Shown piece after piece: positions 1-64,000 of a stretch of 64,000 bases of DNA. The stretch lies in contig NZ_CP023277.1 of assembly GCF_003065385.1 (NCBI RefSeq), positions 326,044-390,043 on the forward strand, read 5' to 3'. This DNA comes from Polynucleobacter acidiphobus (GTDB taxonomy: Bacteria; Pseudomonadota; Gammaproteobacteria; Burkholderiales; Burkholderiaceae). The number at the start of each line of letters is the position of its first letter. Positions within the stretch are counted from its first letter, which is position 1. The notes beneath the pieces are model-generated. The model saw nothing but the letters and a program-made list of their open reading frames with translations. It did not search any database and was not told the DNA's origin. A program made the position numbers and the translations under genes.

Positions 1-2
1 CC

Positions 3-71
3 GGCGAGCAGATTGATAGCGAAAAGCTTCTAGTGCAATTGCTAGGTCATATTCACAATGCAACTGCTTAA
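3..71 (+). CDS. Possible 3' end of a CDS cut by the window edge
   Basis: One frame is open from the window edge to a TAA at 69-71 and encodes about 22 residues ending HIHNATA. Nothing in it identifies a family. It may be the tail of a gene upstream of the insertion sequence, or chance. Apart from this and the hairpin near 180-209, I see nothing recognisable in bases 1-216. Confidence 0.22.
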   Translation, partial: GEQIDSEKLLVQLLGHIHNATA

Positions 72-179
72 CCAAATCCTCCAAGAGATGCCTAGTCTCT
101 CCAAGGTGTCCGTCATCCCCACTTGAAACGTTTATTAAGCTCCGCATTGTTTCAAACAGTAATCACATTTGCCGCAACC

Positions 180-209
180 AAAAGAAAAAGACCCAGAGAT
201 TACTCTAGG
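180..209 (-). terminator. Possible rho-independent terminator, minus strand
   Basis: CCCAGAG and CTCTAGG pair with one mismatch around an ATTA loop. Read on the minus strand, the hairpin is followed by a T-rich run (complement of 180-191). It lies just outside the left end of the insertion sequence. It might originally have served the tRNA-Lys transcript, which also runs on the minus strand but is now separated from it by the IS. Confidence 0.4.
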
Positions 210-216
210 CCTTTGT

Positions 217-1536
217 TGTACAACCCGACACATCGTTAACACTTTATACCGGACACATACTTTACAGTTTTTGGCATAGGAGGGACCACTCTATGCCGTG
301 GAATGAAAGTACGAAGATGGATGAAAAGCTCCGGTTTGTGTCGCGTTTTTTAGATGGTGAGAAGATTGCCCCCTTATGTGCCGAGTTTGGCATTTCCCGA
401 GTCACTGGCCATAAGATCATTGAGCGGTATAAAGACAGTGGTTTAGAAGCCTTGACCGATCGCAGTAGACGCCCGTTTCGGCAAGCCAACCGCTTGCCTT
501 TTCAGGTCGAGCAGTTGATCGTCAGGCTCAAAAAGGAGTTCCCCACCTGGGGCGCCCCTAAACTGCGTGAGCGCTTGCGGACCCACTATGGGGAGATTGC
601 ATTACCGGCCAAGAGTACCGTGCATGCAGTTCTGGATCGCCATGGTTTAGTGAAGAAGAAGCGGGGTCGCCGCCATCCCAAGCTTACGGGGACAAACCTA
701 TCGGACCTCAAAGAACCGAATGCCCTGTGGTGCACCGATTACAAAGGCGAGTTTATGCTGGGCAATCAGCAATATTGCTATCCCCTAACGGTGACTGACT
801 ACGCGAGCCGTTACCTGATTTGCTGTGAAGGACTCGAGAGTACCAAAGAAGCCCAGGCCATCACGGTGTTTGAGCAACTCTTTAAGGAATATGGGCTACC
901 AAGCGCGATTCGATCCGATAATGGGGTGCCCTTTGCCTGCGCCAATGCCCTTTATGGACTCTCTAGCCTATCGGTGTGGTGGCTCAGATTAGGCATTGGG
1001 ATTGAGCGCATCAAACCAGGCAACCCCCAGCAAAATGGTCGGCATGAACGCATGCATTTAACCTTAAAGCAAGCGACGACCAAGCCCCCAGCCAAAACAC
1101 TCTTACAACAACAAGATAAGTTTGAAGACTTTATCTACGAGTACAACTACGAGCGACCCCACCAAGCCTTAGAGATGAAAAAACCGGCAGAGCTCTATAC
1201 ACCATCCACTAGACGCTATCAGGGGCTCCCCGATGTGAGCTACCCCTTCCACGATAAAACGGTGACCGTGACCAACTGTGGACGAATCTGCATCGCGGGT
1301 CAGAAGATCCACTTAAGTACGGTCTTTGCCGGACACGATGTGGGTGTCCGGCAAGTGGAAGATGATGTGTGGCTCGTGAGCTTTATGGATTACGATTTAG
1401 GGTACTTTGATTTGGAATCGAATAAGGTGCAAGCCTTAGACAATCCATTTGGTCCCAAAGTACTTGGCGTGTGAGCGGTAAAAAAAGTGTAAACCATGTG
1501 CTCGGTATATTGTGTAAACCATGTGACCGGTTTACA
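217..1536 (+). mobile_element. Complete IS481-family-like insertion sequence
   Basis: The element carries one transposase gene and has related ends. Left end (217 rightward) and right end (1536 leftward) both begin TGTA and align over about 55 bp with scattered mismatches. Each end holds two copies of a CACATnGTTTACAC-like box about 25 bp apart, separated by an A/T-rich TATACCG segment; these look like transposase binding sites. I see no clear target-site duplication. The right end stops 11 bp from the CCA end of tRNA-Lys. A truncated inverted copy lies at 63691-63856. Assignment to IS481 rests on the single DDE transposase and TGT ends; the exact family needs a database comparison. Confidence 0.82.
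293..1474 (+). CDS. IS481-like DDE transposase
   Basis: A 393-residue transposase that cuts and joins the ends of its IS. Residues 1-60 form a helix-turn-helix region with a conserved GISRVTGHKI stretch, followed by a second HTH-like segment. The rve-type integrase core follows, with the catalytic triad visible as D in LWCTDYKGEF, D in IRSDNGVPFA, and E in NGRHERMH. The C-terminal part (about residues 290-393) resembles the Mu-transposase-type C-terminal beta domain often seen in this family. The start is ATG with a strong AGGAGGG ribosome site at 278-284. The frame is intact, so the element may still be active. The last 34 codons are repeated, inverted, at 63752-63856. Confidence 0.92.
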   Translation: MPWNESTKMDEKLRFVSRFLDGEKIAPLCAEFGISRVTGHKIIERYKDSGLEALTDRSRRPFRQANRLPFQVEQLIVRLKKEFPTWGAPKLRERLRTHYGEIALPAKSTVHAVLDRHGLVKKKRGRRHPKLTGTNLSDLKEPNALWCTDYKGEFMLGNQQYCYPLTVTDYASRYLICCEGLESTKEAQAITVFEQLFKEYGLPSAIRSDNGVPFACANALYGLSSLSVWWLRLGIGIERIKPGNPQQNGRHERMHLTLKQATTKPPAKTLLQQQDKFEDFIYEYNYERPHQALEMKKPAELYTPSTRRYQGLPDVSYPFHDKTVTVTNCGRICIAGQKIHLSTVFAGHDVGVRQVEDDVWLVSFMDYDLGYFDLESNKVQALDNPFGPKVLGV

Positions 1537-1547
1537 CCTGTATTTAT

Positions 1548-1623
1548 TGGTGGGTCGGGCGAGACTCGAACTCGCGACCAACGGATTAAAAGTCCGCTGC
1601 TCTACCGACTGAGCTACCGACCC
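1548..1623 (-). tRNA. tRNA-Lys(UUU)
   Basis: Read on the minus strand this is a 76-nt cloverleaf with encoded CCA. It has a GGGTCGG acceptor stem, a D arm with AGCTCAGTCGGTAGAGC, an anticodon loop CTTTTAA (anticodon TTT) closed by GCGGA/TCCGT, and a TTCGAGT T-loop. All stems pair. The gene runs away from amiC, and its 3' end faces the right end of the insertion sequence 11 bp away. Confidence 0.97.
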
Positions 1624-1723
1624 AGTGTGGTGTTGCTTGATTCAAAACTGAACGAGCAAGGAATTTGCCAAATGAGAACACTGCATGAAAACCGCTTTAA
1701 TTCATTACTTTAGCAAAACCAAG

Positions 1724-1732
1724 ATTATAGCA
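1724..1732 (-). promoter_or_regulatory. Extended -10 promoter for tRNA-Lys
   Basis: On the minus strand the sequence TTGCTATAAT gives a consensus TATAAT (complement of 1724-1729) preceded by TGC, an extended -10 element. I see no good -35 box at the usual spacing. Transcription would begin near 1717, about 95 nt upstream of the tRNA 5' end. Confidence 0.45.
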
Positions 1733-1802
1733 AGATGTGAAAAGGCTATCTGACCCTCTAATTCCGCCTTGTGACCTGCCTTCTCCCCCAACCTGAATTT
1801 CC

Positions 1803-3185
1803 TCAGCCACGCCGTGCTACGGGCGGGTTCTTGGCAAAGTAATCCTTGATCCCCGCCAAAATGGCTTCCGCAATTCGCTCCTGGTAGGTCTCGTCATTGA
1901 GCTTTTTTTCTTCTTGGGGATTGCTAATAAAAGCCGTCTCAATAAGGATCGATGGAATATCGGGGGCCTTTAAGACCGCAAAACCCGCTTGCTCCACCCG
2001 GTTTTTGTGCAGGGGCGCAAAGTTGCCAATATTGTGTAAGACCGAGTTGCCCACCTGCAAAGAGTCGTTGATCTGCGCGGTGGTTGACATATCAAGGAGT
2101 AAATGCGCCACTTGCTTATCCTTAGTTTTGATATTGATGCCACCGATGAGATCCGAGGCATTTTCTTTATTGGCCATCCAGCGTGCGGCTGAACTCGTTG
2201 CTCCTTGTTGCGAGAGGGCAAAGACCGATGCTCCTTTAGCATGGGGTTGTATAAACGCATCCGCATGAATGGAAATAAATAGATCAGCCTCCACCTGCCG
2301 TGCTTTAAAGACGCGGCGGTGCAAGGGCACAAAATAATCGCCATCGCGGGTCAAAAAGGGCCGCATCGAGTCTTCTTGATCGATCTTATTCTTTAAGCGC
2401 TTGGCAATGGAGAGCACAATATTTTTCTCGTGTGACCCTCGAGCGCCAATGGCGCCTGGATCTTCGCCCCCGTGACCGGGGTCGAGTGCCACCGTAATTA
2501 GGCGCTTAAACGGAATGCGCTGGGTATTGGCAGTGCTTGCGCTTTGTGAACTCTGTGGACTTTGTTGAGTTGTACTGGGGCCACCCTTTCTACCGGGAGC
2601 CGTATCTTTTTTGGCAAAGGCAGCAATCGGGTCATCCTCTGCAGGTAAGCCTTTTTGAGACTTGGCCCGCTCCTCTGCAAGTAATTTCTCTTTTCTGGCG
2701 GACTCTTTGACGAGTTGCATGAGTGGATCGGGAGGATTAGTGGGGTAGAGATCAAAGATTAAGCGGTATTGATACTCGGCAATCGGCTCAAGGGTGAAGA
2801 GCTGGGGTTTCACCGCTTCTTTGAGATCAAACACGAGTCTTACAACCGTCGGTTGAAATTGCCCCACGCGAATTTGTGCCACGTACGGATCATTGGGTTT
2901 GACCTTCGCGACCAAATCTTTCAAGGTGGGGTTGAGTTCCAAGCCATCAATATCAACAACCAGTCGATCAGGACCTGTGAGTAGTTGATGGGAAATCGGT
3001 AATGCCTTATCCGACTCCAAAGTAATGCGCGTGTAGTCTTCCGAGGGCCAAATGCGAACGCCCAAGAGTTTGGCGCCGCTATTGGCTTGTACCAGTTCAC
3101 TTTCAGTGAGTAAGAGATAAAGCACACCGAGCGAGCCCATCGATTGCAGTCCTTGTGAGATGACTTGGCGACGTTTGGGGTTCAT
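1803..3185 (-). CDS. amiC: N-acetylmuramoyl-L-alanine amidase, AmiC type
   Basis: Periplasmic zinc amidase that cleaves the amide bond between N-acetylmuramic acid and L-alanine of peptidoglycan during daughter-cell separation. 460 residues. The N-terminus has a basic KRRQ followed by a hydrophobic segment, consistent with a Tat-type signal as in E. coli AmiC. An AMIN domain occupies about residues 40-150. A low-complexity Ser/Gln linker lies near 205-225. The Amidase_3 domain (about 228-450) shows the zinc ligands: H in DPGHGGEDPG, E in GSHEKN, H in SIHADAF, and the catalytic E in LIETAF. Its start overlaps the stop of tsaE by ATGA, so the two are probably co-transcribed, an arrangement common in proteobacteria. 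Confidence 0.95.
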   Translation of the reverse strand: MNPKRRQVISQGLQSMGSLGVLYLLLTESELVQANSGAKLLGVRIWPSEDYTRITLESDKALPISHQLLTGPDRLVVDIDGLELNPTLKDLVAKVKPNDPYVAQIRVGQFQPTVVRLVFDLKEAVKPQLFTLEPIAEYQYRLIFDLYPTNPPDPLMQLVKESARKEKLLAEERAKSQKGLPAEDDPIAAFAKKDTAPGRKGGPSTTQQSPQSSQSASTANTQRIPFKRLITVALDPGHGGEDPGAIGARGSHEKNIVLSIAKRLKNKIDQEDSMRPFLTRDGDYFVPLHRRVFKARQVEADLFISIHADAFIQPHAKGASVFALSQQGATSSAARWMANKENASDLIGGINIKTKDKQVAHLLLDMSTTAQINDSLQVGNSVLHNIGNFAPLHKNRVEQAGFAVLKAPDIPSILIETAFISNPQEEKKLNDETYQERIAEAILAGIKDYFAKNPPVARRG

Positions 3186-3739
3186 GGATTGGTTGATGAT
3201 TGGGTGACGAGGGATTGAAGGACTGCTTCACCCTTTGGGGTCTGTGCGGCGATCACGACCGTTCTCGCCAGTTCCGATTCCGTCTCTTGGGAATGAATCA
3301 GGGTGATCGCCAGATCCATGGTGGGTAGGGTGTGCTCGGCTTTCTCGGGCCACTCAATGATGCACAGCGTTGGGTACTCGGATTGTGTGAAGTGCTCTAA
3401 GAGACCAGCGTCGACCCATTCCTCTGGGCTTTGCATGCGGTAGAGATCAAAATGAAAGACGTGGAGTACTTCGTTGGGTAAATCCAGAATGTGCTCTTCA
3501 CACAGGCTATAGGTCGGACTTTTGACCTTGCCCGGATAGCCCATCGCTTGGAGGAGGTAACGGGTGGCGGTGGTTTTGCCTGCTCCCAGATCCCCATGAA
3601 GACTCATAAAGAGTGATTGAGGTTTTTTGGGGGTGGAGGTATAGAACCCGAGGATTGCATTGGCGAGCATTTGTACTGCCTTTGCAGTAGCCCTCTCATC
3701 TTTACAATGGATCGTATGGTTTATTGCCAAGCGCGTCAT
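3182..3739 (-). CDS. tsaE: tRNA t6A biosynthesis ATPase TsaE
   Basis: ATPase subunit that works with TsaB and TsaD to place threonylcarbamoyl on A37 of ANN-decoding tRNAs. 185 residues. The Walker A motif is GDLGAGKTT near residue 50. Further family signatures are SPTYSLCEEH, HFDLYRM and a WPEKAEHTLP segment. The family is usually about 150 residues; the extra length is a short N-terminal lead and a C-terminal tail. tsaD, its partner, is also in this window (55889-56959). The start (3739) lies 28 bp from the likely start of the divergent queG. Confidence 0.94.
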   Translation of the reverse strand: MTRLAINHTIHCKDERATAKAVQMLANAILGFYTSTPKKPQSLFMSLHGDLGAGKTTATRYLLQAMGYPGKVKSPTYSLCEEHILDLPNEVLHVFHFDLYRMQSPEEWVDAGLLEHFTQSEYPTLCIIEWPEKAEHTLPTMDLAITLIHSQETESELARTVVIAAQTPKGEAVLQSLVTQSSTNP

Positions 3740-3767
3740 GACCTCGTGCGTTCACACTCATTTAGGA

Positions 3768-4994
3768 ATGGATTCTAAATTGCCTATGCATTCTCACGCA
3801 TTTTCGCAAGAATTGCACACTCAGTGGGGGACGTTGCGCGCATGGCTCAATACCCGTGCCAAGGAGTTGGGCTTTTCCGAAGTGCGTATTACCGATACCG
3901 ATGTGAGTGATGCACATCCTCATTTGGTGAAGTGGTTAGCAGAGGGTCGTCATGGCCAGATGGCTTATATGGAGCGTCACAAGGAGCCACGTTCCGACCT
4001 CGGTCTTTTGCAAGCAGGCGCGATTCGCAGCATTTGCCTCACCATGCCGTATTTAAGTGAGCAAAGTAAATTACATGAGCAGCATGAGCCACATGAGATT
4101 GGCGCGTCTTCAGTTGAGCAAATCATTGAGTGTGAAGAGAAGCGTCTCTTGCAGAGCGATCAAGCGGTGGTTTCACTCTATGCCAGAGGGCGGGATTATC
4201 ACAAGGTGATTCGCTCGCGCTTACAAATCTTAGCTAAGGAGCTGGAAGAAAAACTACAAGCGGCGTTCAGCGAACTAAATCATTCCTTGCAATACCGCGT
4301 CTTTACCGATTCTGCGCCGCTCATGGAAGTGGAGTTGGCGCACAAAGCCGGTTTGGGCTGGCGGGGCAAGCACACCTTACTTCTGAATCGCGACTCCGGG
4401 TCGTTTTTCTTCTTAGGCGAAATCCTTATCAACGTCCCACTGCCCATCGATGCGCCAGTGGAAGCGCATTGTGGCTCGTGTCAGGCGTGCATCGATATCT
4501 GCCCTACAAAGGCGATAACGGCTCCTTATCAATTGGATGCAAGGCGTTGCATTTCCTATCTAACAATTGAGCATCACGATGCAATCCCCGTGGAGTTTCG
4601 TAGCGCCATGGGTAATCGCGTCTATGGCTGCGATGATTGCCAACTCGTATGCCCCTGGAATAAATACGCCCAGCTCTCGACCGTACCTGATTTTGCAGAA
4701 CGCAATCACTTGGGAAGCTCTTCGTTACTGGAGCTCTGGGGCTGGAGCGAAGCACAGTTTATGGAGCGCCATGCGGGTAGCGCCATTTTGCGCATTGGCT
4801 ATGAGCGCTGGCGACGCAACCTGGCCGTTGCTCTGGGAAACGCCTTGGCATCGAACCTCGATGATGAAGTAAAGAGAGAGATTGTTTGGCAGTTACAAGA
4901 TGCCTTGCCAAGCGCGAGCCCCTTGGTCGCCGAGCACATCTCTTGGGCGCTGAGTCGAGATAGCTCACAAGGTACCGAAGGGTCAGACCGCTAA
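3768..4994 (+). CDS. queG: Epoxyqueuosine reductase QueG
   Basis: Cobalamin- and Fe-S-dependent enzyme that reduces epoxyqueuosine to queuosine in tRNA, the last step of queuosine synthesis. The DUF1730 domain is followed by a ferredoxin-like region with two 4Fe-4S signatures: CGSCQACIDICP and CDDCQLVCPWN. The frame is open back to 3660, but that would run inside tsaE. The ATG at 3768 follows an AGGA and gives 408 residues; an ATG at 3786 is also possible, and the conserved part begins around HTQWGTLRAW. GluQ-RS (30999-31991), which further decorates queuosine in tRNA-Asp, is encoded elsewhere in the window. Confidence 0.94.
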   Translation: MDSKLPMHSHAFSQELHTQWGTLRAWLNTRAKELGFSEVRITDTDVSDAHPHLVKWLAEGRHGQMAYMERHKEPRSDLGLLQAGAIRSICLTMPYLSEQSKLHEQHEPHEIGASSVEQIIECEEKRLLQSDQAVVSLYARGRDYHKVIRSRLQILAKELEEKLQAAFSELNHSLQYRVFTDSAPLMEVELAHKAGLGWRGKHTLLLNRDSGSFFFLGEILINVPLPIDAPVEAHCGSCQACIDICPTKAITAPYQLDARRCISYLTIEHHDAIPVEFRSAMGNRVYGCDDCQLVCPWNKYAQLSTVPDFAERNHLGSSSLLELWGWSEAQFMERHAGSAILRIGYERWRRNLAVALGNALASNLDDEVKREIVWQLQDALPSASPLVAEHISWALSRDSSQGTEGSDR

Positions 4995-5011
4995 AATAGC
5001 AGTGACCCATC

Positions 5012-5875
5012 ATGAGTACTCCACCCATCGACCCAAAGGATTTACAAGCTAGGCGCACCGAGCGCACAGGCGATCGTGTTGCCACTGAAATGGATTCGCT
5101 TGAGTCGCACCAGTCCGAGATTGATGCATCGACCCATTCAATAGCGACCGCGCGTTTTACCAGCACACACGATGCCTTTTGGAGTGGGGTGCGCGATGGC
5201 CGTGGAGCGCCAGCGATGGTGCTTTTTGCCGGAATGGTGGGCTTTGGGGCGATGGGGCGCACCAATGGCTTTGATCTGTGGTTTACGACCGCAACAAGCT
5301 TTTTAATGTTTGCCTTGCCCGGTCAGATCGTGATGCTGGAAATGATTTTAGTAGGCGCTTCATCGCTCACGATTGCGCTTGCGACCACTCTCACCGCAAC
5401 CCGCTTTGTGACCATGACCGCCACTTTGTTTCCGATGCTCCATGAGCGCGATCGCAATAAGGCGCTCTATGCCAAAGTGCACCTTCTGGCGATGACCGCG
5501 TGGGCAGTTTCTTTGAAAGAATTCCAAACAATTGAACCTAAATATCGCCTAAGTTACTTTGTGGGGCTTGGAATCTTGTGCTGGTTAATTTCAGTACCCG
5601 GAACGATTGTGGGATTTTTAATTGCGGGCTCGGTACCCATGCCCATCACCTTGGGTCTCATTTTTATTAATCCCCTCTTTTTCTTACTCACTTTTACCGA
5701 GATTAAGGTGAGTGGCTATCGCCTAGCCATTCTTCTAGGCAGCATTGCCGGCCCCATCTGTTATTTACTCGATCGCGATACGAGCCTGTTAACCGCCGGA
5801 CTGATTGGCGGTACTTTAGCCTATTGGATTGATCGGCGTTGGATCAGGTGCTATGACCGAAAGGTGTCCTCATGA
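5012..5875 (+). CDS. azlC: AzlC-family branched-chain amino acid exporter, large subunit
   Basis: Inner-membrane permease of the AzlCD (BrnFE) type, which exports branched-chain amino acids. 287 residues. The first 55 or so are hydrophilic and variable. About seven hydrophobic segments follow, starting at the APAMVLFAGMVGFGAM stretch. The LPGQIVMLE motif and an early FWSGVRDG sequence are typical of the family. It overlaps azlD by ATGA. The substrate is inferred from the family; nothing here narrows it. Confidence 0.88.
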   Translation: MSTPPIDPKDLQARRTERTGDRVATEMDSLESHQSEIDASTHSIATARFTSTHDAFWSGVRDGRGAPAMVLFAGMVGFGAMGRTNGFDLWFTTATSFLMFALPGQIVMLEMILVGASSLTIALATTLTATRFVTMTATLFPMLHERDRNKALYAKVHLLAMTAWAVSLKEFQTIEPKYRLSYFVGLGILCWLISVPGTIVGFLIAGSVPMPITLGLIFINPLFFLLTFTEIKVSGYRLAILLGSIAGPICYLLDRDTSLLTAGLIGGTLAYWIDRRWIRCYDRKVSS

Positions 5876-6252
5876 GCCTATCTGCATCCCTAGCGCAAAA
5901 CCTCGATACCGCCTTTGCGATTCAACAGGGGTGGGGCGCATGGCTTGCACTTTTAGCTGCGTCACTCGGAACTTATGTGTGCCGCGCAGTGGGCGTAATG
6001 CTCTCGGGGCAAGTGAGTCAAGATAGCGAGTTCTTTCGCTGGCTATCAGCAGTGACCTATGCGATGGTGGCAGCGCTCACGATTCGCTTGATATTCTTAC
6101 CAATTGGCCTTTTAGCCACGGTACCGCTCTACCTGCGCATTCTTGTGTGCATCTTGGCTCTGGGGGTGATGCTCTCTAATCCCAATCGGCGCTTAGTGCC
6201 GGCATTGCTCACCGGTACTTTATTGATGGTATCGATCGGGGTCATGCTCTAG
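5872..6252 (+). CDS. azlD: AzlD-family exporter small subunit
   Basis: Small membrane partner of AzlC. 126 residues with four predicted hydrophobic segments and the conserved TYVCRAVGVMLSG region after the first helix. It starts in the ATGA overlap with azlC, which supports translational coupling and a two-gene operon. The accessory region with hipBA begins immediately downstream. Confidence 0.87.
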   Translation: MSLSASLAQNLDTAFAIQQGWGAWLALLAASLGTYVCRAVGVMLSGQVSQDSEFFRWLSAVTYAMVAALTIRLIFLPIGLLATVPLYLRILVCILALGVMLSNPNRRLVPALLTGTLLMVSIGVML

Positions 6253-6272
6253 GGGTAAGCAGGGTAGCTGGA

Positions 6273-6390
6273 ATTTCCCGACTGGGGATATCTTTCCCTA
6301 TATGGGTGCTGTTACACAGAAAATTCCTGAACGGGAAATATTTCTTGATTCTTTCTTTGAATTGATAGATAATTTACTGAACGGGAAATA
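6273..6390 (+). promoter_or_regulatory. hipBA operator repeats
   Basis: CTGAACGGGAAATA occurs at 6327-6340 and 6377-6390, exactly 50 bp apart, flanking the promoter. A related inverted half-site ATTTCCCG sits at 6273-6280. HipB-type regulators bind such repeats and repress their own operon, often with HipA as corepressor. Fifty base pairs is close to five helical turns, so bound repressors could face the same side of the DNA. Confidence 0.6.
6345..6373 (+). promoter_or_regulatory. hipBA promoter
   Basis: TTGATT (6345-6350) and GATAAT (6368-6373) are separated by exactly 17 bp, a good sigma-70 promoter. The predicted start is near 6380, about 20 nt before the hipB ATG. It is bracketed by two copies of the 14-bp CTGAACGGGAAATA repeat. 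Confidence 0.6.
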
Positions 6391-6399
6391 ACGTCACAC

Positions 6400-6660
6400 A
6401 TGAGCTCCATACAAACCACTAAACAACTCGGTCACGCACTGCGTGCCGCACGCAAGCAGCTCGGGTTGACGCAGCCTCAACTGGCTTTGGCCGCAGGCGT
6501 TGGTGTGCGTTTCATCGTTGACTTAGAAGCTGGCAAGACCACCCTACGGCTTGAAAACGTGCTGCGCGTCATTGATGCCCTGGGGGGTAAGCTTGAGCTC
6601 CTTGGCCTACCATCATCTATTCCTGAAAATGACGCTAAGGGCAAATCAAATGACGCGTGA
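6400..6660 (+). CDS. hipB: HipB-like antitoxin (XRE family)
   Basis: DNA-binding antitoxin expected to neutralise HipA and repress the operon. 86 residues. The XRE helix-turn-helix spans about residues 10-65 (LGLTQPQLALAAGVGVRFIVDLEAGK). Its stop codon overlaps the hipA start in a shared AATGACGCGTGA segment, so translation is probably coupled. The stretch DLEAGKTTLRLENVLRVIDALG is typical of HipB-type proteins. Confidence 0.88.
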   Translation: MSSIQTTKQLGHALRAARKQLGLTQPQLALAAGVGVRFIVDLEAGKTTLRLENVLRVIDALGGKLELLGLPSSIPENDAKGKSNDA

Positions 6661-7906
6661 GCTTGAGGTCTGGCTCTTTGCCGAGCAGGTGGGTGCGCTA
6701 GCCCTTATCGATGGGCGGCTCAACTTTCGGTATAACCCGGATTGGATCTTACGTCCTGACTCGCTAGCCCTGTCTCATTCGCTACCTCTCCAAACAGAGT
6801 CATTTGACGATCGCCAAACGCGCCCGTTCTTTGCGGGACTCTTGCCAGAGGGGCAACTTAGGCGCCTCATTGCCAAGCAATTTCAGGTATCAAGTCAGAA
6901 TGATTTTGCGCTACTCGATCACATCGGTGGAGAGTGCGCCGGGGCCGTGACCTTACTGGAGCCAGGGCAGTCGTTGTTTAGTCCCGGGGGTTATCACGAT
7001 CCTCAATGGCTAAGCGAGAAAGAGATTGTTGAGATTCTGGATGAGTTACCGCATCGACCGATGTTGGCTGGTAAAGACGGCCTACGGCTTTCACTGGCGG
7101 GCGCTCAAGATAAGTTACCCGTCGTTGTTGATGGTGACCGCATTGGTCTCCCAAGAAATGGAATGCCCAGTTCGCACATCTTGAAACCTGCCATTCCTAA
7201 CTTAGAGGATACAGTGACAAACGAAGGTTTTTGTCTAGCGCTCGCTCAAGCCATGCAACTTAAGCCTGCAAAGTCACAGATACGCTCTGTGCTAGGGCGA
7301 TCATTCTTACTGGTTGAGCGTTATGACCGACTAATCAATCCACAAGGCCAGCGGCAGCGTCTGCATCAAGAGGATTTTTGCCAGGCTCTGGGCGTCGTGC
7401 CTGAAATGAAATACCAAAACGAGGGCGGTCCAGATCTGGAGCAATGTTTTAATCTGATTCGGCGTACCACTCGCCCCAGTGCACCGCAAATCTTGCGCAT
7501 GCTTGACTTTGTGATCTTCAACGCTTTGATTGGCAATCACGATGCGCACGCAAAAAACTTTTCGCTCCTCTATGCGGGTAAGTCTGTCATCTTGGCGCCG
7601 CTCTATGACGTGCTTTCGACGGCGGTCTACCCTACGTTAACACCCAAGATGGCGATGAAGATTGGTAGTGCATACAAGTTCAGCGAAGTGCAGGCAAGGC
7701 ATTGGGATCGGTTTATGGAAACCGTTGGCTTAAGCAGGGCTCAGGCCAGAAAGCGGATTCTAAATTTGGCAAAGTCCTTGCCGATGACTGCGCGTCATCT
7801 GCAGTTCGATCCAAAGAGTGGCTTCATAGGCCATGACATCATTGAGAAAATCGTGACCGTCATCGAACAACGCTGTGCTCTGACCATACGAAGGCTCACC
7901 GAGTAG
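6650..7906 (+). CDS. hipA: HipA-like serine/threonine kinase toxin
   Basis: Type II toxin kinase; E. coli HipA phosphorylates glutamyl-tRNA synthetase and causes growth arrest. 418 residues from the ATG at 6650, which overlaps the hipB stop; the frame is open further upstream, but those codons lie inside hipB. Family signatures are present: PFFAGLLPEGQLR near the N-terminus, SLAGAQDKLPV (nucleotide-binding loop), the catalytic GNHDAHAKNFSLL, and the following LYDVLST. All key positions look intact. The target cannot be read from sequence. Confidence 0.92.
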   Translation: MTRELEVWLFAEQVGALALIDGRLNFRYNPDWILRPDSLALSHSLPLQTESFDDRQTRPFFAGLLPEGQLRRLIAKQFQVSSQNDFALLDHIGGECAGAVTLLEPGQSLFSPGGYHDPQWLSEKEIVEILDELPHRPMLAGKDGLRLSLAGAQDKLPVVVDGDRIGLPRNGMPSSHILKPAIPNLEDTVTNEGFCLALAQAMQLKPAKSQIRSVLGRSFLLVERYDRLINPQGQRQRLHQEDFCQALGVVPEMKYQNEGGPDLEQCFNLIRRTTRPSAPQILRMLDFVIFNALIGNHDAHAKNFSLLYAGKSVILAPLYDVLSTAVYPTLTPKMAMKIGSAYKFSEVQARHWDRFMETVGLSRAQARKRILNLAKSLPMTARHLQFDPKSGFIGHDIIEKIVTVIEQRCALTIRRLTE

Positions 7907-7956
7907 TCTAAAAAAGTATAGGGCGTTTTAGTTACCGTGGGGAAGTGCATATTGAA

Positions 7957-7992
7957 TCTATAGAAATTTATTTATGGTAAAATTTCTATAGA
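7957..7992 (+). promoter_or_regulatory. Operator and extended -10 promoter of the ParS/RES module
   Basis: A perfect 13-bp inverted repeat, TCTATAGAAATTT at 7957-7969 and its complement at 7980-7992, has a 10-bp spacer. The likely -10 TAAAAT (7978-7983), preceded by TGG, lies inside it, and the operator ends 5 bp before the start codon at 7998. Binding of the antitoxin here would directly block RNA polymerase. The predicted leader is only about 8 nt. Confidence 0.65.
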
Positions 7993-7997
7993 AAATT

Positions 7998-8372
7998 ATG
8001 GCTACCCAACCAATCCATACCTCTTTAGACGCATCTGCCACTCTTAGTAAAGCAGTTATTAGAACCGCTGAGCGGCTTCATCTGTCAAAAACAGAGCTAG
8101 CAAAGGTTTTGGGTTTGAGCCCACCAACGATTACCCGCCTATATAGCGGTCACTATGTTTTAGAAGAAAAACGAAAAGAATGGGAATTTGCTTTGCTATT
8201 GATTCGAGTATTTCGAAGTTTGGATTCCATTTTGGCCAATGAGCAAGCGATTCAACAATGGCTTAATAGCAATAACCATGCATTGGGTGGTAAACCGATC
8301 GAACTCATTCAACAAACAGAAGGATTAGTACGTGTCATTCAATACTTGGACTCCTCACGCGGTATCGTCTAA
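7998..8372 (+). CDS. ParS/MbcA/Xre-like antitoxin
   Basis: Antitoxin of a RES-domain toxin module. 124 residues. The N-terminal half has an XRE-like helix-turn-helix (LSKTELAKVLGLSPPTITRL). The C-terminal half is the toxin-binding DUF2384/MbcA-ParS domain, recognisable by NHALGGKPIELI and the closing VIQYLDSSRG. It overlaps the toxin gene by 41 nt. A strong palindromic operator lies just upstream. Confidence 0.9.
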   Translation: MATQPIHTSLDASATLSKAVIRTAERLHLSKTELAKVLGLSPPTITRLYSGHYVLEEKRKEWEFALLLIRVFRSLDSILANEQAIQQWLNSNNHALGGKPIELIQQTEGLVRVIQYLDSSRGIV

Positions 8373-9045
8373 TCAGTTTACTTGGAGAGGTACTGCTTGG
8401 AGAATGGTTGAAGCGCAGCATTACGCTTCGACCATGAAAATCGTTGACACGCGCGACGAGCAGGATCTTTTAGAGGTATTGCTTGAGACGAGTAAACCTC
8501 AATTATCAAATGAGTTAAGCGGTTTGCATTATTTACTCGCTACACCGTTTCGTTATCACCCGCTCAAATATGGATCTCGATTTCGAGGGCCTACTGATCC
8601 TGGAGTTTTTTACTGTGCAGAGTCGGCACTAACAGCTGGTATTGAGCTTGGGTATTGGCGCTGGCGTTTTCTGAATGACTCCGAGGGCTTAGACGAGATT
8701 GAGCCCGTGACCCACAGCGCATTTTCGGTTGAGCTCAAGGCGTCGACCGTAGATCTTGGTAAGAAGGCATTTTTGGAAGACGAGTCTCAATGGCGCAATT
8801 CTCGGGATTACAGCGCAACCCAAGATTTTGCAAACAGCGCAAGAAAAACAGAGGTTGGGGTCATTTTGTATCAATCCGTTCGAAATCCTGAGCCAAGTTG
8901 GTGTGCCGCAGTATTGCGACCTAATGCATTTGCAAAAACAAAGCCAGCGGGACAAATGCAAACTTGGCTCTTGAAAGTCAATCAATCGCATCTCATCTTG
9001 CGATCGGACACTGAGTCAGCCCAGGTATCGACTGAGAATTGGTAA
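8332..9045 (+). CDS. RES-domain toxin (NAD-consuming family)
   Basis: Toxin of the RES family; characterised members degrade or modify with NAD+ (MbcT is an NAD+ phosphorylase, ParT an ADP-ribosyltransferase). 237 residues from a GTG at 8332, which overlaps the antitoxin gene. GTG is preferred because the conserved RGTAWRMV motif (residues about 19-26) would be lost from the next ATG (8404). The expected Arg, Glu and Ser positions are visible in GSRFRGPTDPGVFYCAESALTAGIE. Which chemistry it performs cannot be told from sequence. Confidence 0.88.
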   Translation: MSFNTWTPHAVSSNQFTWRGTAWRMVEAQHYASTMKIVDTRDEQDLLEVLLETSKPQLSNELSGLHYLLATPFRYHPLKYGSRFRGPTDPGVFYCAESALTAGIELGYWRWRFLNDSEGLDEIEPVTHSAFSVELKASTVDLGKKAFLEDESQWRNSRDYSATQDFANSARKTEVGVILYQSVRNPEPSWCAAVLRPNAFAKTKPAGQMQTWLLKVNQSHLILRSDTESAQVSTENW

Positions 9046-9065
9046 GTGATCAGGAGTTCTATGTC

Positions 9066-9329
9066 ATGAGATATCCAATTGCCATTGAGATGGGTAGCCC
9101 AAAAAAATCGTGGGGCGTTGTGGTACCCGATCTACCGGGTTGCTTTTCTGCTGCTGATTCTGGAATTGATGAGGCAATCGAGAATGCAAAAGAAGCGATT
9201 GAGCTATGGATTGAAGTCGCGCTTGAAAAGGAAATGGAAGTTCCAAAACCAAGCTTAATTACTGATCTTCAGAAAAAAAAGGAATTTAAGGGGTGGATAT
9301 GGGCGGTTGCTGAGATCGATCGCGAATGA
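9066..9329 (+). CDS. HicB-like antitoxin without an adjacent HicA
   Basis: 87 residues from ATG 9066, which has a CAGGAG ribosome site about 9 nt upstream; the frame is open to a TTG at 9039. It has the HicB partial RNase-H-like fold signature: WGVVVPDLPGCFSAAD, then a helical AIENAKEAIELWIE. No HicA gene lies on either side. It begins 20 bp after the RES toxin stop, so it may be a third gene of that operon. Whether it regulates, or is a passenger that lost its toxin, is open. Confidence 0.8.
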   Translation: MRYPIAIEMGSPKKSWGVVVPDLPGCFSAADSGIDEAIENAKEAIELWIEVALEKEMEVPKPSLITDLQKKKEFKGWIWAVAEIDRE

Positions 9330-9470
9330 GTGTACGAAAGCATTAGTGGCTAAGCTCGATCTGGAAGCCTTGTTTATTCAGTGCTAAAACCCTAATTTAG
9401 GTTGCGTTTTACGCTTATTAGTATTATCATAAGTAAATTACTCCCCTGATGGTTTCGACTGTCAGGCGCA

Positions 9471-9498
9471 GGGCCTCTTCGGAGGCCCTTGCTTTTTC
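9471..9498 (+). terminator. Rho-independent terminator after the RES/HicB operon
   Basis: A seven-pair GGGCCTC/GAGGCCC stem closes on a TTCG tetraloop and is followed by TTGCTTTTT. It ends 15 bp before the NYN gene start. A weaker CCTGA/TCAGG hairpin sits just upstream (9445-9466). The 9330-9470 stretch otherwise shows no gene. Confidence 0.75.
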
Positions 9499-9513
9499 TG
9501 AAGAAAGTTCTGG

Positions 9514-10149
9514 GTGTCTAAATCTAAATTAAGAACTATTGTCTACATCGATGGTTTTAACTTCTACTATGGACAATTAAAAGATAGCCCTTATAAATGG
9601 CTGAATCTGAGCAAGCTATTCAAAACAATCTTGGGCAAAGAAAATGAGTTAATAAAGATCAAATACTTTACAGCTCGGGTACAGCCAACCGAACGTGACC
9701 CGCAAGTCAATACACGGCAGGATACTTATTTTCGGGCATTGGGGGCATATTGCCCAGAGGTTGAAATTCATTTTGGACATTTTTTACGACATAGGGTGTT
9801 TGCTGAAAATGCTAACCCACCCCCCAATAAAATAGAAATTTTTAAGACTGAAGAAAAGGGGTCAGATGTTAACTTGGCTCTGCATGTATTAAATGACGCT
9901 TGGGCCAATACTTATGACTGTGCCATCATTGTCTCAAATGACTCTGATTTAGCTACAGCTCTATTAATGATAAAAGAGCAAAATAAAGTCATTGGCCTGA
10001 TTACTCCTGGCTCGCCAAAGCGCAAACCCTCATGGCAATTGAAAAAGCATGCGAACTTCTTTATCCCAATTAGAACCTGGGCTTTAGAGCTAAGCCTTTT
10101 ACCTAGATTAATACCTAATACGGAAATCAGAAAACCAGTTAGTTGGTAG
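9514..10149 (+). CDS. NYN-domain (PIN-like) putative ribonuclease
   Basis: 211 residues from a GTG. NYN domains are PIN-fold, metal-dependent nucleases, mostly acting on RNA. Acidic positions expected in the active site are visible: D in IVYIDGFNFYYG near the N-terminus, D in KGSDVNLALHVLNDA, and the pair in IIVSNDSDLATAL. The C-terminal part is basic and ends without another recognised domain. The gene is A/T-rich compared with the housekeeping genes, suggesting transfer. It follows a terminator directly, so it may have its own promoter or depend on readthrough. No partner gene is evident. Confidence 0.82.
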   Translation: MSKSKLRTIVYIDGFNFYYGQLKDSPYKWLNLSKLFKTILGKENELIKIKYFTARVQPTERDPQVNTRQDTYFRALGAYCPEVEIHFGHFLRHRVFAENANPPPNKIEIFKTEEKGSDVNLALHVLNDAWANTYDCAIIVSNDSDLATALLMIKEQNKVIGLITPGSPKRKPSWQLKKHANFFIPIRTWALELSLLPRLIPNTEIRKPVSW

Positions 10150-10224
10150 TTGTGGTTAGATAGCCATACAGCGTTTAATGAAAAAAGAGCTGATGTCATA
10201 GAGCTTTGAAATAAAAATCAACGA

Positions 10225-10332
10225 ATGGATACAGCACTTCCCAACACTGTATCCAGTAAGTTTGATGCAAAAGCCAAGAAAGCGGGCGAGACTCGCTCAG
10301 GATTCATTGCACACTTAGCCCTGTGCGCATGA
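10225..10332 (+). pseudogene. Remnant of a HicB-type antitoxin C-terminus
   Basis: A 35-codon open frame encodes a segment with LPNTVSSKFDAKAKKAGE followed by TRSGFIAHLAL. This closely follows the ribbon-helix-helix C-terminus of HicB proteins (LP..L...D..A...GetRSgFLa.AAL). The rest of the gene, including the HicB core, is absent, and the surrounding 10150-10356 holds no other gene. I read it as a decayed antitoxin, separate from the intact one at 9066. Confidence 0.6.
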
Positions 10333-10356
10333 GTTTGAGTCAGTATGAGTTAGTCT

Positions 10357-13300
10357 TTAGCTTACTAGATGCCGTTCTAGAACCTTCGCAATATGCACTG
10401 CCTCGCGACTTGCCCCATCGGCAATTTGATGACGACAGCTCGTGCCATCAGCGACCACGATTGCATTAGGCTCTTTGCGAATGCGCGGTAATAAACTGAG
10501 CTCCGCCATTTGTTTGGAGGCCTCAATGTGCTCGACTTCATACCCAAAGCTGCCCGCCATGCCACAGCACGAGGACTCAATGAGTTGGGGGTTAGCATTC
10601 GGAATGAGTTTCAGTAATTCAAGGGTGGGGCTCACGGCCGCAAAGGCCTTTTGATGGCAATGGCCGTGCACTAAAATTGGCTGAGCGGACTCCTTGAAGT
10701 TGGGCACAAACCGATTGGCTTTATGTTCACTGGCTAAAAACTCTTCGAGGAGTTGGGCGTGCTTACTCACGACTTGCGCAGCGTCACCGAGACCCATCGT
10801 GAGTGCTTCATCGCGTAGCGTAAATAAGCAAGAGGGCTCTAGACCCACAATCGCTATTCCTTCGTTTGCATAGGGTGCTAAGTGATTAATAAGTGCTGAG
10901 AGTCGGGTTTTCGCTTCGCCGACCATGCCAGAGGCCAAGTAGGTGCGACCACAGCAAAATGGGTTTTGTTCATCATGATCTTTTGCAGGTTGCGCCACAT
11001 GAATCGCGTAGCCCGACTTTTGTAATAGGGCAAGCGCTGCTTGAAGATTCTCATTCTCAAAATAGGCGTTAAAGGTATCAGCAAAGAGCACCACCCGTTT
11101 ATCGTGCTTGGTGAGCACCTCGGGAGCCATGAAGGGCAAGGGCGCTTGATTCCAAAAATGCTTGCTTTTCCAGACCGGCAAGGAGCGTTGAGCGCTAATT
11201 CCGGTGACCCATTCTTGGATCTTGGCTAAGAGTGGGATGTGATTGCGTAGATTCATGAGCGCTGGCAAACCAGGAATACGCGCAATCACAGGCGCGTAGT
11301 TGGGTAGGTGGGCGACCAAGCGATCACGCAGGGTATGACCAAAGCGCTCTTTGTATTGCGCCAGATACTCAATCTTCATTTTGGCCATGTCCACGCCCGT
11401 GGGGCACTCGCGTTTACAGCCTTTGCAACTCACGCACAAATCCATCACCTCTCTCACTGCTTGGGTGGCCAGTGGCAAATGGGCAGGAGGTGTATCACTC
11501 GTATTCGTAATCTGCCCTGAGATCGCTAGACGCAAGGTGTTGGCACGGCCGCGGGTCAGATCTTTTTCATTGCGGGTGATGCGATAACTTGGGCACATCA
11601 CATCCGCATCAAATTTGCGGCAGTGCCCGTTGTTATTGCACATCTCAATCGCTTTTGCGAGACCCTGCGCCGGATCGCCACCGGTGCCTGCTGCAGTGAC
11701 TGCTTCGGTCACGGGATTATTTTGCACATTCCAGGCGGACCAATCGAGCTTGGGTGTCACACTAATCACTTGATAGCTCGGTGGATAGCGGAAGTAGGCG
11801 CTGTCATCCATCCTGGGAGGATTCACAATCTTGCCGGGATTGAGAAGCCCTTTGGGATCAAATTGTGTTTTGATCTTGGCAAGCGCCTCGGTAATCTTGG
11901 GACCAAATTGCCAGCTAATCCACTCCCCCCGGCACAGACCATCGCCATGCTCGCCACTAAAGGCACCTTTGTATTTGCGCACGAGCTCCGCCGCTTCCTC
12001 TGCAATGGCGCGCATCTTCAGAGCCCCATCGCGGCGCATATCCAGAATCGGGCGCACATGCAGGGTGCCGACTGATGCGTGCGCATACCAGGTGCCGCGT
12101 GAGCCATATTTACTGAAGACCTCGGTCAAGGCTTGGGTGTAGTCAGCTAAGTACTCTAGGGGCACAGCACAATCCTCAATGAAGCTCACCGGCTTACCAT
12201 CACCCTTGAGACTCATCATGATATTGAGTCCTGCTTTGCGCACTTCCCATAAGTTCTTTTGCATCGCCGGGTCGGGCATCATCACGACCGACCCAGGTAA
12301 ACCCAGATCACTCATGAGCGCATCGAGCTCTTGAAGTTTTTGTAAGAGTGGAGCGTGCTCGTCGCCGCTAAACTCCACGAGCAAAATCGCATCGACTGTT
12401 TTAGCCTGGGCGTCCACGAGCGCCGTTTCAATGGTTTTACGAAACGCCGGGTTATTGCGCGAGAGGTCGATCATGGTGCGATCAACCAGCTCCACCGCAG
12501 TAGGCCCTAACTTCACGATATGCTGGGCACTATCCATCGCTTGATAAAAACTCGCAAAGTTCACGACCCCTAAGACCTTATGCTTGGGTAAGCGCGCAAG
12601 TTTGAGTGTTAAGGATTTGAAATAGGCTAGAGTGCCTTCACTGCCTACGAGTAAATGAGCAAGATTGACACTGTTATCTAAGGTGTAAGGCAACTCGCTT
12701 TGCGGATGAAAGACATCTAAGTTATAACCCGCGACTCGGCGCATCACTTTAGGCCAATGCGCGTCAATCTCGGGCTTGAGATCGTCCACTAGGTGCTTAA
12801 CGTAATCCCCCAACACTTTGGCACGGCCCATGCTTTCTGAATAAGGACCAAAGTTGGCGAGCTCGCCATCAGCAAGCCAGGCATCAATCCCTAAAACGTT
12901 GTGCACCATATTCCCATACGCAATGGAGCGGCTGCCACACGAGTTATTGCCTGCCATACCGCCGATGGTCGCTTGGGCTGCTGTGGAGACATCAACCGGA
13001 TACCAAAGCCCGTGGGGTTTAAGGTGAGCATTGAGATGATCCAGCACCATACCTGGTTCCACCTCTACCGTGGCGTGATCCGGATCACTCAGATCAGAAG
13101 AGAGGATCTTGCGAAAGTGTTTGCTGTTATCAATCACGAGTGCAGCACCCGTGGTCTGGCCGCATTGACTTGTACCACCACCTCTGGGTAAAACGGGAAT
13201 ACCTGACTCGTTCGCAACCTCAAGGGCCGCTTCAATGTCCTGCGCCGATTTAGGAACAAGAACTGCTACCGGAAACTGTTGGTAGATTGATGCATCGGTG

Positions 13301-13425
13301 GCGTAGCGCCCACGACTAGCACCATCAACCAAAACCTCGCCTTCAACGTGCTGTTGGAGTTTGGTGGAAATCTCGGGTGGCAGGCTGCTTAAGGTAAAGC
13401 TAGGATCGGGTGCAATTTTGGTCAT
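10357..13425 (-). CDS. FAD-binding and Fe-S oxidoreductase, YdiJ-like 2-hydroxyacid dehydrogenase
   Basis: 1022 residues combining three modules. An N-terminal PCMH-type FAD domain (about 30-280) has the PRGGGTSQCGQ flavin-binding motif. A FAD-oxidase C-terminal substrate domain spans about 290-560. A C-terminal ferredoxin-like and CCG-domain half (about 600-1020) carries CVSCKGCKRECP and the heterodisulfide-reductase-type cysteines in HGHCHQKA and CCGMAGSFGYE. This is the layout of E. coli YdiJ, reported to oxidise D-2-hydroxyglutarate, and of fused D-lactate dehydrogenases. Electrons probably pass to the respiratory chain. The substrate cannot be fixed from sequence. Confidence 0.9.
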   Translation of the reverse strand: MTKIAPDPSFTLSSLPPEISTKLQQHVEGEVLVDGASRGRYATDASIYQQFPVAVLVPKSAQDIEAALEVANESGIPVLPRGGGTSQCGQTTGAALVIDNSKHFRKILSSDLSDPDHATVEVEPGMVLDHLNAHLKPHGLWYPVDVSTAAQATIGGMAGNNSCGSRSIAYGNMVHNVLGIDAWLADGELANFGPYSESMGRAKVLGDYVKHLVDDLKPEIDAHWPKVMRRVAGYNLDVFHPQSELPYTLDNSVNLAHLLVGSEGTLAYFKSLTLKLARLPKHKVLGVVNFASFYQAMDSAQHIVKLGPTAVELVDRTMIDLSRNNPAFRKTIETALVDAQAKTVDAILLVEFSGDEHAPLLQKLQELDALMSDLGLPGSVVMMPDPAMQKNLWEVRKAGLNIMMSLKGDGKPVSFIEDCAVPLEYLADYTQALTEVFSKYGSRGTWYAHASVGTLHVRPILDMRRDGALKMRAIAEEAAELVRKYKGAFSGEHGDGLCRGEWISWQFGPKITEALAKIKTQFDPKGLLNPGKIVNPPRMDDSAYFRYPPSYQVISVTPKLDWSAWNVQNNPVTEAVTAAGTGGDPAQGLAKAIEMCNNNGHCRKFDADVMCPSYRITRNEKDLTRGRANTLRLAISGQITNTSDTPPAHLPLATQAVREVMDLCVSCKGCKRECPTGVDMAKMKIEYLAQYKERFGHTLRDRLVAHLPNYAPVIARIPGLPALMNLRNHIPLLAKIQEWVTGISAQRSLPVWKSKHFWNQAPLPFMAPEVLTKHDKRVVLFADTFNAYFENENLQAALALLQKSGYAIHVAQPAKDHDEQNPFCCGRTYLASGMVGEAKTRLSALINHLAPYANEGIAIVGLEPSCLFTLRDEALTMGLGDAAQVVSKHAQLLEEFLASEHKANRFVPNFKESAQPILVHGHCHQKAFAAVSPTLELLKLIPNANPQLIESSCCGMAGSFGYEVEHIEASKQMAELSLLPRIRKEPNAIVVADGTSCRHQIADGASREAVHIAKVLERHLVS

Positions 13426-13528
13426 GAAGTAAGGCTATTAGCAGGGTGATTGATGCGCAATGACATAGAACAATATTTAGTAAAAATGATTGTAGTGATT
13501 TAAGTGCTACTTTTCAGGGGATGTAAGG

Positions 13529-13556
13529 ATTCCTTTGCCGACTATGGGCAAGGAAT
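13529..13556. repeat. Imperfect inverted repeat between divergent genes
   Basis: ATTCCTTTGCC and GGGCAAGGAAT pair almost completely, with one extra T, around a short spacer. No T-run follows on either strand, so a terminator is unlikely. It lies between the start of the FAD/Fe-S gene and the XRE gene and may be a binding site. Confidence 0.35.
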
Positions 13557-13571
13557 TACTCAGGAATTGTT

Positions 13572-13591
13572 TATACTATTTCAGGTATAAT
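13572..13591 (+). promoter_or_regulatory. Promoter with embedded palindrome upstream of the XRE gene
   Basis: TATAC (13572-13576) and GTATA (13585-13589) form an inverted repeat, and TATAAT at 13586-13591 overlaps its right arm. Predicted transcription starts near 13598. This fits autoregulation by the XRE protein encoded downstream. No convincing -35 box is seen. Confidence 0.5.
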
Positions 13592-13604
13592 TTTCTCATG
13601 CACA

Positions 13605-13967
13605 ATGTTAAAAAATGCTCATAGTTGGAAGATGAAGAAAAGAGAAATGGGCGGTACTGAAATTACCCGAGGATCGAAAAATGTGTATGCAGATCTAGGT
13701 TTGCCTGACGCTGACAAACTCAAGATTAAGACTGATCTGGTCATTCAAATTATTAAAGCGATTGAGCGCCTTCAGTTGACTCAGGCTGAAGCTGCGCAAC
13801 GGATGGGTATTTCACAGCCAAAAGTCTCAGCCATGATTAATGGAGACTTCTCTAATTTGTCCGAGCGCAAGCTGATGGACTGTCTCACCTGCCTTGGTTA
13901 CAACATTGAGATTCGGGTAAAGCCAGTTAGAAAGCCGATTGGGAGCTTGCGGGTAGTTATTGCTTAG
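13605..13967 (+). CDS. Orphan XRE-family antitoxin-like regulator
   Basis: Up to 120 residues. The body matches the antitoxin family paired with Gp49-like HigB toxins: NVYADLGLPDA, then an XRE helix-turn-helix (LQLTQAEAAQRMGISQPKVSAM split near residues 63-84) and a SERKLMDCLTCLGYNIEI tail. Start choice is uncertain; ATGs at 13605, 13632 and 13647 are all possible and none has a strong ribosome site. No toxin gene is adjacent, although one usually precedes this family, so it appears to be an orphan. Confidence 0.8.
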   Translation: MLKNAHSWKMKKREMGGTEITRGSKNVYADLGLPDADKLKIKTDLVIQIIKAIERLQLTQAEAAQRMGISQPKVSAMINGDFSNLSERKLMDCLTCLGYNIEIRVKPVRKPIGSLRVVIA

Positions 13968-14028
13968 GCTGATAAGAACCGTGGCAGAATGATCCTAAAG
14001 AAAGAACCAAAATACCAAGGAGACCACC

Positions 14029-14439
14029 ATGCTTGCCAATAAACCCTATTTGCGCCAAGTCGATGTGCAAAAAATTTTAGATGCCGCCAATGCCCATGCC
14101 GAGAAACACAATTGGGCGGTCACCATTGCAGTGTGCGATGACGGCGGGCATCTATTGGGATTGATCCGTCGTGACGGTTGCGCCCCGGTGTCATCCTATA
14201 TTGCTCAAGACAAGGCACGCTCTGCAGCGATGGGTAAGCGCGAGAGTAAGGTGTATGAGGACATCATTAATAACGGTCGAACTGCCTTTGCGACGGTCCC
14301 CCACATCAAGGGCATGCTTGAAGGCGGGGTCAATATCGATGTGGATGGGCACACTATCGGTGCGGTAGGGGTTTCTGGCGTGAAGTCGGCCGACGATGCG
14401 GGTATTGCTAGAGCTGGCATCGCCGCGATTTTGTCCTAA
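14029..14439 (+). CDS. GlcG/HbpS-family protein
   Basis: 136 residues of the Haem_degrading (DUF336) family. Signatures include the N-terminal VQKILDAANAHAEKHNWAV, VCDDGGHLLGLIRRDG, and the C-terminal IGAVGVSGVKSADDAGIARAG. Members include HbpS, a haem-binding protein, and GlcG, often encoded near glycolate or 2-hydroxyacid oxidases. The neighbouring large FAD/Fe-S oxidoreductase makes a metabolic link plausible. An AAGGAG ribosome site precedes the ATG. Confidence 0.85.
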   Translation: MLANKPYLRQVDVQKILDAANAHAEKHNWAVTIAVCDDGGHLLGLIRRDGCAPVSSYIAQDKARSAAMGKRESKVYEDIINNGRTAFATVPHIKGMLEGGVNIDVDGHTIGAVGVSGVKSADDAGIARAGIAAILS

Positions 14440-14482
14440 ATCAAAGCCAAATCTACCTTGTAAGGTAAGCCACATCTAGTAG

Positions 14483-14543
14483 TGAGCCGTATTTTAAAAA
14501 ATACGGCTCAAAATATGAGCCGTATCAGCTATAATACGGCTCA
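14483..14543 (+). promoter_or_regulatory. Twin operator overlapping promoter and start codon of fic
   Basis: Two identical inverted repeats lie side by side. TGAGCCGTAT at 14483-14492 pairs with ATACGGCTCA at 14501-14510; TGAGCCGTAT at 14516-14525 pairs with ATACGGCTCA at 14534-14543. Both have 8-bp spacers and their centres are 33 bp apart. A consensus -10 TATAAT (14530-14535) lies in the second repeat, whose last base is the A of the fic ATG. Transcription would start at or next to that ATG. The obvious candidate regulator is the winged-helix-like C-terminus of the Fic protein. Confidence 0.75.
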
Positions 14544-15730
14544 TGGTGTTCGCTCATTCATCAAAAAAAACCTATATCTGGCAATTGCCAGGATGGCCAA
14601 ACTTTCAGATCGATCATGATCGCTTGGAGTCTCTGATAACCAGTGCTCGCCAAGCCCAAGGAGTGATTATTGGTAAGGCATCCGCTATTGGCTTAACGGA
14701 TATCGCTGATGTTCATCAACAACTCTGGATTGATGAGGTGATTGCTACCTCAGCGATCGAGGGCGAGCAATTAAATCCGGACTCTGTGCGTTCATCGGTA
14801 TTAAGAAAGCTGGGAATAAAGTATCAGGCTATTTCTGATCCGCGTTCAGAAATGATTGATGGACTAGTCGCCATCATGGATGATGCGCTAACGCATCACG
14901 ATGAAGAGCTTAATCATGAGCGATTGTGTTCGTGGCATCGGGCAATCTTTTCAAATGAGCGATCAATTAAACCGATGAGGGTTGGCGGTTATCGTACGCA
15001 TACAGAGCTTATGCAAATTGTGAGCGGTTTATATCGCAAAGAGAAGGTGCACTACGTCGCGCCACCTTCGGAAGAGGTCCATGATCAGATGCATCAGTTT
15101 CTGACTTGGTTTGAGCTCACGCGTCCAAATATCAAAGGGCGCAAGGCAGAATCCTTGGATGGTTTGTGTCGGGCTGCTATTGCCCATTTATGGTTTGAAT
15201 CGATTCATCCGTTTGAGGATGGAAACGGTCGCCTTGGGCGGGTCATCTTGGATATGGCTCTCGCACAGGATTACCCACACTCGATGCGTATTTACAGCAT
15301 CTCGAATCAAATTATGCGAAATCGTTCCTCGTACTACGATGCGCTTGAAGAGGCGCAGTCAGGAGATTTAGAAATCACTAATTGGTTGATTTGGTTTTTA
15401 AACACATTTATTAAGTCATGCAAAACATCCTCACAATTTATTGATGATGCAATCGCAAAATCGCAATTTTGGCAAAGGCATGCCAATCGGGGATTTAGTG
15501 AACGACATCGTAAGGTGATTCAAAAACTGATCGAGGCGGGCGATGGCGGATTTCTTGGCGGCCTTACCGCTGAAAAGTATCAAAAAATCACCAAGGTATC
15601 TAAAGCGACTGCAACTCGCGACCTTGGGATTCTCAAGGAATGGGGCATCTTATTTACTAGCGGGGAAGGTAAAGCCACGCGCTATTACCTGAAATTAGGT
15701 AATTGGCAGCATGGGCTTGATAAGGAGTGA
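14543..15730 (+). CDS. Fic-family AMP-transferase with DUF4172 N-terminus
   Basis: 395 residues. The Fic core carries the catalytic HPFEDGNGRLGR motif (about residue 225). An inhibitory-helix motif TSAIEG, matching (S/T)xxxE(G/N), lies upstream near residue 70, so this is a class II Fic protein, inhibited by its own N-terminal helix. The N-terminal YIWQLPGWPNF segment is typical of DUF4172. The C-terminal 80 residues look like a winged helix (LTAEKYQKITKVSKATATRD), suggesting DNA binding and autoregulation at the twin operator. Such proteins usually transfer AMP to Tyr or Thr hydroxyls; the target is unknown. Confidence 0.9.
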   Translation: MVFAHSSKKTYIWQLPGWPNFQIDHDRLESLITSARQAQGVIIGKASAIGLTDIADVHQQLWIDEVIATSAIEGEQLNPDSVRSSVLRKLGIKYQAISDPRSEMIDGLVAIMDDALTHHDEELNHERLCSWHRAIFSNERSIKPMRVGGYRTHTELMQIVSGLYRKEKVHYVAPPSEEVHDQMHQFLTWFELTRPNIKGRKAESLDGLCRAAIAHLWFESIHPFEDGNGRLGRVILDMALAQDYPHSMRIYSISNQIMRNRSSYYDALEEAQSGDLEITNWLIWFLNTFIKSCKTSSQFIDDAIAKSQFWQRHANRGFSERHRKVIQKLIEAGDGGFLGGLTAEKYQKITKVSKATATRDLGILKEWGILFTSGEGKATRYYLKLGNWQHGLDKE

Positions 15731-15767
15731 TTCCTTGCAAGCAGGAGAAGCCCTGTAAAATCAAGGG

Positions 15768-17147
15768 GTGTCTACAAAAACCGATCCAAACCTACCCGAT
15801 TCGGGTAATGCACCCAGCGCTAATTTTGCTGATTTCCAATTAGATCCCAAGATCCTCAAAGCAGTTGAGGAGCAGGGCTATACCCAAGCAACCCCAATTC
15901 AGGCCAAGGCGATTCCAGTCGTCTTGGAGGGTCGGGATGTGATGGGTGCAGCGCAAACCGGAACCGGTAAAACCGCCGCCTTTACCCTGCCCATTATTCA
16001 GAAGCTGTTACCCCAGGCCAATACGAGTACCTCACCCGCACGCCACCCCATTCGGGCCCTAATCTTGACCCCGACTAGGGAGTTAAGCGATCAGGTGGCT
16101 GATAACGCGAGCCTCTATGCCAAATTCACGGATCTGCGCACGGCCGTGGTATTTGGTGGTGTGGACATCAAACCTCAAACAGCCTTGCTACGATCGGGCG
16201 TAGAGATTTTGATTGCAACCCCTGGGCGTCTACTCGACCACATCACCAGTAAAACAGCCGATCTATCGCAAGTGCAACTCTTGGTATTGGATGAGGCTGA
16301 TCGTATGTTGGATATGGGCTTCTTGCCAGATCTGCAACGCATTATCAATTTGATTCCCGCGCAGCGCCAGACTCTATTGTTCTCTGCCACCTTTTCTCCA
16401 GAGATTAAGAAGCTCGCACAAACCTATTTGCGCAATCCCGTGACTATTGAAGTAACTCGGCAAAATGCCGCAGCCGATACGGTTAATCAAGTGGTGCACT
16501 TAGTGCCCTCCGAACATAAGCGCGCAGCCATTGTGACGATTTTGCAAAATCGGGCGAAGGCCGGCTTAAGTCGCCAGTGCATCATCTTTACCAATAGCCG
16601 AATGGGATGTGCGCGCCTAGCAAGTGCCTTGGAGCGCGATGGCATCAAAGCGGCTGCGATTCATGGGGATAAGAGCCAAACCGAACGGATGGCAACCTTA
16701 GAAGCATTTAAGACCGGTGCGATCGATGCCTTAGTGGCTACCGACGTTGCGGCACGCGGCTTAGATATTGCCGATATGCCGTGCGTGATTAATCATGAGC
16801 TACCCTTTAATGCTGAAGACTTCATTCATCGAATTGGTCGCACTGGGCGCGCTGGGAGCAAAGGTGATGCGATTGCATTAGTTGACGATAGTGAAAAGCG
16901 CTTACTCGAGGATATTGAGAAGCTCATGAAGCGCAAGCTCACGATTGTGCGATTACCCACCAGTGAGCGAGAGAGTAAAAGCGGTGGTTCTAAAGCGATT
17001 ACAGCCGACCCATTTTTTTACATGCCTTATGAGCCTGGGCAAACCGCGACAGCACCAAAGCAAGAGCCAACGAGTGCGCCGGTTAAACCAAACTCGAACT
17101 CAAAAAAGCCAGTGCTTGGCGCGCTCTTGGGCGGAATCAAAAAATAG
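15768..17147 (+). CDS. rhlE: DEAD-box RNA helicase, RhlE type
   Basis: 459 residues from a GTG. ATP-dependent helicase that remodels RNA, in relatives during ribosome assembly or RNA decay. The Q-motif region (GYTQATPIQAKAIPV), Walker A AQTGTGKTAAF, DEAD in VLDEADRMLDMGF, SATF, and HRIGRTGRAG are all present. The C-terminal 90 residues are basic and low-complexity, as usual for RhlE. It stands between the accessory genes and the glycan cluster. Confidence 0.92.
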   Translation: MSTKTDPNLPDSGNAPSANFADFQLDPKILKAVEEQGYTQATPIQAKAIPVVLEGRDVMGAAQTGTGKTAAFTLPIIQKLLPQANTSTSPARHPIRALILTPTRELSDQVADNASLYAKFTDLRTAVVFGGVDIKPQTALLRSGVEILIATPGRLLDHITSKTADLSQVQLLVLDEADRMLDMGFLPDLQRIINLIPAQRQTLLFSATFSPEIKKLAQTYLRNPVTIEVTRQNAAADTVNQVVHLVPSEHKRAAIVTILQNRAKAGLSRQCIIFTNSRMGCARLASALERDGIKAAAIHGDKSQTERMATLEAFKTGAIDALVATDVAARGLDIADMPCVINHELPFNAEDFIHRIGRTGRAGSKGDAIALVDDSEKRLLEDIEKLMKRKLTIVRLPTSERESKSGGSKAITADPFFYMPYEPGQTATAPKQEPTSAPVKPNSNSKKPVLGALLGGIKK

Positions 17148-17199
17148 TTTTATACCCCTTCCTTTGAAGTCTTAAAAAATGGGGGATTAGATTCAAATC

Positions 17200-18390
17200 A
17201 TGGAATTCGTCAGAAAGCACATCCTGTTTGTTGAAGGAGGGTTGCCCACCCCAGAAATGGATGCGGGGTCATTGGCTAATCTAGAGCTGATTAGCCTTAT
17301 TCAATCGCAGGGTCATCGGGTGAGTTATCTCTTTACGGGACATCACCCCATGGGCGCGCGTCACGCACTCATCGATCTGGGATGCGAGGTCATCGATGGA
17401 GTGGGCTTTACACGCGCTCAGCAACAGACTCTATTCAAAGAACAAGGGTTTGATGCGGCCATCCTCTCACGCCCTGGACCGGCACTGCAATGGATCGATG
17501 CTTTAAAGGCGCTTGCGATTCCCACCGTTTATTTTGGGCATGATCTGCACCACGTTCGACTCGAGCGCGAGTATGCGCTTCATTTGGAAAACGCACCGCA
17601 ACCCAAATTGCTGCAATCGTGTTTGGTGCATAAATCGATTGAGCGTCATTTGTGGGAGCTAGCCGATGTGGTGGTCTACCCAACGTCTTGGGAATGCGAT
17701 TACGTCATGACGCACTGTGGCCGCACCCACGCGCTCCCCATGCCGATTTACGATGGTGAGGCGATGGCGCAGCTCCAGCCGCAGATCGCAAGTATCGTTG
17801 CGCAAGTGCAGACCAACGACGGCACCCCATACCCTCTTCTCTTTGTGGGTGGCTCGCATCATGGCCCTAATCGCGATGGTCTTCTTTGGTTCGTGCGCGA
17901 TGTGGCACCTTTACTGACGCTACCCATGGAATTACGGGTCGTGGGGCAGTGGGATTGCGAGGCAATGCAACAACTTAAGGCTGCAACACTCGGTGCATGG
18001 CGCGGCGATCAGCGCTTGACCTTTTGCGGCTCGCTAACGAAGAAAGCGTTATTGCATCAGTACGCCACTGCGTCCTTGGTGATTGCGCCACTGCGCTATG
18101 GAGCAGGGCTCAAGCGCAAGGTGGTTGAAGCATTGCTGTTTGAGCGCCCCTTGCTCACAACCCCGATGGGAGTGGAAGGAATCGAGCTAGCACCTAGCCA
18201 ATTGGAGCAGGTGTGTAGTTCCCTCGATCCCAAGGCGTTTGCCAAGGCTGTGGAAGCCCGCTTGCAATTGCCGCCATCAGTCCATCAGGCACGCTCTCAA
18301 GATATTGCTCGCCAGATGGCTAGGCAGTTTTCAAAGACCCAGCGTTTAGCGAGTCTTGCGCAAATCTTTGCTATGCTTAAACTTTACTAA
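17200..18390 (+). CDS. GT4-type glycosyltransferase
   Basis: 396 residues. Rossmann-like N-terminal half beginning HILFVEGGLPTPEMDAGS, and a C-terminal nucleotide-sugar-binding half with YGAGLKRKVVEALLFERPLLTTP, the acidic-to-acidic motif of GT4 (group 1) enzymes. LFVGGSHHGPNRDGL is the interdomain glycine-rich loop. It opens the cluster of same-strand genes that continues to galE. Donor and acceptor are unknown. Confidence 0.86.
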   Translation: MEFVRKHILFVEGGLPTPEMDAGSLANLELISLIQSQGHRVSYLFTGHHPMGARHALIDLGCEVIDGVGFTRAQQQTLFKEQGFDAAILSRPGPALQWIDALKALAIPTVYFGHDLHHVRLEREYALHLENAPQPKLLQSCLVHKSIERHLWELADVVVYPTSWECDYVMTHCGRTHALPMPIYDGEAMAQLQPQIASIVAQVQTNDGTPYPLLFVGGSHHGPNRDGLLWFVRDVAPLLTLPMELRVVGQWDCEAMQQLKAATLGAWRGDQRLTFCGSLTKKALLHQYATASLVIAPLRYGAGLKRKVVEALLFERPLLTTPMGVEGIELAPSQLEQVCSSLDPKAFAKAVEARLQLPPSVHQARSQDIARQMARQFSKTQRLASLAQIFAMLKLY

Positions 18391-18417
18391 TTTTGGGTTT
18401 TCACACTATTTGAGTTT

Positions 18418-18840
18418 ATGAGCACTGCCTACGAAATCAATACCCCGCACGTGATTTCTGAGTCACTTGGTAGTGAGACCGTCATCATTAATTTAGAGAC
18501 CGGTACCTACCATCATTTAAATGGCAACGCTGCGCGCATTTGGCAACACTTGCAGCAAGCGATTACCACTGACATGCTGGTACAGGGAATGGTAGCGGGC
18601 AGTCCAGAGCGTGCGTCCACCCTGACCCAGGCTCTCCCCGATTTTCTTGCGCAATTGGTGGATCAAGGCCTGATTCGCGAAAGTACTCGCGAGCCAATTG
18701 CACAACCTTGCCCAGCCATTACGCTCGATGACAGTGCCATGGTGTGTGAGAGTTTTACCGATATGCAAGATTTATTGGGCTTAGATCCCATTCATGAGGC
18801 CGATCCGAACGCTGGCTGGCCACATCAGCCACCGACCTAA
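18418..18840 (+). CDS. PqqD-like protein
   Basis: 140 residues. The first 90 match the PqqD fold (SETVIINLETGTYHHLNGNAARIW, with a following helical LPDFLAQLVDQGLI). PqqD proteins bind peptide substrates for modifying enzymes. In a recurring arrangement they occur next to an HprK-like kinase and a nucleotidyltransferase family protein, as here. No radical-SAM enzyme or short precursor peptide is visible nearby. The C-terminal 50 residues are unassigned. Confidence 0.82.
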   Translation: MSTAYEINTPHVISESLGSETVIINLETGTYHHLNGNAARIWQHLQQAITTDMLVQGMVAGSPERASTLTQALPDFLAQLVDQGLIRESTREPIAQPCPAITLDDSAMVCESFTDMQDLLGLDPIHEADPNAGWPHQPPT

Positions 18841-18845
18841 TTGGT

Positions 18846-19886
18846 TTGAACGCGTTATTTGCGCAGTTAGCCACCACTTTGCGTGATCCGATCGCAAAGG
18901 CAATCTCCTTCTCAGAGCAACTATTTGGTCTGCACCGTTTTTCCTTTTGGATCAGTCCCGATTGGCCCCACCAGGCAATTCGTGCCGCTCTTCATGGGAC
19001 CCAGAATCAGAGCGCGTCAGTTCAATCAGACTGGCAGGTCTTGGCATTAACCGTAACGCACGAGCATCTGACCGAGCTTGTAAAGCCCTACGATCGCAAT
19101 CGCTATGGGCAATTAACCATGCCCGGATGCGTCCAAGGTCAAGGGGGAGTTTTAACTCAGATGGCGTTTTACGATCCGCTGGCAAAGTCCTTAAGAGCCT
19201 ATGATTTTGATTCTCAGATTGCCTACATCCTAGTGACCCCAGCGCATGCATTTGCCGAGTGGGAGATTTTTAGTCCCTTTAAAGAGTTTTGGCATTACTG
19301 GGCCCTTGTGCATGATTCACTGGTGGTGCACTCAGGGGTGGTATGCCAAGCGGATGGCGCGCTTGTGATCTTAGGACCGGGTGGTGCAGGCAAGTCCACC
19401 ACCACTTTATCCTGCGTAGAATATGGCATGCAAACGACGGGCGATGACTTTAATGTATTGTCGATGGTCGATGGACAGGTTTGGGTGTATCCCCTTTTTC
19501 GAACCATCAAGGCAAAATCGGGCAACTCCCTCATTACCGGTTTTCGCTCTTTATCCCGCTGGCCCTCGCAGACCTATGCCGCAGATCAGAAAACGATTTA
19601 CTTTCCACCAAGTGCTGATGCCATTTGGCAAAAAAAGCCAGCGCAAGTGCTCGCCTTTTTAGAGCCTCAGTGGCAAAGCCAGGATTTGCCGCGCACCCCG
19701 GCTGCTAAGCCTGTCATCCAAAGTGCCGTGAGTGCTATTTTGCAACACCCATATTGGGCAGAGCGCTATTTGCAGCGCATGAGCGCCATGCTGGCGCGAT
19801 GCCCACGCCACACCCTGTATTTGTTGGCGCAACCCCACGATAATGTGGCGCGCATTCGTGCTTTGATGGCGACTCTTCGGTCATGA
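18846..19886 (+). CDS. HPr-kinase-like P-loop protein
   Basis: 346 residues, apparently from a TTG; no good ribosome site is visible, so the start is uncertain. A P-loop GPGGAGKSTTT lies near residue 180 and is preceded by HSGVVCQADGALVIL, the usual layout of HprK-related kinases. A TTGDDFNVLSM segment follows, where HprK has a nucleotide-binding aspartate. There is no sign of a full HPr kinase/phosphorylase with its C-terminal hexamer helices, and no HPr gene nearby. Its substrate is unknown; the neighbouring PqqD-like and nucleotidyltransferase genes suggest a shared system. Confidence 0.8.
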   Translation: MNALFAQLATTLRDPIAKAISFSEQLFGLHRFSFWISPDWPHQAIRAALHGTQNQSASVQSDWQVLALTVTHEHLTELVKPYDRNRYGQLTMPGCVQGQGGVLTQMAFYDPLAKSLRAYDFDSQIAYILVTPAHAFAEWEIFSPFKEFWHYWALVHDSLVVHSGVVCQADGALVILGPGGAGKSTTTLSCVEYGMQTTGDDFNVLSMVDGQVWVYPLFRTIKAKSGNSLITGFRSLSRWPSQTYAADQKTIYFPPSADAIWQKKPAQVLAFLEPQWQSQDLPRTPAAKPVIQSAVSAILQHPYWAERYLQRMSAMLARCPRHTLYLLAQPHDNVARIRALMATLRS

Positions 19887-20590
19887 AAGCGATGCACCAG
19901 GTCAGCGTCATTATTCCGGTGTTTAATCCCACTGAGCACCTAGCGGCGTGCGTGGCGAGCGTCTTGCAGCAAGAGCACGCTCCGTTTGAAATCATCCTCG
20001 TTGACGATGGCTCCAGGAATGACCTCCTGGCGACGCTAGAGACGACTTGGCCAGGCGAGCTTGTGCGGGTATTGCGGCTCGAGCGCAATCAAGGCGTTGC
20101 TCACGCTCGCAATTGGGGTGTGCAACACGCGCGCGGTGAGTATTTAGCATTTATCGATCAAGACGATTTATGGCCACCCCATAAATTACGCCTCCAGCTT
20201 GAGTATTTGGATGCGCATCCTGCCATGGATTTTGTGATTGGTCAGCAGGTGTATTTTTTATCCGCTGAACAAACCCAGGTGCCACCGTGGTTGCGCCGCG
20301 AATTACTGCAAACGAGTCTGCCTGGGTATTTGCCGGGCACTCTGCTAGTGCGCAAAGATCGTTTTGCAACAGTTGGTTTTTTTAATGAAACCCTGGTATC
20401 AGGTACCGATGATGTGGATTGGTTTTTTCGGGCAAAGGATCGGGGTATGCAAAGCGCTATGCTAGCCGATGATCTTTTATACAAACGCGTGCATGGCAAT
20501 AACTTAAGTCAACAGGTTACTCGGCATCAGCAGGAGTTATTGCGCGTGGTGGCTGCGAGTATTGCGCGTCAGAAAAACACAGGTAAATAA
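19883..20590 (+). CDS. GT2-family glycosyltransferase
   Basis: 235 residues. GT-A fold enzyme: VSVIIPVFNPTEHL at the N-terminus, ILVDDGS, GVAHARNWGVQHARGEYLAFIDQDD containing the metal-binding D-x-D-type motif, and a later GTDDVDWFFRAKDRG acceptor-side motif. The start overlaps the kinase stop by ATGA, and the next gene overlaps by one base, so the genes are probably translationally coupled. Confidence 0.9.
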   Translation: MKAMHQVSVIIPVFNPTEHLAACVASVLQQEHAPFEIILVDDGSRNDLLATLETTWPGELVRVLRLERNQGVAHARNWGVQHARGEYLAFIDQDDLWPPHKLRLQLEYLDAHPAMDFVIGQQVYFLSAEQTQVPPWLRRELLQTSLPGYLPGTLLVRKDRFATVGFFNETLVSGTDDVDWFFRAKDRGMQSAMLADDLLYKRVHGNNLSQQVTRHQQELLRVVAASIARQKNTGK

Positions 20591-21252
20591 TGCCAATCTC
20601 TGTGATCATGCCGTGTTACAACGCCGCTCTGTATATCGAAGAGGCGATTGCCTCGGTCTTAGCGCAGGGCGATTGGGTGGGTGAACTGATTGTGATTGAT
20701 GATGCCAGTACCGATGACAGCGCTAAGCGCGTTTTGCACCTTGCGCACCCGAAGATTCAGCTGCTACGTCGAACCACCAATGGTGGCATTGCATTGGCGC
20801 GCAATCAAGGGATTGAGGCAAGTTCGAACGAGTACTTGGCGTTTTTAGATGCCGATGATTGGTGGCCAATGCAGCGTTTAGCAAGGATGCGCGCCACTTT
20901 GGGTGATGGGCAGTGGTGCTTTGGTCAGATTGAGCATTTTTATTCCCCCGAATTGCAGCCAATGCCCACTAAACCCTTACCACCCATCCAAACCGGTTAT
21001 TTTGCAAGTGCGATGCTCGCGCGTCGCTCATTTTTTGAGCGCGTTGGAGTATTTAATCCTCAATTGCGCGTTGGGGAGTTTATCGATTGGTTTGATCGTG
21101 CTCGCGCGATTGCGCCCGATCCAGTCCTCCTAAACGAAGTGGTTTTAAGGCGGCGCATTCATCGCAGTAATTCATCGTTAACAAGCCAGCAGCATGTCCG
21201 TGACTATCTCAAGGTGGCTGCCTTAGCGATTGCACGAAAGCGTTCATTGTGA
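20590..21252 (+). CDS. GT2-family glycosyltransferase
   Basis: 220 residues, a second GT-A enzyme similar in layout to the preceding one: ISVIMPCYNAALYIEEAI, VIDDASTDDSAKR, GIALARNQGIEASSNEYLAFLDADD. The ATG lies in the TAATG overlap. The protein is short for a GT2 enzyme and has no membrane segment, so it probably acts in the cytoplasm on a carrier or protein acceptor. The two enzymes may have arisen by duplication. Confidence 0.9.
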   Translation: MPISVIMPCYNAALYIEEAIASVLAQGDWVGELIVIDDASTDDSAKRVLHLAHPKIQLLRRTTNGGIALARNQGIEASSNEYLAFLDADDWWPMQRLARMRATLGDGQWCFGQIEHFYSPELQPMPTKPLPPIQTGYFASAMLARRSFFERVGVFNPQLRVGEFIDWFDRARAIAPDPVLLNEVVLRRRIHRSNSSLTSQQHVRDYLKVAALAIARKRSL

Positions 21253-23651
21253 GTTTGAGGCCCGAATACCTTGCCTTAATGGATGAATGCCACCACGGGC
21301 AATTTGCCGATGCAGCGCTTCGCATCACCAAGCAATTGCAACGCAGCGATGGTGCAGTGACTGCGCAGGTGATGGCAGCTCATTTTGCCTTGCGCCAAGC
21401 GCAATTTTCCAAAGCCCAATGGTTCATTGATGCAGCGCTCGCCAAGGATCCTTCAGACCAAGGAATTTATGCCGAGGAGCTTTTATACCTCTTTGCTCAA
21501 AGTGATTACGCCACGCTTTGGCAAAAATGGAATTTAGCAGTTGTCGCGGCCGCCCCAGCGCAGCATCCGATTCACGTGCTGGCACAAATGATGGAGCTTC
21601 TGAGTGCCGATGCCCCGCGTGATAGAGTGCTGCAAAAAATCAAGACCCATCCATTTACGACCATGGCCACGCATTTGCCATGTTTTGCATTTTTAGCAAA
21701 AGCGGATCCGCATATGCCGGCGTTGGATTTTGAAGCCGAGCTAGGACTGCAAACATTACGTAGCGTAGAAGATCTCATTGCCAAAACTGATTACCTCATG
21801 GCTTTGGTAGTGGCCCGCTGGGCCGCACACCTTGCTCCCAATGATGCCAATGCCTTTGCGGCTTTGGGGCTAGCGGAGCTTGTCAACGGCTTTGATACCT
21901 TGGCGGATCGCTATTTGCATGAAGCGGAATTTCGTCAAGCAAGCGATATGCCTCTTGTGAATTTGTATCGCTATCGGATCTTTATGAAGCAGGGCCGGTG
22001 GACAGATGCCAACATCATGGCCCAAGCGCTCATGGCCGAGCAGGCGCTTTCTTGGACGGAGTGTCTGAGTTATCTCGACTATGCGCTTTGCCAACATGAG
22101 ATTGCCTTATTTGAGGCAGGAGTCGAGTGGTTTAGTCAACACTTTAAAGACGATGCCCGTTTGCCATCGGCCTTGGCGTACTTCGAGTTGCGCCAAGCGC
22201 TTGATGCCAAGCGCATCAGTTCCTCTGAAGTCCTAGCTCGCTTGGCGCACACCACCTGGCAAGATAATGCTTGCGCTCATTATTTGAAGGCACAGCTTTT
22301 AGAACCCGATGATCCGCGAGCAGCGCAAGCCGCGGCCTTGGCGGCCATCGCGCTTAATCCCTACTATCCTGCTGCCCAACGTTGGCAAGCGCAAGTGGCG
22401 ACTCATCCGGCAGCGCTCGAGTGGATGGGGATTTTTATTCCAAAAAATCATGAGGGAGCGGCTTGGCCAAGTCCCCAGCACGAAGCGCTATTGCAACTCA
22501 TTTTTGATGTACCGCGTGCGGAGCTGAGTTCGCGTTGGGCTAAGTTGGTAGAGGTAAATCCCGTTAGCGGATTGGATGCGGGCGCAAATCGCTTGTTGCC
22601 GTTTTTGCATAAACGCTTTGAGACCGATATGGTGGCGCTTGACGGATCCAATCGGGCGCTTTTAAAAGGGGTTTGGAAAAAAAGTTTTTTTGAAAATGCC
22701 ACACGCCTGGCAACGCTTTTGGAGTTGCAGGGGCATTTTCAAAACGAAGCAATTGATCTCGTGCTGTTAAAGGGGATTGGTAATGCCCTTGATCTTTATG
22801 GCGACTTAGGATCGCGGCCCATGGCCGATTTGGATATTCTGATTAAGCCCGCCGAAGTGGCTACCACGCATCAACTACTCACTCGGCTTGGCTGGAGCAG
22901 TGATGATCCACCCATTGCCCCGCGAGTGCGCTTTCAATACGCAAGCACCTATCGCCATCCCGGCGGCGCGATGGTGGATGTTCATTGGCGACCGTGTGAA
23001 GATTTTGTGAGTGATATTTACGACCCTGCCGATTTAGGGGAGTTGCATGCGATTGTGGTGCAAGGCCAAACCTTTGCAGTGCTCAATCCCACCTTGAATT
23101 TATTAACCACCATCTTGCACGGGGTGGCATGGAATCATCTTCCACCGGTGCGCTGGGTTTGCGATGCTCGCTTAATTTTGCATAAATACCAAACCCAGAT
23201 TGATTGGGGGCTCATGCACAGCTTGGCTTTGAAGTATCACTGCTTAGAGGTCTTGGTCTTGGGTTTGCAATACCTGCAGCGGCATTTACCGCAGCCACTG
23301 CGTTTGCCGCCGCCCATGGAGCTTGCGCTCCTGAGCGATTACTCCCAATCACCATTAATTCGGGTGCGGACCCAGTCACGCTCGCGCTTAGCCAATGCGG
23401 AAGAGATCATCGCTACTGTAGAGTTGTGGCGCAAGAAAGTAACGCTTGGCGCGCACGATCGCATCATCGCCACTGGCGGAGAAGCGCCTCAATATGTACG
23501 GGGGCGATGTGAGCTGCGTGAGATTCCTTGGTTAGCGCAGTATGACCCAGGCATTGGAGATCGCTATTTTGGGGATCAGGTGTCCGCTTATAATCTCATC
23601 ACCATCGATGGGGCGCATTCGTGTGTATTGCGCCTCAATGCCCGCTATTGA
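21249..23651 (+). CDS. TPR-like protein with C-terminal nucleotidyltransferase domain
   Basis: 800 residues from a GTG overlapping the previous gene. Residues 1-470 look like an all-helical TPR-like array (repeated A..a-type helices such as ANAFAALGLAELVNGFDTLADR). Residues about 480-790 match the NTP_transf_5 nucleotidyltransferase family: VLLKGIGNALDLYGDLG, PMADLDILIKP with the paired aspartates, and MVDVHWRP. This family is commonly found with HprK-related kinases and PqqD-like proteins. The fusion to a long helical N-terminal half is notable. The transferred nucleotide and target are unknown. Confidence 0.82.
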   Translation: MSLRPEYLALMDECHHGQFADAALRITKQLQRSDGAVTAQVMAAHFALRQAQFSKAQWFIDAALAKDPSDQGIYAEELLYLFAQSDYATLWQKWNLAVVAAAPAQHPIHVLAQMMELLSADAPRDRVLQKIKTHPFTTMATHLPCFAFLAKADPHMPALDFEAELGLQTLRSVEDLIAKTDYLMALVVARWAAHLAPNDANAFAALGLAELVNGFDTLADRYLHEAEFRQASDMPLVNLYRYRIFMKQGRWTDANIMAQALMAEQALSWTECLSYLDYALCQHEIALFEAGVEWFSQHFKDDARLPSALAYFELRQALDAKRISSSEVLARLAHTTWQDNACAHYLKAQLLEPDDPRAAQAAALAAIALNPYYPAAQRWQAQVATHPAALEWMGIFIPKNHEGAAWPSPQHEALLQLIFDVPRAELSSRWAKLVEVNPVSGLDAGANRLLPFLHKRFETDMVALDGSNRALLKGVWKKSFFENATRLATLLELQGHFQNEAIDLVLLKGIGNALDLYGDLGSRPMADLDILIKPAEVATTHQLLTRLGWSSDDPPIAPRVRFQYASTYRHPGGAMVDVHWRPCEDFVSDIYDPADLGELHAIVVQGQTFAVLNPTLNLLTTILHGVAWNHLPPVRWVCDARLILHKYQTQIDWGLMHSLALKYHCLEVLVLGLQYLQRHLPQPLRLPPPMELALLSDYSQSPLIRVRTQSRSRLANAEEIIATVELWRKKVTLGAHDRIIATGGEAPQYVRGRCELREIPWLAQYDPGIGDRYFGDQVSAYNLITIDGAHSCVLRLNARY

Positions 23652-23672
23652 CGCGATTGATCAAGAAGAGCC

Positions 23673-25658
23673 ATGGCACAACCATCCTCACCCCCTGCGA
23701 TCCCTGCATCCTTAGAGGCGGCCGATCGCCTCTTTGAAGCTCAGGAGTATGGCAAAGCAAAGGTCATTTATGAGACGCTCATGCATGAGCGCGCATCTCC
23801 TGCCAAGGTGTGGCAGCGCTTAAGCCTGATTGCCCTTATGGAGGGCCATTTAAATCACGCTTTAGAATATGCCTTAGAAGCTCACAAGCGAGACCCAAAA
23901 GATCCCACCACTATATTGAATTTAGCCGAGCTTAATCGGCGCTTGGGAAAGTTAGCCGATGCCTTGCATTGGGCTCAATTTGCAGTCACGCATTTTCCGC
24001 ACGATCCAGTAGCCCATTACAACCTTGCGAGCGTGTATCTGGACTTGCAAGACGATCTTAAAGCGCAGGAAGCTTTGATTGAGGCTACGCGCTTGCAGCC
24101 AAACCATGGTCCGGCTTGGAATAATTTGGGGTCGGTCTATCAACGGCGTGGTTTATTTGAAGAGGCTTATGAGGCATATGCCATGGCAGTGCAGATTAAC
24201 CCCAGCCATGCAGAAGCCCAATGCAATAAGGGCTCGATTTTGTATCACCGTAAGCAATTCGAGGCAGCCCGTACCTGCACGGAGTTGGCCCTCCAAGCGC
24301 GACCCAATTTTTTAGAGGCCAAAAACAATCTCAAACACATGATTGATCCTCAGGGCGGGGCAAATTACTTGATGGCTCTTGCAGGTTTGGCAAGTGGCTT
24401 TCAAAATCAACAACGGCATCTTGCTGTGATTGAGTTATTACAATCGGAGGTGCAAACTGGCAGTTCGCTTGCTGAAATGGCGCAGCTGTGGCATTTATTA
24501 GGAATCTCGTATTACAAATTAAATCAATTTGCGAGCGCTTACCAATGCTATCGAGAAGCGATCGCTATTGCACCACGTTTTCCTGGAGCCCTCAATAGCC
24601 TCGGGTTTTTATTGCAAGACATGCGGCTGTATGAGGACGCGAAGTTGGCTTTTGAGGATGCGCTTGGATTGGAACCAGGCTCGGATATGGCAAGACTGAA
24701 TCTGGGCCTTTTGCAACTCAAGTTAGGCGAGTGGGAAGCGGGTTGGGACAATTATGAATTGCGCTGGACGGGTTCAGCCGAGGCAATCAATCAAACGCAA
24801 GTCAAACCCAATCTTGCGCTCCCAGTCTGGGATGGGGCACAAGGAGTAGAACAGAAGGGGATTCTCGTGTTGGCAGAGCAGGGGTTTGGAGACGCGATTC
24901 AGTTTTGCCGTTACCTGCATCAACTGCAAACGCGAGCTCAGCATATTAGTTTTCATGTGCCTGACGCTTTGCGGCGCTTAATGGAATGGTCCTTCCCAAA
25001 TGTGGATGTTCGCTCTTTGATACCAGCTCGTCTAGATCCATGGAGTGCTTACGTACCACTACTGTCCTTGCCCCGCATTTTTCAAACGCGACTTGAAACC
25101 ATCCCGGCTGACACCCCGTATTTATACGTCCCCACTATTTTTAAAGAGTATTGGCAACGCCGCGTGCAGCAAACCCGTTCGGATCGATTGAAGATCGGTA
25201 TTGCATGGTCTGGCCGAAAAACCTTGCAATACGATGCGCGTCGTAGCATTCCCTTTGATGCCTTGGCCCCACTTTTGGCGATGGATCATGTTGATTGGAT
25301 CTGTTTACAAAAATGGGATCGGGAGATGGATGAGCGTCGTCTCGATTCGTCCACTTGGTTGGACTGGACCACAGAGCTTCATGATTTTGCGGATACGGCA
25401 GCACTTATTGAAAATCTGGATGCAGTAGTTGTAGTTGATTCGGCAGTTGCGCACCTCGCTGGTGCACTTCATAAGCCGGTGTATTTGCTTAATCGGTACG
25501 ATGGGGAATGGCGCTGGTTATGCAATCAAAGCCGCTCACCGTGGTATCCATCGATGCAGATCGTCAATCAATCGGAATTTGGCAATTGGGCGTCTGTGAT
25601 TGAGGTTGTAAAACAGAAAATTCAAGGGTTAACCCTAGATCGCTCGATGGGTAGCTAG
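23673..25658 (+). CDS. TPR protein with GT41/GT9-like C-terminal domain
   Basis: 661 residues. Residues about 15-370 are TPRs; clear units include AWNNLGSVYQRRGLFEEAYEA split over residues 145-165 and NSLGFLLQDMRLYEDAKLAF. Residues about 395-650 have a Rossmann-type glycosyltransferase region: ILVLAEQGFGDAIQFCRYL, KIGIAWSGRKT, and VVDSAVAHLAGALHKPVYLL. This layout resembles TPR-fused glycosyltransferases related to O-GlcNAc transferase and HMW1C. The gene directly precedes a large Ser/Thr-rich autotransporter, a plausible acceptor. Confidence 0.85.
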   Translation: MAQPSSPPAIPASLEAADRLFEAQEYGKAKVIYETLMHERASPAKVWQRLSLIALMEGHLNHALEYALEAHKRDPKDPTTILNLAELNRRLGKLADALHWAQFAVTHFPHDPVAHYNLASVYLDLQDDLKAQEALIEATRLQPNHGPAWNNLGSVYQRRGLFEEAYEAYAMAVQINPSHAEAQCNKGSILYHRKQFEAARTCTELALQARPNFLEAKNNLKHMIDPQGGANYLMALAGLASGFQNQQRHLAVIELLQSEVQTGSSLAEMAQLWHLLGISYYKLNQFASAYQCYREAIAIAPRFPGALNSLGFLLQDMRLYEDAKLAFEDALGLEPGSDMARLNLGLLQLKLGEWEAGWDNYELRWTGSAEAINQTQVKPNLALPVWDGAQGVEQKGILVLAEQGFGDAIQFCRYLHQLQTRAQHISFHVPDALRRLMEWSFPNVDVRSLIPARLDPWSAYVPLLSLPRIFQTRLETIPADTPYLYVPTIFKEYWQRRVQQTRSDRLKIGIAWSGRKTLQYDARRSIPFDALAPLLAMDHVDWICLQKWDREMDERRLDSSTWLDWTTELHDFADTAALIENLDAVVVVDSAVAHLAGALHKPVYLLNRYDGEWRWLCNQSRSPWYPSMQIVNQSEFGNWASVIEVVKQKIQGLTLDRSMGS

Positions 25659-25716
25659 TTTATCCTTTGATTTACTAAAAAACTCAGTGAATTCATCTCA
25701 GTCCAATTAATTAAAA

Positions 25717-27816
25717 ATGAACAAGATATATCGACTGATATGGAGTAAGCGCCACGGTTGTCTGGTTGCTGTTGCTGAGAATGCGCGCTCTCATAGCGGG
25801 GGTAGCGCGGGGCAATCGCTTGTCGTGGGTGCTCTATTGGTTGGCTCGATTGCGGCGATCAGTCCAAGCCCAGCCATCGCTGCAGATTGCAGTTTTACCG
25901 GCGGCGCTACGATTTCTGGAACGTGTGAGCTACCAGCTAGCCCTGGGTTAACGGTCACTGGATCGCAGGCCATTGAGGTGACGACAGGCGCTGCTGCGCA
26001 AACCACCGTAAGTTTCACATCTGGCTCATTGCGTAATTCTGGATTAATTAGCGGCTCCACAGACGGTATTCAAAATACCTTTGGGACTCTGGGTGGATTT
26101 ATTAGCAACAGTGGCACCATCTCGGGGACAAATAACGCGATTAATTTAACCAATATGACCCGGTTTATCAGCAACACCGGGACGATCTCTAGTTCAGGTG
26201 TTGGTATTCGCTTAACAAACGGCAACTTAGCGGGTGGGATCACTAATGACGGGTTAATTAGTGGCGTGACCGAAGCAATTCGCATTAATGGTGGGACATT
26301 TCAGGATTTTTCGACGTTTCGAGTCATATCAAATTTCGGCACCATTAGTGCTTCAGGTGGGGACGCATTTCGCTCAGGCAATTCCACAGCGGGTAGCGCA
26401 ACATCCATCATCGGTACGATCGCGAACTTTGGATTGATTTCGGGTCAACGCGGCCTCGTTTTTGATGGGGGGACTAATCAAATCGGTAGCTTTCACAACT
26501 CTATCTCGGGATCCTCTAGCTCGGGATTTTTAGTAGGCGAAATTGCTGGAACATCTACCGGTATTCAGATTGGCTCTACCAGCATTAGTAGCACGATCAG
26601 CGGCAGCATTCAAAACCAAGGGTTGATCCGCGGTGGTGATATTGGAATCTATATTCAAAATGGCACACTCACCTCACTACGCAACTACGCGGGAACGATT
26701 ACTGGAAGCTTAGACAATAGTAAGGCGCTATGGATTGCCAATGGCCGAATTCTGGAGGGTATTAGCAATACGGGCACGATCGGTGGTACCGCCTCTGGCA
26801 GTACCGCGATTAAAATTGGTGATGGCACCAATATTGGTACGCTAAGTGGTGCAATCTATATTCCTGGAATCACCAATTCTGGAACGATCGGGCTAGGTAA
26901 TATCGCGCTTGAAATTGATAGTGGCTCATCGCTCACCCATAGTCTCGAGAATAGCGGAACCATTACCGCAAACACAACAGCGATTCGTGTTTTAGGTACG
27001 CTTGCAAATAATTCATTTTCAGGCAATGCGATCGTTAACTCGGGCACCATTTCAGGTTTTAGTGATGCAGCAATTGAGGTTGGTTCAGGAACTTTTTCTG
27101 GAACGATCTCAGGAAGTATTTCAAATACAGGATTGATTTCAGCTACTTCTGCGATTCGCATTGCTCAAAATAGCACTTTGCTTGGATACATCACCAACGA
27201 TGGAACGATTGCTGGAACTTCGAATAGTTACGGCATCGATCTAACTGGAACCATTACCGGTGGAATTCGCAATACCGGATTGATTTATGGGGGACCTTCT
27301 GGCCGATCGGGGGCCGCAATTAGCGTTTTTAGTCCCGACGTATCATCGCCGGCACTAGTTTCTTCGGGCATTACGAATCTTGGAACAATTGCTGGTGAGT
27401 TTGCAATTTATGTCAATGAATTTGGAACCATTGCGGGCGGTATCACTAACTCCGGCAGCATTTTGACGCGAACCTTGGGTTCATCCGGCGGCGCCTCGGC
27501 GATTGCAATTCTGGGACGGGTCTCTGGAAGTGGTGGTGGCGCAAGCATTATCAATACTGGAACGATTGATAGTGGCGCTGGCGCTGGAATCGATATTGGT
27601 ACGTCTTATGTTGGGACCATCAGTGGCAGTATTCGTAACGCAGGAACTATTAAGGGTGCGACCTCTGGCATTCGTTTGCAAAACGGAACGATTACTGGTG
27701 GCATTACGAATTCTGTCTCAGGACTCATTACTGGTAGTCAAGCCAATAGCAGCGGTATTTGGATTGCCGGAGCAAATGCCACAAGTAGTGGCGGTTTAAG
27801 TGGGGGGAATTCGTAA
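25717..27816 (+). CDS. Autotransporter, N-terminal part (frameshifted)
   Basis: 699 codons forming the passenger of a type Va autotransporter. It starts with the extended signal peptide region MNKIYRLIWSKRHGCLVAVAE, then a hydrophobic core ending in SPAIAA, as in long autotransporters. The remainder is a run of imperfect repeats of about 18-30 residues around I.NSGTISG and GGI.N.G.I, expected to form a beta-helix. The frame ends at TAA 27814-27816, right after a G6 tract (27802-27807). Removing one G continues the repeat pattern into the next frame, so this gene and 27800-29995 are one gene split by a +1 shift. Alone it would lack a barrel and could not reach the surface. Confidence 0.88.
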   Translation: MNKIYRLIWSKRHGCLVAVAENARSHSGGSAGQSLVVGALLVGSIAAISPSPAIAADCSFTGGATISGTCELPASPGLTVTGSQAIEVTTGAAAQTTVSFTSGSLRNSGLISGSTDGIQNTFGTLGGFISNSGTISGTNNAINLTNMTRFISNTGTISSSGVGIRLTNGNLAGGITNDGLISGVTEAIRINGGTFQDFSTFRVISNFGTISASGGDAFRSGNSTAGSATSIIGTIANFGLISGQRGLVFDGGTNQIGSFHNSISGSSSSGFLVGEIAGTSTGIQIGSTSISSTISGSIQNQGLIRGGDIGIYIQNGTLTSLRNYAGTITGSLDNSKALWIANGRILEGISNTGTIGGTASGSTAIKIGDGTNIGTLSGAIYIPGITNSGTIGLGNIALEIDSGSSLTHSLENSGTITANTTAIRVLGTLANNSFSGNAIVNSGTISGFSDAAIEVGSGTFSGTISGSISNTGLISATSAIRIAQNSTLLGYITNDGTIAGTSNSYGIDLTGTITGGIRNTGLIYGGPSGRSGAAISVFSPDVSSPALVSSGITNLGTIAGEFAIYVNEFGTIAGGITNSGSILTRTLGSSGGASAIAILGRVSGSGGGASIINTGTIDSGAGAGIDIGTSYVGTISGSIRNAGTIKGATSGIRLQNGTITGGITNSVSGLITGSQANSSGIWIAGANATSSGGLSGGNS

Positions 27817-29995
27817 TCTGGGCACAATTGGTGGCTCAGCGAGTGGCGCGATAGGACTCATCGTCGGCGATAGTGTCTATGCAAGTACGCTCAGCGGTGG
27901 TGTCACCAACTCTGGAACGATCGGGCGTGGCTCTTACGGGATTCAGGTTCAAAGCCTATCCTCATTAACGGGCGGCCTGACCAATAGTGGAACGATTAAC
28001 GGTAGTACCGCGGGTATTCAAGTCGAAGGAGTTCTTGCCAATGGCGGCTCGGGTAACGCCATCACCAATTCTGGCTTGATTCAATCGGCAGGCGGACCGG
28101 CCCTGCAAATTGGCGGGACTCTTGCGGGCACCATCAGTGGCAGTATTCATAATTCTGGGCAAATCGTAGGCAGCTCATCGGCCATTCAAGTTGCAAATAA
28201 CGGTGTGGTTACCGGTCAAATTAGTAATAGTGGAACTCTGAGTGCTACCCATGCGTTAAATTTGACCAACACCGCGAGTGGTTTTGTGATCAACAATACC
28301 GGGGTGATTGATGGTCACGTCATTCTTGGTATTAATACGCTCAATTTAAATGCCACCACCAATACAGTTGACGGTTCTATCTCCGGTGGAGTTGCTAGTG
28401 GAGTGACGCTTAATGGCGCATTAACTAGTTCGGGTACGATTGATGTGGGCCGTTTTCAGATTCAAAGTGGGGCAAGTCTCACAATGGCCAATGCCATGAC
28501 CATATCCGATTCTGGGCAGGCATTAAACAATTCTGGAACACTCGCGATTGCCGCCGGAACCAGCCAAACCTTAACAGGTAACTATAGCCAAGCGAGCGGA
28601 GCCACATTTCAAACGGGGGTTGCGGGCGCGTCAAGTTATGGTCAGCTTCGTGTCAACGGAAATGCAAGTATTAGTGATGGTGCTCAGGTCAATGTCAATG
28701 TGATTGGAAGCCCATCCATTTCAAGCAATACAACCATGAGCGGCATTATCTCAGCGACCGGGACTCTTGCAGCCACTGCTGCAGCAATTACAGTCACCGA
28801 TAACAGTGCGCTATTGGACTTTTCATTGGCGGTATCAGGGAGTAGCTTGGATTTGATCGCTCGCCAGTCATCTGTCAATAACTATGTGAGTGCTGTTCAA
28901 AGCAACAATAATCCGTCAGCCTTGGATGCTGCTACAACCTTGCAAGTGCTATCTGCAACCCCATCGCCGACCTGGGATCCGGTCTTTACTGCATTTAATC
29001 AAATGGCTAGCACTCAACAAGTATCAAATGGGGTCAGCCAAACAGTTCCACTTTTGGTTGGAGCTGGCTCGCAAGCCACCGCGATGGTGATGCAAAACTT
29101 TAATGATGTGATTGACTCACGTGTCTCGGTCAAACAAGGCTTGGCTAGCAAAGAAGAATTTATTGGCAATCAAGAGGTTTGGTTAAAACCGATCGGTAGT
29201 TGGGCCGAGCAAAATCAAGAGAATAATGTTTCAGGATATCGCGCAAATACTGGTGGGGTCATTTTAGGGATCGATCGAGGTATCAATGCAAATACCAGCC
29301 TGGGAGTGGCTTTGGTCTTTGCAAATAGTAATATTTCATCGAATTCAGCGGTCGCTCCAAGCTCTCTCAATATCAATAGTTACCAATTGGGTGTTTATGG
29401 GCATCATCGACTGACCCAATCAACCGTTGTCAACTATCAAGCAGATATTGGTATTAACCAAAATAAAGGAAGTCGTTCAATTAATTTCATGGGAACGACG
29501 GCAAACTCAAGTTATGACAGTTACTCATCGCATGTAGGTTTGGGCTTAAACCATCACTTGCGTGTAAGCGAGCTCTTCACATTTATTCCATTAATTCGTA
29601 CGGACTACATTGGAGTCATGTCAAATGCATACACCGAAAGTGGTGCGGGGCCGTTAAGCCTCAATGTCAGTCAGCAAAATTACAATCAATGGCTAATGAC
29701 AACGGGTGCAAAAGCTGAGTATGCATTGCCAAATCGCCTGAAGTTAGTTGGTAACTTAACGGCCGGATACAACGTAATCAATCAACAAGTGCAAGTTACA
29801 TCAGCGTTTGTTGGTGGTGGGGGTAGCTTTGTAACCAATGGCTTATCGTTATCACCTTGGTTATATAGCGCAGGCTTAGGATTGGTTGGCAAAACAAAAG
29901 ACAATGTCGAGTTGAGTATTCGTTACGATTTACAATCGTCTTCTTCGGGTTATTTCAATCAAATTGCCTCTGCACGCATTCGATTCTTTTTTTAG
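27800..29995 (+). CDS. Autotransporter, C-terminal passenger and beta-barrel (frameshifted)
   Basis: 731 codons. The first 230 continue the passenger repeats in the other frame (GGIRNLGTIGGSASG, GGLTNSGTINGSTAG). A linker follows, with a helical segment (VMQNFNDVIDSRVSVKQGL) that probably threads the pore. The C-terminal autotransporter barrel occupies about 455-731, with alternating strands and the typical aromatic end ARIRFFF. There is no signal peptide here, so the gene works only with 25717-27816. galE starts 6 bp after the stop. Confidence 0.88.
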   Translation: MGGIRNLGTIGGSASGAIGLIVGDSVYASTLSGGVTNSGTIGRGSYGIQVQSLSSLTGGLTNSGTINGSTAGIQVEGVLANGGSGNAITNSGLIQSAGGPALQIGGTLAGTISGSIHNSGQIVGSSSAIQVANNGVVTGQISNSGTLSATHALNLTNTASGFVINNTGVIDGHVILGINTLNLNATTNTVDGSISGGVASGVTLNGALTSSGTIDVGRFQIQSGASLTMANAMTISDSGQALNNSGTLAIAAGTSQTLTGNYSQASGATFQTGVAGASSYGQLRVNGNASISDGAQVNVNVIGSPSISSNTTMSGIISATGTLAATAAAITVTDNSALLDFSLAVSGSSLDLIARQSSVNNYVSAVQSNNNPSALDAATTLQVLSATPSPTWDPVFTAFNQMASTQQVSNGVSQTVPLLVGAGSQATAMVMQNFNDVIDSRVSVKQGLASKEEFIGNQEVWLKPIGSWAEQNQENNVSGYRANTGGVILGIDRGINANTSLGVALVFANSNISSNSAVAPSSLNINSYQLGVYGHHRLTQSTVVNYQADIGINQNKGSRSINFMGTTANSSYDSYSSHVGLGLNHHLRVSELFTFIPLIRTDYIGVMSNAYTESGAGPLSLNVSQQNYNQWLMTTGAKAEYALPNRLKLVGNLTAGYNVINQQVQVTSAFVGGGGSFVTNGLSLSPWLYSAGLGLVGKTKDNVELSIRYDLQSSSSGYFNQIASARIRFFF
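27802..27807 (+). other. G6 homopolymer at the autotransporter frameshift
   Basis: Six consecutive G residues sit exactly where the passenger frame breaks. With five G (or eight) the reading frame joins SGG to IRNLGTIGG and continues the repeat consensus to the barrel. The tract may be a slipped-strand switch, a fixed mutation, or an assembly error in a homopolymer. Confidence 0.7.
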
Positions 29996-30001
29996 AAGCA
30001 T

Positions 30002-31015
30002 ATGACTCAAACCATTCTCGTAACCGGCGGCCTCGGTTACATCGGTTCGCATACGGTCGTCAAACTCTTAGAGCAAAACTACCGCGTCTTCATTTTGGAT
30101 AATCTCTGTAATAGCGAGCGCAGTGTGCATGCGCGTATTACCCAAATTACCGGTAAAGACTCGATCTTTGTGGAGGGCGATATTCGCGATCGCTCCCTCG
30201 TTACATCGATTTTTCAATCTCATGCGATTGATGGCGTGATTCATTTTGCGGGATTAAAAGCAGTTGGTGAATCCCAAGCTGAGCCGTTGCGCTACTACGA
30301 CAACAATGTATTGGGCAGTATCGTTCTTTTTGAGGAGATGCAAACAGCAGGTGTTAAGACCTTGGTATTTTCCTCATCCGCGACCGTATATGGTGATTCG
30401 CCTGATACGCCATACCACGAGCAGCTCCCCTTAAAGCCGATTAATGTCTACGGGCGCACCAAGTGGATGATCGAGCAGATTCTTGCGGATCTTGCATTGG
30501 CTCAACCGCAGATGGCGATTGCATGTTTGCGTTACTTTAATCCCGTTGGGGCCCATGCTTCGGGACTTATTGGCGAGCATCCGCGCGGCATTCCCAACAA
30601 TCTCATGCCCTATATTGCCCAAGTTGCCATTGGCGAGCGGGAGTGCTTAAGAGTGTTTGGTGCAGACTACCCCACACCCGATGGCACGGGCTTGCGTGAT
30701 TACATCCACGTCGATGATTTAGCCGAGGGCCATCTTTTGGCCTTGCAAGCTCTTCAGAGTCACGCTGGGCTCTTAACCGTTAACCTGGGTACGGGCATAC
30801 CGACCAGTGTGCTACAAATGATTGCTGCCTTTGAGGCAGCCTGCGGTAAACCGATTGCCTATGAGATCGTGGAGCGGCGCTCAGGCGATAGTGCGAAAAG
30901 TTTTGCTGATCCGAGTCTCGCCAAGACCCTCTTGGGTTGGCAAAGCCAATATGGCATTGAGCGCATGTGCGTGGATACGTGGCGGTTTTATCAGTCTCTT
31001 AGCAAGTCACTTTAG
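30002..31015 (+). CDS. galE: UDP-glucose 4-epimerase
   Basis: 337 residues. NAD-dependent interconversion of UDP-glucose and UDP-galactose. NAD-binding GGLGYIGSHT at the N-terminus, SSSATVYG with the catalytic Ser/Thr, and YGRTK with the Tyr/Lys pair. Length is normal. It begins 6 bp after the autotransporter stop and is probably in the same transcript, so it may supply UDP-galactose to the upstream glycosyltransferases. Its last 17 bp overlap the convergent gluQ gene. galU is also in the window. Confidence 0.95.
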   Translation: MTQTILVTGGLGYIGSHTVVKLLEQNYRVFILDNLCNSERSVHARITQITGKDSIFVEGDIRDRSLVTSIFQSHAIDGVIHFAGLKAVGESQAEPLRYYDNNVLGSIVLFEEMQTAGVKTLVFSSSATVYGDSPDTPYHEQLPLKPINVYGRTKWMIEQILADLALAQPQMAIACLRYFNPVGAHASGLIGEHPRGIPNNLMPYIAQVAIGERECLRVFGADYPTPDGTGLRDYIHVDDLAEGHLLALQALQSHAGLLTVNLGTGIPTSVLQMIAAFEAACGKPIAYEIVERRSGDSAKSFADPSLAKTLLGWQSQYGIERMCVDTWRFYQSLSKSL

Positions 31016-31991
31016 CTACCCATCCCTTCGCAAGTCGATCTTTCCAGCGCTCGGTTGCAACACCTAACCACTGCGCGACGCTTGTTTGGTGAGCTAGGGT
31101 TGTATCCGCTATCCCTAAGTAATGTGCAGCACGATTGAGCGTCGCAAGGATTATTTCTCTTGAATGCATCTCGATGGCTGCTGCCTGAGTTTGTTTACTG
31201 AGTTTCTCACCTGCAGTATTCGTCACCAGCGGGAGATGCAAATAATGGGGCGTTTCATAACCCAATGCGCACTGCAGATGGATTTGGCGTGCGGTGTTAC
31301 TGAGTAGGTCTGCACCGCGCACCACATGCGTAACCCCTTGTGCCTGATCATCAACTACCACTGCTAACTGATAAGTAAATAATCCATCGGCACGCCGCAG
31401 CACAAAATCACCCACTTGATGATTCAGATCTTGGCTTTGTTTGCCTAAGCCTTGATCCACAAAGTCAATCACGCAATTCTCGGGCAGTCTCATGCGTAGC
31501 GCATGATTCTCAAAGCTTAAATGTTGCTCGCGGCATGTTCCTGGGTAAATCAGCTCTTGATTGGGACTCATTGAGATACCTGCTTGGTGCAAAACGTCCT
31601 CAATCTGTTTGCGCGAGCACTGACAGCCATAGATCAGATCCTTAGTGATCAATTGATCGAGCCCCTTTTGATAAACCGACGTTCGCTTGGATTGCCACGT
31701 GGGCTCCTCATCCCACTCTAGGCCATAGGCTTTGAGTTGCTCAAGAATCAATTGATCGGCTCCTGGCGCGGTCCTTGGGGTATCCACATCTTCAATGCGC
31801 ACGAGCCATCTCCCATCGTGCGCACGAGCATCAAGCCAGCTCCCTAATGCCGTGGTGAGCGACCCTAAATGCAGAGCTCCGGTGGGTGAAGGAGCAAAAC
31901 GACCCCGATAGGGTTTATGACCTTTTTGGTCCTCCTTTAGCCTAGTGCCTTGATTGAATTGGGGATTTAAAGGGTGGGTCATCGGGCTCAT
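30999..31991 (-). CDS. gluQ: Glutamyl-queuosine tRNA(Asp) synthetase
   Basis: Shortened class I glutamyl-tRNA synthetase paralogue that attaches glutamate to queuosine in the anticodon of tRNA-Asp. About 330 residues. GRFAPSPTGALHLGS contains the HIGH-like motif, and EKLSKQ the KMSKS-like motif. The anticodon-binding domain is absent, as expected. Start choice is uncertain; the frame is open to a GTG at 32006, but ATG 31991 or 31982 is more usual for the family. It is divergent from dnaE with a 34-bp gap. Confidence 0.93.
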   Translation of the reverse strand: MSPMTHPLNPQFNQGTRLKEDQKGHKPYRGRFAPSPTGALHLGSLTTALGSWLDARAHDGRWLVRIEDVDTPRTAPGADQLILEQLKAYGLEWDEEPTWQSKRTSVYQKGLDQLITKDLIYGCQCSRKQIEDVLHQAGISMSPNQELIYPGTCREQHLSFENHALRMRLPENCVIDFVDQGLGKQSQDLNHQVGDFVLRRADGLFTYQLAVVVDDQAQGVTHVVRGADLLSNTARQIHLQCALGYETPHYLHLPLVTNTAGEKLSKQTQAAAIEMHSREIILATLNRAAHYLGIADTTLAHQTSVAQWLGVATERWKDRLAKGWVAKVTC

Positions 31992-32025
31992 GATTTGGGG
32001 GTGCACACAGCTAAAATCATCTCAT

Positions 32026-35000
32026 ATGGCAGCCCCCCAATTTATTCATCTGCGTTTGCATTCGGAGTACTCGATTACCGATGGGGTGGTGCGCATCGAT
32101 GATGCGGTTGAGACCGCATCCTCCGATGGCATGGGTGCGTTGGCACTCACCGATCTGGGGAACCTCTTTGGCCTCATTAAGTTCTACTCCGCCGCCCGCT
32201 CTGCAGGGGTCAAACCAATTGCGGGTGCCGATGTGTGGTTAACCAACACCCAAGAGCCTGATCAACCCCATCGCATGCTGCTCCTGGTGCAAAACCACAC
32301 GGGTTACCTTAATCTCTGCGAACTCTTAAGCAAAGCGTCACTGCATAACCAACGCCATGGAAGAGCGGAGATTCATCCGGATTGGTTGAGTGAGCCCCTA
32401 CCCGCAAGCACTAAAGGAGCGAAGAAAAAAACACTCGCTGAGGGCTTAATTGCGCTCTCAGGCGCGCATCACGGGGATGTGGGGTGTGCACTCCTCAACG
32501 GGGATGAGGCCAAGGCGCGCGAGTGGGCCAAGCACTGGCAAACGGTCTTTGGTGGACGGTATTTTATGGAGCTCCAACGCTATGGTCACGCCCAGGATGA
32601 AGTGCATATTCAGCTTGCATGCCAACTCGCGAGCGAGTTGAAGATTCCGGTCGTTGCCACCCACCCAATTCAGTTCATGAAGCCCGAGGATTACACGGCA
32701 CATGAGGCGCGAGTCTGTATCGCTGAAGGCGAGTTATTGGGTGATCCCCGTCGCCCCAAACGCTTTACCGAAGAACAATATTTTCTGACGCAAGCACAAA
32801 TGCACCAGCGCTTTGCGGACATTCCGGCCGCACTTGCCAATACGGTGGAGATTGCCAAGATGTGCAATCTCAGCCTGACCTTGGGTCAAGCTCGCTTACC
32901 CGAGTTTCCAACGCCTGATGGTATGCCACTTGATCAGTACCTAATGCAACAAGCAGAGATCGGCTTGGATAAAAATCTGTGCAAACTCTATCCCAACGAG
33001 GAAGAGCGTAAGGCCCTTGAGCCCCGCTATCGCGAGCGTTTGCGCTTTGAAGTTAACACGATTGCGCAGATGGGCTTCCCAGGTTACTTCTTGATCGTCG
33101 CGGACTTCATTAACTGGGCCAAAAATAATGGCGTGCCTGTTGGACCAGGCAGAGGATCAGGTGCCGGATCCTTGGTCGCCTTTTCATTGGGGATTACCGA
33201 TCTCGATCCTCTGCGCTATAACTTACTCTTTGAGCGCTTTTTAAATCCCGAGCGGGTCTCGATGCCCGACTTTGATATTGACTTTTGTCAGCACGGGCGC
33301 GATCGCGTGATTGCCTATGTGAAAGAAAAGTACGGCAAGGATGCGGTGAGCCAAATTGCTACCTTTGGCACGATGGCGGCTAAAGCCGCCATTCGGGATG
33401 TGGGCCGAGTACTTGAGCAACCCTATGGCTTTGTCGATGGCATTGCCAAGCTCGTCCCATTTAAGCCAGGCCAAGTGGTCACGATTGAGTCTGCCAAGAA
33501 AGAAGAAAAACAACTCGCCGAGCGGGAAAAAAATGAAGAGGAGGTGCGCCAACTCTTAGCGCTTGCACAGCAGCTCGAGGGCATGACCCGCAATGTGGGC
33601 ATGCACGCCGGAGGGGTCTTAATTGCTCCAGGCAAACTCACCGATTTTTGCCCGCTCTATACCCAAGACGGAGGCGATGCCAATGCGGGCGTGATCAGTC
33701 AATTCGATAAAGACGATGTGGAGTCTATTGGTCTCGTGAAATTTGACTTTTTGGGGCTCACGACGCTCACTATTTTGGCGGGGGCCGAGCGTTGGATTCA
33801 AAAACTACATACGGAACACAAAGATTGGAGCATCAGTGATATTCCACTCGATGACCCCAAAGCCTTTGAGCTTTTAAAGCGCGGGAATACGGTTGCCGTG
33901 TTCCAGTTAGAAAGTCGGGGCATGCAAGGTATGCTACGCGATGCTAAACCCGATCGCTTTGAAGACATTATTGCCTTGGTTGCGCTGTATCGACCGGGTC
34001 CCATGGATCTCATTCCCGATTACATCAAACGTAAGCACGGGCAACAGAAAGTGGAGTATCCCGACCCGCGCATTGAGCCTGTGTTGCGTGAGACCTACGG
34101 CATCATGGTCTACCAAGAACAGGTAATGCAAATGGCTCAGATGATTGGAGGCTACTCCTTAGGGGGTGCTGACCTATTACGGCGCGCGATGGGTAAAAAG
34201 AAGCCCGAGGAGATGGCGCAGCATCGCCAGATCTTTCGCGAGGGAGCGCAAAAAAATGGACTCACCGAGCATAAGGCTGATGAAATCTATGACCTAATGG
34301 AGCGTTTTGCAGGCTATGGGTTTAATAAGTCGCATGCGGCTGCCTATGCGCTCTTAGCCTATCAAACCGCGTGGCTCAAGGCCTACTACCCCGCAGAATT
34401 TATAGCGGCCAACTTATCGCTCTCAATGGACGACACCGATAAGGTGAAGATCTTGTATGACGATAGTCTGCATAATGGTTTGAAGATTTTGCCGCCGGAT
34501 ATTAATACCGGCATGTACGAGTTCACGCCGATTGCAGATTCCAATGATCAAGACCAAAGCGTGGGGATTCGTACGATTCGTTATGGTTTGGGAGCGGTGC
34601 GAGGCACCGGTGAAGGGGCAATCCAAATCATTGTGGAGGCCCGCAAGAATGGGCCATTTAAAGATCTGTTTGATTTTTGTGCCCGGGTCGATCGCCGTCA
34701 AGTCAATCGCCGTGCGATTGAGGCTTTGATTCGGGCGGGGGCATTTGATTCGATTGCGACCGATGCTGCTAAAGGCTTGGCAAACACCTATGACGCGCGC
34801 TCCACACTTCTAGCCTCACTCTCACGCGCAATTGAAGCCGCCGAGCAAGCCGAAGCCTCGGTGCATCAGGTAAGTCTCTTTGATGCCGAGGATGTGGCGC
34901 AAGCCCATGCACCGGAGTATGTGAAGGAACTCCCTTTTTCGGAAAAGAAACGCTTGCAAGACGAGAAAGCGGCACTTGGTCTATGCTTAACCGGGCATTT

Positions 35001-35616
35001 ATTTGATGCCTACCGGCCTGAAGTGACGCACTTTATACGCCAGCCACTCATCAAGCTCACCGAGGGTAAGGATCAACTGGTCGCCGGCATTATTACCTCG
35101 TCACGGATGCTGATGGGCCAGCGTGGACGGATGATGATCGCCACGATTGATGATGGCAGTTCAGCTCTTGAACTTACCCTCTACAGCGAAGTGTATGAAC
35201 CCAATCGCTCTTGGCTCAAAGAAGACGAGCTACTAATTGCCAAAGTGAACGTAAGCCCCGATAAGTTCTCAGGAGGTTTACGAATTGTTGCTGAGAGCGT
35301 GATGGATATTGTGGGTGCACGCTTACGTTTTGCTAGAAACGTTCATCTCAATTTAGATACCGGCATTGATCTGAAGGTTCTCAAAGCCCAAATCAATCCA
35401 TTTCTAGTCAAAGCCCCAATGGGGAATGCCCCACAAACTCCTCCAAAGGGACTGCCATTGACTGCTGCAGTGATGGCCAAAGGCGGGGCTTGTTTAGTCC
35501 AGTTTCCAGAAGACGTGCGTCTTTACCCGGATGACAATTGCCTACGGAACTTGCATCAGATTTTGGGAAGCAAAACAGGTTCAAGCCCCAATCCGGTAGA
35601 AATTCAGTACGCTTGA
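32026..35616 (+). CDS. dnaE: DNA polymerase III alpha subunit
   Basis: Catalytic subunit of the replicative polymerase. 1196 residues from the ATG at 32026 (MAAPQFIHLRLHSEYS); the frame extends upstream but those codons lie in gluQ. PHP domain at the N-terminus (HLRLHSEYSITDG). Polymerase active site with PDFDIDF aspartates and the GPGRGSGAGSLVA nucleotide-binding loop. Finger and thumb regions, then an OB-fold (about 1010-1090). Length and domain order match E. coli DnaE (1160). Confidence 0.97.
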   Translation: MAAPQFIHLRLHSEYSITDGVVRIDDAVETASSDGMGALALTDLGNLFGLIKFYSAARSAGVKPIAGADVWLTNTQEPDQPHRMLLLVQNHTGYLNLCELLSKASLHNQRHGRAEIHPDWLSEPLPASTKGAKKKTLAEGLIALSGAHHGDVGCALLNGDEAKAREWAKHWQTVFGGRYFMELQRYGHAQDEVHIQLACQLASELKIPVVATHPIQFMKPEDYTAHEARVCIAEGELLGDPRRPKRFTEEQYFLTQAQMHQRFADIPAALANTVEIAKMCNLSLTLGQARLPEFPTPDGMPLDQYLMQQAEIGLDKNLCKLYPNEEERKALEPRYRERLRFEVNTIAQMGFPGYFLIVADFINWAKNNGVPVGPGRGSGAGSLVAFSLGITDLDPLRYNLLFERFLNPERVSMPDFDIDFCQHGRDRVIAYVKEKYGKDAVSQIATFGTMAAKAAIRDVGRVLEQPYGFVDGIAKLVPFKPGQVVTIESAKKEEKQLAEREKNEEEVRQLLALAQQLEGMTRNVGMHAGGVLIAPGKLTDFCPLYTQDGGDANAGVISQFDKDDVESIGLVKFDFLGLTTLTILAGAERWIQKLHTEHKDWSISDIPLDDPKAFELLKRGNTVAVFQLESRGMQGMLRDAKPDRFEDIIALVALYRPGPMDLIPDYIKRKHGQQKVEYPDPRIEPVLRETYGIMVYQEQVMQMAQMIGGYSLGGADLLRRAMGKKKPEEMAQHRQIFREGAQKNGLTEHKADEIYDLMERFAGYGFNKSHAAAYALLAYQTAWLKAYYPAEFIAANLSLSMDDTDKVKILYDDSLHNGLKILPPDINTGMYEFTPIADSNDQDQSVGIRTIRYGLGAVRGTGEGAIQIIVEARKNGPFKDLFDFCARVDRRQVNRRAIEALIRAGAFDSIATDAAKGLANTYDARSTLLASLSRAIEAAEQAEASVHQVSLFDAEDVAQAHAPEYVKELPFSEKKRLQDEKAALGLCLTGHLFDAYRPEVTHFIRQPLIKLTEGKDQLVAGIITSSRMLMGQRGRMMIATIDDGSSALELTLYSEVYEPNRSWLKEDELLIAKVNVSPDKFSGGLRIVAESVMDIVGARLRFARNVHLNLDTGIDLKVLKAQINPFLVKAPMGNAPQTPPKGLPLTAAVMAKGGACLVQFPEDVRLYPDDNCLRNLHQILGSKTGSSPNPVEIQYA

Positions 35617-35691
35617 TTTTTCTGTTCGGGTCTTTTGCGCATTGTTAAAAGTTATCTAGTTCGATTAACAAGTTACTCATAAAAAAACAAA

Positions 35692-35937
35692 ATGCCCATC
35701 GTAATTACCACCATCATTACTGAGAATGGAAACCAAGTCATCCCACTGACTGGTGATGCATGTTATCCAGAGGCGGTTAAGAGGGTTGTTATCCGTATAC
35801 GTGGAAATGAACGAATCATTACTCCAATCGAACATACTTGGGATCACTTTTTCTTAAATGGACCCGTTGTTTCTGATGATTTTATGAATGAGCGTTGCTT
35901 ATCAAAGCCTTCAATTAAAGAAGATTTTGATTCTTAG
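35692..35937 (+). CDS. Orphan VapB/AbrB-like antitoxin, possibly degenerate
   Basis: 81 residues. The core VVIRIRGNERIITPIEHTWD and following FFLNGPVVSDDFMNER match the second half of VapB-type antitoxins (V.IR..GN..I.TP....WD.FF). The N-terminal half (ENGNQVIPLTGDACYP) is a poor version of the usual NGRSQAVRLP segment. No VapC toxin is adjacent; galU follows on the other strand. Likely a leftover of a toxin-antitoxin pair, or a regulator of unlinked genes. Confidence 0.65.
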   Translation: MPIVITTIITENGNQVIPLTGDACYPEAVKRVVIRIRGNERIITPIEHTWDHFFLNGPVVSDDFMNERCLSKPSIKEDFDS

Positions 35938-36017
35938 TAATCAGTTATTCAAAGCTATTGTCAAACTAGCTGGAATGTTGAACCTATCCAGGGGTAGAAA
36001 CAATCTCCTGCCAATGC

Positions 36018-36887
36018 CTAACGATTTTTAAGATAGGCCTCAAACTCATCTTTGAGTTCAGGATGTTTGAGTGCAAATTCAATCGTGGCCTTAAGGTAGC
36101 CCAACTTACTTCCGCAGTCATAGCGTACCCCTTCGTACTCATAGGCCAGAACGGGCTCATCCTTAAGAAGGGTCTGTATAGCATCAGTGAGTTGATATTC
36201 CCCGCCGGAACCAGGTTTGAGATTACGAATGTGGCCAAAGATCGAGGACGAAAGGATATAACGACCCACCACCCCAAGATTGGATGGAGCATCCTTCGTG
36301 GCGGGCTTTTCAATAATTCCGGTGACGGTATGGATTCCTGTACTTTGGGCTTTGGCTGCCACAACCCCGTAGGACTTGGTTTGCTCTGGCTGAATTTTCT
36401 CAACGGCTAAGACTGAAGCGTTGTGTTTGGCATGCAGATCAACCATTTGTTTGAGTACCGGAGTTTTTCCATCTAACAAATCATCGGCCAAGATAATGGC
36501 AAACGGTTCGTCACGAACTAATTTCTCAGCACATAAAACCGCATGTCCGAGACCCAAAGGTTCAGCTTGGCGGACATAGACGCAATCCACATGGCTGGGT
36601 TTAATGTTGCGCACAATCTCCAGAAGACTTTGCTTATTCTTCGCCTCAAGTTCTGCTTCAAGTTCATAGGCTTTATCAAAATGATCTTCGATGGCACGTT
36701 TACTGCGACCAGTCACAAAAATCATCTCCGTAATACCAGCAGCAATGGCCTCCTCGACCGCATACTGAATTAATGGCTTATCCACCACGTTGAGCATTTC
36801 CTTGGGGGATGCCTTAGTAGCTGGTAAAAAACGAGTCCCCAGGCCGGCAACAGGAAAGACTGCTTTGGTAATCGGTTTGGTCAACAT
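36018..36887 (-). CDS. galU: UTP-glucose-1-phosphate uridylyltransferase
   Basis: 289 residues. Makes UDP-glucose from UTP and glucose-1-phosphate. The N-terminal AVFPVAGLGTRFLPATKASPKEML is the nucleotide-binding signature. VRQAEPLGLGHAVLCA and FAIILADDLL also match. Length is typical. Together with galE it supplies UDP-hexoses for the glycosyltransferases at 17-26 kb. Confidence 0.96.
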   Translation of the reverse strand: MLTKPITKAVFPVAGLGTRFLPATKASPKEMLNVVDKPLIQYAVEEAIAAGITEMIFVTGRSKRAIEDHFDKAYELEAELEAKNKQSLLEIVRNIKPSHVDCVYVRQAEPLGLGHAVLCAEKLVRDEPFAIILADDLLDGKTPVLKQMVDLHAKHNASVLAVEKIQPEQTKSYGVVAAKAQSTGIHTVTGIIEKPATKDAPSNLGVVGRYILSSSIFGHIRNLKPGSGGEYQLTDAIQTLLKDEPVLAYEYEGVRYDCGSKLGYLKATIEFALKHPELKDEFEAYLKNR

Positions 36888-36971
36888 ATTTGTGATTATG
36901 CCCTTATTTGAAGTAATTCCTGAGGTTTTTAGTAAGTAATAAGCAGAGCATAAATAGTGAATTAATTATAT

Positions 36972-37021
36972 TTGACATATTGTAATTAATACCATTACAA
37001 TGTAATAAGTTGCATTACAAT
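36972..37021 (+). promoter_or_regulatory. higBA promoter with two tandem operators
   Basis: TTGACA (36972-36977) and TACAAT (36996-37001) are 18 bp apart. ATTGTAAT (36979-36986) and ATTACAAT (36994-37001) form a perfect 8-7-8 inverted repeat across the spacer and -10 box. A second repeat, TGTAAT (37001-37006) with ATTACA (37014-37019), lies just downstream with the same 7-bp spacer, 20 bp centre to centre. HigA-type repression is expected. Confidence 0.7.
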
Positions 37022-37027
37022 TGATAA

Positions 37028-37306
37028 ATGATTATCCAATTTAAACATCGTGGTTTGCAATTATTTTTTACAAAAGGTAGTTATAAGGGAATTCCTGTGC
37101 AGTTTGCATCTCGGATAGAGCGGATTCTCGATCGCCTAGATTCGTCGATGAGCCCTAATGATATGAATTTGCCAGGATATCGATTTCATGAGTTAAAGGG
37201 AAAGCGAAAAGGGGTCTATGCGGTCTCGGTTTCTGGTAACTGGAGAATCAGTTTTGAGTTTAAGGACTCCGATGTAGTTAATGTTAATTTGGAGGACTAT
37301 CACTAA
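37028..37306 (+). CDS. higB: HigB-type RelE-superfamily toxin
   Basis: 92 residues. Ribosome-dependent mRNA interferase family. GSYKGIPVQFASRIERIL near the N-terminus, MNLPGYRFHELKGKRKGVYAVSVSGNWRISFEF with the active-region basic and aromatic residues, and the closing DVVNVNLEDYH are strong matches to HigB. The toxin precedes the antitoxin, as usual for higBA, and they overlap by one base (TAATG). Confidence 0.92.
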   Translation: MIIQFKHRGLQLFFTKGSYKGIPVQFASRIERILDRLDSSMSPNDMNLPGYRFHELKGKRKGVYAVSVSGNWRISFEFKDSDVVNVNLEDYH

Positions 37307-37638
37307 TGAAGAATATTAAAAATAGTATGCGCAATCCTTCACGCAGACCAACGCATCCCGGCGCAATTCTACGTGAGGATATTTTGCCTTCACTCGGAAT
37401 CAGTCAGGCTGCCCTTGCTGAATATTTAGGAGTCAGCCGATTGACGGTATCTGAAATCTTGCTTGAAAAACGTGCCGTAAGTGCGGAAATGGCCATGCGC
37501 ATCTCAAAGGCAATTGGCGGATCTCCGGAGAGTTGGTTGCAGATGCAATCTGCCATTGATCTATGGGATGTTACGCAACGGTTTAAGCAAGACCCGGCGA
37601 AGTTACCTAAACCAATCCCAAATCTAGCTTTCGCCTGA
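37306..37638 (+). CDS. higA: HigA-type antitoxin
   Basis: 110 residues. RPTHPGAILREDILPSLGIS at the start of the domain and an XRE helix-turn-helix (QAALAEYLGVSRLTVSEIL) are typical of HigA; the C-terminal PESWLQMQSAIDLWDV also fits. It starts in the TAATG overlap with higB. An internal ATG eight codons in gives the shorter N-terminus seen in many relatives. Expected to bind HigB and the two operators upstream. Confidence 0.93.
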   Translation: MKNIKNSMRNPSRRPTHPGAILREDILPSLGISQAALAEYLGVSRLTVSEILLEKRAVSAEMAMRISKAIGGSPESWLQMQSAIDLWDVTQRFKQDPAKLPKPIPNLAFA

Positions 37639-37648
37639 TTGATTAAGC

Positions 37649-40558
37649 CTACATGCTTAGTTTATTAAGCTGTTCACTTAGCTTTGCATGACTTACTTCA
37701 AAATCCGCTAGCCGTTTTTTTTCCTGCTCGAGAACTGCGGCGGGAGCACGGGCCACAAACGACTCATTACTGAGTTTGCTCTGGCATTTGGCGATCTCGT
37801 TGGCAAGGCGCGTAATTTCTTTGGTAAGTCGCGCTTGCTCTGCTTTAGGGTCAACCTCAATCTTCAGCAATAACTTATTGCGACCTACGAGAGCAATCGG
37901 TGCGCCTGGCGCATCCTTTTCTAAAGTAGACTCATCGGTCACGATTTTCACTTCTGAGAGCTTTGCGAGTGCGCTTAAGTAGGGAGCTGCTTTGGTTAAA
38001 AACTCTTTATCTCCAAAAATCCATAATGGCACTTTTTGGGCAGGCGAGATTTGCATTTCCCCACGCAGATTACGGCACGCATCAATAATGGCTTTCACTT
38101 CACCTATCCATGCCTCGCTGGTTGGATCGATCTTGTCACTTTGCGATACGGGATAGGGTTGAAGTGCAATCGATTGCGACGGTTGATCAGCAAGCACTTT
38201 GCCACTCTTAGGACCAATGGTTTGCCACAACTCCTCAGTAATGAATGGAATGATGGGGTGAGCTAGGCGCAAAATGGTTTCTAGAACTCGTAAGAGTGTT
38301 CTCCTTGTTGCTCGTTGCTGAGCAGGAGTGCCATGCTGCAATTGAACTTTAGCAAGCTCTAAATACCAATCACAGTACTCATCCCACACAAATTGATAAA
38401 TGGCGAGTGCAATATTGTCAAACCGGTAGTCGGTAAAGCCCTTTGCCACATCTGCTTCGGTGCGCTGCAGTTGCGAGACGATCCAGCGATCCGCTTGCGA
38501 GAAATCCAGATACCCTTCGGGGCCACATTGGTTATCGCACGGTGCAAAGCCATTATCTTTCTCATCCCCGGGGCAACTCATTAAAACAAAGCGTGTGGCA
38601 TTCCACAGCTTATTACAAAAGTTACGGTAACCCTCGCAGCGTTTTTGATCAAAGTTGATATTGCGCCCTAAAGAGGCCAGTGAAGCAAAGGTAAAACGCA
38701 GTGCATCAGTCCCAAACGCCGGAATACCTTCTGAAAACTCTTTCTTGGTTTTCTTGGTAATGCTCTCCGCTTGCTTGGGGTTCATGAGGCCAGAGGTGCG
38801 TTTTTGAACCAAGTCATCAAGCGCAATACCATCAATCAAATCAATCGGATCCAAAGTATTGCCTTTGGACTTACTCATTTTCTGGCCTTCGGCATCGCGC
38901 ACCAAGCCATGCACATACACAGTCTTAAATGGCACCTTGCCAGTAAAGTGGCAGGTCATCATGACCATGCGGGCTACCCAAAAGAAGATGATGTCAAAGC
39001 CGGTGACCAAGACCGAGGAGGGTAAAAAGTGATCGAGCTCTTTGGTTTGTTTGGGCCACCCCAGTGAACTAAATGGCACTAAGGCAGAACTAAACCAGGT
39101 ATCTAAGACATCATCATCACGCTTTAGATCACCGCTATAGCCCGCTGCCTTGGCCTTGGCCTTGGCTTCATCGGCATTGCGTGCCACAAAGATCTCGCCA
39201 TTATTTCCATACCATGCGGGGATTTGATGGCCCCACCACAATTGCCGCGAGATGCACCAGTCCTGAATGTTCTCAAGCCACTGGGTATAGGTGGAGATCC
39301 AGTTCTCAGGTACGAGTTGGATGTCACCCGAAGTGACCGCATGCAAGGCGGCTCCTGCAATCGATTGACCCGGTTGGTAGCGATTATCGGGGCTTGCTTT
39401 AGACATCGCCACAAACCACTGATCGGTGAGCATGGGCTCAATCACGGTTTGGGTTCGATCACCCCGTGGCACCATGAGGGTGTGGGGTTGAACTTTTTCC
39501 AATAGATTAGCTGCTTCGAGATCGACCACAATTTGCTTACGAGCGGCAAAGCGATCGAGCCCTTGATAGACCTTCGGAGCATGCTCGTTAATTTTGGCAT
39601 CGAGCGTTAAGACATTAATGACCGGTAACTGATGACGCTGACCTACCGCATAGTCATTAAAGTCATGGGCGGGAGTGACTTTAACTACCCCAGTCCCAAA
39701 ACTCATATCCACATAGGTATCCGCAATAATCGGGATGCTGCGCTGGCAAAGAGGAAGCTCCACGGTTTTGCCAATCAGGTGACGATAACGCTCATCCTCC
39801 GGATGCACCATGACCGCCACGTCACCCAGGAGGGTTTCGGGACGGGTGGTTGCGACCACCAAGTGACCACTTCCATCGGATAGGGGATAGCGTATATGCC
39901 AGAGGCTGCCTTGTTCCTCGGTGCTGACCACTTCTAAATCCGAAACGGCGGTTCCTAACACGGGATCCCAGTTGACCAGGCGCTTGCCGCGATAAATTAG
40001 TCCCTGTTCAAAGAGGGTGACAAAGACCTCCACCACCGCCTCGGACATCTTGGGATCCATCGTGAAATACTCACGTGACCAATCGATTGATGCCCCTAGG
40101 CGCCGAATCTGACGCGTAATCGTGGAACCGGATTCTTCCTTCCACTCCCAGACTTTTTTGAGGAAGGCCTCGCGTCCAAGATCATGACGAGAAATTTTTT
40201 GGGCATCAAGTTGGCGTTCCACCACGATTTGGGTGGCGATTCCGGCGTGATCGGTGCCCGGAACCCAGAGGGTATTTTTGCCAGACATACGTGCATGACG
40301 CACCAAGCCATCCATGATGGTTTGATTAAAGGCGTGACCCATATGCAAGGTGCCGGTGACATTGGGCGGTGGCAACTGAATACAAAAATTGTCTTTGCCG
40401 TCATCCACCTTGGCGGTGGCAATGCCACGCGTTTCCCACTCAGGCCCCCAGAATGCTTCAATTGGGGCTGGCTCGTACGACTTGGCTAATTTGGCTAAGT
40501 CAGGATTGTGATTGGGCGAGGGATTTTCGGGGGAATGGGCAGTGTCAGGCATAAGCAT
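37649..40558 (-). CDS. valS: Valyl-tRNA synthetase
   Basis: 969 residues from ATG 40558 (ATG 40552 also possible; the frame begins at a TTG at 40561). Class I synthetase: HIGH-like [14 protein letters not shown], editing domain in the middle ([13 protein letters not shown]), KMSKS in [11 protein letters not shown], and a C-terminal coiled coil ([21 protein letters not shown] region). Normal length. Divergent from uvrD with an 18-bp gap. Confidence 0.97.
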
Positions 40559-40576
40559 CAAATTATAATTGGGACG

Positions 40577-42913
40577 ATGTACGCTGATTTACTTGAGAAC
40601 CTCAATCCTGAACAACGGGAGGCGGTGACCTTATCTCCAACTCAGCCCGATGGCCGCCCTCAATCAGCACTGATTTTGGCGGGTGCGGGTAGCGGCAAGA
40701 CCCGCGTTTTAACCACCCGCATTGCCTGGCTGATTCAAACGGGGCAGATTTCTCCGATTGGGGTTTTGGCGGTCACTTTTACCAATAAAGCAGCCAAAGA
40801 AATGCTCACCCGCTTGGGGGCGATGCTGCCCATCAATACCCGGGGCATGTGGGTGGGAACCTTTCATGGTCTGTGTAATCGATTACTACGCGCACATCAT
40901 CGCGATGCGGGTCTGCCATCAACCTTTCAAATCTTGGATACGCAAGATCAACTCTCGGCGATTAAACGGCTTTTAAAGAGCCTCAACGTCGATGATGAGA
41001 AGTTCCCGCCGCGGCAATTGCAATACTTTATTGCGAATGCCAAGGAGCGGGGTAAGCGTGCCAAGGATCTCGACCCCGGTGATGATTTTGAGGCTCGCAT
41101 GATCCAGCTGTATGAGGCGTACGATGCCCAGTGTCAGCGCGAAGGCGTGTGTGACTTCTCTGAGCTCTTGTTGCGCAGTTATGAGTTACTTAAACACCAT
41201 GAGTTAATCCGCACGCACTATCAAGAACGCTTTAAACACATTCTGATTGATGAGTTTCAGGACACCAATGCCTTGCAATACGCTTGGCTCAAGCTCTTGG
41301 CCGGCAATGGCCAGATGACCAGCAGCTCAGTATTCGCGGTCGGTGATGATGATCAGAGCATCTATGCATTTCGGGGTGCGGATGTTGAGAACATGCGGCT
41401 CTATGAGAAGCAATTCAAACCGGTCACTGTAAAGTTAGAGCAAAACTATCGCTCACACGGGCATATCCTCGACGCTGCTAACCATTTGATTGCACACAAT
41501 CAAGATCGCTTGGGCAAGAACCTGCGTACTGAAGCTGGTGTAGGAGAGCCAGTACGTATTTATGAAGCCGCGAGTGATGGGATGGAGTGCGCTTGGCTCA
41601 TCGATGAGATTAAAGCCTTGATCCGAAGTGGTATGAGTCGTAGCGAGATCGCGGTGCTCTATCGTAGTAATGCTCAGTCGCGCATTATTGAGCACGGGCT
41701 GTTCTCAGCCAATATCCCTTACCGCGTGTATGGAGGCTTGCGCTTTTTTGAACGCGCCGAGATTAAGCATGCATTAGCCTACATGCGTTTACTCGAGAAC
41801 CCCAATGATGACACCTCCTTTGCACGAGTTGTGAACTTCCCAGCGCGCGGGATCGGGGCGCGTTCGATCGAGGCATTACAAGATGCTGCCAAACAACACC
41901 AGTGCTCATTCTATGCAGCAGCTTCATTTATTGAGGGTAAAGCCGGTAATAGTATCTCGGGGTTTGTGCGTCTCATTGAGCATCTGCGTGACTCAACTAA
42001 ACACAATACCTTACCGGAGACGGTGGAGTATGTGATTCAGCATAGCGGCTTGATTCAGCATTATTTGACCGAGCGTGAGGGGCAAGATCGCGTCGAGAAC
42101 TTACAAGAGCTGATTAATGCTGCGACCGCATTTGTGGCTGAAGAAGGTTATGGCCAAGATGTTCAAGCCGCTACGCCACCTAGCCCAGAGCAAGCTGGGG
42201 TGGAAGACATTTCTCCGCTGGCCGGATTTTTGGCTCACGCATCGCTTGAGGCTGGGGATAACCAAGCCGAGGCCGGTCAAGACGCCATTCAATTAATGAC
42301 CGTCCATTCGGCTAAAGGCTTAGAGTTCTCCGCCGTGTTTATGACGGGTCTCGAAGAAGGATTGTTTCCGCATGAGAACAGTATTTCAGAGCCCCGGGGG
42401 CTGGAAGAAGAGCGACGCCTCATGTATGTCGCAATTACGCGTGCCAAAGAGCGTTTGTATCTTTCGCATACCCAGTCACGCATGCTTCATGGCCAAGTGC
42501 GCTACAACATGCCCTCACGCTTTTTAGATGAATTACCCACTGAGAGCCTCAAGCATTTAACACCCAAAGCAAAAGATGCCCGCTGGGGAGCCACGTCCTG
42601 GCAAAAGGGTCGATCTGCGAATACAAACAGTGTGGATGAGTTGTGGTGGGGCGGTAACGAGAGTGATGTGCCGGTGCGCAATGATCAGGTGAGTAACGCG
42701 ATTGTCACGAGCTCCCTACAGTTAGAGCAAAACAGGAAGCGCGGACATTCCTTTCGGGTTGGTCAAGAAGTGTTCCATACCAAGTTTGGGGAAGGGCGGG
42801 TGACTGCATTGGAAGGCGAAGGAGTTGATGCCAAAGCACAAGTGAACTTCAAGCGCCATGGTGCGAAGTGGTTGCAGCTATCGATTGCGAAGCTGGTGGC
42901 GGTTGAGACCTAA
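40577..42913 (+). CDS. uvrD: UvrD/PcrA-type DNA helicase
   Basis: 778 residues from ATG 40577 ([17 protein letters not shown]). SF1A 3'-5' helicase of nucleotide-excision and mismatch repair. Walker [21 protein letters not shown] (motif II), [16 protein letters not shown] (motif III), LEQNYRS (motif IV), [10 protein letters not shown] (motif V) and [11 protein letters not shown] (motif VI). The C-terminal region after about 690 includes the Tudor-like [19 protein letters not shown], which in PcrA/UvrD contacts RNA polymerase. Confidence 0.95.
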
Positions 42914-42922
42914 TACTTCAGC

Positions 42923-43714
42923 CTAATTCGGCAACTGCTCGTAATCATTGCCTGTAAAGCAACCCTTCCAGGTCGCAAAGAACGAGCAGTACATCACGGT
43001 TAGTGCAGCCATGGAAAAAGGCGCGACCACAAAGGATGCGTAACGGCTCAAACCGATGATATCCATGATCATTCCCAGTGTGAGCGGAATCACAATCAAG
43101 ACGACACTCCAAATGGTGATGTAGTAAAAAAATGCACCTTTATTGGTCCAGCACGCCATCCAACTGGCAAACAAGGCTTTGCTCGGTGGCATATCAGCCC
43201 ATGCCACTAAGACGGGCGCAAACCACATGAGCATGGCTACCGGGATATACAAAATGCCACCGATCATCAGTGAGTAATACAACTGCTGCATGACCTCAGA
43301 GGTGATCGGTTTGTCATTGGTAATGAATGGCAAGAGCGCCTGAAAATCAATCACCATACTCGCAATTAAGCTCATGGTGAAGATCATGAGGGCATACACT
43401 AGTCCCAGTTGCAAGATGCGTTTTTTAACCTCCGGGTTATTGGAGCGAAACGCTGCAAGGTAGACGGTTGGCAAAATCCGTTCTTTTTGAATCGTTTGAC
43501 GACACGCGGTCATAAAGCCAACCGATAGAGCGGGGGTCAAAATGAGGACCGCGAATACGCCGGCCAATGGGATCATGATGGCTAGCTGAGCCAAAAAGAC
43601 ATACATGAAGACTAGCATTAGAAAGCCCAGCGGGTTTTGCTTGAAGAGCCAAACTCCCTGGCGGACCCATACATAGCCTTCATTGGTTGCAACGGGATTG
43701 AGATTCATAGGCAC
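42923..43714 (-). CDS. BPSS1780-family membrane protein
   Basis: 263 residues with about six hydrophobic segments. The N-terminal GYVWVRQGVWLFKQNPLGFL is the typical BPSS1780 family opening. The family is common in Burkholderiales and its function is not known. It lies 10 bp downstream of thrB on the same strand, probably co-transcribed. Confidence 0.82.
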   Translation of the reverse strand: MPMNLNPVATNEGYVWVRQGVWLFKQNPLGFLMLVFMYVFLAQLAIMIPLAGVFAVLILTPALSVGFMTACRQTIQKERILPTVYLAAFRSNNPEVKKRILQLGLVYALMIFTMSLIASMVIDFQALLPFITNDKPITSEVMQQLYYSLMIGGILYIPVAMLMWFAPVLVAWADMPPSKALFASWMACWTNKGAFFYYITIWSVVLIVIPLTLGMIMDIIGLSRYASFVVAPFSMAALTVMYCSFFATWKGCFTGNDYEQLPN

Positions 43715-43724
43715 TTAGCTTACC

Positions 43725-44702
43725 TTAACTTTTGTGAAGGCGGTTGCGTAGGATTCGCTCAAAATGCGTTGGATCATGGGGCGTGAGCATGTGCGCATTA
43801 CGCGGTAGATAAAAATCCCAAAGCCGCGATATCCAAAATCGCAAAGCTGCCGCGCGTAACATGGCGGTCCAGGATTCTTCCTCGCCATCGGTGAGTGGGC
43901 GGACTGCCATATAGGAGGCCAATAGGGCGTGTAAACGCTCGCGATTGAGAGCACCTGAACCATTGGTAAACGGTTCTTCAAGACACCAATCATTGGCAGT
44001 GACAGCTAAATCAAATAACCATTTGTCATTACCTGCAAAGTAGAAATCAAAAAAACCACCCAAGGATTCTTGACCGTTGTGGGCAGTAAAAAGCACATTG
44101 TCCCGAAAGAGATCGCAATGACAGGGACCCTCAGGAAGAGATTGGTATACCGACGACTGAAAAAATGCTTCCTGAAATTGCATCTCCGATAGAAGCAATT
44201 CTTTTTGGGAAGTATTGAGGTGCGGCATGATCACAGGTACGGTTTCTTGCCACCAGGCAATACTGCGTAAATTGGGTTGGGATAGTGCAAACGATTTCCC
44301 AGCCAAATGCATTTTGGCTAACTCTCTACCCACGGCATCGCAATGCTCGCCCAGGGGATTAAGCTCTGATTGACCGGAGAGTTTGCTAACGATGGCTGCG
44401 GGCTTTCCCTTGATCTCAAACCACAGCTGTCCAGCGCGATTGGCAATCGGCTTGGGAACCGAGATGCCTTGATTAGCAAGATGAAGCATTAGCTCCAAGT
44501 AATAGGGCAGTTGCGCAGCACTTAAACGCTCAAAAATCGTTAAAACGTAGTGATTGACTTCGGATGTTTGGCAATCGAGAAAGAAATTGGAGTTTTCAAT
44601 CCCACCATGAATACCTTTGAGTTCGATCGCATTACCAATCGTAAAGTCACTCGCAATCCGAGGGGCGATCTCGTCAAGGGTGAGGGAGGTATAGACTGCC
44701 AT
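43725..44702 (-). CDS. thrB: Homoserine kinase, APH-fold type
   Basis: 325 residues. Phosphorylates homoserine in threonine synthesis. Belongs to the aminoglycoside-phosphotransferase-like ThrB family rather than the GHMP-fold E. coli type: ELKGIHGGIENSNFFL, catalytic HCDLFRDNVLF and the metal-binding GGFFDFYFAGND. Middle gene of a same-strand trio with a DUF2782 protein upstream and a BPSS1780 protein downstream, an arrangement common in the group. Confidence 0.93.
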   Translation of the reverse strand: MAVYTSLTLDEIAPRIASDFTIGNAIELKGIHGGIENSNFFLDCQTSEVNHYVLTIFERLSAAQLPYYLELMLHLANQGISVPKPIANRAGQLWFEIKGKPAAIVSKLSGQSELNPLGEHCDAVGRELAKMHLAGKSFALSQPNLRSIAWWQETVPVIMPHLNTSQKELLLSEMQFQEAFFQSSVYQSLPEGPCHCDLFRDNVLFTAHNGQESLGGFFDFYFAGNDKWLFDLAVTANDWCLEEPFTNGSGALNRERLHALLASYMAVRPLTDGEEESWTAMLRAAALRFWISRLWDFYLPRNAHMLTPHDPTHFERILRNRLHKS

Positions 44703-44710
44703 GCGCAGGA

Positions 44711-45121
44711 TTACTTAATTGGAATCCGAATACTCGGAACGCTAATTAAATTATCCGATGACATACCACCTGCTGGAAATACCGTTTGCGGGGGTGACAT
44801 CTCATAAGTACCAAAGGCGGATTTCACTTCAATTTCGGTTGGTAAATTGCTGTCCCGGTATTCGCGAATTTGAGTACCAGAGGGGTCGGTGTATTCAAAG
44901 CTGGGTTTGCGTTCTTCCTTGACACCAAGACCCGCAGGATTTCTGGATGACGGAGCTAATGGCTGATTATTGATTTGATTCAAATCTTCTTTACTTAGCG
45001 CTTGGGTGCCCGATGACTGGGCAAACACGCCATGCGATAGGAGTGCGGCAGAGCATGCGATGAAGGCATAGCGCCTTATTAGCGGTCCGGTCTTAGTAGG
45101 TAAATTGAGGGCTATTGTCAT
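44711..45121 (-). CDS. DUF2782 secreted protein
   Basis: 136 residues. A positively charged N-terminus and hydrophobic core ending near GVFAQ suggest a signal peptide. The C-terminal half, with DPSGTQIREYRDSNLPTEIEV and GTYEMSPP, matches DUF2782, a small periplasmic family of unknown function. It is 8 bp upstream of thrB. It is divergent from polA, separated by about 120 bp with no clear element that I can name. Confidence 0.85.
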   Translation of the reverse strand: MTIALNLPTKTGPLIRRYAFIACSAALLSHGVFAQSSGTQALSKEDLNQINNQPLAPSSRNPAGLGVKEERKPSFEYTDPSGTQIREYRDSNLPTEIEVKSAFGTYEMSPPQTVFPAGGMSSDNLISVPSIRIPIK

Positions 45122-45243
45122 TTGTTTGTTACCAAAGAATGCTGCCTATTATCCTAAGAAACTAGGATTTGCCCCACCGTTGCGCCGATCAAGCAAAATC
45201 AGGGGTTTTCCAGACCCCAGTAACTAAATTGTACGATTGAGGC

Positions 45244-48006
45244 ATGTCAGCACATCAATTACTCCTTGTCGACGGCTCAAGCTACCTCTACCGGGCCTTC
45301 CACGCCATGCCGGATTTACGAAATAGCGCTGGGGAGCCAACCGGGGCAATTTATGGCATGGTCAATATGATGCGACGCGCCCGTGCGGAAATTGGTGCTG
45401 ATCACATTGCCTGTGTGTTTGATGCAAAAGGCAAGACCTTCCGAGAGGATTTATATCCCGAGTACAAGGCGCATCGTTCTCCGATGCCTGAGGATCTGGT
45501 AGCTCAAATCGAGCCAATTCATGAGGTGGTGAAGGCGCTCGGATGGCCAGTTCTAATGATCTCTGGCGTCGAGGCTGATGATGTGATTGGCACGTTGGCC
45601 CGCCAAGCCGCTGAGATGGGCTGGTCAACCGTGATCTCCACGGGCGATAAAGATCTTGCGCAACTCGTGAATGACAAAGTGACTTTAGTGAACACCATGA
45701 CCAATGAGAAATTAGATCGGATGGGTGTGGTGGCTAAATTTGGAGTGCCACCGGAGCGCATTGTGGATTACCTAGCGATTATTGGCGACAGCGTAGATAA
45801 CGTTCCAGGGGTTCATAAAGCAGGGCCCAAAACTGCAAACAAATGGTTGGCTGAGTATGGTGATTTGGATCAACTCATTGCCCATGCGAGTGAAATTAAA
45901 GGAGTGGTGGGTGATAACTTACGAGCCAGTCTTGATTGGCTTCCCAAAGCGAGAGAGTTGCTCACGGTAAAACTCGATTGCGATCTCAATCCGCACATTG
46001 GCTCCTTACATGATTTGCACGCTAAACCCGAAGACCCAGGCCAACTAAGAGCACTCTTTGAGCGCTACGCATTTAAATCATGGTTGAAAGAACTAGACGC
46101 TAAGAGTGTATCCACTCCAACTTCGCAGGGCGCAAGGAATTATTCAGATACCCCAGTCTTCCAAGAGCCTCTTTCGCAGGAGTCTCAAACACCATCTAAA
46201 ACCGAGGTGGGCCGCGATTACACATGCGTGACAACGCAAGAAGTGTTTGAGCAATGGCTACAGAAAATTCAGCATGCCCCATTAACCTGCATTGATACCG
46301 AGACTACGAGTCTGGATGCCTTGCAAGCCGAGTTAGTGGGGATTTCCTTATCGGTTGAAGAGGGTAAAGCCTGTTACATCCCAGTTGCACACCGTACGGG
46401 CGAAGAGCAGTTGGAGCGCGATTGGGTACTCGCGCAACTCAAACCTTGGCTTGAAAATCCGCTAGCCAAAAAATTGGGCCAGAACCTTAAATACGATATG
46501 CACGTGTTTGGTAATTATCAGATTCAGGTGCAAGGCGTTGAGCACGATACCTTACTCGAATCCTATGTATTGGAGTCGCACCTCAGTCACAGCATGGACA
46601 ACTTAGCCCAGCGCCATTTGGGAATCAAGACCATTCAATACGAAGAGGTCTGTGGCAAGGGAGTCCATCAAATTGGCTTTGATCAGGTTGACCTTAAAAC
46701 CGCGACCGAGTACGCCGCTGAAGATGCCGACATCACCCTGCGTCTGCATCGCCATTTATGGCCGCAATTGGAACGCATGCCCGGCTTGCGGTACGTGTAT
46801 GAACAGATCGAAATGCCAGCGATGCGCGTCTTGGGAATCATGGAAAGTAATGGCATCACGATTGATCGCGAGAAGTTGGCGATTCAGGGGCAGGAGGTCG
46901 GAAAAAAACTCCTCATCCTCGAAAAGGAGATCCATCAACTGGCTGGTCAGCCATTTAATATTCAATCCCCCAAGCAGATCGGTGAAATTCTGTTTGGACA
47001 ACTGCAACTGCCTGTGGTCAAAAAAACCCCATCGGGAGGGCCATCCACCGACGAAGAGGTCTTACAAAAACTAGCCGAGGATTTTCCCTTGCCTGCGCGG
47101 ATTTTGGATTACCGCAGTCTGGCAAAGCTCATGTCGACCTATATTGAGAAGTTGCCGCGCATGATCAATCCCAAAACAGGACGCGTGCATACTAATTACG
47201 CCCAAGCCGTTGCGGTCACGGGGCGCCTAGCGTCAAATGATCCCAATTTGCAAAATATTCCAGTACGCACCGAAGAAGGTCGTCGGATTCGGGAGGCCTT
47301 TGTTCCTCAAGCAGGCTATCGCTTGGTCTCGGCCGATTACTCCCAAATTGAGCTGCGCATCATGGCGCACATTGCCGAGGATGAAAACTTATTAGCTGCA
47401 TTTAAAGCAGGCAAGGATATTCATCAAGCGACTGCCGCCGAGATCTTTGCGATTCCATTGGAGCAAGTGAGTTCAGAGCAACGGCGTTATGCCAAAGTGA
47501 TTAACTTTGGTCTCATCTATGGCATGAGCGCCTATGGGTTAGCGGGTAATTTAAAGATCGAGCGTGCTGCTGCTCAGCAGTACATTGCTAAATATTTTGA
47601 GCGTTATCCAGGCGTTGCTCAATATATGGAACGCACTCGAGAAGAGGCTCGTACTAATGGGTATGTAGAAACCGTATTTGGGCGACGCTTATGGTTACCG
47701 GACATCAAAGCCAATGGACCAAAACGGCAGGGAGCCGAGCGCGCGGCGATTAATGCGCCAATGCAAGGAACGGCCGCTGATCTTATTAAGTTGGCGATGG
47801 TCGCGGTGCAAAATTGGTTAGAACAAGAGCAACTGAAGACCCGTATGCTTTTACAAGTGCATGATGAACTCGTATTCGAAGCCCCCCCTGACGAGCTTGA
47901 GCATCTAAAATCATCTCTACCTCAACTGATGGGATCGATTGCCGAACTGAAGGTGCCTCTAATTGTGAGTATCGGAGTTGGCGATAATTGGGAAGAAGCG
48001 CATTAG
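45244..48006 (+). CDS. polA: DNA polymerase I
   Basis: 920 residues. 5' nuclease domain (1-290; LLLVDGSSYLYRAFHAM and metal-binding aspartates), 3'-5' exonuclease domain (about 325-510; ICIDTETTSL-type motif present as CIDTETTSLDAL), and family A polymerase domain (LVSADYSQIELRIMAHI motif A, RRYAKVINFGLIYGMS O helix, LQVHDELVFE motif C). All three look complete. Length is like E. coli Pol I (928). Confidence 0.97.
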   Translation: MSAHQLLLVDGSSYLYRAFHAMPDLRNSAGEPTGAIYGMVNMMRRARAEIGADHIACVFDAKGKTFREDLYPEYKAHRSPMPEDLVAQIEPIHEVVKALGWPVLMISGVEADDVIGTLARQAAEMGWSTVISTGDKDLAQLVNDKVTLVNTMTNEKLDRMGVVAKFGVPPERIVDYLAIIGDSVDNVPGVHKAGPKTANKWLAEYGDLDQLIAHASEIKGVVGDNLRASLDWLPKARELLTVKLDCDLNPHIGSLHDLHAKPEDPGQLRALFERYAFKSWLKELDAKSVSTPTSQGARNYSDTPVFQEPLSQESQTPSKTEVGRDYTCVTTQEVFEQWLQKIQHAPLTCIDTETTSLDALQAELVGISLSVEEGKACYIPVAHRTGEEQLERDWVLAQLKPWLENPLAKKLGQNLKYDMHVFGNYQIQVQGVEHDTLLESYVLESHLSHSMDNLAQRHLGIKTIQYEEVCGKGVHQIGFDQVDLKTATEYAAEDADITLRLHRHLWPQLERMPGLRYVYEQIEMPAMRVLGIMESNGITIDREKLAIQGQEVGKKLLILEKEIHQLAGQPFNIQSPKQIGEILFGQLQLPVVKKTPSGGPSTDEEVLQKLAEDFPLPARILDYRSLAKLMSTYIEKLPRMINPKTGRVHTNYAQAVAVTGRLASNDPNLQNIPVRTEEGRRIREAFVPQAGYRLVSADYSQIELRIMAHIAEDENLLAAFKAGKDIHQATAAEIFAIPLEQVSSEQRRYAKVINFGLIYGMSAYGLAGNLKIERAAAQQYIAKYFERYPGVAQYMERTREEARTNGYVETVFGRRLWLPDIKANGPKRQGAERAAINAPMQGTAADLIKLAMVAVQNWLEQEQLKTRMLLQVHDELVFEAPPDELEHLKSSLPQLMGSIAELKVPLIVSIGVGDNWEEAH

Positions 48007-48043
48007 CGCACGCGTTGTTGAAATCAAACTAGGAGACAAGACA

Positions 48044-48943
48044 ATGAGTAATGATCACAAGCAAAAGGATTCAGGTCGACGTGATTTCATGAAGACCTCA
48101 TTAAAAGCCTCAACCGCAACGGTGACTGCCGGAGCATTGGGGATTGGGTTTGTAGCCGCTTCGGATCCTGTTCTGGCCCAGGCGATTAAAACCGATTTCA
48201 CAGGCATTAAAGCGGGTGAGCAAGATATTCCAGTGGGCAGTTTTAATATGCCGGCTTATATCTCTCGTCCCGATAAAGCGAGCGGCCCGTTACCCATCGT
48301 GATTGTGGTGAGTGAGATTTTTGGTGTGCATGAGTACATTGCTGACACCACTCGGCGCTTTGCAAAGTTGGGTTATCTAGCGATTGCTCCTGAGTTCTTT
48401 ACTCGTGCAGGGGATCCTAATACCTTTGGAACTATTGCCGAGATTCAGAGCAATATTGTGGCCAAGACCCCTGATACTCAAGTATTGGGTGATCTAAAGG
48501 CTGCGATTGCCTGGGCTGGTAAAAATGGCGGCGATCTTAAAAAAGTAGGCGTAACTGGATTTTGCTGGGGTGGGCGCATTACTTGGCTTGCTGCAACGAT
48601 GCCCGAGGTGAAGGCAGGTGTTGCTTGGTACGGACGTCTGGTGGGTGATAAAACTGCTAATAACCCCAGACAACCGGTCGAGATTGCAGCCGATCTCAAA
48701 GCCCCGGTATTGGGCCTTTATGGTTCAGCCGATACCGGTATTCCACTCGATACCGTGGAGCAGATGAAAGCAGCGCTCGCTAAAGCAAGCTCCAATCCTG
48801 CTGCGAAAGCCTCCAAGTTCGAGATATATCCCGATGCGCCTCACGCCTTTCATGCGGACTACCGCAATACCTATCGCGAGGGTCCCGCAAAAGATGGCTG
48901 GGCAAAATGCTTAGCGTGGTTTAAGCAGTACGGCGTTTCTTAA
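48044..48943 (+). CDS. Dienelactone hydrolase family protein, Tat exported
   Basis: 299 residues from ATG 48044, which has an AGGAGA ribosome site; the open frame back to 47978 overlaps polA and lacks one. Twin-arginine signal with SGRRDFMKT, then a hydrophobic stretch to VLAQA. Alpha/beta hydrolase body with VSEIFGVHEYI, nucleophile Cys in GVTGFCWGGR as in dienelactone hydrolases, an Asp in YGSADTGIP and a His in PDAPHAFHAD. Its substrate is unknown. Confidence 0.9.
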   Translation: MSNDHKQKDSGRRDFMKTSLKASTATVTAGALGIGFVAASDPVLAQAIKTDFTGIKAGEQDIPVGSFNMPAYISRPDKASGPLPIVIVVSEIFGVHEYIADTTRRFAKLGYLAIAPEFFTRAGDPNTFGTIAEIQSNIVAKTPDTQVLGDLKAAIAWAGKNGGDLKKVGVTGFCWGGRITWLAATMPEVKAGVAWYGRLVGDKTANNPRQPVEIAADLKAPVLGLYGSADTGIPLDTVEQMKAALAKASSNPAAKASKFEIYPDAPHAFHADYRNTYREGPAKDGWAKCLAWFKQYGVS

Positions 48944-48964
48944 AAATCGATTGAATCGAGCGAG

Positions 48965-49753
48965 TTGCCTGTGGGTTTGAGCACACTTCAAATGATTGTT
49001 TTGGTCACCGCAGGAGCAGGGCTTGCGAGTGTGCTCGCTGCCGCCAGCCTTTCCTTAACCCTGCTCGCCAAGATCGTCAACAATATGGTGAGCCTCTCAG
49101 TCGGCATTTTGTTGGCCACCGCCTTTTTGCATTCTCTGCCTGAGGCATTTGAGATCCCGGGTGCGCAAGCCCATTATTTGTTTGCAACTCTGCTCGCTGG
49201 ATTACTGGGATTTTTTCTCTTAGAGAAAATCGCACTCCTACGTCATAGTCACCATCACGAAGGTGATGGACATGACCATCACCACGGCCACGATAAGGAA
49301 GAGGCTGGCAGTAGCGGTTGGCTGATTTTGGTGGGTGACAGTATTCATAATTTTGTGGATGGCGTATTGATTGCTGCCGCTTTTATGGTGGATGTGCAAA
49401 TCGGTATCTTTACTGCCTTAGCCATCATTGCGCATGAGATCCCCCAAGAGATTGGAGATTTCATCGTACTTCTCAATGCGGGCTTCTCTCGGGCACGCGC
49501 ACTGCTTTACAACGGGATTAGCGGTTTGATGGCAGTGGTTGGGGGTGTGCTGGCGTATTACTTTTTAGAACGGGCCACCCAAGTGATGCCCTATCTGCTG
49601 GTGATTGCATCGAGCAGCTTTATTTATATTGCGGTGAGTGATTTAATCCCGCAGATGCATCGGCGACCCCATTGGCAGGAGTCTGTCCGCCAGATTGTGT
49701 TGATCGCGATTGGAGTTGGAATTGTGGTTTTACTGACCGACCACAACCACTAA
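48965..49753 (+). CDS. ZIP-family metal transporter
   Basis: 262 residues, apparently from TTG 48965 or GTG 48971. About eight hydrophobic segments. A His/Asp-rich cytoplasmic loop (HSHHHEGDGHDHHHGHDKE) lies between segments 3 and 4. Helix 4 and 5 motifs are HNFVDGVLIAAA and HEIPQEIGDF, which carry the metal ligands of ZIP zinc and iron transporters. Probably imports zinc or another divalent metal. Confidence 0.9.
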   Translation: MPVGLSTLQMIVLVTAGAGLASVLAAASLSLTLLAKIVNNMVSLSVGILLATAFLHSLPEAFEIPGAQAHYLFATLLAGLLGFFLLEKIALLRHSHHHEGDGHDHHHGHDKEEAGSSGWLILVGDSIHNFVDGVLIAAAFMVDVQIGIFTALAIIAHEIPQEIGDFIVLLNAGFSRARALLYNGISGLMAVVGGVLAYYFLERATQVMPYLLVIASSSFIYIAVSDLIPQMHRRPHWQESVRQIVLIAIGVGIVVLLTDHNH

Positions 49754-49774
49754 TTTAAAGAGTACGAACTTTAC

Positions 49775-50608
49775 TTATCGCTCGATTGGACGGTTTGGAT
49801 CTGAGCACCACTCGCTCCAACTACCCACATGTAAGCGAGAGCCACTGAGGCCCGCTGCTTCCATCGCCAACAAATTATGGCAAGCACTCACTCCAGACCC
49901 ACACGAATGAATAATCGTTCCTGGTTTTTGCTGACCAATCAGGAGAACAAATTCTTTATAGAGTTGCTCTGGTGATTTAAATTTACCCGAGACCAAATTC
50001 TCTTTAAAGCAGCGATTGGTTGCTCCGGGAATATGACCACCGACTGGATCTAAAGTTTCGTTCTCGCCGCGAAAGCGATCTGGCGTGCGCGCATCAATCA
50101 CCATTTTGCGAGCATCGGCTTGGACGTTTTGCTCCATCTCATCAATGGTGACCACTCCCTGGTAGGGATAGGCCTCTGGCGTAGCGGTTAATGGAGTGGG
50201 CTCACGACCCGTATGACCAATACTGCCGTTCCAGGCATCTAAGCCGCCATCAAGTACTTGAACCGAGGCATGGCCAATTGAGCGCAGCATCCACCATAAG
50301 CGGCTTGCAAAGGTGCCGCCATGGCTATCGTAGGCGACCACATGCGTGTGATTGGCAATTCCAAGACGTTGACGCGTTTTTGCCCAAGCCTCAGGGCTTG
50401 GGAGCGGATGCCGACCATTCTTCCCCGTTTTAGGACCTGATAAATCTTTATCGACATTGACATAAATGGCACCAGTGATGTGGGCATTTTTGTACATTTC
50501 ATAGCCGGCGTTGGCGTTGGTGAGATCAAAGCGGCAGTCGCAAATCAAGACATCACTACCTTCATTGATGAGTTCTTCCAATTGATTTGCGGTAATGATG
50601 GGATTCAT
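49775..50608 (-). CDS. Sulfurtransferase, mercaptopyruvate/thiosulfate type
   Basis: 277 residues with two rhodanese domains. The active-site loop CGSGVSAC lies in the C-terminal domain; a CG[S/T]GVxA loop is typical of 3-mercaptopyruvate sulfurtransferases, although thiosulfate sulfurtransferase remains possible. The N-terminal rhodanese domain lacks a catalytic Cys, as usual. The ribosome site AGGAGG precedes the ATG. It lies about 20 bp downstream of the Rieske oxygenase gene on the same strand. Confidence 0.9.
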   Translation of the reverse strand: MNPIITANQLEELINEGSDVLICDCRFDLTNANAGYEMYKNAHITGAIYVNVDKDLSGPKTGKNGRHPLPSPEAWAKTRQRLGIANHTHVVAYDSHGGTFASRLWWMLRSIGHASVQVLDGGLDAWNGSIGHTGREPTPLTATPEAYPYQGVVTIDEMEQNVQADARKMVIDARTPDRFRGENETLDPVGGHIPGATNRCFKENLVSGKFKSPEQLYKEFVLLIGQQKPGTIIHSCGSGVSACHNLLAMEAAGLSGSRLHVGSWSEWCSDPNRPIER

Positions 50609-50631
50609 ATGTCCTCCTGGGTGAATATCAA

Positions 50632-51738
50632 TTAGTAGTTCATTTCACGACGATACCATTCGTGGAAGTGTTGCATACCATCTTCCATAGGGCTTTGATA
50701 GGGGCCAACTTCGTTCTGACCGCGAGCGAGTAGTGCCGCACGACCTGCATCCATACGCTCAGCAATTTCGTCATCCTCAATGCAGGTTTCCATATAGGCT
50801 GCGCGCTCAGCCTCAATAAACTCGCGCTCAAAAAGAGTAATTTCTTCAGGGTAATAAAACTCGACGATATTGCGGGTCTTATTTGGGGCAATCGGGTGCA
50901 GTGTTGAAATGCAGAGCACGCCTGGATACCACTCGACCATCACATTGGGGTAGTAAGTGAGCCAAATCGCACCATGCTTAGGCATTTGCCCTTGGTGGTG
51001 ACGTAAAACCGCGTCATGCCAGGCGCGATAGGTTGCTGTACCAGGCTTGCTTAGTTCTTTATGAATACCGACGGTCTGCACGCTGTGCCAGTCGCCAAAC
51101 TCCCAGCGCAAATCGTCGCAGGATACAAATTTCCCAAGACCTGGATGAAAGGGCACCACGTGATAGTCCTCCAGATACACCTCAATAAAGGTCTTCCAGT
51201 TGTAGTTGCACTCGTGCACCTCAACGTGGTCGAGCATATATCCCGAGAAATCTAAATCGCGTCCAACAGAAAGTTGACCTAGGTCTGCTTGGACATCGCG
51301 AGGACCCTCAAATAGGAGACCTTGCCAGTTTTGCAGGGGCGATTTGCCAAGATTTAAACAGGGCTTATCGCCAAAATGCGGAGCGCCCAGCAACTGACCT
51401 TCTAGATCATAGGTCCAGCGATGCAGAGGACAAACGATGTTGTCGACCTTACCGCTACCATTGAGCATCAAGGCTTGGCGATGGCGGCAGACGTTCGATA
51501 GCAGTTCCACGCCATTGGGGCCCTCATGATTGCGAACTAGGATGCGCCCCTCATTTTCAGCAAGGAGGGTTCGATACGAACCAGTCTCAGGAACCATGAG
51601 CTCATGGCCGACGTAGCCAGGCCCTTGCTGAAACAGCAGTTGCAGTTCACGTTGAAATAAATCAACGTCAAAATATGCCGAAACCGGCAGTTGTAAATTG
51701 GACGGCGCAAGAAATTGCGCGGTAGCCAGATTAGTCAT
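50632..51738 (-). CDS. Rieske aromatic ring-hydroxylating oxygenase, alpha subunit type
   Basis: 368 residues from ATG 51738 with a GGGGAGA ribosome site (a GTG three codons upstream is also open). The Rieske [2Fe-2S] motif is CRHRQ with CPLHRW downstream. The catalytic-iron region is visible in EVYLEDYHVVPFHPGLG with two His, followed by an acidic residue further on. No beta subunit, reductase or ferredoxin gene is adjacent, so the substrate and electron donors are unknown. Confidence 0.9.
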   Translation of the reverse strand: MTNLATAQFLAPSNLQLPVSAYFDVDLFQRELQLLFQQGPGYVGHELMVPETGSYRTLLAENEGRILVRNHEGPNGVELLSNVCRHRQALMLNGSGKVDNIVCPLHRWTYDLEGQLLGAPHFGDKPCLNLGKSPLQNWQGLLFEGPRDVQADLGQLSVGRDLDFSGYMLDHVEVHECNYNWKTFIEVYLEDYHVVPFHPGLGKFVSCDDLRWEFGDWHSVQTVGIHKELSKPGTATYRAWHDAVLRHHQGQMPKHGAIWLTYYPNVMVEWYPGVLCISTLHPIAPNKTRNIVEFYYPEEITLFEREFIEAERAAYMETCIEDDEIAERMDAGRAALLARGQNEVGPYQSPMEDGMQHFHEWYRREMNY

Positions 51739-51930
51739 TCTCCCCACCCCCGAAAAAGTCAGCCGAAGCTAAGCGGAACAACCAATCCAACCATCGACAT
51801 GTCGATATTGGAAAGGAAGGGGGATTATACCCACGGGAGACTATTTTGGAAGGACTCTATTAAAAGGGCCTTAGGGCAAATCCAGGATCCTTAAAAGGGT
51901 GGTAACCCAATTCAGTATTAAGATGACGAA

Positions 51931-52158
51931 ATGGCTAGTAAGAAAACCACCTCGGCTTCGCCCGAATCCACCATTGACCCCCAAATGCGCTATGAGGCAG
52001 CCCTCAAGGAGCTGGAGTCCTTGGTGATGGCGATGGAGTCTGGCAAGCTTTCCTTAGAGGAGACCTTGGCCGCCTATCAGCGCGGTGCTGCTTTACTCAA
52101 ACACTGTCAAGGTGTTTTGGCTCAGGTCGAGCAACAAGTTAAAGTGATCGAGAGTTAA
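51931..52158 (+). CDS. xseB: Exodeoxyribonuclease VII small subunit
   Basis: 75 residues. Partner of XseA in single-strand DNA degradation. The helical YEAALKELESLVMAMESGKLSLEETLAAYQRG is the family signature (split over residues about 24-55). It starts the xseB-ispA-dxs operon, a gene order widely conserved in proteobacteria. The upstream 51748-51930 region holds no gene that I recognise. Confidence 0.94.
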   Translation: MASKKTTSASPESTIDPQMRYEAALKELESLVMAMESGKLSLEETLAAYQRGAALLKHCQGVLAQVEQQVKVIES

Positions 52159-52177
52159 GTCGATTAACGCTGCATCG

Positions 52178-53086
52178 ATGAGCTCATTTTCATTCGAGGC
52201 GTGGTTGGCCTCCCAATCGCAGCGAGCAGAAAGCGCGCTCCTTCAGTACCTCGATCCCGATACTGCGTTGCCCCAGCATTTGCATACCGCGATGCGCTAT
52301 GCCGTTCTTGGTGGCGGCAAACGAATTCGTCCCTTATTGGTATTTGCTGCCAGTGAGTTGGGATCAGTTGATCGTGTGGATGCATCGCTTGTAAATCGCG
52401 CTGCCAGTGCGATTGAGATGATTCATACTTATTCACTCGTGCACGATGATTTACCATGCATGGACGATGATGATTTGCGCCGTGGACGTCCCACGGTGCA
52501 TAAAGCCTTTGATGAGGCAACCGCTTTGCTGGTGGGGGATGCCTTACAAACCCGTGCCTTTGAAGTTCTGTCTCATCCAATTAGCGTGGATCCTCAGATT
52601 AGTCTTGCCCAGTTACGCATGATTGAATCATTGGCGTATGCCTCGGGCTCAAAAGGCATGGCAGGTGGTCAAGCGATTGATCTTCAAAATGTGGGCAAGA
52701 AAATGGATTTGCCAGCTTTGGAAGAAATGCACGCCATGAAAACAGGCGCTCTTCTAATTTGCGCCGTACAGCTGGGTGGGATTGGTGCTCAATTACCACC
52801 GGCTTCCATGGCTTTGCTGAATACCTATGCCAAAGCTCTTGGCTTGGCGTTTCAGGTGGTGGACGATATTTTGGATGCCACTGCCGATAGCGCGACGCTT
52901 GGGAAAACAGCGGGCAAGGATGCGGCGCAAGACAAGCCTACCTATGTGACCCTGAAGGGTTTAGACTATGCAAACAAACTAGCTACAGAATTAAAGGGGA
53001 GAGCGTTAGACAGCCTTAGTGAGTTTGGGCCGCAGGCAGAGGCCTTGCGCCATTTGGCTCATTTGGTTGTCGATCGCAAAAAATAG
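52178..53086 (+). CDS. ispA: Farnesyl diphosphate synthase
   Basis: 302 residues. Condenses IPP with DMAPP and geranyl diphosphate to give farnesyl diphosphate, for quinone and undecaprenyl synthesis. First aspartate-rich motif in [14 protein letters not shown] and second in VVDDILDAT. Normal length. It lies 19 bp downstream of xseB; dxs starts 1 bp after its stop. Confidence 0.95.
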
Positions 53087-53087
53087 T

Positions 53088-55010
53088 ATGTTGCACTCGA
53101 TGAATGACCCGCGCGATTTGCGCAAATTGACGCGTGAAGAGTTACCGGCCTTAGCCGATGAGCTGCGGCAATACATTGTGGACTCCGTATCGAAAACGGG
53201 TGGGCACTTGTCTTCCAATTTAGGAACGGTTGAGTTATCGATTGCACTTCACTATGTATTTGATACACCGCACGATCGGATCGTGTGGGATGTGGGTCAT
53301 CAAAGTTATCCGCATAAGATTTTGACTGGACGTCGCGATCAGATGCATTCCTTACGGCAATTTGGGGGATTGTCAGGATTTCCAAGACGCTCTGAGAGTG
53401 AGTACGACACCTTCGGTACCGCACATTCCTCTACCAGCATCTCTGCAGCGATGGGAATGGCACGGGCTGCGCAAACCAAGGGAGAGGATCGGGTGGCAGT
53501 TGCTGTGATCGGGGATGGCGCCATGAGTGCGGGTATGGCCTTTGAAGCCATGAACAATGCAGGTGTCTACGAGAACATGCCGCTCGTGGTGATTCTGAAT
53601 GACAACGACATGTCAATTTCACCAGCGGTTGGGGCGCTTAATCGCTACTTGGCACGCTTACTTAGCGGCAATATTTATTCTGCGACCAAAAAAGGAATTG
53701 ATTCAGTTCTGTCCTCGATGGCTCCGCCCTTACGGGAGTTTGCCAAGCGCCTTGAAGATCATGCCAAGGGTTTTGTATCACCATCGACCATCTTTGAGGA
53801 GTTCGGGTTTACGTACTTTGGCCCAATCGATGGGCATGATTTGGATACCTTAATTCCGATGATGCAAAACGTTCGCCGCTTAGCCAAAGAAGGCAACGGC
53901 CCTCAGTTCTTGCACGTCATTACTCGCAAAGGCCAAGGTTATATGTTGGCTGAAGCGGATCCCATTTTGTATCACGGTCCCGGTAAATTTAATCCTCAGG
54001 AAGGCATTAAATCGAGTGGCGCCAGTAAAAAAACATTTACCCAGGTATTTGGGGAGTGGTTATGCGATATGGCGCAAGCCGATCCAAAGTTGGTCGGTAT
54101 CACACCTGCGATGCGCGAAGGCTCCGGATTAGTGGGGTTTGAAAAGCGTTTTCCCGATCGTTACTATGATGTGGGGATTGCCGAGCAACACTCGGTTACC
54201 TTTGCAGCTGGCATGGCCTGCGAAGGGATGAAACCCGTTGTTGCTATTTATTCCACCTTCTTGCAGCGTGCCTACGATCAATTGATTCATGATGTGGCCT
54301 TGCAAGATTTACCGATTGTGTTTGCAATTGATCGCGCTGGCTTGGTAGGCGCCGATGGTGCGACTCATGCCGGGGCATACGACATTGCCTATTTGCGCTG
54401 CATTCCCAATATGCTAATCATGACCCCAGCCGATGAGGCGGAGTGCCGTGATTTATTGACAACGGCCTATCATCAAAATCACCCCACAGCGGTTCGTTAT
54501 CCACGGGGTGCTGGCATTGGCAATCTGCCATCCAAAGAGTTGCGCACCTTACCACTCGGTCGCGGTGAGATTAGGCGGGAGGCACAAACGACCGGTAAGC
54601 GCCTAGCCATTCTTGCATTTGGAACATTGCTATATCCAGCACTTGATGTTGCGCAGAAGCTTGATGCTACGGTCGTCAATATGCGCTTTGTGAAGCCGCT
54701 TGATATTGACTTGATTCAGACGCTTGCCCGCAATCATGATTACTTTGTAACGGTTGAGGATGGTTGTGTTCAAGGTGGCGCAGGAAGTGCCTGTATGGAA
54801 GCCATGAACCTCTTGGGAATCACTAAACCACTATTAGCTTTGGGCTTGCCAGACGCCTTCATTGAGCACGGGGATTACAACTTGCTGATGGCGCAATGTG
54901 GACTGGATGCCGCCGGAATAGAAGCCTCGATTCTTGGACGTTTCCCGGATTTGGGTACTGCGCCACTGAACCTCAAGACCCCATCGGATCAGGTCCCCGT
55001 CGGTAAATAA
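53088..55010 (+). CDS. dxs: 1-deoxy-D-xylulose-5-phosphate synthase
   Basis: 640 residues from ATG 53088, with ATG 53100 possible; an upstream extension would run through ispA. First enzyme of the MEP isoprenoid pathway; thiamine diphosphate-dependent. [22 protein letters not shown] contains the ThDP/Mg motif; [15 protein letters not shown] and RYPRGAG also match. Supplies IPP for the ispA product in the same operon. Confidence 0.96.
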
Positions 55011-55067
55011 TGCATCTCTAAAAGCGCTCATTGAACCGGTTGGGTTATTTTGAGCGAAAATGATGAT

Positions 55068-55892
55068 ATGAATGACCTCAATACCAGCTTTCTCAACACC
55101 AAAGCATTGCCTGATGTGCAAGGCAGTGACGATGCGCGATCACTAGCGATTGAGCGTGTTGGGATTCGGGGTATCAAGCACCCCATTCAGGTTCAAAGCG
55201 GCTCCGGTTCATTTCCAACGGTCGCTCGTTTTGAGATGGACGTGGCATTACCTGCCGATCAAAAGGGTACGCATATGTCGCGCTTTGTGCAGTTACTGCA
55301 AGAGCAACATGGCAAATATGATGGCTTGGCAATTGTGCAAATGGCCAAAAACATGCTGCCTCTCCTGCACGCTAAGCAAGGCCGTATTCAAATGCAATAC
55401 ACCCACTTTGTCAAAAAAAGTGCCCCAATCTCCGCAGTTGAGAGTTGGATGGATTACGAGGTAACGTATCTGGTTGAGGCAAAAGAAGGTTCCGATCAAA
55501 CGATTGAGGCTGATCTTTATTTAAAGGCCATCGTGCCGGTGATGAGCTTATGCCCTTGTTCTAAAGAGATCTCGGAGTATGGCGCTCATAATCAGCGTTC
55601 GCATGTCACGATTTTGGTCAAGCTGGATGCCGATGCTAATCTTGGTGTGGAAGAGGTGTTACGCATTGCTGAAACAGAAGCGTCTAGCGAGTTATGGGCT
55701 ATTTTGAAGCGCCCTGATGAGAAATGGGTCACAGAGCATGCCTATGAGAATCCGAAATTTGTGGAGGATCTGGTACGGGATGTCGCCACTCGCCTAAAGC
55801 ATGATCAGCGTATTCTGTCGTTGACAGTGGAAGCAGAGAACTTTGAGTCCATCCATAACCACAGCGCGTTTGCCCGCATTAGTCTTCCCTAG
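55068..55892 (+). CDS. folE2: GTP cyclohydrolase FolE2
   Basis: 274 residues from ATG 55068 (a TTG at 55050 is also open). Type IB GTP cyclohydrolase, making dihydroneopterin triphosphate for folate and queuosine. [10 protein letters not shown] at the N-terminus, [22 protein letters not shown] with the metal-binding Cys, and the C-terminal [14 protein letters not shown] match the family. The last 4 bp overlap the convergent tsaD gene. Confidence 0.94.
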
Positions 55893-56959
55893 TTGCTCTG
55901 GGTATTTAAAGAACTTAGATCCCAGCGGGGCTTAATATCAAACGCCCCATGCGTGGTTGAACTACTTTGTAGTAGACGAAGTGCTCCTGCAAACGCAATC
56001 ATCACTCCGTTATCGGTACATAACTCGATTGGTGGATAGTGAACCTGATACCCGCGCGCGGCTGCCATTGCCGTGAGTTTTTTGCGAAGCTGGGTATTGG
56101 CACCCACACCTCCAGCAACCACTAAATCACGACACTCCATTTGCTCGAGTGCTGCCATTGCTTTATGACTTAAGACATCGGTCACGGCCTCAACAAATGC
56201 ACAGGCGAGGTTGGCACGAAAAGACTCGGTATCAGAATTGGTGGATTGTGCTTTTTTGACTTGGTGCAGCACTGCAGTTTTTAGTCCCGAAAACGAAAAA
56301 TCCAAATCCTTGGAATGCAACATCGGTCTGGGCAAATCAAATCCTGCAGCTTTTCCGGACTCAGCTAATCGTGACAGAGCGGCTCCTCCCGGATAATCAA
56401 GCCCCAATAATTTGGCAGTCTTGTCAAACGCCTCACCCGCTGCATCATCAACTGTTTCCCCAAGCAGTTGATAGTCCCCAATCCGATTTACGAGCATGAG
56501 TTGAGTATGCCCCCCAGAAACCAGTAGGGCAACAAAGGGGAATTCAGGTGGGCGCGAGGATCCATCTGCTAATAAAGGGGATAGCAGATGACCCTCTAAA
56601 TGATGAACTCCCACTAGGGGTTTTTGGATTGCAAGCGCCAGAGCATTGGCAAAGGCTGATCCCACCAGCAGGGCGCCTGCAAGGCCTGGCCCCTGGGTAT
56701 AGGCTAGCCCATCGAGCTTATCGATGGTGCAGGAGGATTCTTTTAACGCCTTGTTTAATAAGGGAATTAAGCGTCGAACATGGTCCCGCGAGGCTAGTTC
56801 AGGCACAACCCCACCATAATCCTGATGCATCTCAATCTGTGAATGCAATGCGGCCCCTAAAATACCCTCAAACGCTGATTTGCCAGTCTCCCAGGCCCCT
56901 GTGTCATAGACGGCAAGGCCAGTTTCGTCGCAGGAGGTCTCAATACCGAGGACTATCAT
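55889..56959 (-). CDS. tsaD: tRNA threonylcarbamoyladenosine synthase TsaD
   Basis: 356 residues. ASKHA-fold subunit that transfers threonylcarbamoyl to tRNA A37. [14 protein letters not shown] at the N-terminus, iron ligands in [14 protein letters not shown], and [22 protein letters not shown] are present. It works with TsaE, encoded at 3182-3739. Divergent from rpsU, as is common. Confidence 0.96.
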
Positions 56960-56973
56960 TGGGGGCGGGGTCG

Positions 56974-56982
56974 TGCTAAAAT
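56974..56982 (+). promoter_or_regulatory. Possible rpsU promoter (extended -10)
   Basis: TGCTAAAAT gives a TAAAAT hexamer (56977-56982) preceded by TGC, in the short divergent gap between tsaD and rpsU. No clear -35 box. It would give a leader of about 55 nt. Confidence 0.4.
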
Positions 56983-57045
56983 CCGTGTTTTAGTAAATTT
57001 TGATCATTTTCTAGCAATCAAAGAGTAAAAGCGAGTAAAAACAGC

Positions 57046-57258
57046 ATGACCACAGTCCGCCTTCGCGAAAACGAACCATTTGAAGTGGCATTGCGCCGCT
57101 TTAAGCGCACCATTGAGAAGAATGGTCTATTGACCGATCTTCGTGCACGTGAGTTCTATGAGAAACCCACGGCCGAGCGTAAGCGCAAAAAAGCAGCCGC
57201 TGCAAAACGCCATTACAAGCGCATTCGTAGCCAGATGTTGCCCAAAAAGCTTTACTAA
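57046..57258 (+). CDS. rpsU: 30S ribosomal protein S21
   Basis: 70 residues. [24 protein letters not shown] (first half) and the basic tail [14 protein letters not shown] are diagnostic. First gene of the macromolecular-synthesis group rpsU-dnaG-rpoD, here with yqeY between, which is usual in beta- and gammaproteobacteria. A strong terminator follows, so downstream genes need their own promoter. Confidence 0.97.
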
Positions 57259-57290
57259 TTAATTTGGTCCTTGCTGGCCATACAAATTAA

Positions 57291-57321
57291 TATGCCCCGA
57301 TTAGCCGGGGCATATTTTTTT
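57291..57321 (+). terminator. rpsU rho-independent terminator
   Basis: A perfect 9-bp stem TATGCCCCG/CGGGGCATA with a six-base loop is followed by seven T. It could also work partly on the minus strand, ending the convergent antitoxin/toxin transcript. Confidence 0.85.
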
Positions 57322-57341
57322 GGGAACTCATCATCCCCATC

Positions 57342-57650
57342 TCAAACCAAATGTAGTTCAATTCGCTTTCCCAAGGCAGCCGCATATTTACGAAGAGTAT
57401 TAAGGCTAGGGGAGTGTTTTCCAGAGGCTAAAGCACTTTCTAGCCTTGCAATGGCTGGCGCTTGGGTTCCCATCCGTTTGGCAACCTGAGCCTGGGATAA
57501 TCCAGCCTCTTTTCGTGCAGCAAGGATTTCATCCAAAATTGAGAGTTCTTCGCTATTGAGCCGATTGAGTTCAGCCTTTACAGCTGAATTCTTAAGCATC
57601 TTGTTGACCATTTGTTTATGGGTCAGAGCTTTAGTCGATTTGGTTGTCAT
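57342..57650 (-). CDS. XRE-family antitoxin
   Basis: 102 residues. The N-terminal 40 residues are helical, then an XRE helix-turn-helix (LSQAQVAKRMGTQAPAIARLE) and a C-terminal SPSLNTLRKYAAALGKRIEL. This layout is typical of antitoxins paired with RelE-like Gp49/HigB toxins. It overlaps the toxin by ATGA and ends 21 bp from the rpsU terminator. Confidence 0.88.
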   Translation of the reverse strand: MTTKSTKALTHKQMVNKMLKNSAVKAELNRLNSEELSILDEILAARKEAGLSQAQVAKRMGTQAPAIARLESALASGKHSPSLNTLRKYAAALGKRIELHLV

Positions 57651-57970
57651 TTCTTAAACTCCTTCATGCGTTGCTTAGCAAGCTTTAATTCTCTATCGGG
57701 GGTCTTTTGAGTTTTCTTTATAAAGCTATGAAGCATGACAATTTTTTGTTTTACAACTAAGCAAAAGAAAACACGCGCAATACCCTCTGCACCTTTAAGC
57801 CTTAGTTCAAATAGGCCACCTCCAAATGCATCGGTATGAGGTAAGCCTAAGTTGGGTCCATGCTCCATCATTCGGTCAGTTAAGCCGATATATCGGGCTT
57901 GAAGCGTAACTGGCAAATTCATGATTTCTTCCTGAACCTCTTGACTGTAATAAATGATGGAGTATTTCAT
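57647..57970 (-). CDS. RelE/Gp49-like toxin
   Basis: 107 residues. IIYYSQEVQEEIMNLP, then a HTDAFGGGLFELRLKGAEGIARVFFCLV core and a VMLHSFIKKTQKTP tail with the basic and His residues typical of the phage-derived Gp49-like HigB family, related to RelE. Expected to cleave mRNA on the ribosome. It lies inverted between rpsU and yqeY, so it probably inserted into the housekeeping group. Confidence 0.9.
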   Translation of the reverse strand: MKYSIIYYSQEVQEEIMNLPVTLQARYIGLTDRMMEHGPNLGLPHTDAFGGGLFELRLKGAEGIARVFFCLVVKQKIVMLHSFIKKTQKTPDRELKLAKQRMKEFKK

Positions 57971-57976
57971 CGAACG

Positions 57977-58005
57977 ATGATAACAAATTTGTTATCGTTG
58001 GGCAA
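57977..58005 (-). promoter_or_regulatory. Promoter and operator of the RelE/XRE pair
   Basis: On the minus strand, TTGCCC (complement of 58000-58005) and TATCAT (complement of 57977-57982) are 17 bp apart. The spacer and part of the -10 box are covered by a perfect 18-bp palindrome GATAACAAATTTGTTATC at 57979-57996. Predicted transcription begins at about 57970, the first base of the toxin ATG, so the mRNA may be leaderless. No other control element is seen in 58010-58112. Confidence 0.65.
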
Positions 58006-58112
58006 GAGTAAAAAATTGCTGTTGCATTTATCAATGCAATCAAAGCAGTTACAAGCGCATTCTTTAATCTCTTGGATAATGGATCCATTCGATTGATATT
58101 TGGAGAACTTAA

Positions 58113-58559
58113 ATGACTCTCAAAGAGCAAATTACCGAAGACATGAAGTCAGCTATGCGTGCCAAAGAGGCCGAGCGTCTTGGCACCATTCGCTTGCTGT
58201 TAGCGGCAATCAAACAGCGAGAAGTCGATGAGCGTATTACGGTGGATGATGCTGGAATTATTGCCATCATTGAAAAACTCATCAAGCAGCGCAAAGATTC
58301 AATTGAGCAGTTTCAGAAAGCAGGGCGCACTGACCTAGTTGACCAAGAATCAAAAGAGTTAGGTATCTTGCAAGCGTATATGCCAGCCCAACTATCAGAG
58401 GCTGAAGTGCAGGCGGCGATTCAAAAGACAATTTCGAGCTTAGGAGCTGCAGGCCCACAAGATATGGGCAAAGTGATTGGGGCGCTCAAGTCGCAACTTG
58501 CTGGGAAAGCAGATATGGGAATGGTATCTGGATTAGTAAAAGCCGCTCTCGCAAAATAA
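58113..58559 (+). CDS. yqeY: GatB/YqeY-domain protein
   Basis: 148 residues. Matches YqeY: MKSAMRAKEAERLGTIRLLLAAIKQREVD (first half) and a C-terminal MGKVIGALKSQLAGKADMG. The family resembles the tail of amidotransferase subunit GatB and may bind tRNA; its role is unclear. It is 11 bp upstream of dnaG. Confidence 0.93.
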   Translation: MTLKEQITEDMKSAMRAKEAERLGTIRLLLAAIKQREVDERITVDDAGIIAIIEKLIKQRKDSIEQFQKAGRTDLVDQESKELGILQAYMPAQLSEAEVQAAIQKTISSLGAAGPQDMGKVIGALKSQLAGKADMGMVSGLVKAALAK

Positions 58560-58570
58560 TGCTTTAATCC

Positions 58571-60463
58571 ATGGCGCTCATTCCTCAATCCTTTATCTCC
58601 GATTTACTTAATCGGGTCGATATTGTTGATGTGGTCGGAAAGCACGTCAAACTCAAAAAGGCAGGCGCTAACTACCAAGGCTTGTGCCCCTTTCATCAAG
58701 AGAAGTCACCCTCGTTTTCAGTATCTCCCACGAAGCAGTTTTATCACTGCTTTGGTTGTGGGGCGCATGGCTCGGCAATCGGTTTCATGATGGAGTACTC
58801 TGGTCAATCGTATGTCGATGCCATCGAAGATCTTGCTCGCTCGGTAGGTCTCACTGTTCCACGTGAGGAGCGCAATGTTCGTGATGTGATTGCGCAAAAG
58901 CAGGCCCTCGCGCTTGGTGAGGTGATGACGATAGCGAGCGATTGGTATTCCCAGCAACTAAAAGGATCGCAGCGGGCCATTGACTATCTGAAGGGGCGTG
59001 GTTTGACCGGCGAGATTGCAAAGCGCTATGGCCTTGGTTATGCGCCCGATGGCTGGCAGGGGCTCGAAGCGGTGTTTGATTCGTATAGTAAGGATGAAAC
59101 CGCCAAATTACTGATTGAGGCTGGCTTAATTATTCAGGGAGAGGGGACGGATAACCAGGGTAAGACCAAGCGTTATGACCGCTTTCGCGATCGAATCATG
59201 TTCCCCATTCGTAATCCCAAAGGACAAGTCATTGCCTTTGGCGGCCGCATCTTAGATCAAGGAGAGCCTAAGTATTTAAATTCTCCGGAGACTCCTTTGT
59301 TCTCCAAAGGAAATACTCTCTACGGATTATTTGAGGGGCGCTTGGCAATTCGAGATCGGGGATTTGTGTTGGTGTGTGAGGGCTATATGGATGTTGTGGC
59401 CTTGGCTCAACTGGGATTCGCCAATGCAGTCGCTACTCTAGGTACTGCGTGCACGCCATTCCACGTTCGTACGTTATTACGCCAAACCGATCGGATCGTA
59501 TTCTCATTCGATGGGGATGCGGCTGGTCAACGTGCCGCGCAGCGTGCGCTGGAGGCAACCCTACCCATCTTGAGTGACGATAAAGAAATTCGTTTTTTAT
59601 TCTTGCCTAGTGAGCACGATCCCGATAGCTATATTCGCCAATATGGCGCTGCCGCGTTTGAGCAAGCGATTCAGCAAGCGATGTCATTATCGGGATTCTT
59701 TTTCAAGCTCGCGAGCGAAGGCAATGATCTCGGAACCCCTGAGGGTCGAGCTAAAACCCACCATGTTGCTAAGCCCTGGTTGCAATCGATGCCAGCAATT
59801 GCTTTGCGCTCTCAACTGCTGCGTGAGCTTGCGAATCGCACCGCATCGAGTGTGAGTGAGCTCGAGCAATTTTGTGCATTGACTCCTGCTACTAAAACTC
59901 CGCTCCCTACCACTCAAGCCCAAACTAAACCGCAGACTATCAAACCAGCAATTACAAAACCGATCGCCCCACGATCGGCAAAACAGTCCCGTGCCAACAT
60001 TGAGCCGCCCAAGCCAACCGATTTATCAGAACATATCATGCGATTACTGATCCAGTTCCCGATTCTTGGAAAAGGCATGAACCCTGATCAACGTCAATTG
60101 GCATTGGAGGTCGCCAAAAAACGATCGAACAAGGCGCACGATTTAATGAGCGATCTGATTCATCAGTGTGACATTCTGGAGATTAATTCGCAAAATCCAA
60201 ATTCCTCTTTTGCGGTTTTCCAAGATCAGTTGGCATCTAGCCCATTAGCCGAGCTCTATCAAATTCTCCGCCAACGCATTTTGGGGTCTGAGATCGAGTA
60301 TCTTGGGGCAAAAGAAGATCTCGATGGGGTCCTCAGTAAGTTGGAATTGGGTCATCTAAAAGTCGAAATGACTGAAATTGCCGAAAAAATGACTCAGGGA
60401 ACTGCAAATACACAAGATTTAGAGCGCTACCGGGAAATTAGCCAGCGTTTGAGTAAGGGGTAG
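58571..60463 (+). CDS. dnaG: DNA primase
   Basis: 630 residues. CHC2 zinc-binding domain (CPFHQEKSPSFSVSP and HCFGCG), catalytic TOPRIM core with VLVCEGYMDVVAL and FSFDGDAAGQRAA, then a C-terminal helicase-interacting domain (about 480-630). A Pro/Lys/Thr-rich linker lies at about 440-480. Normal length. Confidence 0.96.
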   Translation: MALIPQSFISDLLNRVDIVDVVGKHVKLKKAGANYQGLCPFHQEKSPSFSVSPTKQFYHCFGCGAHGSAIGFMMEYSGQSYVDAIEDLARSVGLTVPREERNVRDVIAQKQALALGEVMTIASDWYSQQLKGSQRAIDYLKGRGLTGEIAKRYGLGYAPDGWQGLEAVFDSYSKDETAKLLIEAGLIIQGEGTDNQGKTKRYDRFRDRIMFPIRNPKGQVIAFGGRILDQGEPKYLNSPETPLFSKGNTLYGLFEGRLAIRDRGFVLVCEGYMDVVALAQLGFANAVATLGTACTPFHVRTLLRQTDRIVFSFDGDAAGQRAAQRALEATLPILSDDKEIRFLFLPSEHDPDSYIRQYGAAAFEQAIQQAMSLSGFFFKLASEGNDLGTPEGRAKTHHVAKPWLQSMPAIALRSQLLRELANRTASSVSELEQFCALTPATKTPLPTTQAQTKPQTIKPAITKPIAPRSAKQSRANIEPPKPTDLSEHIMRLLIQFPILGKGMNPDQRQLALEVAKKRSNKAHDLMSDLIHQCDILEINSQNPNSSFAVFQDQLASSPLAELYQILRQRILGSEIEYLGAKEDLDGVLSKLELGHLKVEMTEIAEKMTQGTANTQDLERYREISQRLSKG

Positions 60464-60475
60464 GAAAAACAGAAG

Positions 60476-60500
60476 ATCGATGACTTAAATCGATATTTTT
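60476..60500 (+). terminator. Weak terminator-like hairpin after dnaG
   Basis: ATCGAT at 60476-60481 pairs with ATCGAT at 60489-60494, and ATTTTTT follows. The stem is only six pairs and A/T-rich, so termination would be partial at best, allowing some readthrough to rpoD. Confidence 0.35.
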
Positions 60501-60534
60501 TATGCTTTTGTAGGTCTTACTTGACTCAATCGAG

Positions 60535-60540
60535 TATAAT
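60535..60540 (+). promoter_or_regulatory. rpoD upstream promoter, -10 box
   Basis: A consensus TATAAT lies in the dnaG-rpoD gap. There is no -35 box at 17 bp; a TTGACT at 60521-60526 is too close (8-bp spacing), so this may be activator-dependent. A start near 60547 leaves a leader of about 150 nt before the ATG, with ACTTAC and GTAAGT segments that could pair. The 60464-60696 gap contains no gene. Confidence 0.45.
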
Positions 60541-60696
60541 ACGCATTTCCAGAAAAAACTATTTGAATCAGCCACTTACCTCCTTGGCCTGAGAACCTTT
60601 GGATGATCGATACGGGTAAATGAACCAGATCGTCCGGACATATGGCTTAAGTAAGTAATCACTAACTTATTAGATTGATCGATTGCAAAGATACCC

Positions 60697-63132
60697 ATGA
60701 AAAAACCAGCATCCAAAGCCGCTTCTAAAAAATTAGCAAAACCTGTGGCAAAAGCAAAAGCTCCAGTTAAAAAGGCAAAGCCAGCTCCTGCAAAGAAGTC
60801 AGTAAAGGCGGTTGCTAAAAAGCCAGCTAAGACCCCAGTAAAAAAAGTTAGCAAACCAGCGGGTAAGGCAATTAAGGCGCCAGCCAAAAAAGTTGTTTCT
60901 AAAAGCACAAAGCCCGCGGCAAAGACTGCCAAGCCAAGTGCTAAATCAGTGAAGGCCGCACCAAAGCTGACCGCGAAAGAATTGGCCAAAAAAGCAGCCG
61001 AAGAAAAAGCCTTAAAGAAGGCCCAAGAAAAAGCAGCTAAAGAGCAGGCAAAGGCAGAAGCCAAAGCTGCCAAGTTAAAAGCCAAAGAGGCTGCTGTCGA
61101 GCTTGATGAAAATGGTCAGCCGATTAAAAAAACCCGTGGTCGTAAACCAAAGGTCGAAGTGGCGGGCGAGCCTGGTGTTGACAATCGCACCGATCGCCAA
61201 AAGGCGCGCGACCGCAAAGCAAAAGAAAAGGCCCTCCTCAAAGAGTTTGCTGCACAACAATTAGGTAGTGAAGAGCAACAAGAGTTGCGTCGCGCACGCT
61301 TGAAGACCCTCATCAAAATGGGTAAATCCAAGGGTTACCTAACCCATGGCGAGATGAACGACGTGATGTCCGATGAGTTGTCGGAAGTAGATGCCCTTGA
61401 AACTCTGATCGGTCTGCTTAATGACATCGGAATTACCGTTTACGAGCAAGCCCCCGATGCAGAAACACTACTCTTAAATGAGCATGGCCCTACCGCAACC
61501 TCAGAAGAGGAAGCGGAAGAAGAGGCAGAGGCCGCACTATCGACCGTTGACTCGGAGTTTGGTCGAACCACCGACCCCGTGCGCATGTATATGCGTGAGA
61601 TGGGCACCGTTGATCTGTTAACCCGTGAGGGTGAGATCGTCATTGCCAAAAAGATCGAAGCCGGTCTCAAAGATATGGTGATGGCTTTGTCTGCTTGCCC
61701 GGTCACAATCTCGGAGATCCTTACCAATGTCGACAAGATCGTTTCTGGTGAAATGGAAATCGATCAATTTGTTGATGGCTTAGTAGATCCCAATGCCGAA
61801 GATATTCCGATGGCTGCTGATGAGCCTGAGGATCTGGAGATGATGGATGAGGGCGAAGAGGGCGATGATGAGGAAGGTGGCGGTGGTGGTGCAAGCACTG
61901 CCAGTGCGAAGCAACTCGAAGAGCTAAAGCAGCGTTCCCTCGAAAAGTTTGCGGTGATTCGGACGCAGTTTGACAAGATGCGTCGCGCCCATGATCGCGA
62001 CGGCTACAACTCACCCGGTTACCTAAAGGCGCAAGACGCGATTCGTAACGAGTTACTTGGCTTTCGCTTAACGGCAAAGAGTGTTGAAAAACTCTGCGAT
62101 ACCATGCGTGCGCAAGTCGATGAAGTTTGGAAGCTTGAGCGTGGCATTGTGAGTATTCTGGTTGATAAGATCGGAATCCCCCGCGCTGAAGTTCTGCAAG
62201 CATTTCCAAAAATGGCCATGAACTTGCGTTGGACCGCAAATCTTCTTAAAGACCCAAAACCCTATAGCGCTCTCTTAGAGCGTAATGTCCCAGCGATTCA
62301 AGAGCTACAACAAAAGTTGATTGATATTCAAACGAAGGTGGTCTTGCCCCTTAATGAGCTTAAAGAAGTCAATAAGCAAATGATTGCGGGCGAGAAGAGA
62401 GCACGTGAAGCGAAGCGCGAAATGACCGTTGCAAACTTACGCTTGGTCATCTCGATTGCTAAGAAATACACCAACCGTGGCTTGCAGTTCTTGGATCTGA
62501 TTCAAGAGGGCAATATTGGTCTCATGAAAGCAGTCGATAAGTTTGAGTATCGTCGCGGTTATAAGTTCTCTACTTATGCGACCTGGTGGATTCGTCAGGC
62601 GATTACTCGCTCGATTGCAGATCAGGCGAGAACCATCCGTATCCCAGTGCATATGATTGAAACCATCAACAAGATGAATCGCATTAGTCGTCAGATTTTG
62701 CAAGAGACAGGACATGAGCCCGATGCCGCAACCTTGGCTCAGAAGATGGAGATTCCAGAAGATAAGATTCGGAAGATCATGAAGATCGCGAAAGAGCCAA
62801 TCTCGATGGAAACACCGATTGGCGATGATGAGGATTCGCATTTGGGTGATTTCATCGAAGATTCCAATACTCTGGCTCCTGCCGAGGCAGCATTGCATGA
62901 CTCGATGCGCGATGTGGTGAAGGATGTACTTGATTCATTAACACCACGTGAGGCAAAAGTATTGCGGATGCGCTTTGGTGTCGAGATGAGTACGGATCAC
63001 ACACTCGAAGAAGTTGGTAAACAGTTTGATGTAACGCGTGAGCGCATTCGTCAGATTGAAGCGAAGGCATTGCGTAAGATGCGTCATCCCAGCCGCAGTG
63101 ATAAGCTGAAGACCTTCCTCGAAGAAGATTGA
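60697..63132 (+). CDS. rpoD: RNA polymerase primary sigma factor RpoD with Lys/Ala-rich head
   Basis: 811 residues, about 200 longer than E. coli RpoD (613). Residues 1-135 are almost only Lys, Ala, Pro, Ser and Val, like histone H1 tails. TRGRKPK (146-152) resembles an AT-hook. Region 1.1 begins near residue 200 ([16 protein letters not shown]). An acidic non-conserved insert lies near 375-405. Regions 2 ([17 protein letters not shown]), 3 and 4 ([16 protein letters not shown]) are intact. The start ATG is supported by the conserved KK-rich beginning of this gene in relatives; the function as housekeeping sigma is secure. Confidence 0.96.
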
Positions 63133-63143
63133 TGAATTCTTAG

Positions 63144-63183
63144 GGGCCCATAGCTCAGTTGGTTAGAGCAGAGGACTCATAAT
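63144..63183 (+). pseudogene. tRNA-Ile(CAU) 5' half, intron-free
   Basis: The first 40 nt of a tRNA, identical over 34 nt to the 5' exon of the intact gene at 63352. It keeps the acceptor 5' strand, D arm and 5' half of the anticodon arm, including an uninterrupted CTCATAA loop, and then departs into unrelated sequence. There is no T arm or 3' acceptor strand, so it cannot give a tRNA. It lies 11 bp after rpoD. Confidence 0.85.
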
Positions 63184-63194
63184 GGACTTAACCA

Positions 63195-63309
63195 TGAGGT
63201 CTAGTAGCAAAGACCTCAATGATTTCAAGCGGTTAGTGGTGAAAACGATGGTTTAAATTCACTACACACCGCTTACACACCAGGGCGTTTTTCATGGTGT
63301 GTAGTGAAT
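63195..63309. repeat. Inverted-repeat segment between the tRNA copies
   Basis: A hairpin TGAGGTC/GACCTCA (63195-63201 with 63212-63218) is followed by a perfect 14-bp inverted repeat, ATTCACTACACACC at 63257-63270 and GGTGTGTAGTGAAT at 63296-63309. A shorter TGTGTAGTA lies near 63330, and ACACACC is repeated inside the spacer. This resembles arm-type sites of a tyrosine recombinase attachment region, but no integrase gene is present within the window. The 63184-63351 stretch encodes nothing that I recognise. Confidence 0.5.
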
Positions 63310-63351
63310 AGAGTTTTAGTGTGGTTTTTGTGTAGTAAAACAAGTTAAGTA

Positions 63352-63679
63352 GGGCCCATAGCTCAGTTGGTTAGAGCAGAGGACTTAAGGGTGGTAAACC
63401 TAAAGCATTGCAAAATGTCATGGTTTACCGCCAATGGGTTGCATGCGAGCAAGTTCACTCTGCTTGTATGTAGAACTACTCAAATTCGGGGAAACCTCTG
63501 CATAACAGCGTGGCGATCCCGAGCCAAGCTAACTAGCAATAGTTAGAAGGTGTAGAGACTGTACGGGTAGGTCGTAATGACAAGAGACAGTCCAGACTAC
63601 AAACCGGAAACGGGCAGTGAAAACTGTAGTAGTAAGCATAATCCTTTGGTCCCAGGTTCAAGTCCTGGTGGGCCCACCA
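63352..63679 (+). tRNA. tRNA-Ile(CAU) interrupted by a group I intron
   Basis: The 5' exon is 63352-63385 and the 3' exon 63637-63679. Joined they make a complete 77-nt tRNA with GGGCCCA acceptor, GAGGA/TCCTT anticodon stem, CTCATAA loop (anticodon CAT), TTCAAGT T-loop and encoded CCA. The splice lies between U33 and C34. A CAU anticodon could also be elongator Met; the overall sequence is closest to the tRNA-Ile2 type whose C34 is changed to lysidine so that it reads AUA, as in the Azoarcus gene that also carries a group I intron. Confidence 0.88.
63386..63636 (+). ncRNA. Group I intron in the tRNA anticodon loop
   Basis: 251 nt with no ORF, preceded by U and ending in G, as group I introns require. 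P2: 11-bp GGTGGTAAACC (63390-63400) with GGTTTACCGCC (63422-63432). P4: TTCGGG (63485-63490) with CCCGAG (63518-63523), followed by CCAAGC. P6-like hairpin AACTA-GCAA-TAGTT with GNRA loop (63531-63544). P7: GACTGT (63557-63562) with ACAGTC (63587-63592). P8: GTC/GAC. GAAA-capped hairpins at 63604-63613 and 63615-63626. Core segments such as CAAATTCGG-GAAACCT and GAAGGTGTAGAGACT match the Azoarcus tRNA-Ile intron (IC3-like). Confidence 0.9.
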
Positions 63680-63690
63680 GAAAACAAAAG

Positions 63691-63856
63691 GTACGTACTG
63701 ATCACATCCTTTACAGTTCGTACCGAGCACATGGTTTACACTTTTTACCGTTCACACGCCAAGCACTTTGGGACCAAATGGATTGTCTAAGGCTTGCACC
63801 TTATTCGATTCCAAATCAAAGCACCCTAAATCGTAATCCATAAAGCTGACGAGCCA
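63691..63856 (-). mobile_element. Truncated second copy of the left-end IS
   Basis: Bases 63702-63856 match the complement of 1370-1526 with few differences. They include the last 34 transposase codons (stop at 63752-63754) and the inner CACATGGTTTACAC box; the outer box reads CACATCCTTTACAG. The outermost 10 bp are poorly conserved. The copy ends abruptly after 63856, so it lacks the transposase body and left end. Its right end faces the tRNA-Ile CCA end as copy 1 faces tRNA-Lys. Confidence 0.92.
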
Positions 63857-63859
63857 GAG

Positions 63860-63880
63860 AGCGTTACTTTAAGTAACGCT
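63860..63880. repeat. 21-bp palindrome at the IS remnant border
   Basis: AGCGTTACTT and AAGTAACGCT form a perfect 10-bp inverted repeat around a single T, starting 4 bp after the IS remnant. It abuts the -35 box of the following promoter and lacks a T-run, so it looks like an operator more than a terminator. Confidence 0.6.
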
Positions 63881-63908
63881 TGTTAAGATTGCTTACCTAT
63901 GCTATTAT
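63880..63908 (+). promoter_or_regulatory. Promoter of the gene at the window end
   Basis: TTGTTA (63880-63885) and TATTAT (63903-63908) are 17 bp apart. Transcription would start near 63915, about 17 nt before the ATG at 63932. Confidence 0.5.
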
Positions 63909-63931
63909 GCATGAAATTTCATTAAAAAATC

Positions 63932-64000
63932 ATGCAAAAAGAGCCTGCAAAACCCCCCTTAAATACTTCGCCTGAATTACGCGATAGCGCATTGGGGAGA
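63932..64000 (+). CDS. Partial CDS running off the window
   Basis: The frame from ATG 63932 is open to the window edge: 23 codons beginning MQKEPAKPPLN and reaching ELRDSALGR. I do not recognise the family from this much. A good promoter and a palindrome directly upstream support a real gene. No clear ribosome site is visible. Confidence 0.45.
   Translation, partial: MQKEPAKPPLNTSPELRDSALGR

Follow-up and report, generated by a model that had tools for sequence, protein, structure and literature searches.

In systems of autotransporter heptosyltransferases (BAHT; Aah, TibC) and of HMW1C, the gene for the modifying enzyme adjoins that of its autotransporter or adhesin. Surface proteins are also modified by FlmG, described in PMC7591256 as an N-terminal TPR region followed by a C-terminal GT-B domain that O-glycosylates flagellin in the cytoplasm. 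A second body of work concerns lasso peptides. Passages of these papers describe strong stimulation of the HprK-like kinase BsfK by the RRE protein BsfB1 (PMC10368454), the addition of phosphate and then hexose to lasso peptides by PsmK and PsmN (PMC8498205, PMC9266682), and a leader motif, YxxPxL (PMC10368454, PMC8498205, PMC9266682). PMC9266682 treats it as open whether PsmN and similar nucleotidyltransferases transfer a sugar or a nucleotide. The original prediction for the locus analysed here held that its trio of PqqD-like protein, HprK-like kinase and nucleotidyltransferase had no established function; this is in part mistaken, RRE, kinase and nucleotidyltransferase all having tested lasso-peptide roles (PMC10368454, PMC8498205, PMC9266682). 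The same three families occur together in the HPr-rel-A system (TIGR04352 and TIGR04353, with NTP_transf_5).

We analysed a 64,000-nucleotide stretch of the Polynucleobacter acidiphobus genome (hereafter the window; positions are those of the window), in which nine same-strand genes, several of them overlapping, had been predicted at 17200–31015. All of the ORFs are in place on the forward strand, with overlaps of 4 nt (19883–19886), 1 nt (20590) and 4 nt (21249–21252), and the block contains two modules. The first is a cassette encoding a 140-aa PqqD-like RRE protein (18418–18840; PqqD match, E 2.9e-11), a 346-aa HprK-like kinase with a TTG start (18846–19886), two GT2 glycosyltransferases (19883–20590, E 3.2e-32; 20590–21252, E 2.5e-28) and an 800-aa NTP_transf_5 protein with a GTG start (21249–23651, E 8.7e-38). 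The second consists of an autotransporter and a TPR protein whose C-terminal part is GT9-like, a putative protein glycosyltransferase (23673–25658; short GT9 match, 4e-5). Upstream lies a gene for a 396-aa GT4-like glycosyltransferase (17200–18390; GT4-type family match, E 2.6e-15) and downstream galE, encoding UDP-glucose 4-epimerase (30002–31015; GalE match above the curated cut-off).

The autotransporter is present as predicted, though not in a single frame. It is interrupted, with an ESPR signal (E 2.5e-14) and a Gly/Ser/Ile/Thr-rich repeat passenger in one ORF (25717–27816) and the remaining passenger and beta-barrel (E 6.5e-44) in a second ORF in another frame (27800–29995). In the sister genome, G549, the autotransporter is one frame of 1425 codons (1425 aa). 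The entire block in G549 is flanked by the same genes as in the window, and dN/dS is 0.03–0.25 for the ten genes compared (eight block genes, leaving out the autotransporter, plus Fic and a DEAD helicase), which together argue that the block is not a chance assembly. Neither the DEAD helicase nor the gluQ-like neighbour turned up when 20 stretches from five relatives were inspected for the empty site.

Sequence comparison identifies the cassette as a unit in its own right. A PqqD scan recovered 33 loci from eight phyla, with PqqD in 33/33, GT2 in 32/33, NTP_transf_5 in 28/33 and, by profile, the kinase in 32/33; the sole locus without a kinase (L104) is cut by a contig end. (L106 shares a contig with L069, and L114 with L071; L003 and L106 are likewise one contig, and L106 forms part of the kinase model.) Six loci encode kinase and GT2 as one polypeptide (L101, L113, actinobacterial L103, L105, L107 and L115), tying the kinase to the glycosyltransferases, and a GT4 similar to that of the window occurs in L111 and in each of the five actinobacterial loci with the cassette. 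The kinase model also matches more weakly (E 1e-10 to 1e-20), in the absence of the PqqD tail described below, in four genomes from the same order as L126 and in G476, of the window's genus. Our literature search, which covered few subscription journals, returned no paper combining HprK, PqqD and nucleotidyltransferase, none naming the models and, as judged by titles or passages, nothing describing this cassette. We know of no biochemistry on the proteins of this block.

A Pfam search at E 0.1 gives no match for the kinase, and the 50 Foldseek matches listed for it are PEPCKs. Its family profile matches HPr kinase/phosphorylase structures over residues 162–213 (3.3e-7), and H162, G177, G182-K183-S184, D201 and K249 are invariant among 24 aligned sequences, giving an HPr kinase-type catalytic stretch of His, P-loop and Asp. 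The NTP_transf_5 assignment (PF14907; 130.7 bits, gathering cut-off 31.2) rests on residues 446–680 (22584–23288), which include a KG...RPMADLD stretch. An N-terminal extension of this protein (approximately residues 1–380, 21249–22388) has a weak TPR_19 match (E 0.036).

The PqqD-like protein combines a lasso-type RRE (approximately residues 5–88) with a C-terminal tail, D(M/L)xDL(L/I)x(L/I)DP(I/V)H..D..GW (residues 115–135, 18760–18822). Its RRE is of the B1 (PqqD) type found in lasso clusters, and its best PDB matches are TbiB1 with leader (TM 0.88 on the target; profile E 9.8e-16). In an alignment of 32 rows – the 33 loci and the window, minus L116 (whose PqqD is truncated at the start of its contig) and L109 (a near-copy of L110) – mean entropy is 0.95 bits in the tail, compared with 2.38 in the RRE and 3.12 in the linker. 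All 32 rows were fetched with a tail pattern that they accordingly match, and only three match the other pattern; the columns inside DL..DP.H are therefore invariant by construction. The case for tail conservation therefore rests on columns outside the pattern, where tail entropy is 1.30 bits, and on loci found blind to the tail: in each of G549, G082 and G736, retrieved by the kinase alone, a tailed PqqD adjoins the kinase. The near-invariant tail had no place in the original prediction.

We tentatively favour the reading that the block is a surface-protein modification locus, in which RRE-guided phospho-glycosylation would act on or feed the autotransporter. The sequences show the unity of the cassette, the conservation of the tail, the kinship of the RRE with lasso B1 proteins and the repeated pairing with an autotransporter; each enzymatic step and the target we infer, as follows. 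The TPR part of the TPR–GT9-like protein would hold the passenger while its GT part added the first sugar, by analogy with FlmG and flagellin; the two proteins share the order of TPR and GT, but the target here would be an autotransporter, and the match to GT9 is short and weak. Within the cassette, the PqqD-like protein would present a peptide, the kinase would put phosphate on an acceptor and the NTP_transf_5 protein would add sugar or nucleotide onto that phosphate. The two GT2s and the GT4 would then extend the chain, with GalE supplying UDP-galactose. Because the near-invariant tail has no conserved Ser, Thr, Tyr or Cys, it most probably serves as an integral docking peptide, resembling a leader, that the cassette enzymes recognize, and the modified acceptor would lie elsewhere; the leader-like motif that often precedes the tail (described below) also counts in favour of this reading. 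The Ser/Thr-rich passenger is the probable acceptor in this lineage. HMW1C-like, TPR–GT-like or TPR-sulfotransferase genes lie beside or near related autotransporters, and APS kinase or GT genes, as well as HMW1C-like and TPR-sulfotransferase ones, are found at other autotransporter loci. A modifying enzyme gene beside an autotransporter is also what BAHT and HMW1C loci display; to our knowledge, no RRE–kinase–NTP cassette has been described at either.

A system that modifies a surface protein, as first proposed, stands as the best reading of the window, but most cassettes stand apart from any autotransporter: none was detected in 32 of the 33 scan loci (phmmer, E 1e-4; some loci are cut by contig ends), so the primary job of the cassette need not be the autotransporter. 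This observation favours a possible, if somewhat doubtful, alternative in which the two modules are merely adjacent: the cassette would make a product of its own for export, either a small glycan or a peptide that is phospho-glycosylated, and the autotransporter would be modified by the TPR–GT alone. An ABC-transporter-cluster gene among the cassette genes of 7 of the 11 Bacteroidota loci (Pfam-checked in L126) is consistent with such a product. So is the pairing of autotransporters with TPR–GT-like proteins outside the cassette in G026, which lacks the kinase, and G035, which lacks NTP_transf_5 and the tail. The large TPR proteins of these two genomes contain sulfotransferase domains and a stretch 50 and 48% identical, respectively, to the window TPR–GT9-like protein. 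G082, of the same genus as the window, has the cassette and no autotransporter match.

Against mere adjacency, the pairing recurs. The original prediction was to be refuted if the trio and an autotransporter never occurred together elsewhere, but they do so in G549 and on the alphaproteobacterial contig L190, where cassette, galE and autotransporter reappear in changed order. On L190 the cassette and autotransporter are convergent rather than part of a single operon, and the TPR proteins there are sulfotransferases; neighbours of L190 and L194 considered as TPR–GT9 candidates were rejected, Pfam identifying them as TPR-sulfotransferases. Among 12 NTP_transf_5 homologues compared, only that of L190 aligns with the N-terminal extension of the window protein. 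The autotransporter query matches 3 of the 15 cassette genomes searched, and these three and the window form one kinase clade (support 100/100), such that kinase clade and autotransporter matches coincide in 4/4 genomes; the L190 kinase falls within this fully supported clade. Because the clade is single and sits on a long stem, the link may reflect one historical pairing. (L100 and L116 were flagged for unusual composition.)

A second alternative, which we consider unlikely, is that the tail itself is the substrate, with RRE, leader-like stretch and core in one polypeptide and a modified peptide or cofactor built on LDPIHDVD..GWP, as on PqqA or lasso precursors. Consistent with this, conservation of the tail far exceeds that of the kinases, whose identity to the window kinase is 15–33%. 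A leader-like [FYW]xxPx[LIVFM] lies exactly 10 residues ahead of the tail Asp in 16 of the 32 aligned sequences on a strict count (shuffled linkers: mean 0.06, maximum 2) – though it is absent from the corresponding position of the window copy (18730–18759). Each of nine genomes searched has one strong tail, in PqqD only; a weak match (E 0.016) in a 920-aa ORF (45244–48006), which we take to be DNA polymerase I, was rejected as tail-less. An NTP–PqqD fusion in L070, where no kinase or GT2 match was found within 19.9 kb at E 1e-3, carries a decayed tail. A separate precursor was sought among 1226 short ORFs around the cassettes (input from the window and 32 loci, excluding L109; 32 sources yielded ORFs), and no ORF recurs widely; similar pairs occur only within L101/L108/L122, L107/L115 and L112/L120. 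Two observations speak against the tail as substrate. It has no conserved Ser, Thr, Tyr or Cys and so offers an HprK-like kinase no obvious hydroxyl, and the B2 leader protease, Transglut_core3, is above cut-off in 0/9 genomes (sub-threshold matches in G000 and G549 are >200 kb from the block).

An ordinary polysaccharide or LPS locus with a regulatory trio would account for three GT2/GT4 genes and galE, but it is very unlikely given the kinase–GT2 fusions and the autotransporter and TPR–GT inside the block; moreover, none of the ten ORFs of the block is a polymerase, a flippase or an undecaprenyl-phosphate sugar transferase. A lasso-peptide cluster or HPr-rel-A trio, suggested by the shared families and the closeness of the RRE to lasso B1, is largely refuted and highly improbable, the block showing no lasso protease, cyclase or member above the cut-offs.

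Relative to lasso tailoring (B1, PadeK/PsmK/BsfK and PsmN/BsfN), the cassette contains the same kinds of protein, assuming that PsmN and BsfN belong to NTP_transf_5. It departs from lasso tailoring in its tail fused to the RRE, its two GT2s, the lack of a conserved Ser in that tail, and in having no separate precursor found, no protease above cut-off and no Asn synthetase-like C cyclase among the block ORFs; Asn_synthase matches 2 of the 95 ORFs searched in the neighbourhood of other cassettes (94 of the 126 listed and one of G082). HPr-rel-A cut-offs are far above the scores of the window proteins (HprK_rel_A kinase, 37.7 of 200 bits; PqqD, 20.7 of 35), whereas genuine members in the window's order pass them (405–423 bits for three kinases and 53–54 for two PqqDs scanned), and their PqqD is short, with no tail seen. 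Two HPr-rel-A loci of that order also hold an XrtA/PEP-CTERM PrsT gene.

A broader proposal, which we regard as quite doubtful, is that the cassette represents a cross-phylum RiPP-like class with recognition domain and peptide in one chain. The tail (the leader-like stretch plus DLLxLDPIHDVD..GW) would be an obligatory carrier for a phospho-glycan built by the kinase, two glycosyltransferases and nucleotidyltransferase, and passed to the autotransporter in the window's clade. The near-invariant 20-residue tail provides a single, easily tagged handle for finding the substrate of the kinase and nucleotidyltransferase. If the proposed roles are correct, RRE-guided chemistry would not be confined to small natural products but would extend to surface proteins or, alternatively, to a carrier peptide whose conservation spans phyla from Bacteroidota to Chlamydiota.

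ORF and family matches confirmed the ORF description given for 17200-31015 in the original prediction: a same-block series of genes encoding GT4, PqqD-like, HprK-like kinase, GT2, GT2, NTP_transf_5, TPR/GT9-like (the GT9-like match being short), autotransporter and GalE proteins, with overlaps of 4 nt at 19883, 1 nt at 20590 and 4 nt at 21249. The accompanying interpretation – modification of a surface protein or synthesis of a carrier-linked glycan – was supported in part. The sister genome G549 has the same block and the same flanks (Fic and DEAD helicase; a gluQ-like gene and dnaE), with 88-98% protein identity and dN/dS of 0.03-0.25 across the ten genes compared. The autotransporter is a single 1425-codon frame in G549 and two frames in the window, whose genome is a single 1.85 Mb contig. 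The junction (27800-27816) lies in a G-rich part of the passenger, and this break may represent an assembly error or phase variation. On the 5' side of the block, 14543-15730 and 13605-13967 encode a DUF4172-Fic protein and an HTH protein; the Fic is common to G549.

A PqqD-like protein scan of GTDB species genomes identified 33 loci, many of them MAGs and assigned through their record titles to Pseudomonadota, Bacteroidota, Cyanobacteriota, Actinomycetota, Gemmatimonadota, Verrucomicrobiota, Chlamydiota and Fibrobacterota. Within these loci, which extend up to 10 kb to either side, we found PqqD in 33/33, GT2 in 32/33, NTP_transf_5 in 28/33 and, by profile, the kinase in 32/33 (the exception, L104, stops just past PqqD). 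Kinase and GT2 form a single polypeptide at six loci, with one GT2 (L101, L113) or two (L103, L105, L107, L115). An ABC-transporter-cluster gene lies among the cassette genes at 7 of the 11 Bacteroidota loci (Pfam-checked in L126). The PqqD–kinase–GT2–GT2–NTP_transf_5 module is an independent cassette. Of 186 genomes of the genus searched with the kinase profile, four matched; the strong matches were those in G549, G082 and the window's own genome. Cassettes of G082, Chlamydiia and Coxiellaceae contain one or two extra related proteins, of which the L119 copy, scanned singly, is GT4-like; GT4-like inserts are seen in L139 (14296-19367, G082), L119 and L132. Because the kinases of G082 and of one MAG each from Chlamydiia and Coxiellaceae share one supported clade, separate from that of the window's kinase, cassettes seem, on this phylogeny, to move between distant bacteria.

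The PqqD-like protein is a peptide-recognition domain (RRE): its profile and its model (pLDDT 88.7) both match the lasso protein TbiB1 best. After a variable linker it carries a C-terminal tail, D(M/L)xDL(L/I)x(L/I)DP(I/V)H(D/E)(V/A)D..GW, in which D118, L119, D123, P124, H126, G133 and W134 are identical in 32/32 aligned sequences. Columns of the scan pattern DLxxxDPxH are biased, since all 32 rows match it; outside the pattern, mean column entropy is 1.30 bits in the tail versus 2.38 in the RRE and 3.12 in the linker. Kinase searches blind to the tail recovered G549, G082 and G736, each carrying a tailed PqqD that adjoins the kinase. They also recovered G038, on a contig that had already come up as scan locus L106, with the same arrangement. 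A tail HMM gave a single strong place per genome in nine genomes and matched 6/398 genomes of the phylum, where the five besides the window's (L198-L202) have PqqD, kinase and GT2 together. Among 30 NTP_transf_5 loci of the window's order (L039-L068), an HprK-like ORF is present in 29, and a weak PqqD-like match in six, all of which lack the tail; the kinases (n=3) and PqqDs (n=2) scanned from these loci exceed the HPr-rel-A cut-offs (TIGR04352, TIGR04353), below which the window's proteins fall. A separate NTP_transf_5-PqqD-like fusion (L070 10367-12400) has a decayed tail that keeps GWP and lacks DPxH, with no kinase or GT2 match nearby.

Ten residues ahead of the tail Asp, [FYW]xxPx[LIVFM] occurs in 16/32 aligned sequences (shuffles: mean 0.06, maximum 2) and is absent at the corresponding position of the window's copy. 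It resembles the lasso leader motif YxxPxL, which PMC10368454 describes as recognised by B1 proteins. Residues 110-113 form a strand in the PqqD-like model, and our guess is that they could occupy the leader groove.

H162, the P-loop and D201 are invariant in the kinase alignment; the profile matches HPr kinases and the fold matches PEPCK, which is related to the HPr kinase fold. In the bsf lasso cluster, the kinase BsfK is greatly stimulated by the RRE (PMC10368454). For pseudomycoidin, PMC8498205 and PMC9266682 report that PsmK phosphorylates the C-terminal Ser and that PsmN, acting either as glycosyltransferase or as nucleotidyltransferase, adds one or two hexoses to it. Based on these activities, phosphate would be added first, sugar or nucleotide next, and GT extension would come last. 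No Ser, Thr, Tyr or Cys is conserved in the aligned tails, which argues that the modified acceptor lies elsewhere.

The TPR-GT9-like protein has matches in 41/81 genus genomes (E 1e-20), and autotransporter relatives occur in 7/111 (E 1e-15). In G026 (L141, L142, L072), a single 10,429-codon autotransporter frame adjoins a 1764-aa TPR-sulfotransferase protein, one stretch of which shares 50% identity with the TPR-GT9-like protein of the window. In G035 (L073 5378-19900), an HMW1C-like protein, a TPR-sulfotransferase protein similar to that of G026, APS kinase and GTs precede a 5,540-codon autotransporter; the stretch resembles a sulfated-glycoprotein locus. Both autotransporter loci look like protein-modification loci. 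FlmG offers a parallel, as a TPR-GT able to bind and glycosylate a surface protein (PMC7591256).

Cassette and autotransporter meet again in the alphaproteobacterial L190 (contig of L116): PqqD, kinase, fused GT2-GT2 and a 796-aa NTP lie on the + strand, and the - strand then carries galE, an autotransporter of 1980 aa, two TPR-sulfotransferases and a P450. The TPR-sulfotransferase proteins (12364-16915) directly adjoin the autotransporter, and L194 is arranged similarly (Pfam check on one of its two TPR proteins). Across 814 columns, which take in the N-terminal extension, the L190 NTP is 31% identical to that of the window. Eleven other cassette NTPs were compared: ten align in the C-terminal part only and one fails to align. 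An autotransporter search of 15 cassette genomes (G082, G549 and 13 from the 33-locus scan) matched three: G549, G1196 (L116) and G583 (L100), the last with autotransporters, one beside TPR-sulfotransferases, and cassette on different contigs. Their kinases and the window's form one clade (100/100, long stem; L100 and L116 composition-flagged). Given the L190 pairing, this single kinase clade and the lack of a match in the other 12 genomes searched, the pairing is recurrent yet confined to one clade. One ancient pairing, retained through transfer, is possible.

Our literature search found no description of the cassette or tail. RRE-kinase-nucleotidyltransferase chemistry is already known from lasso peptides; the variant here differs by a built-in near-invariant peptide, the GT2s and, in one clade, the autotransporter.
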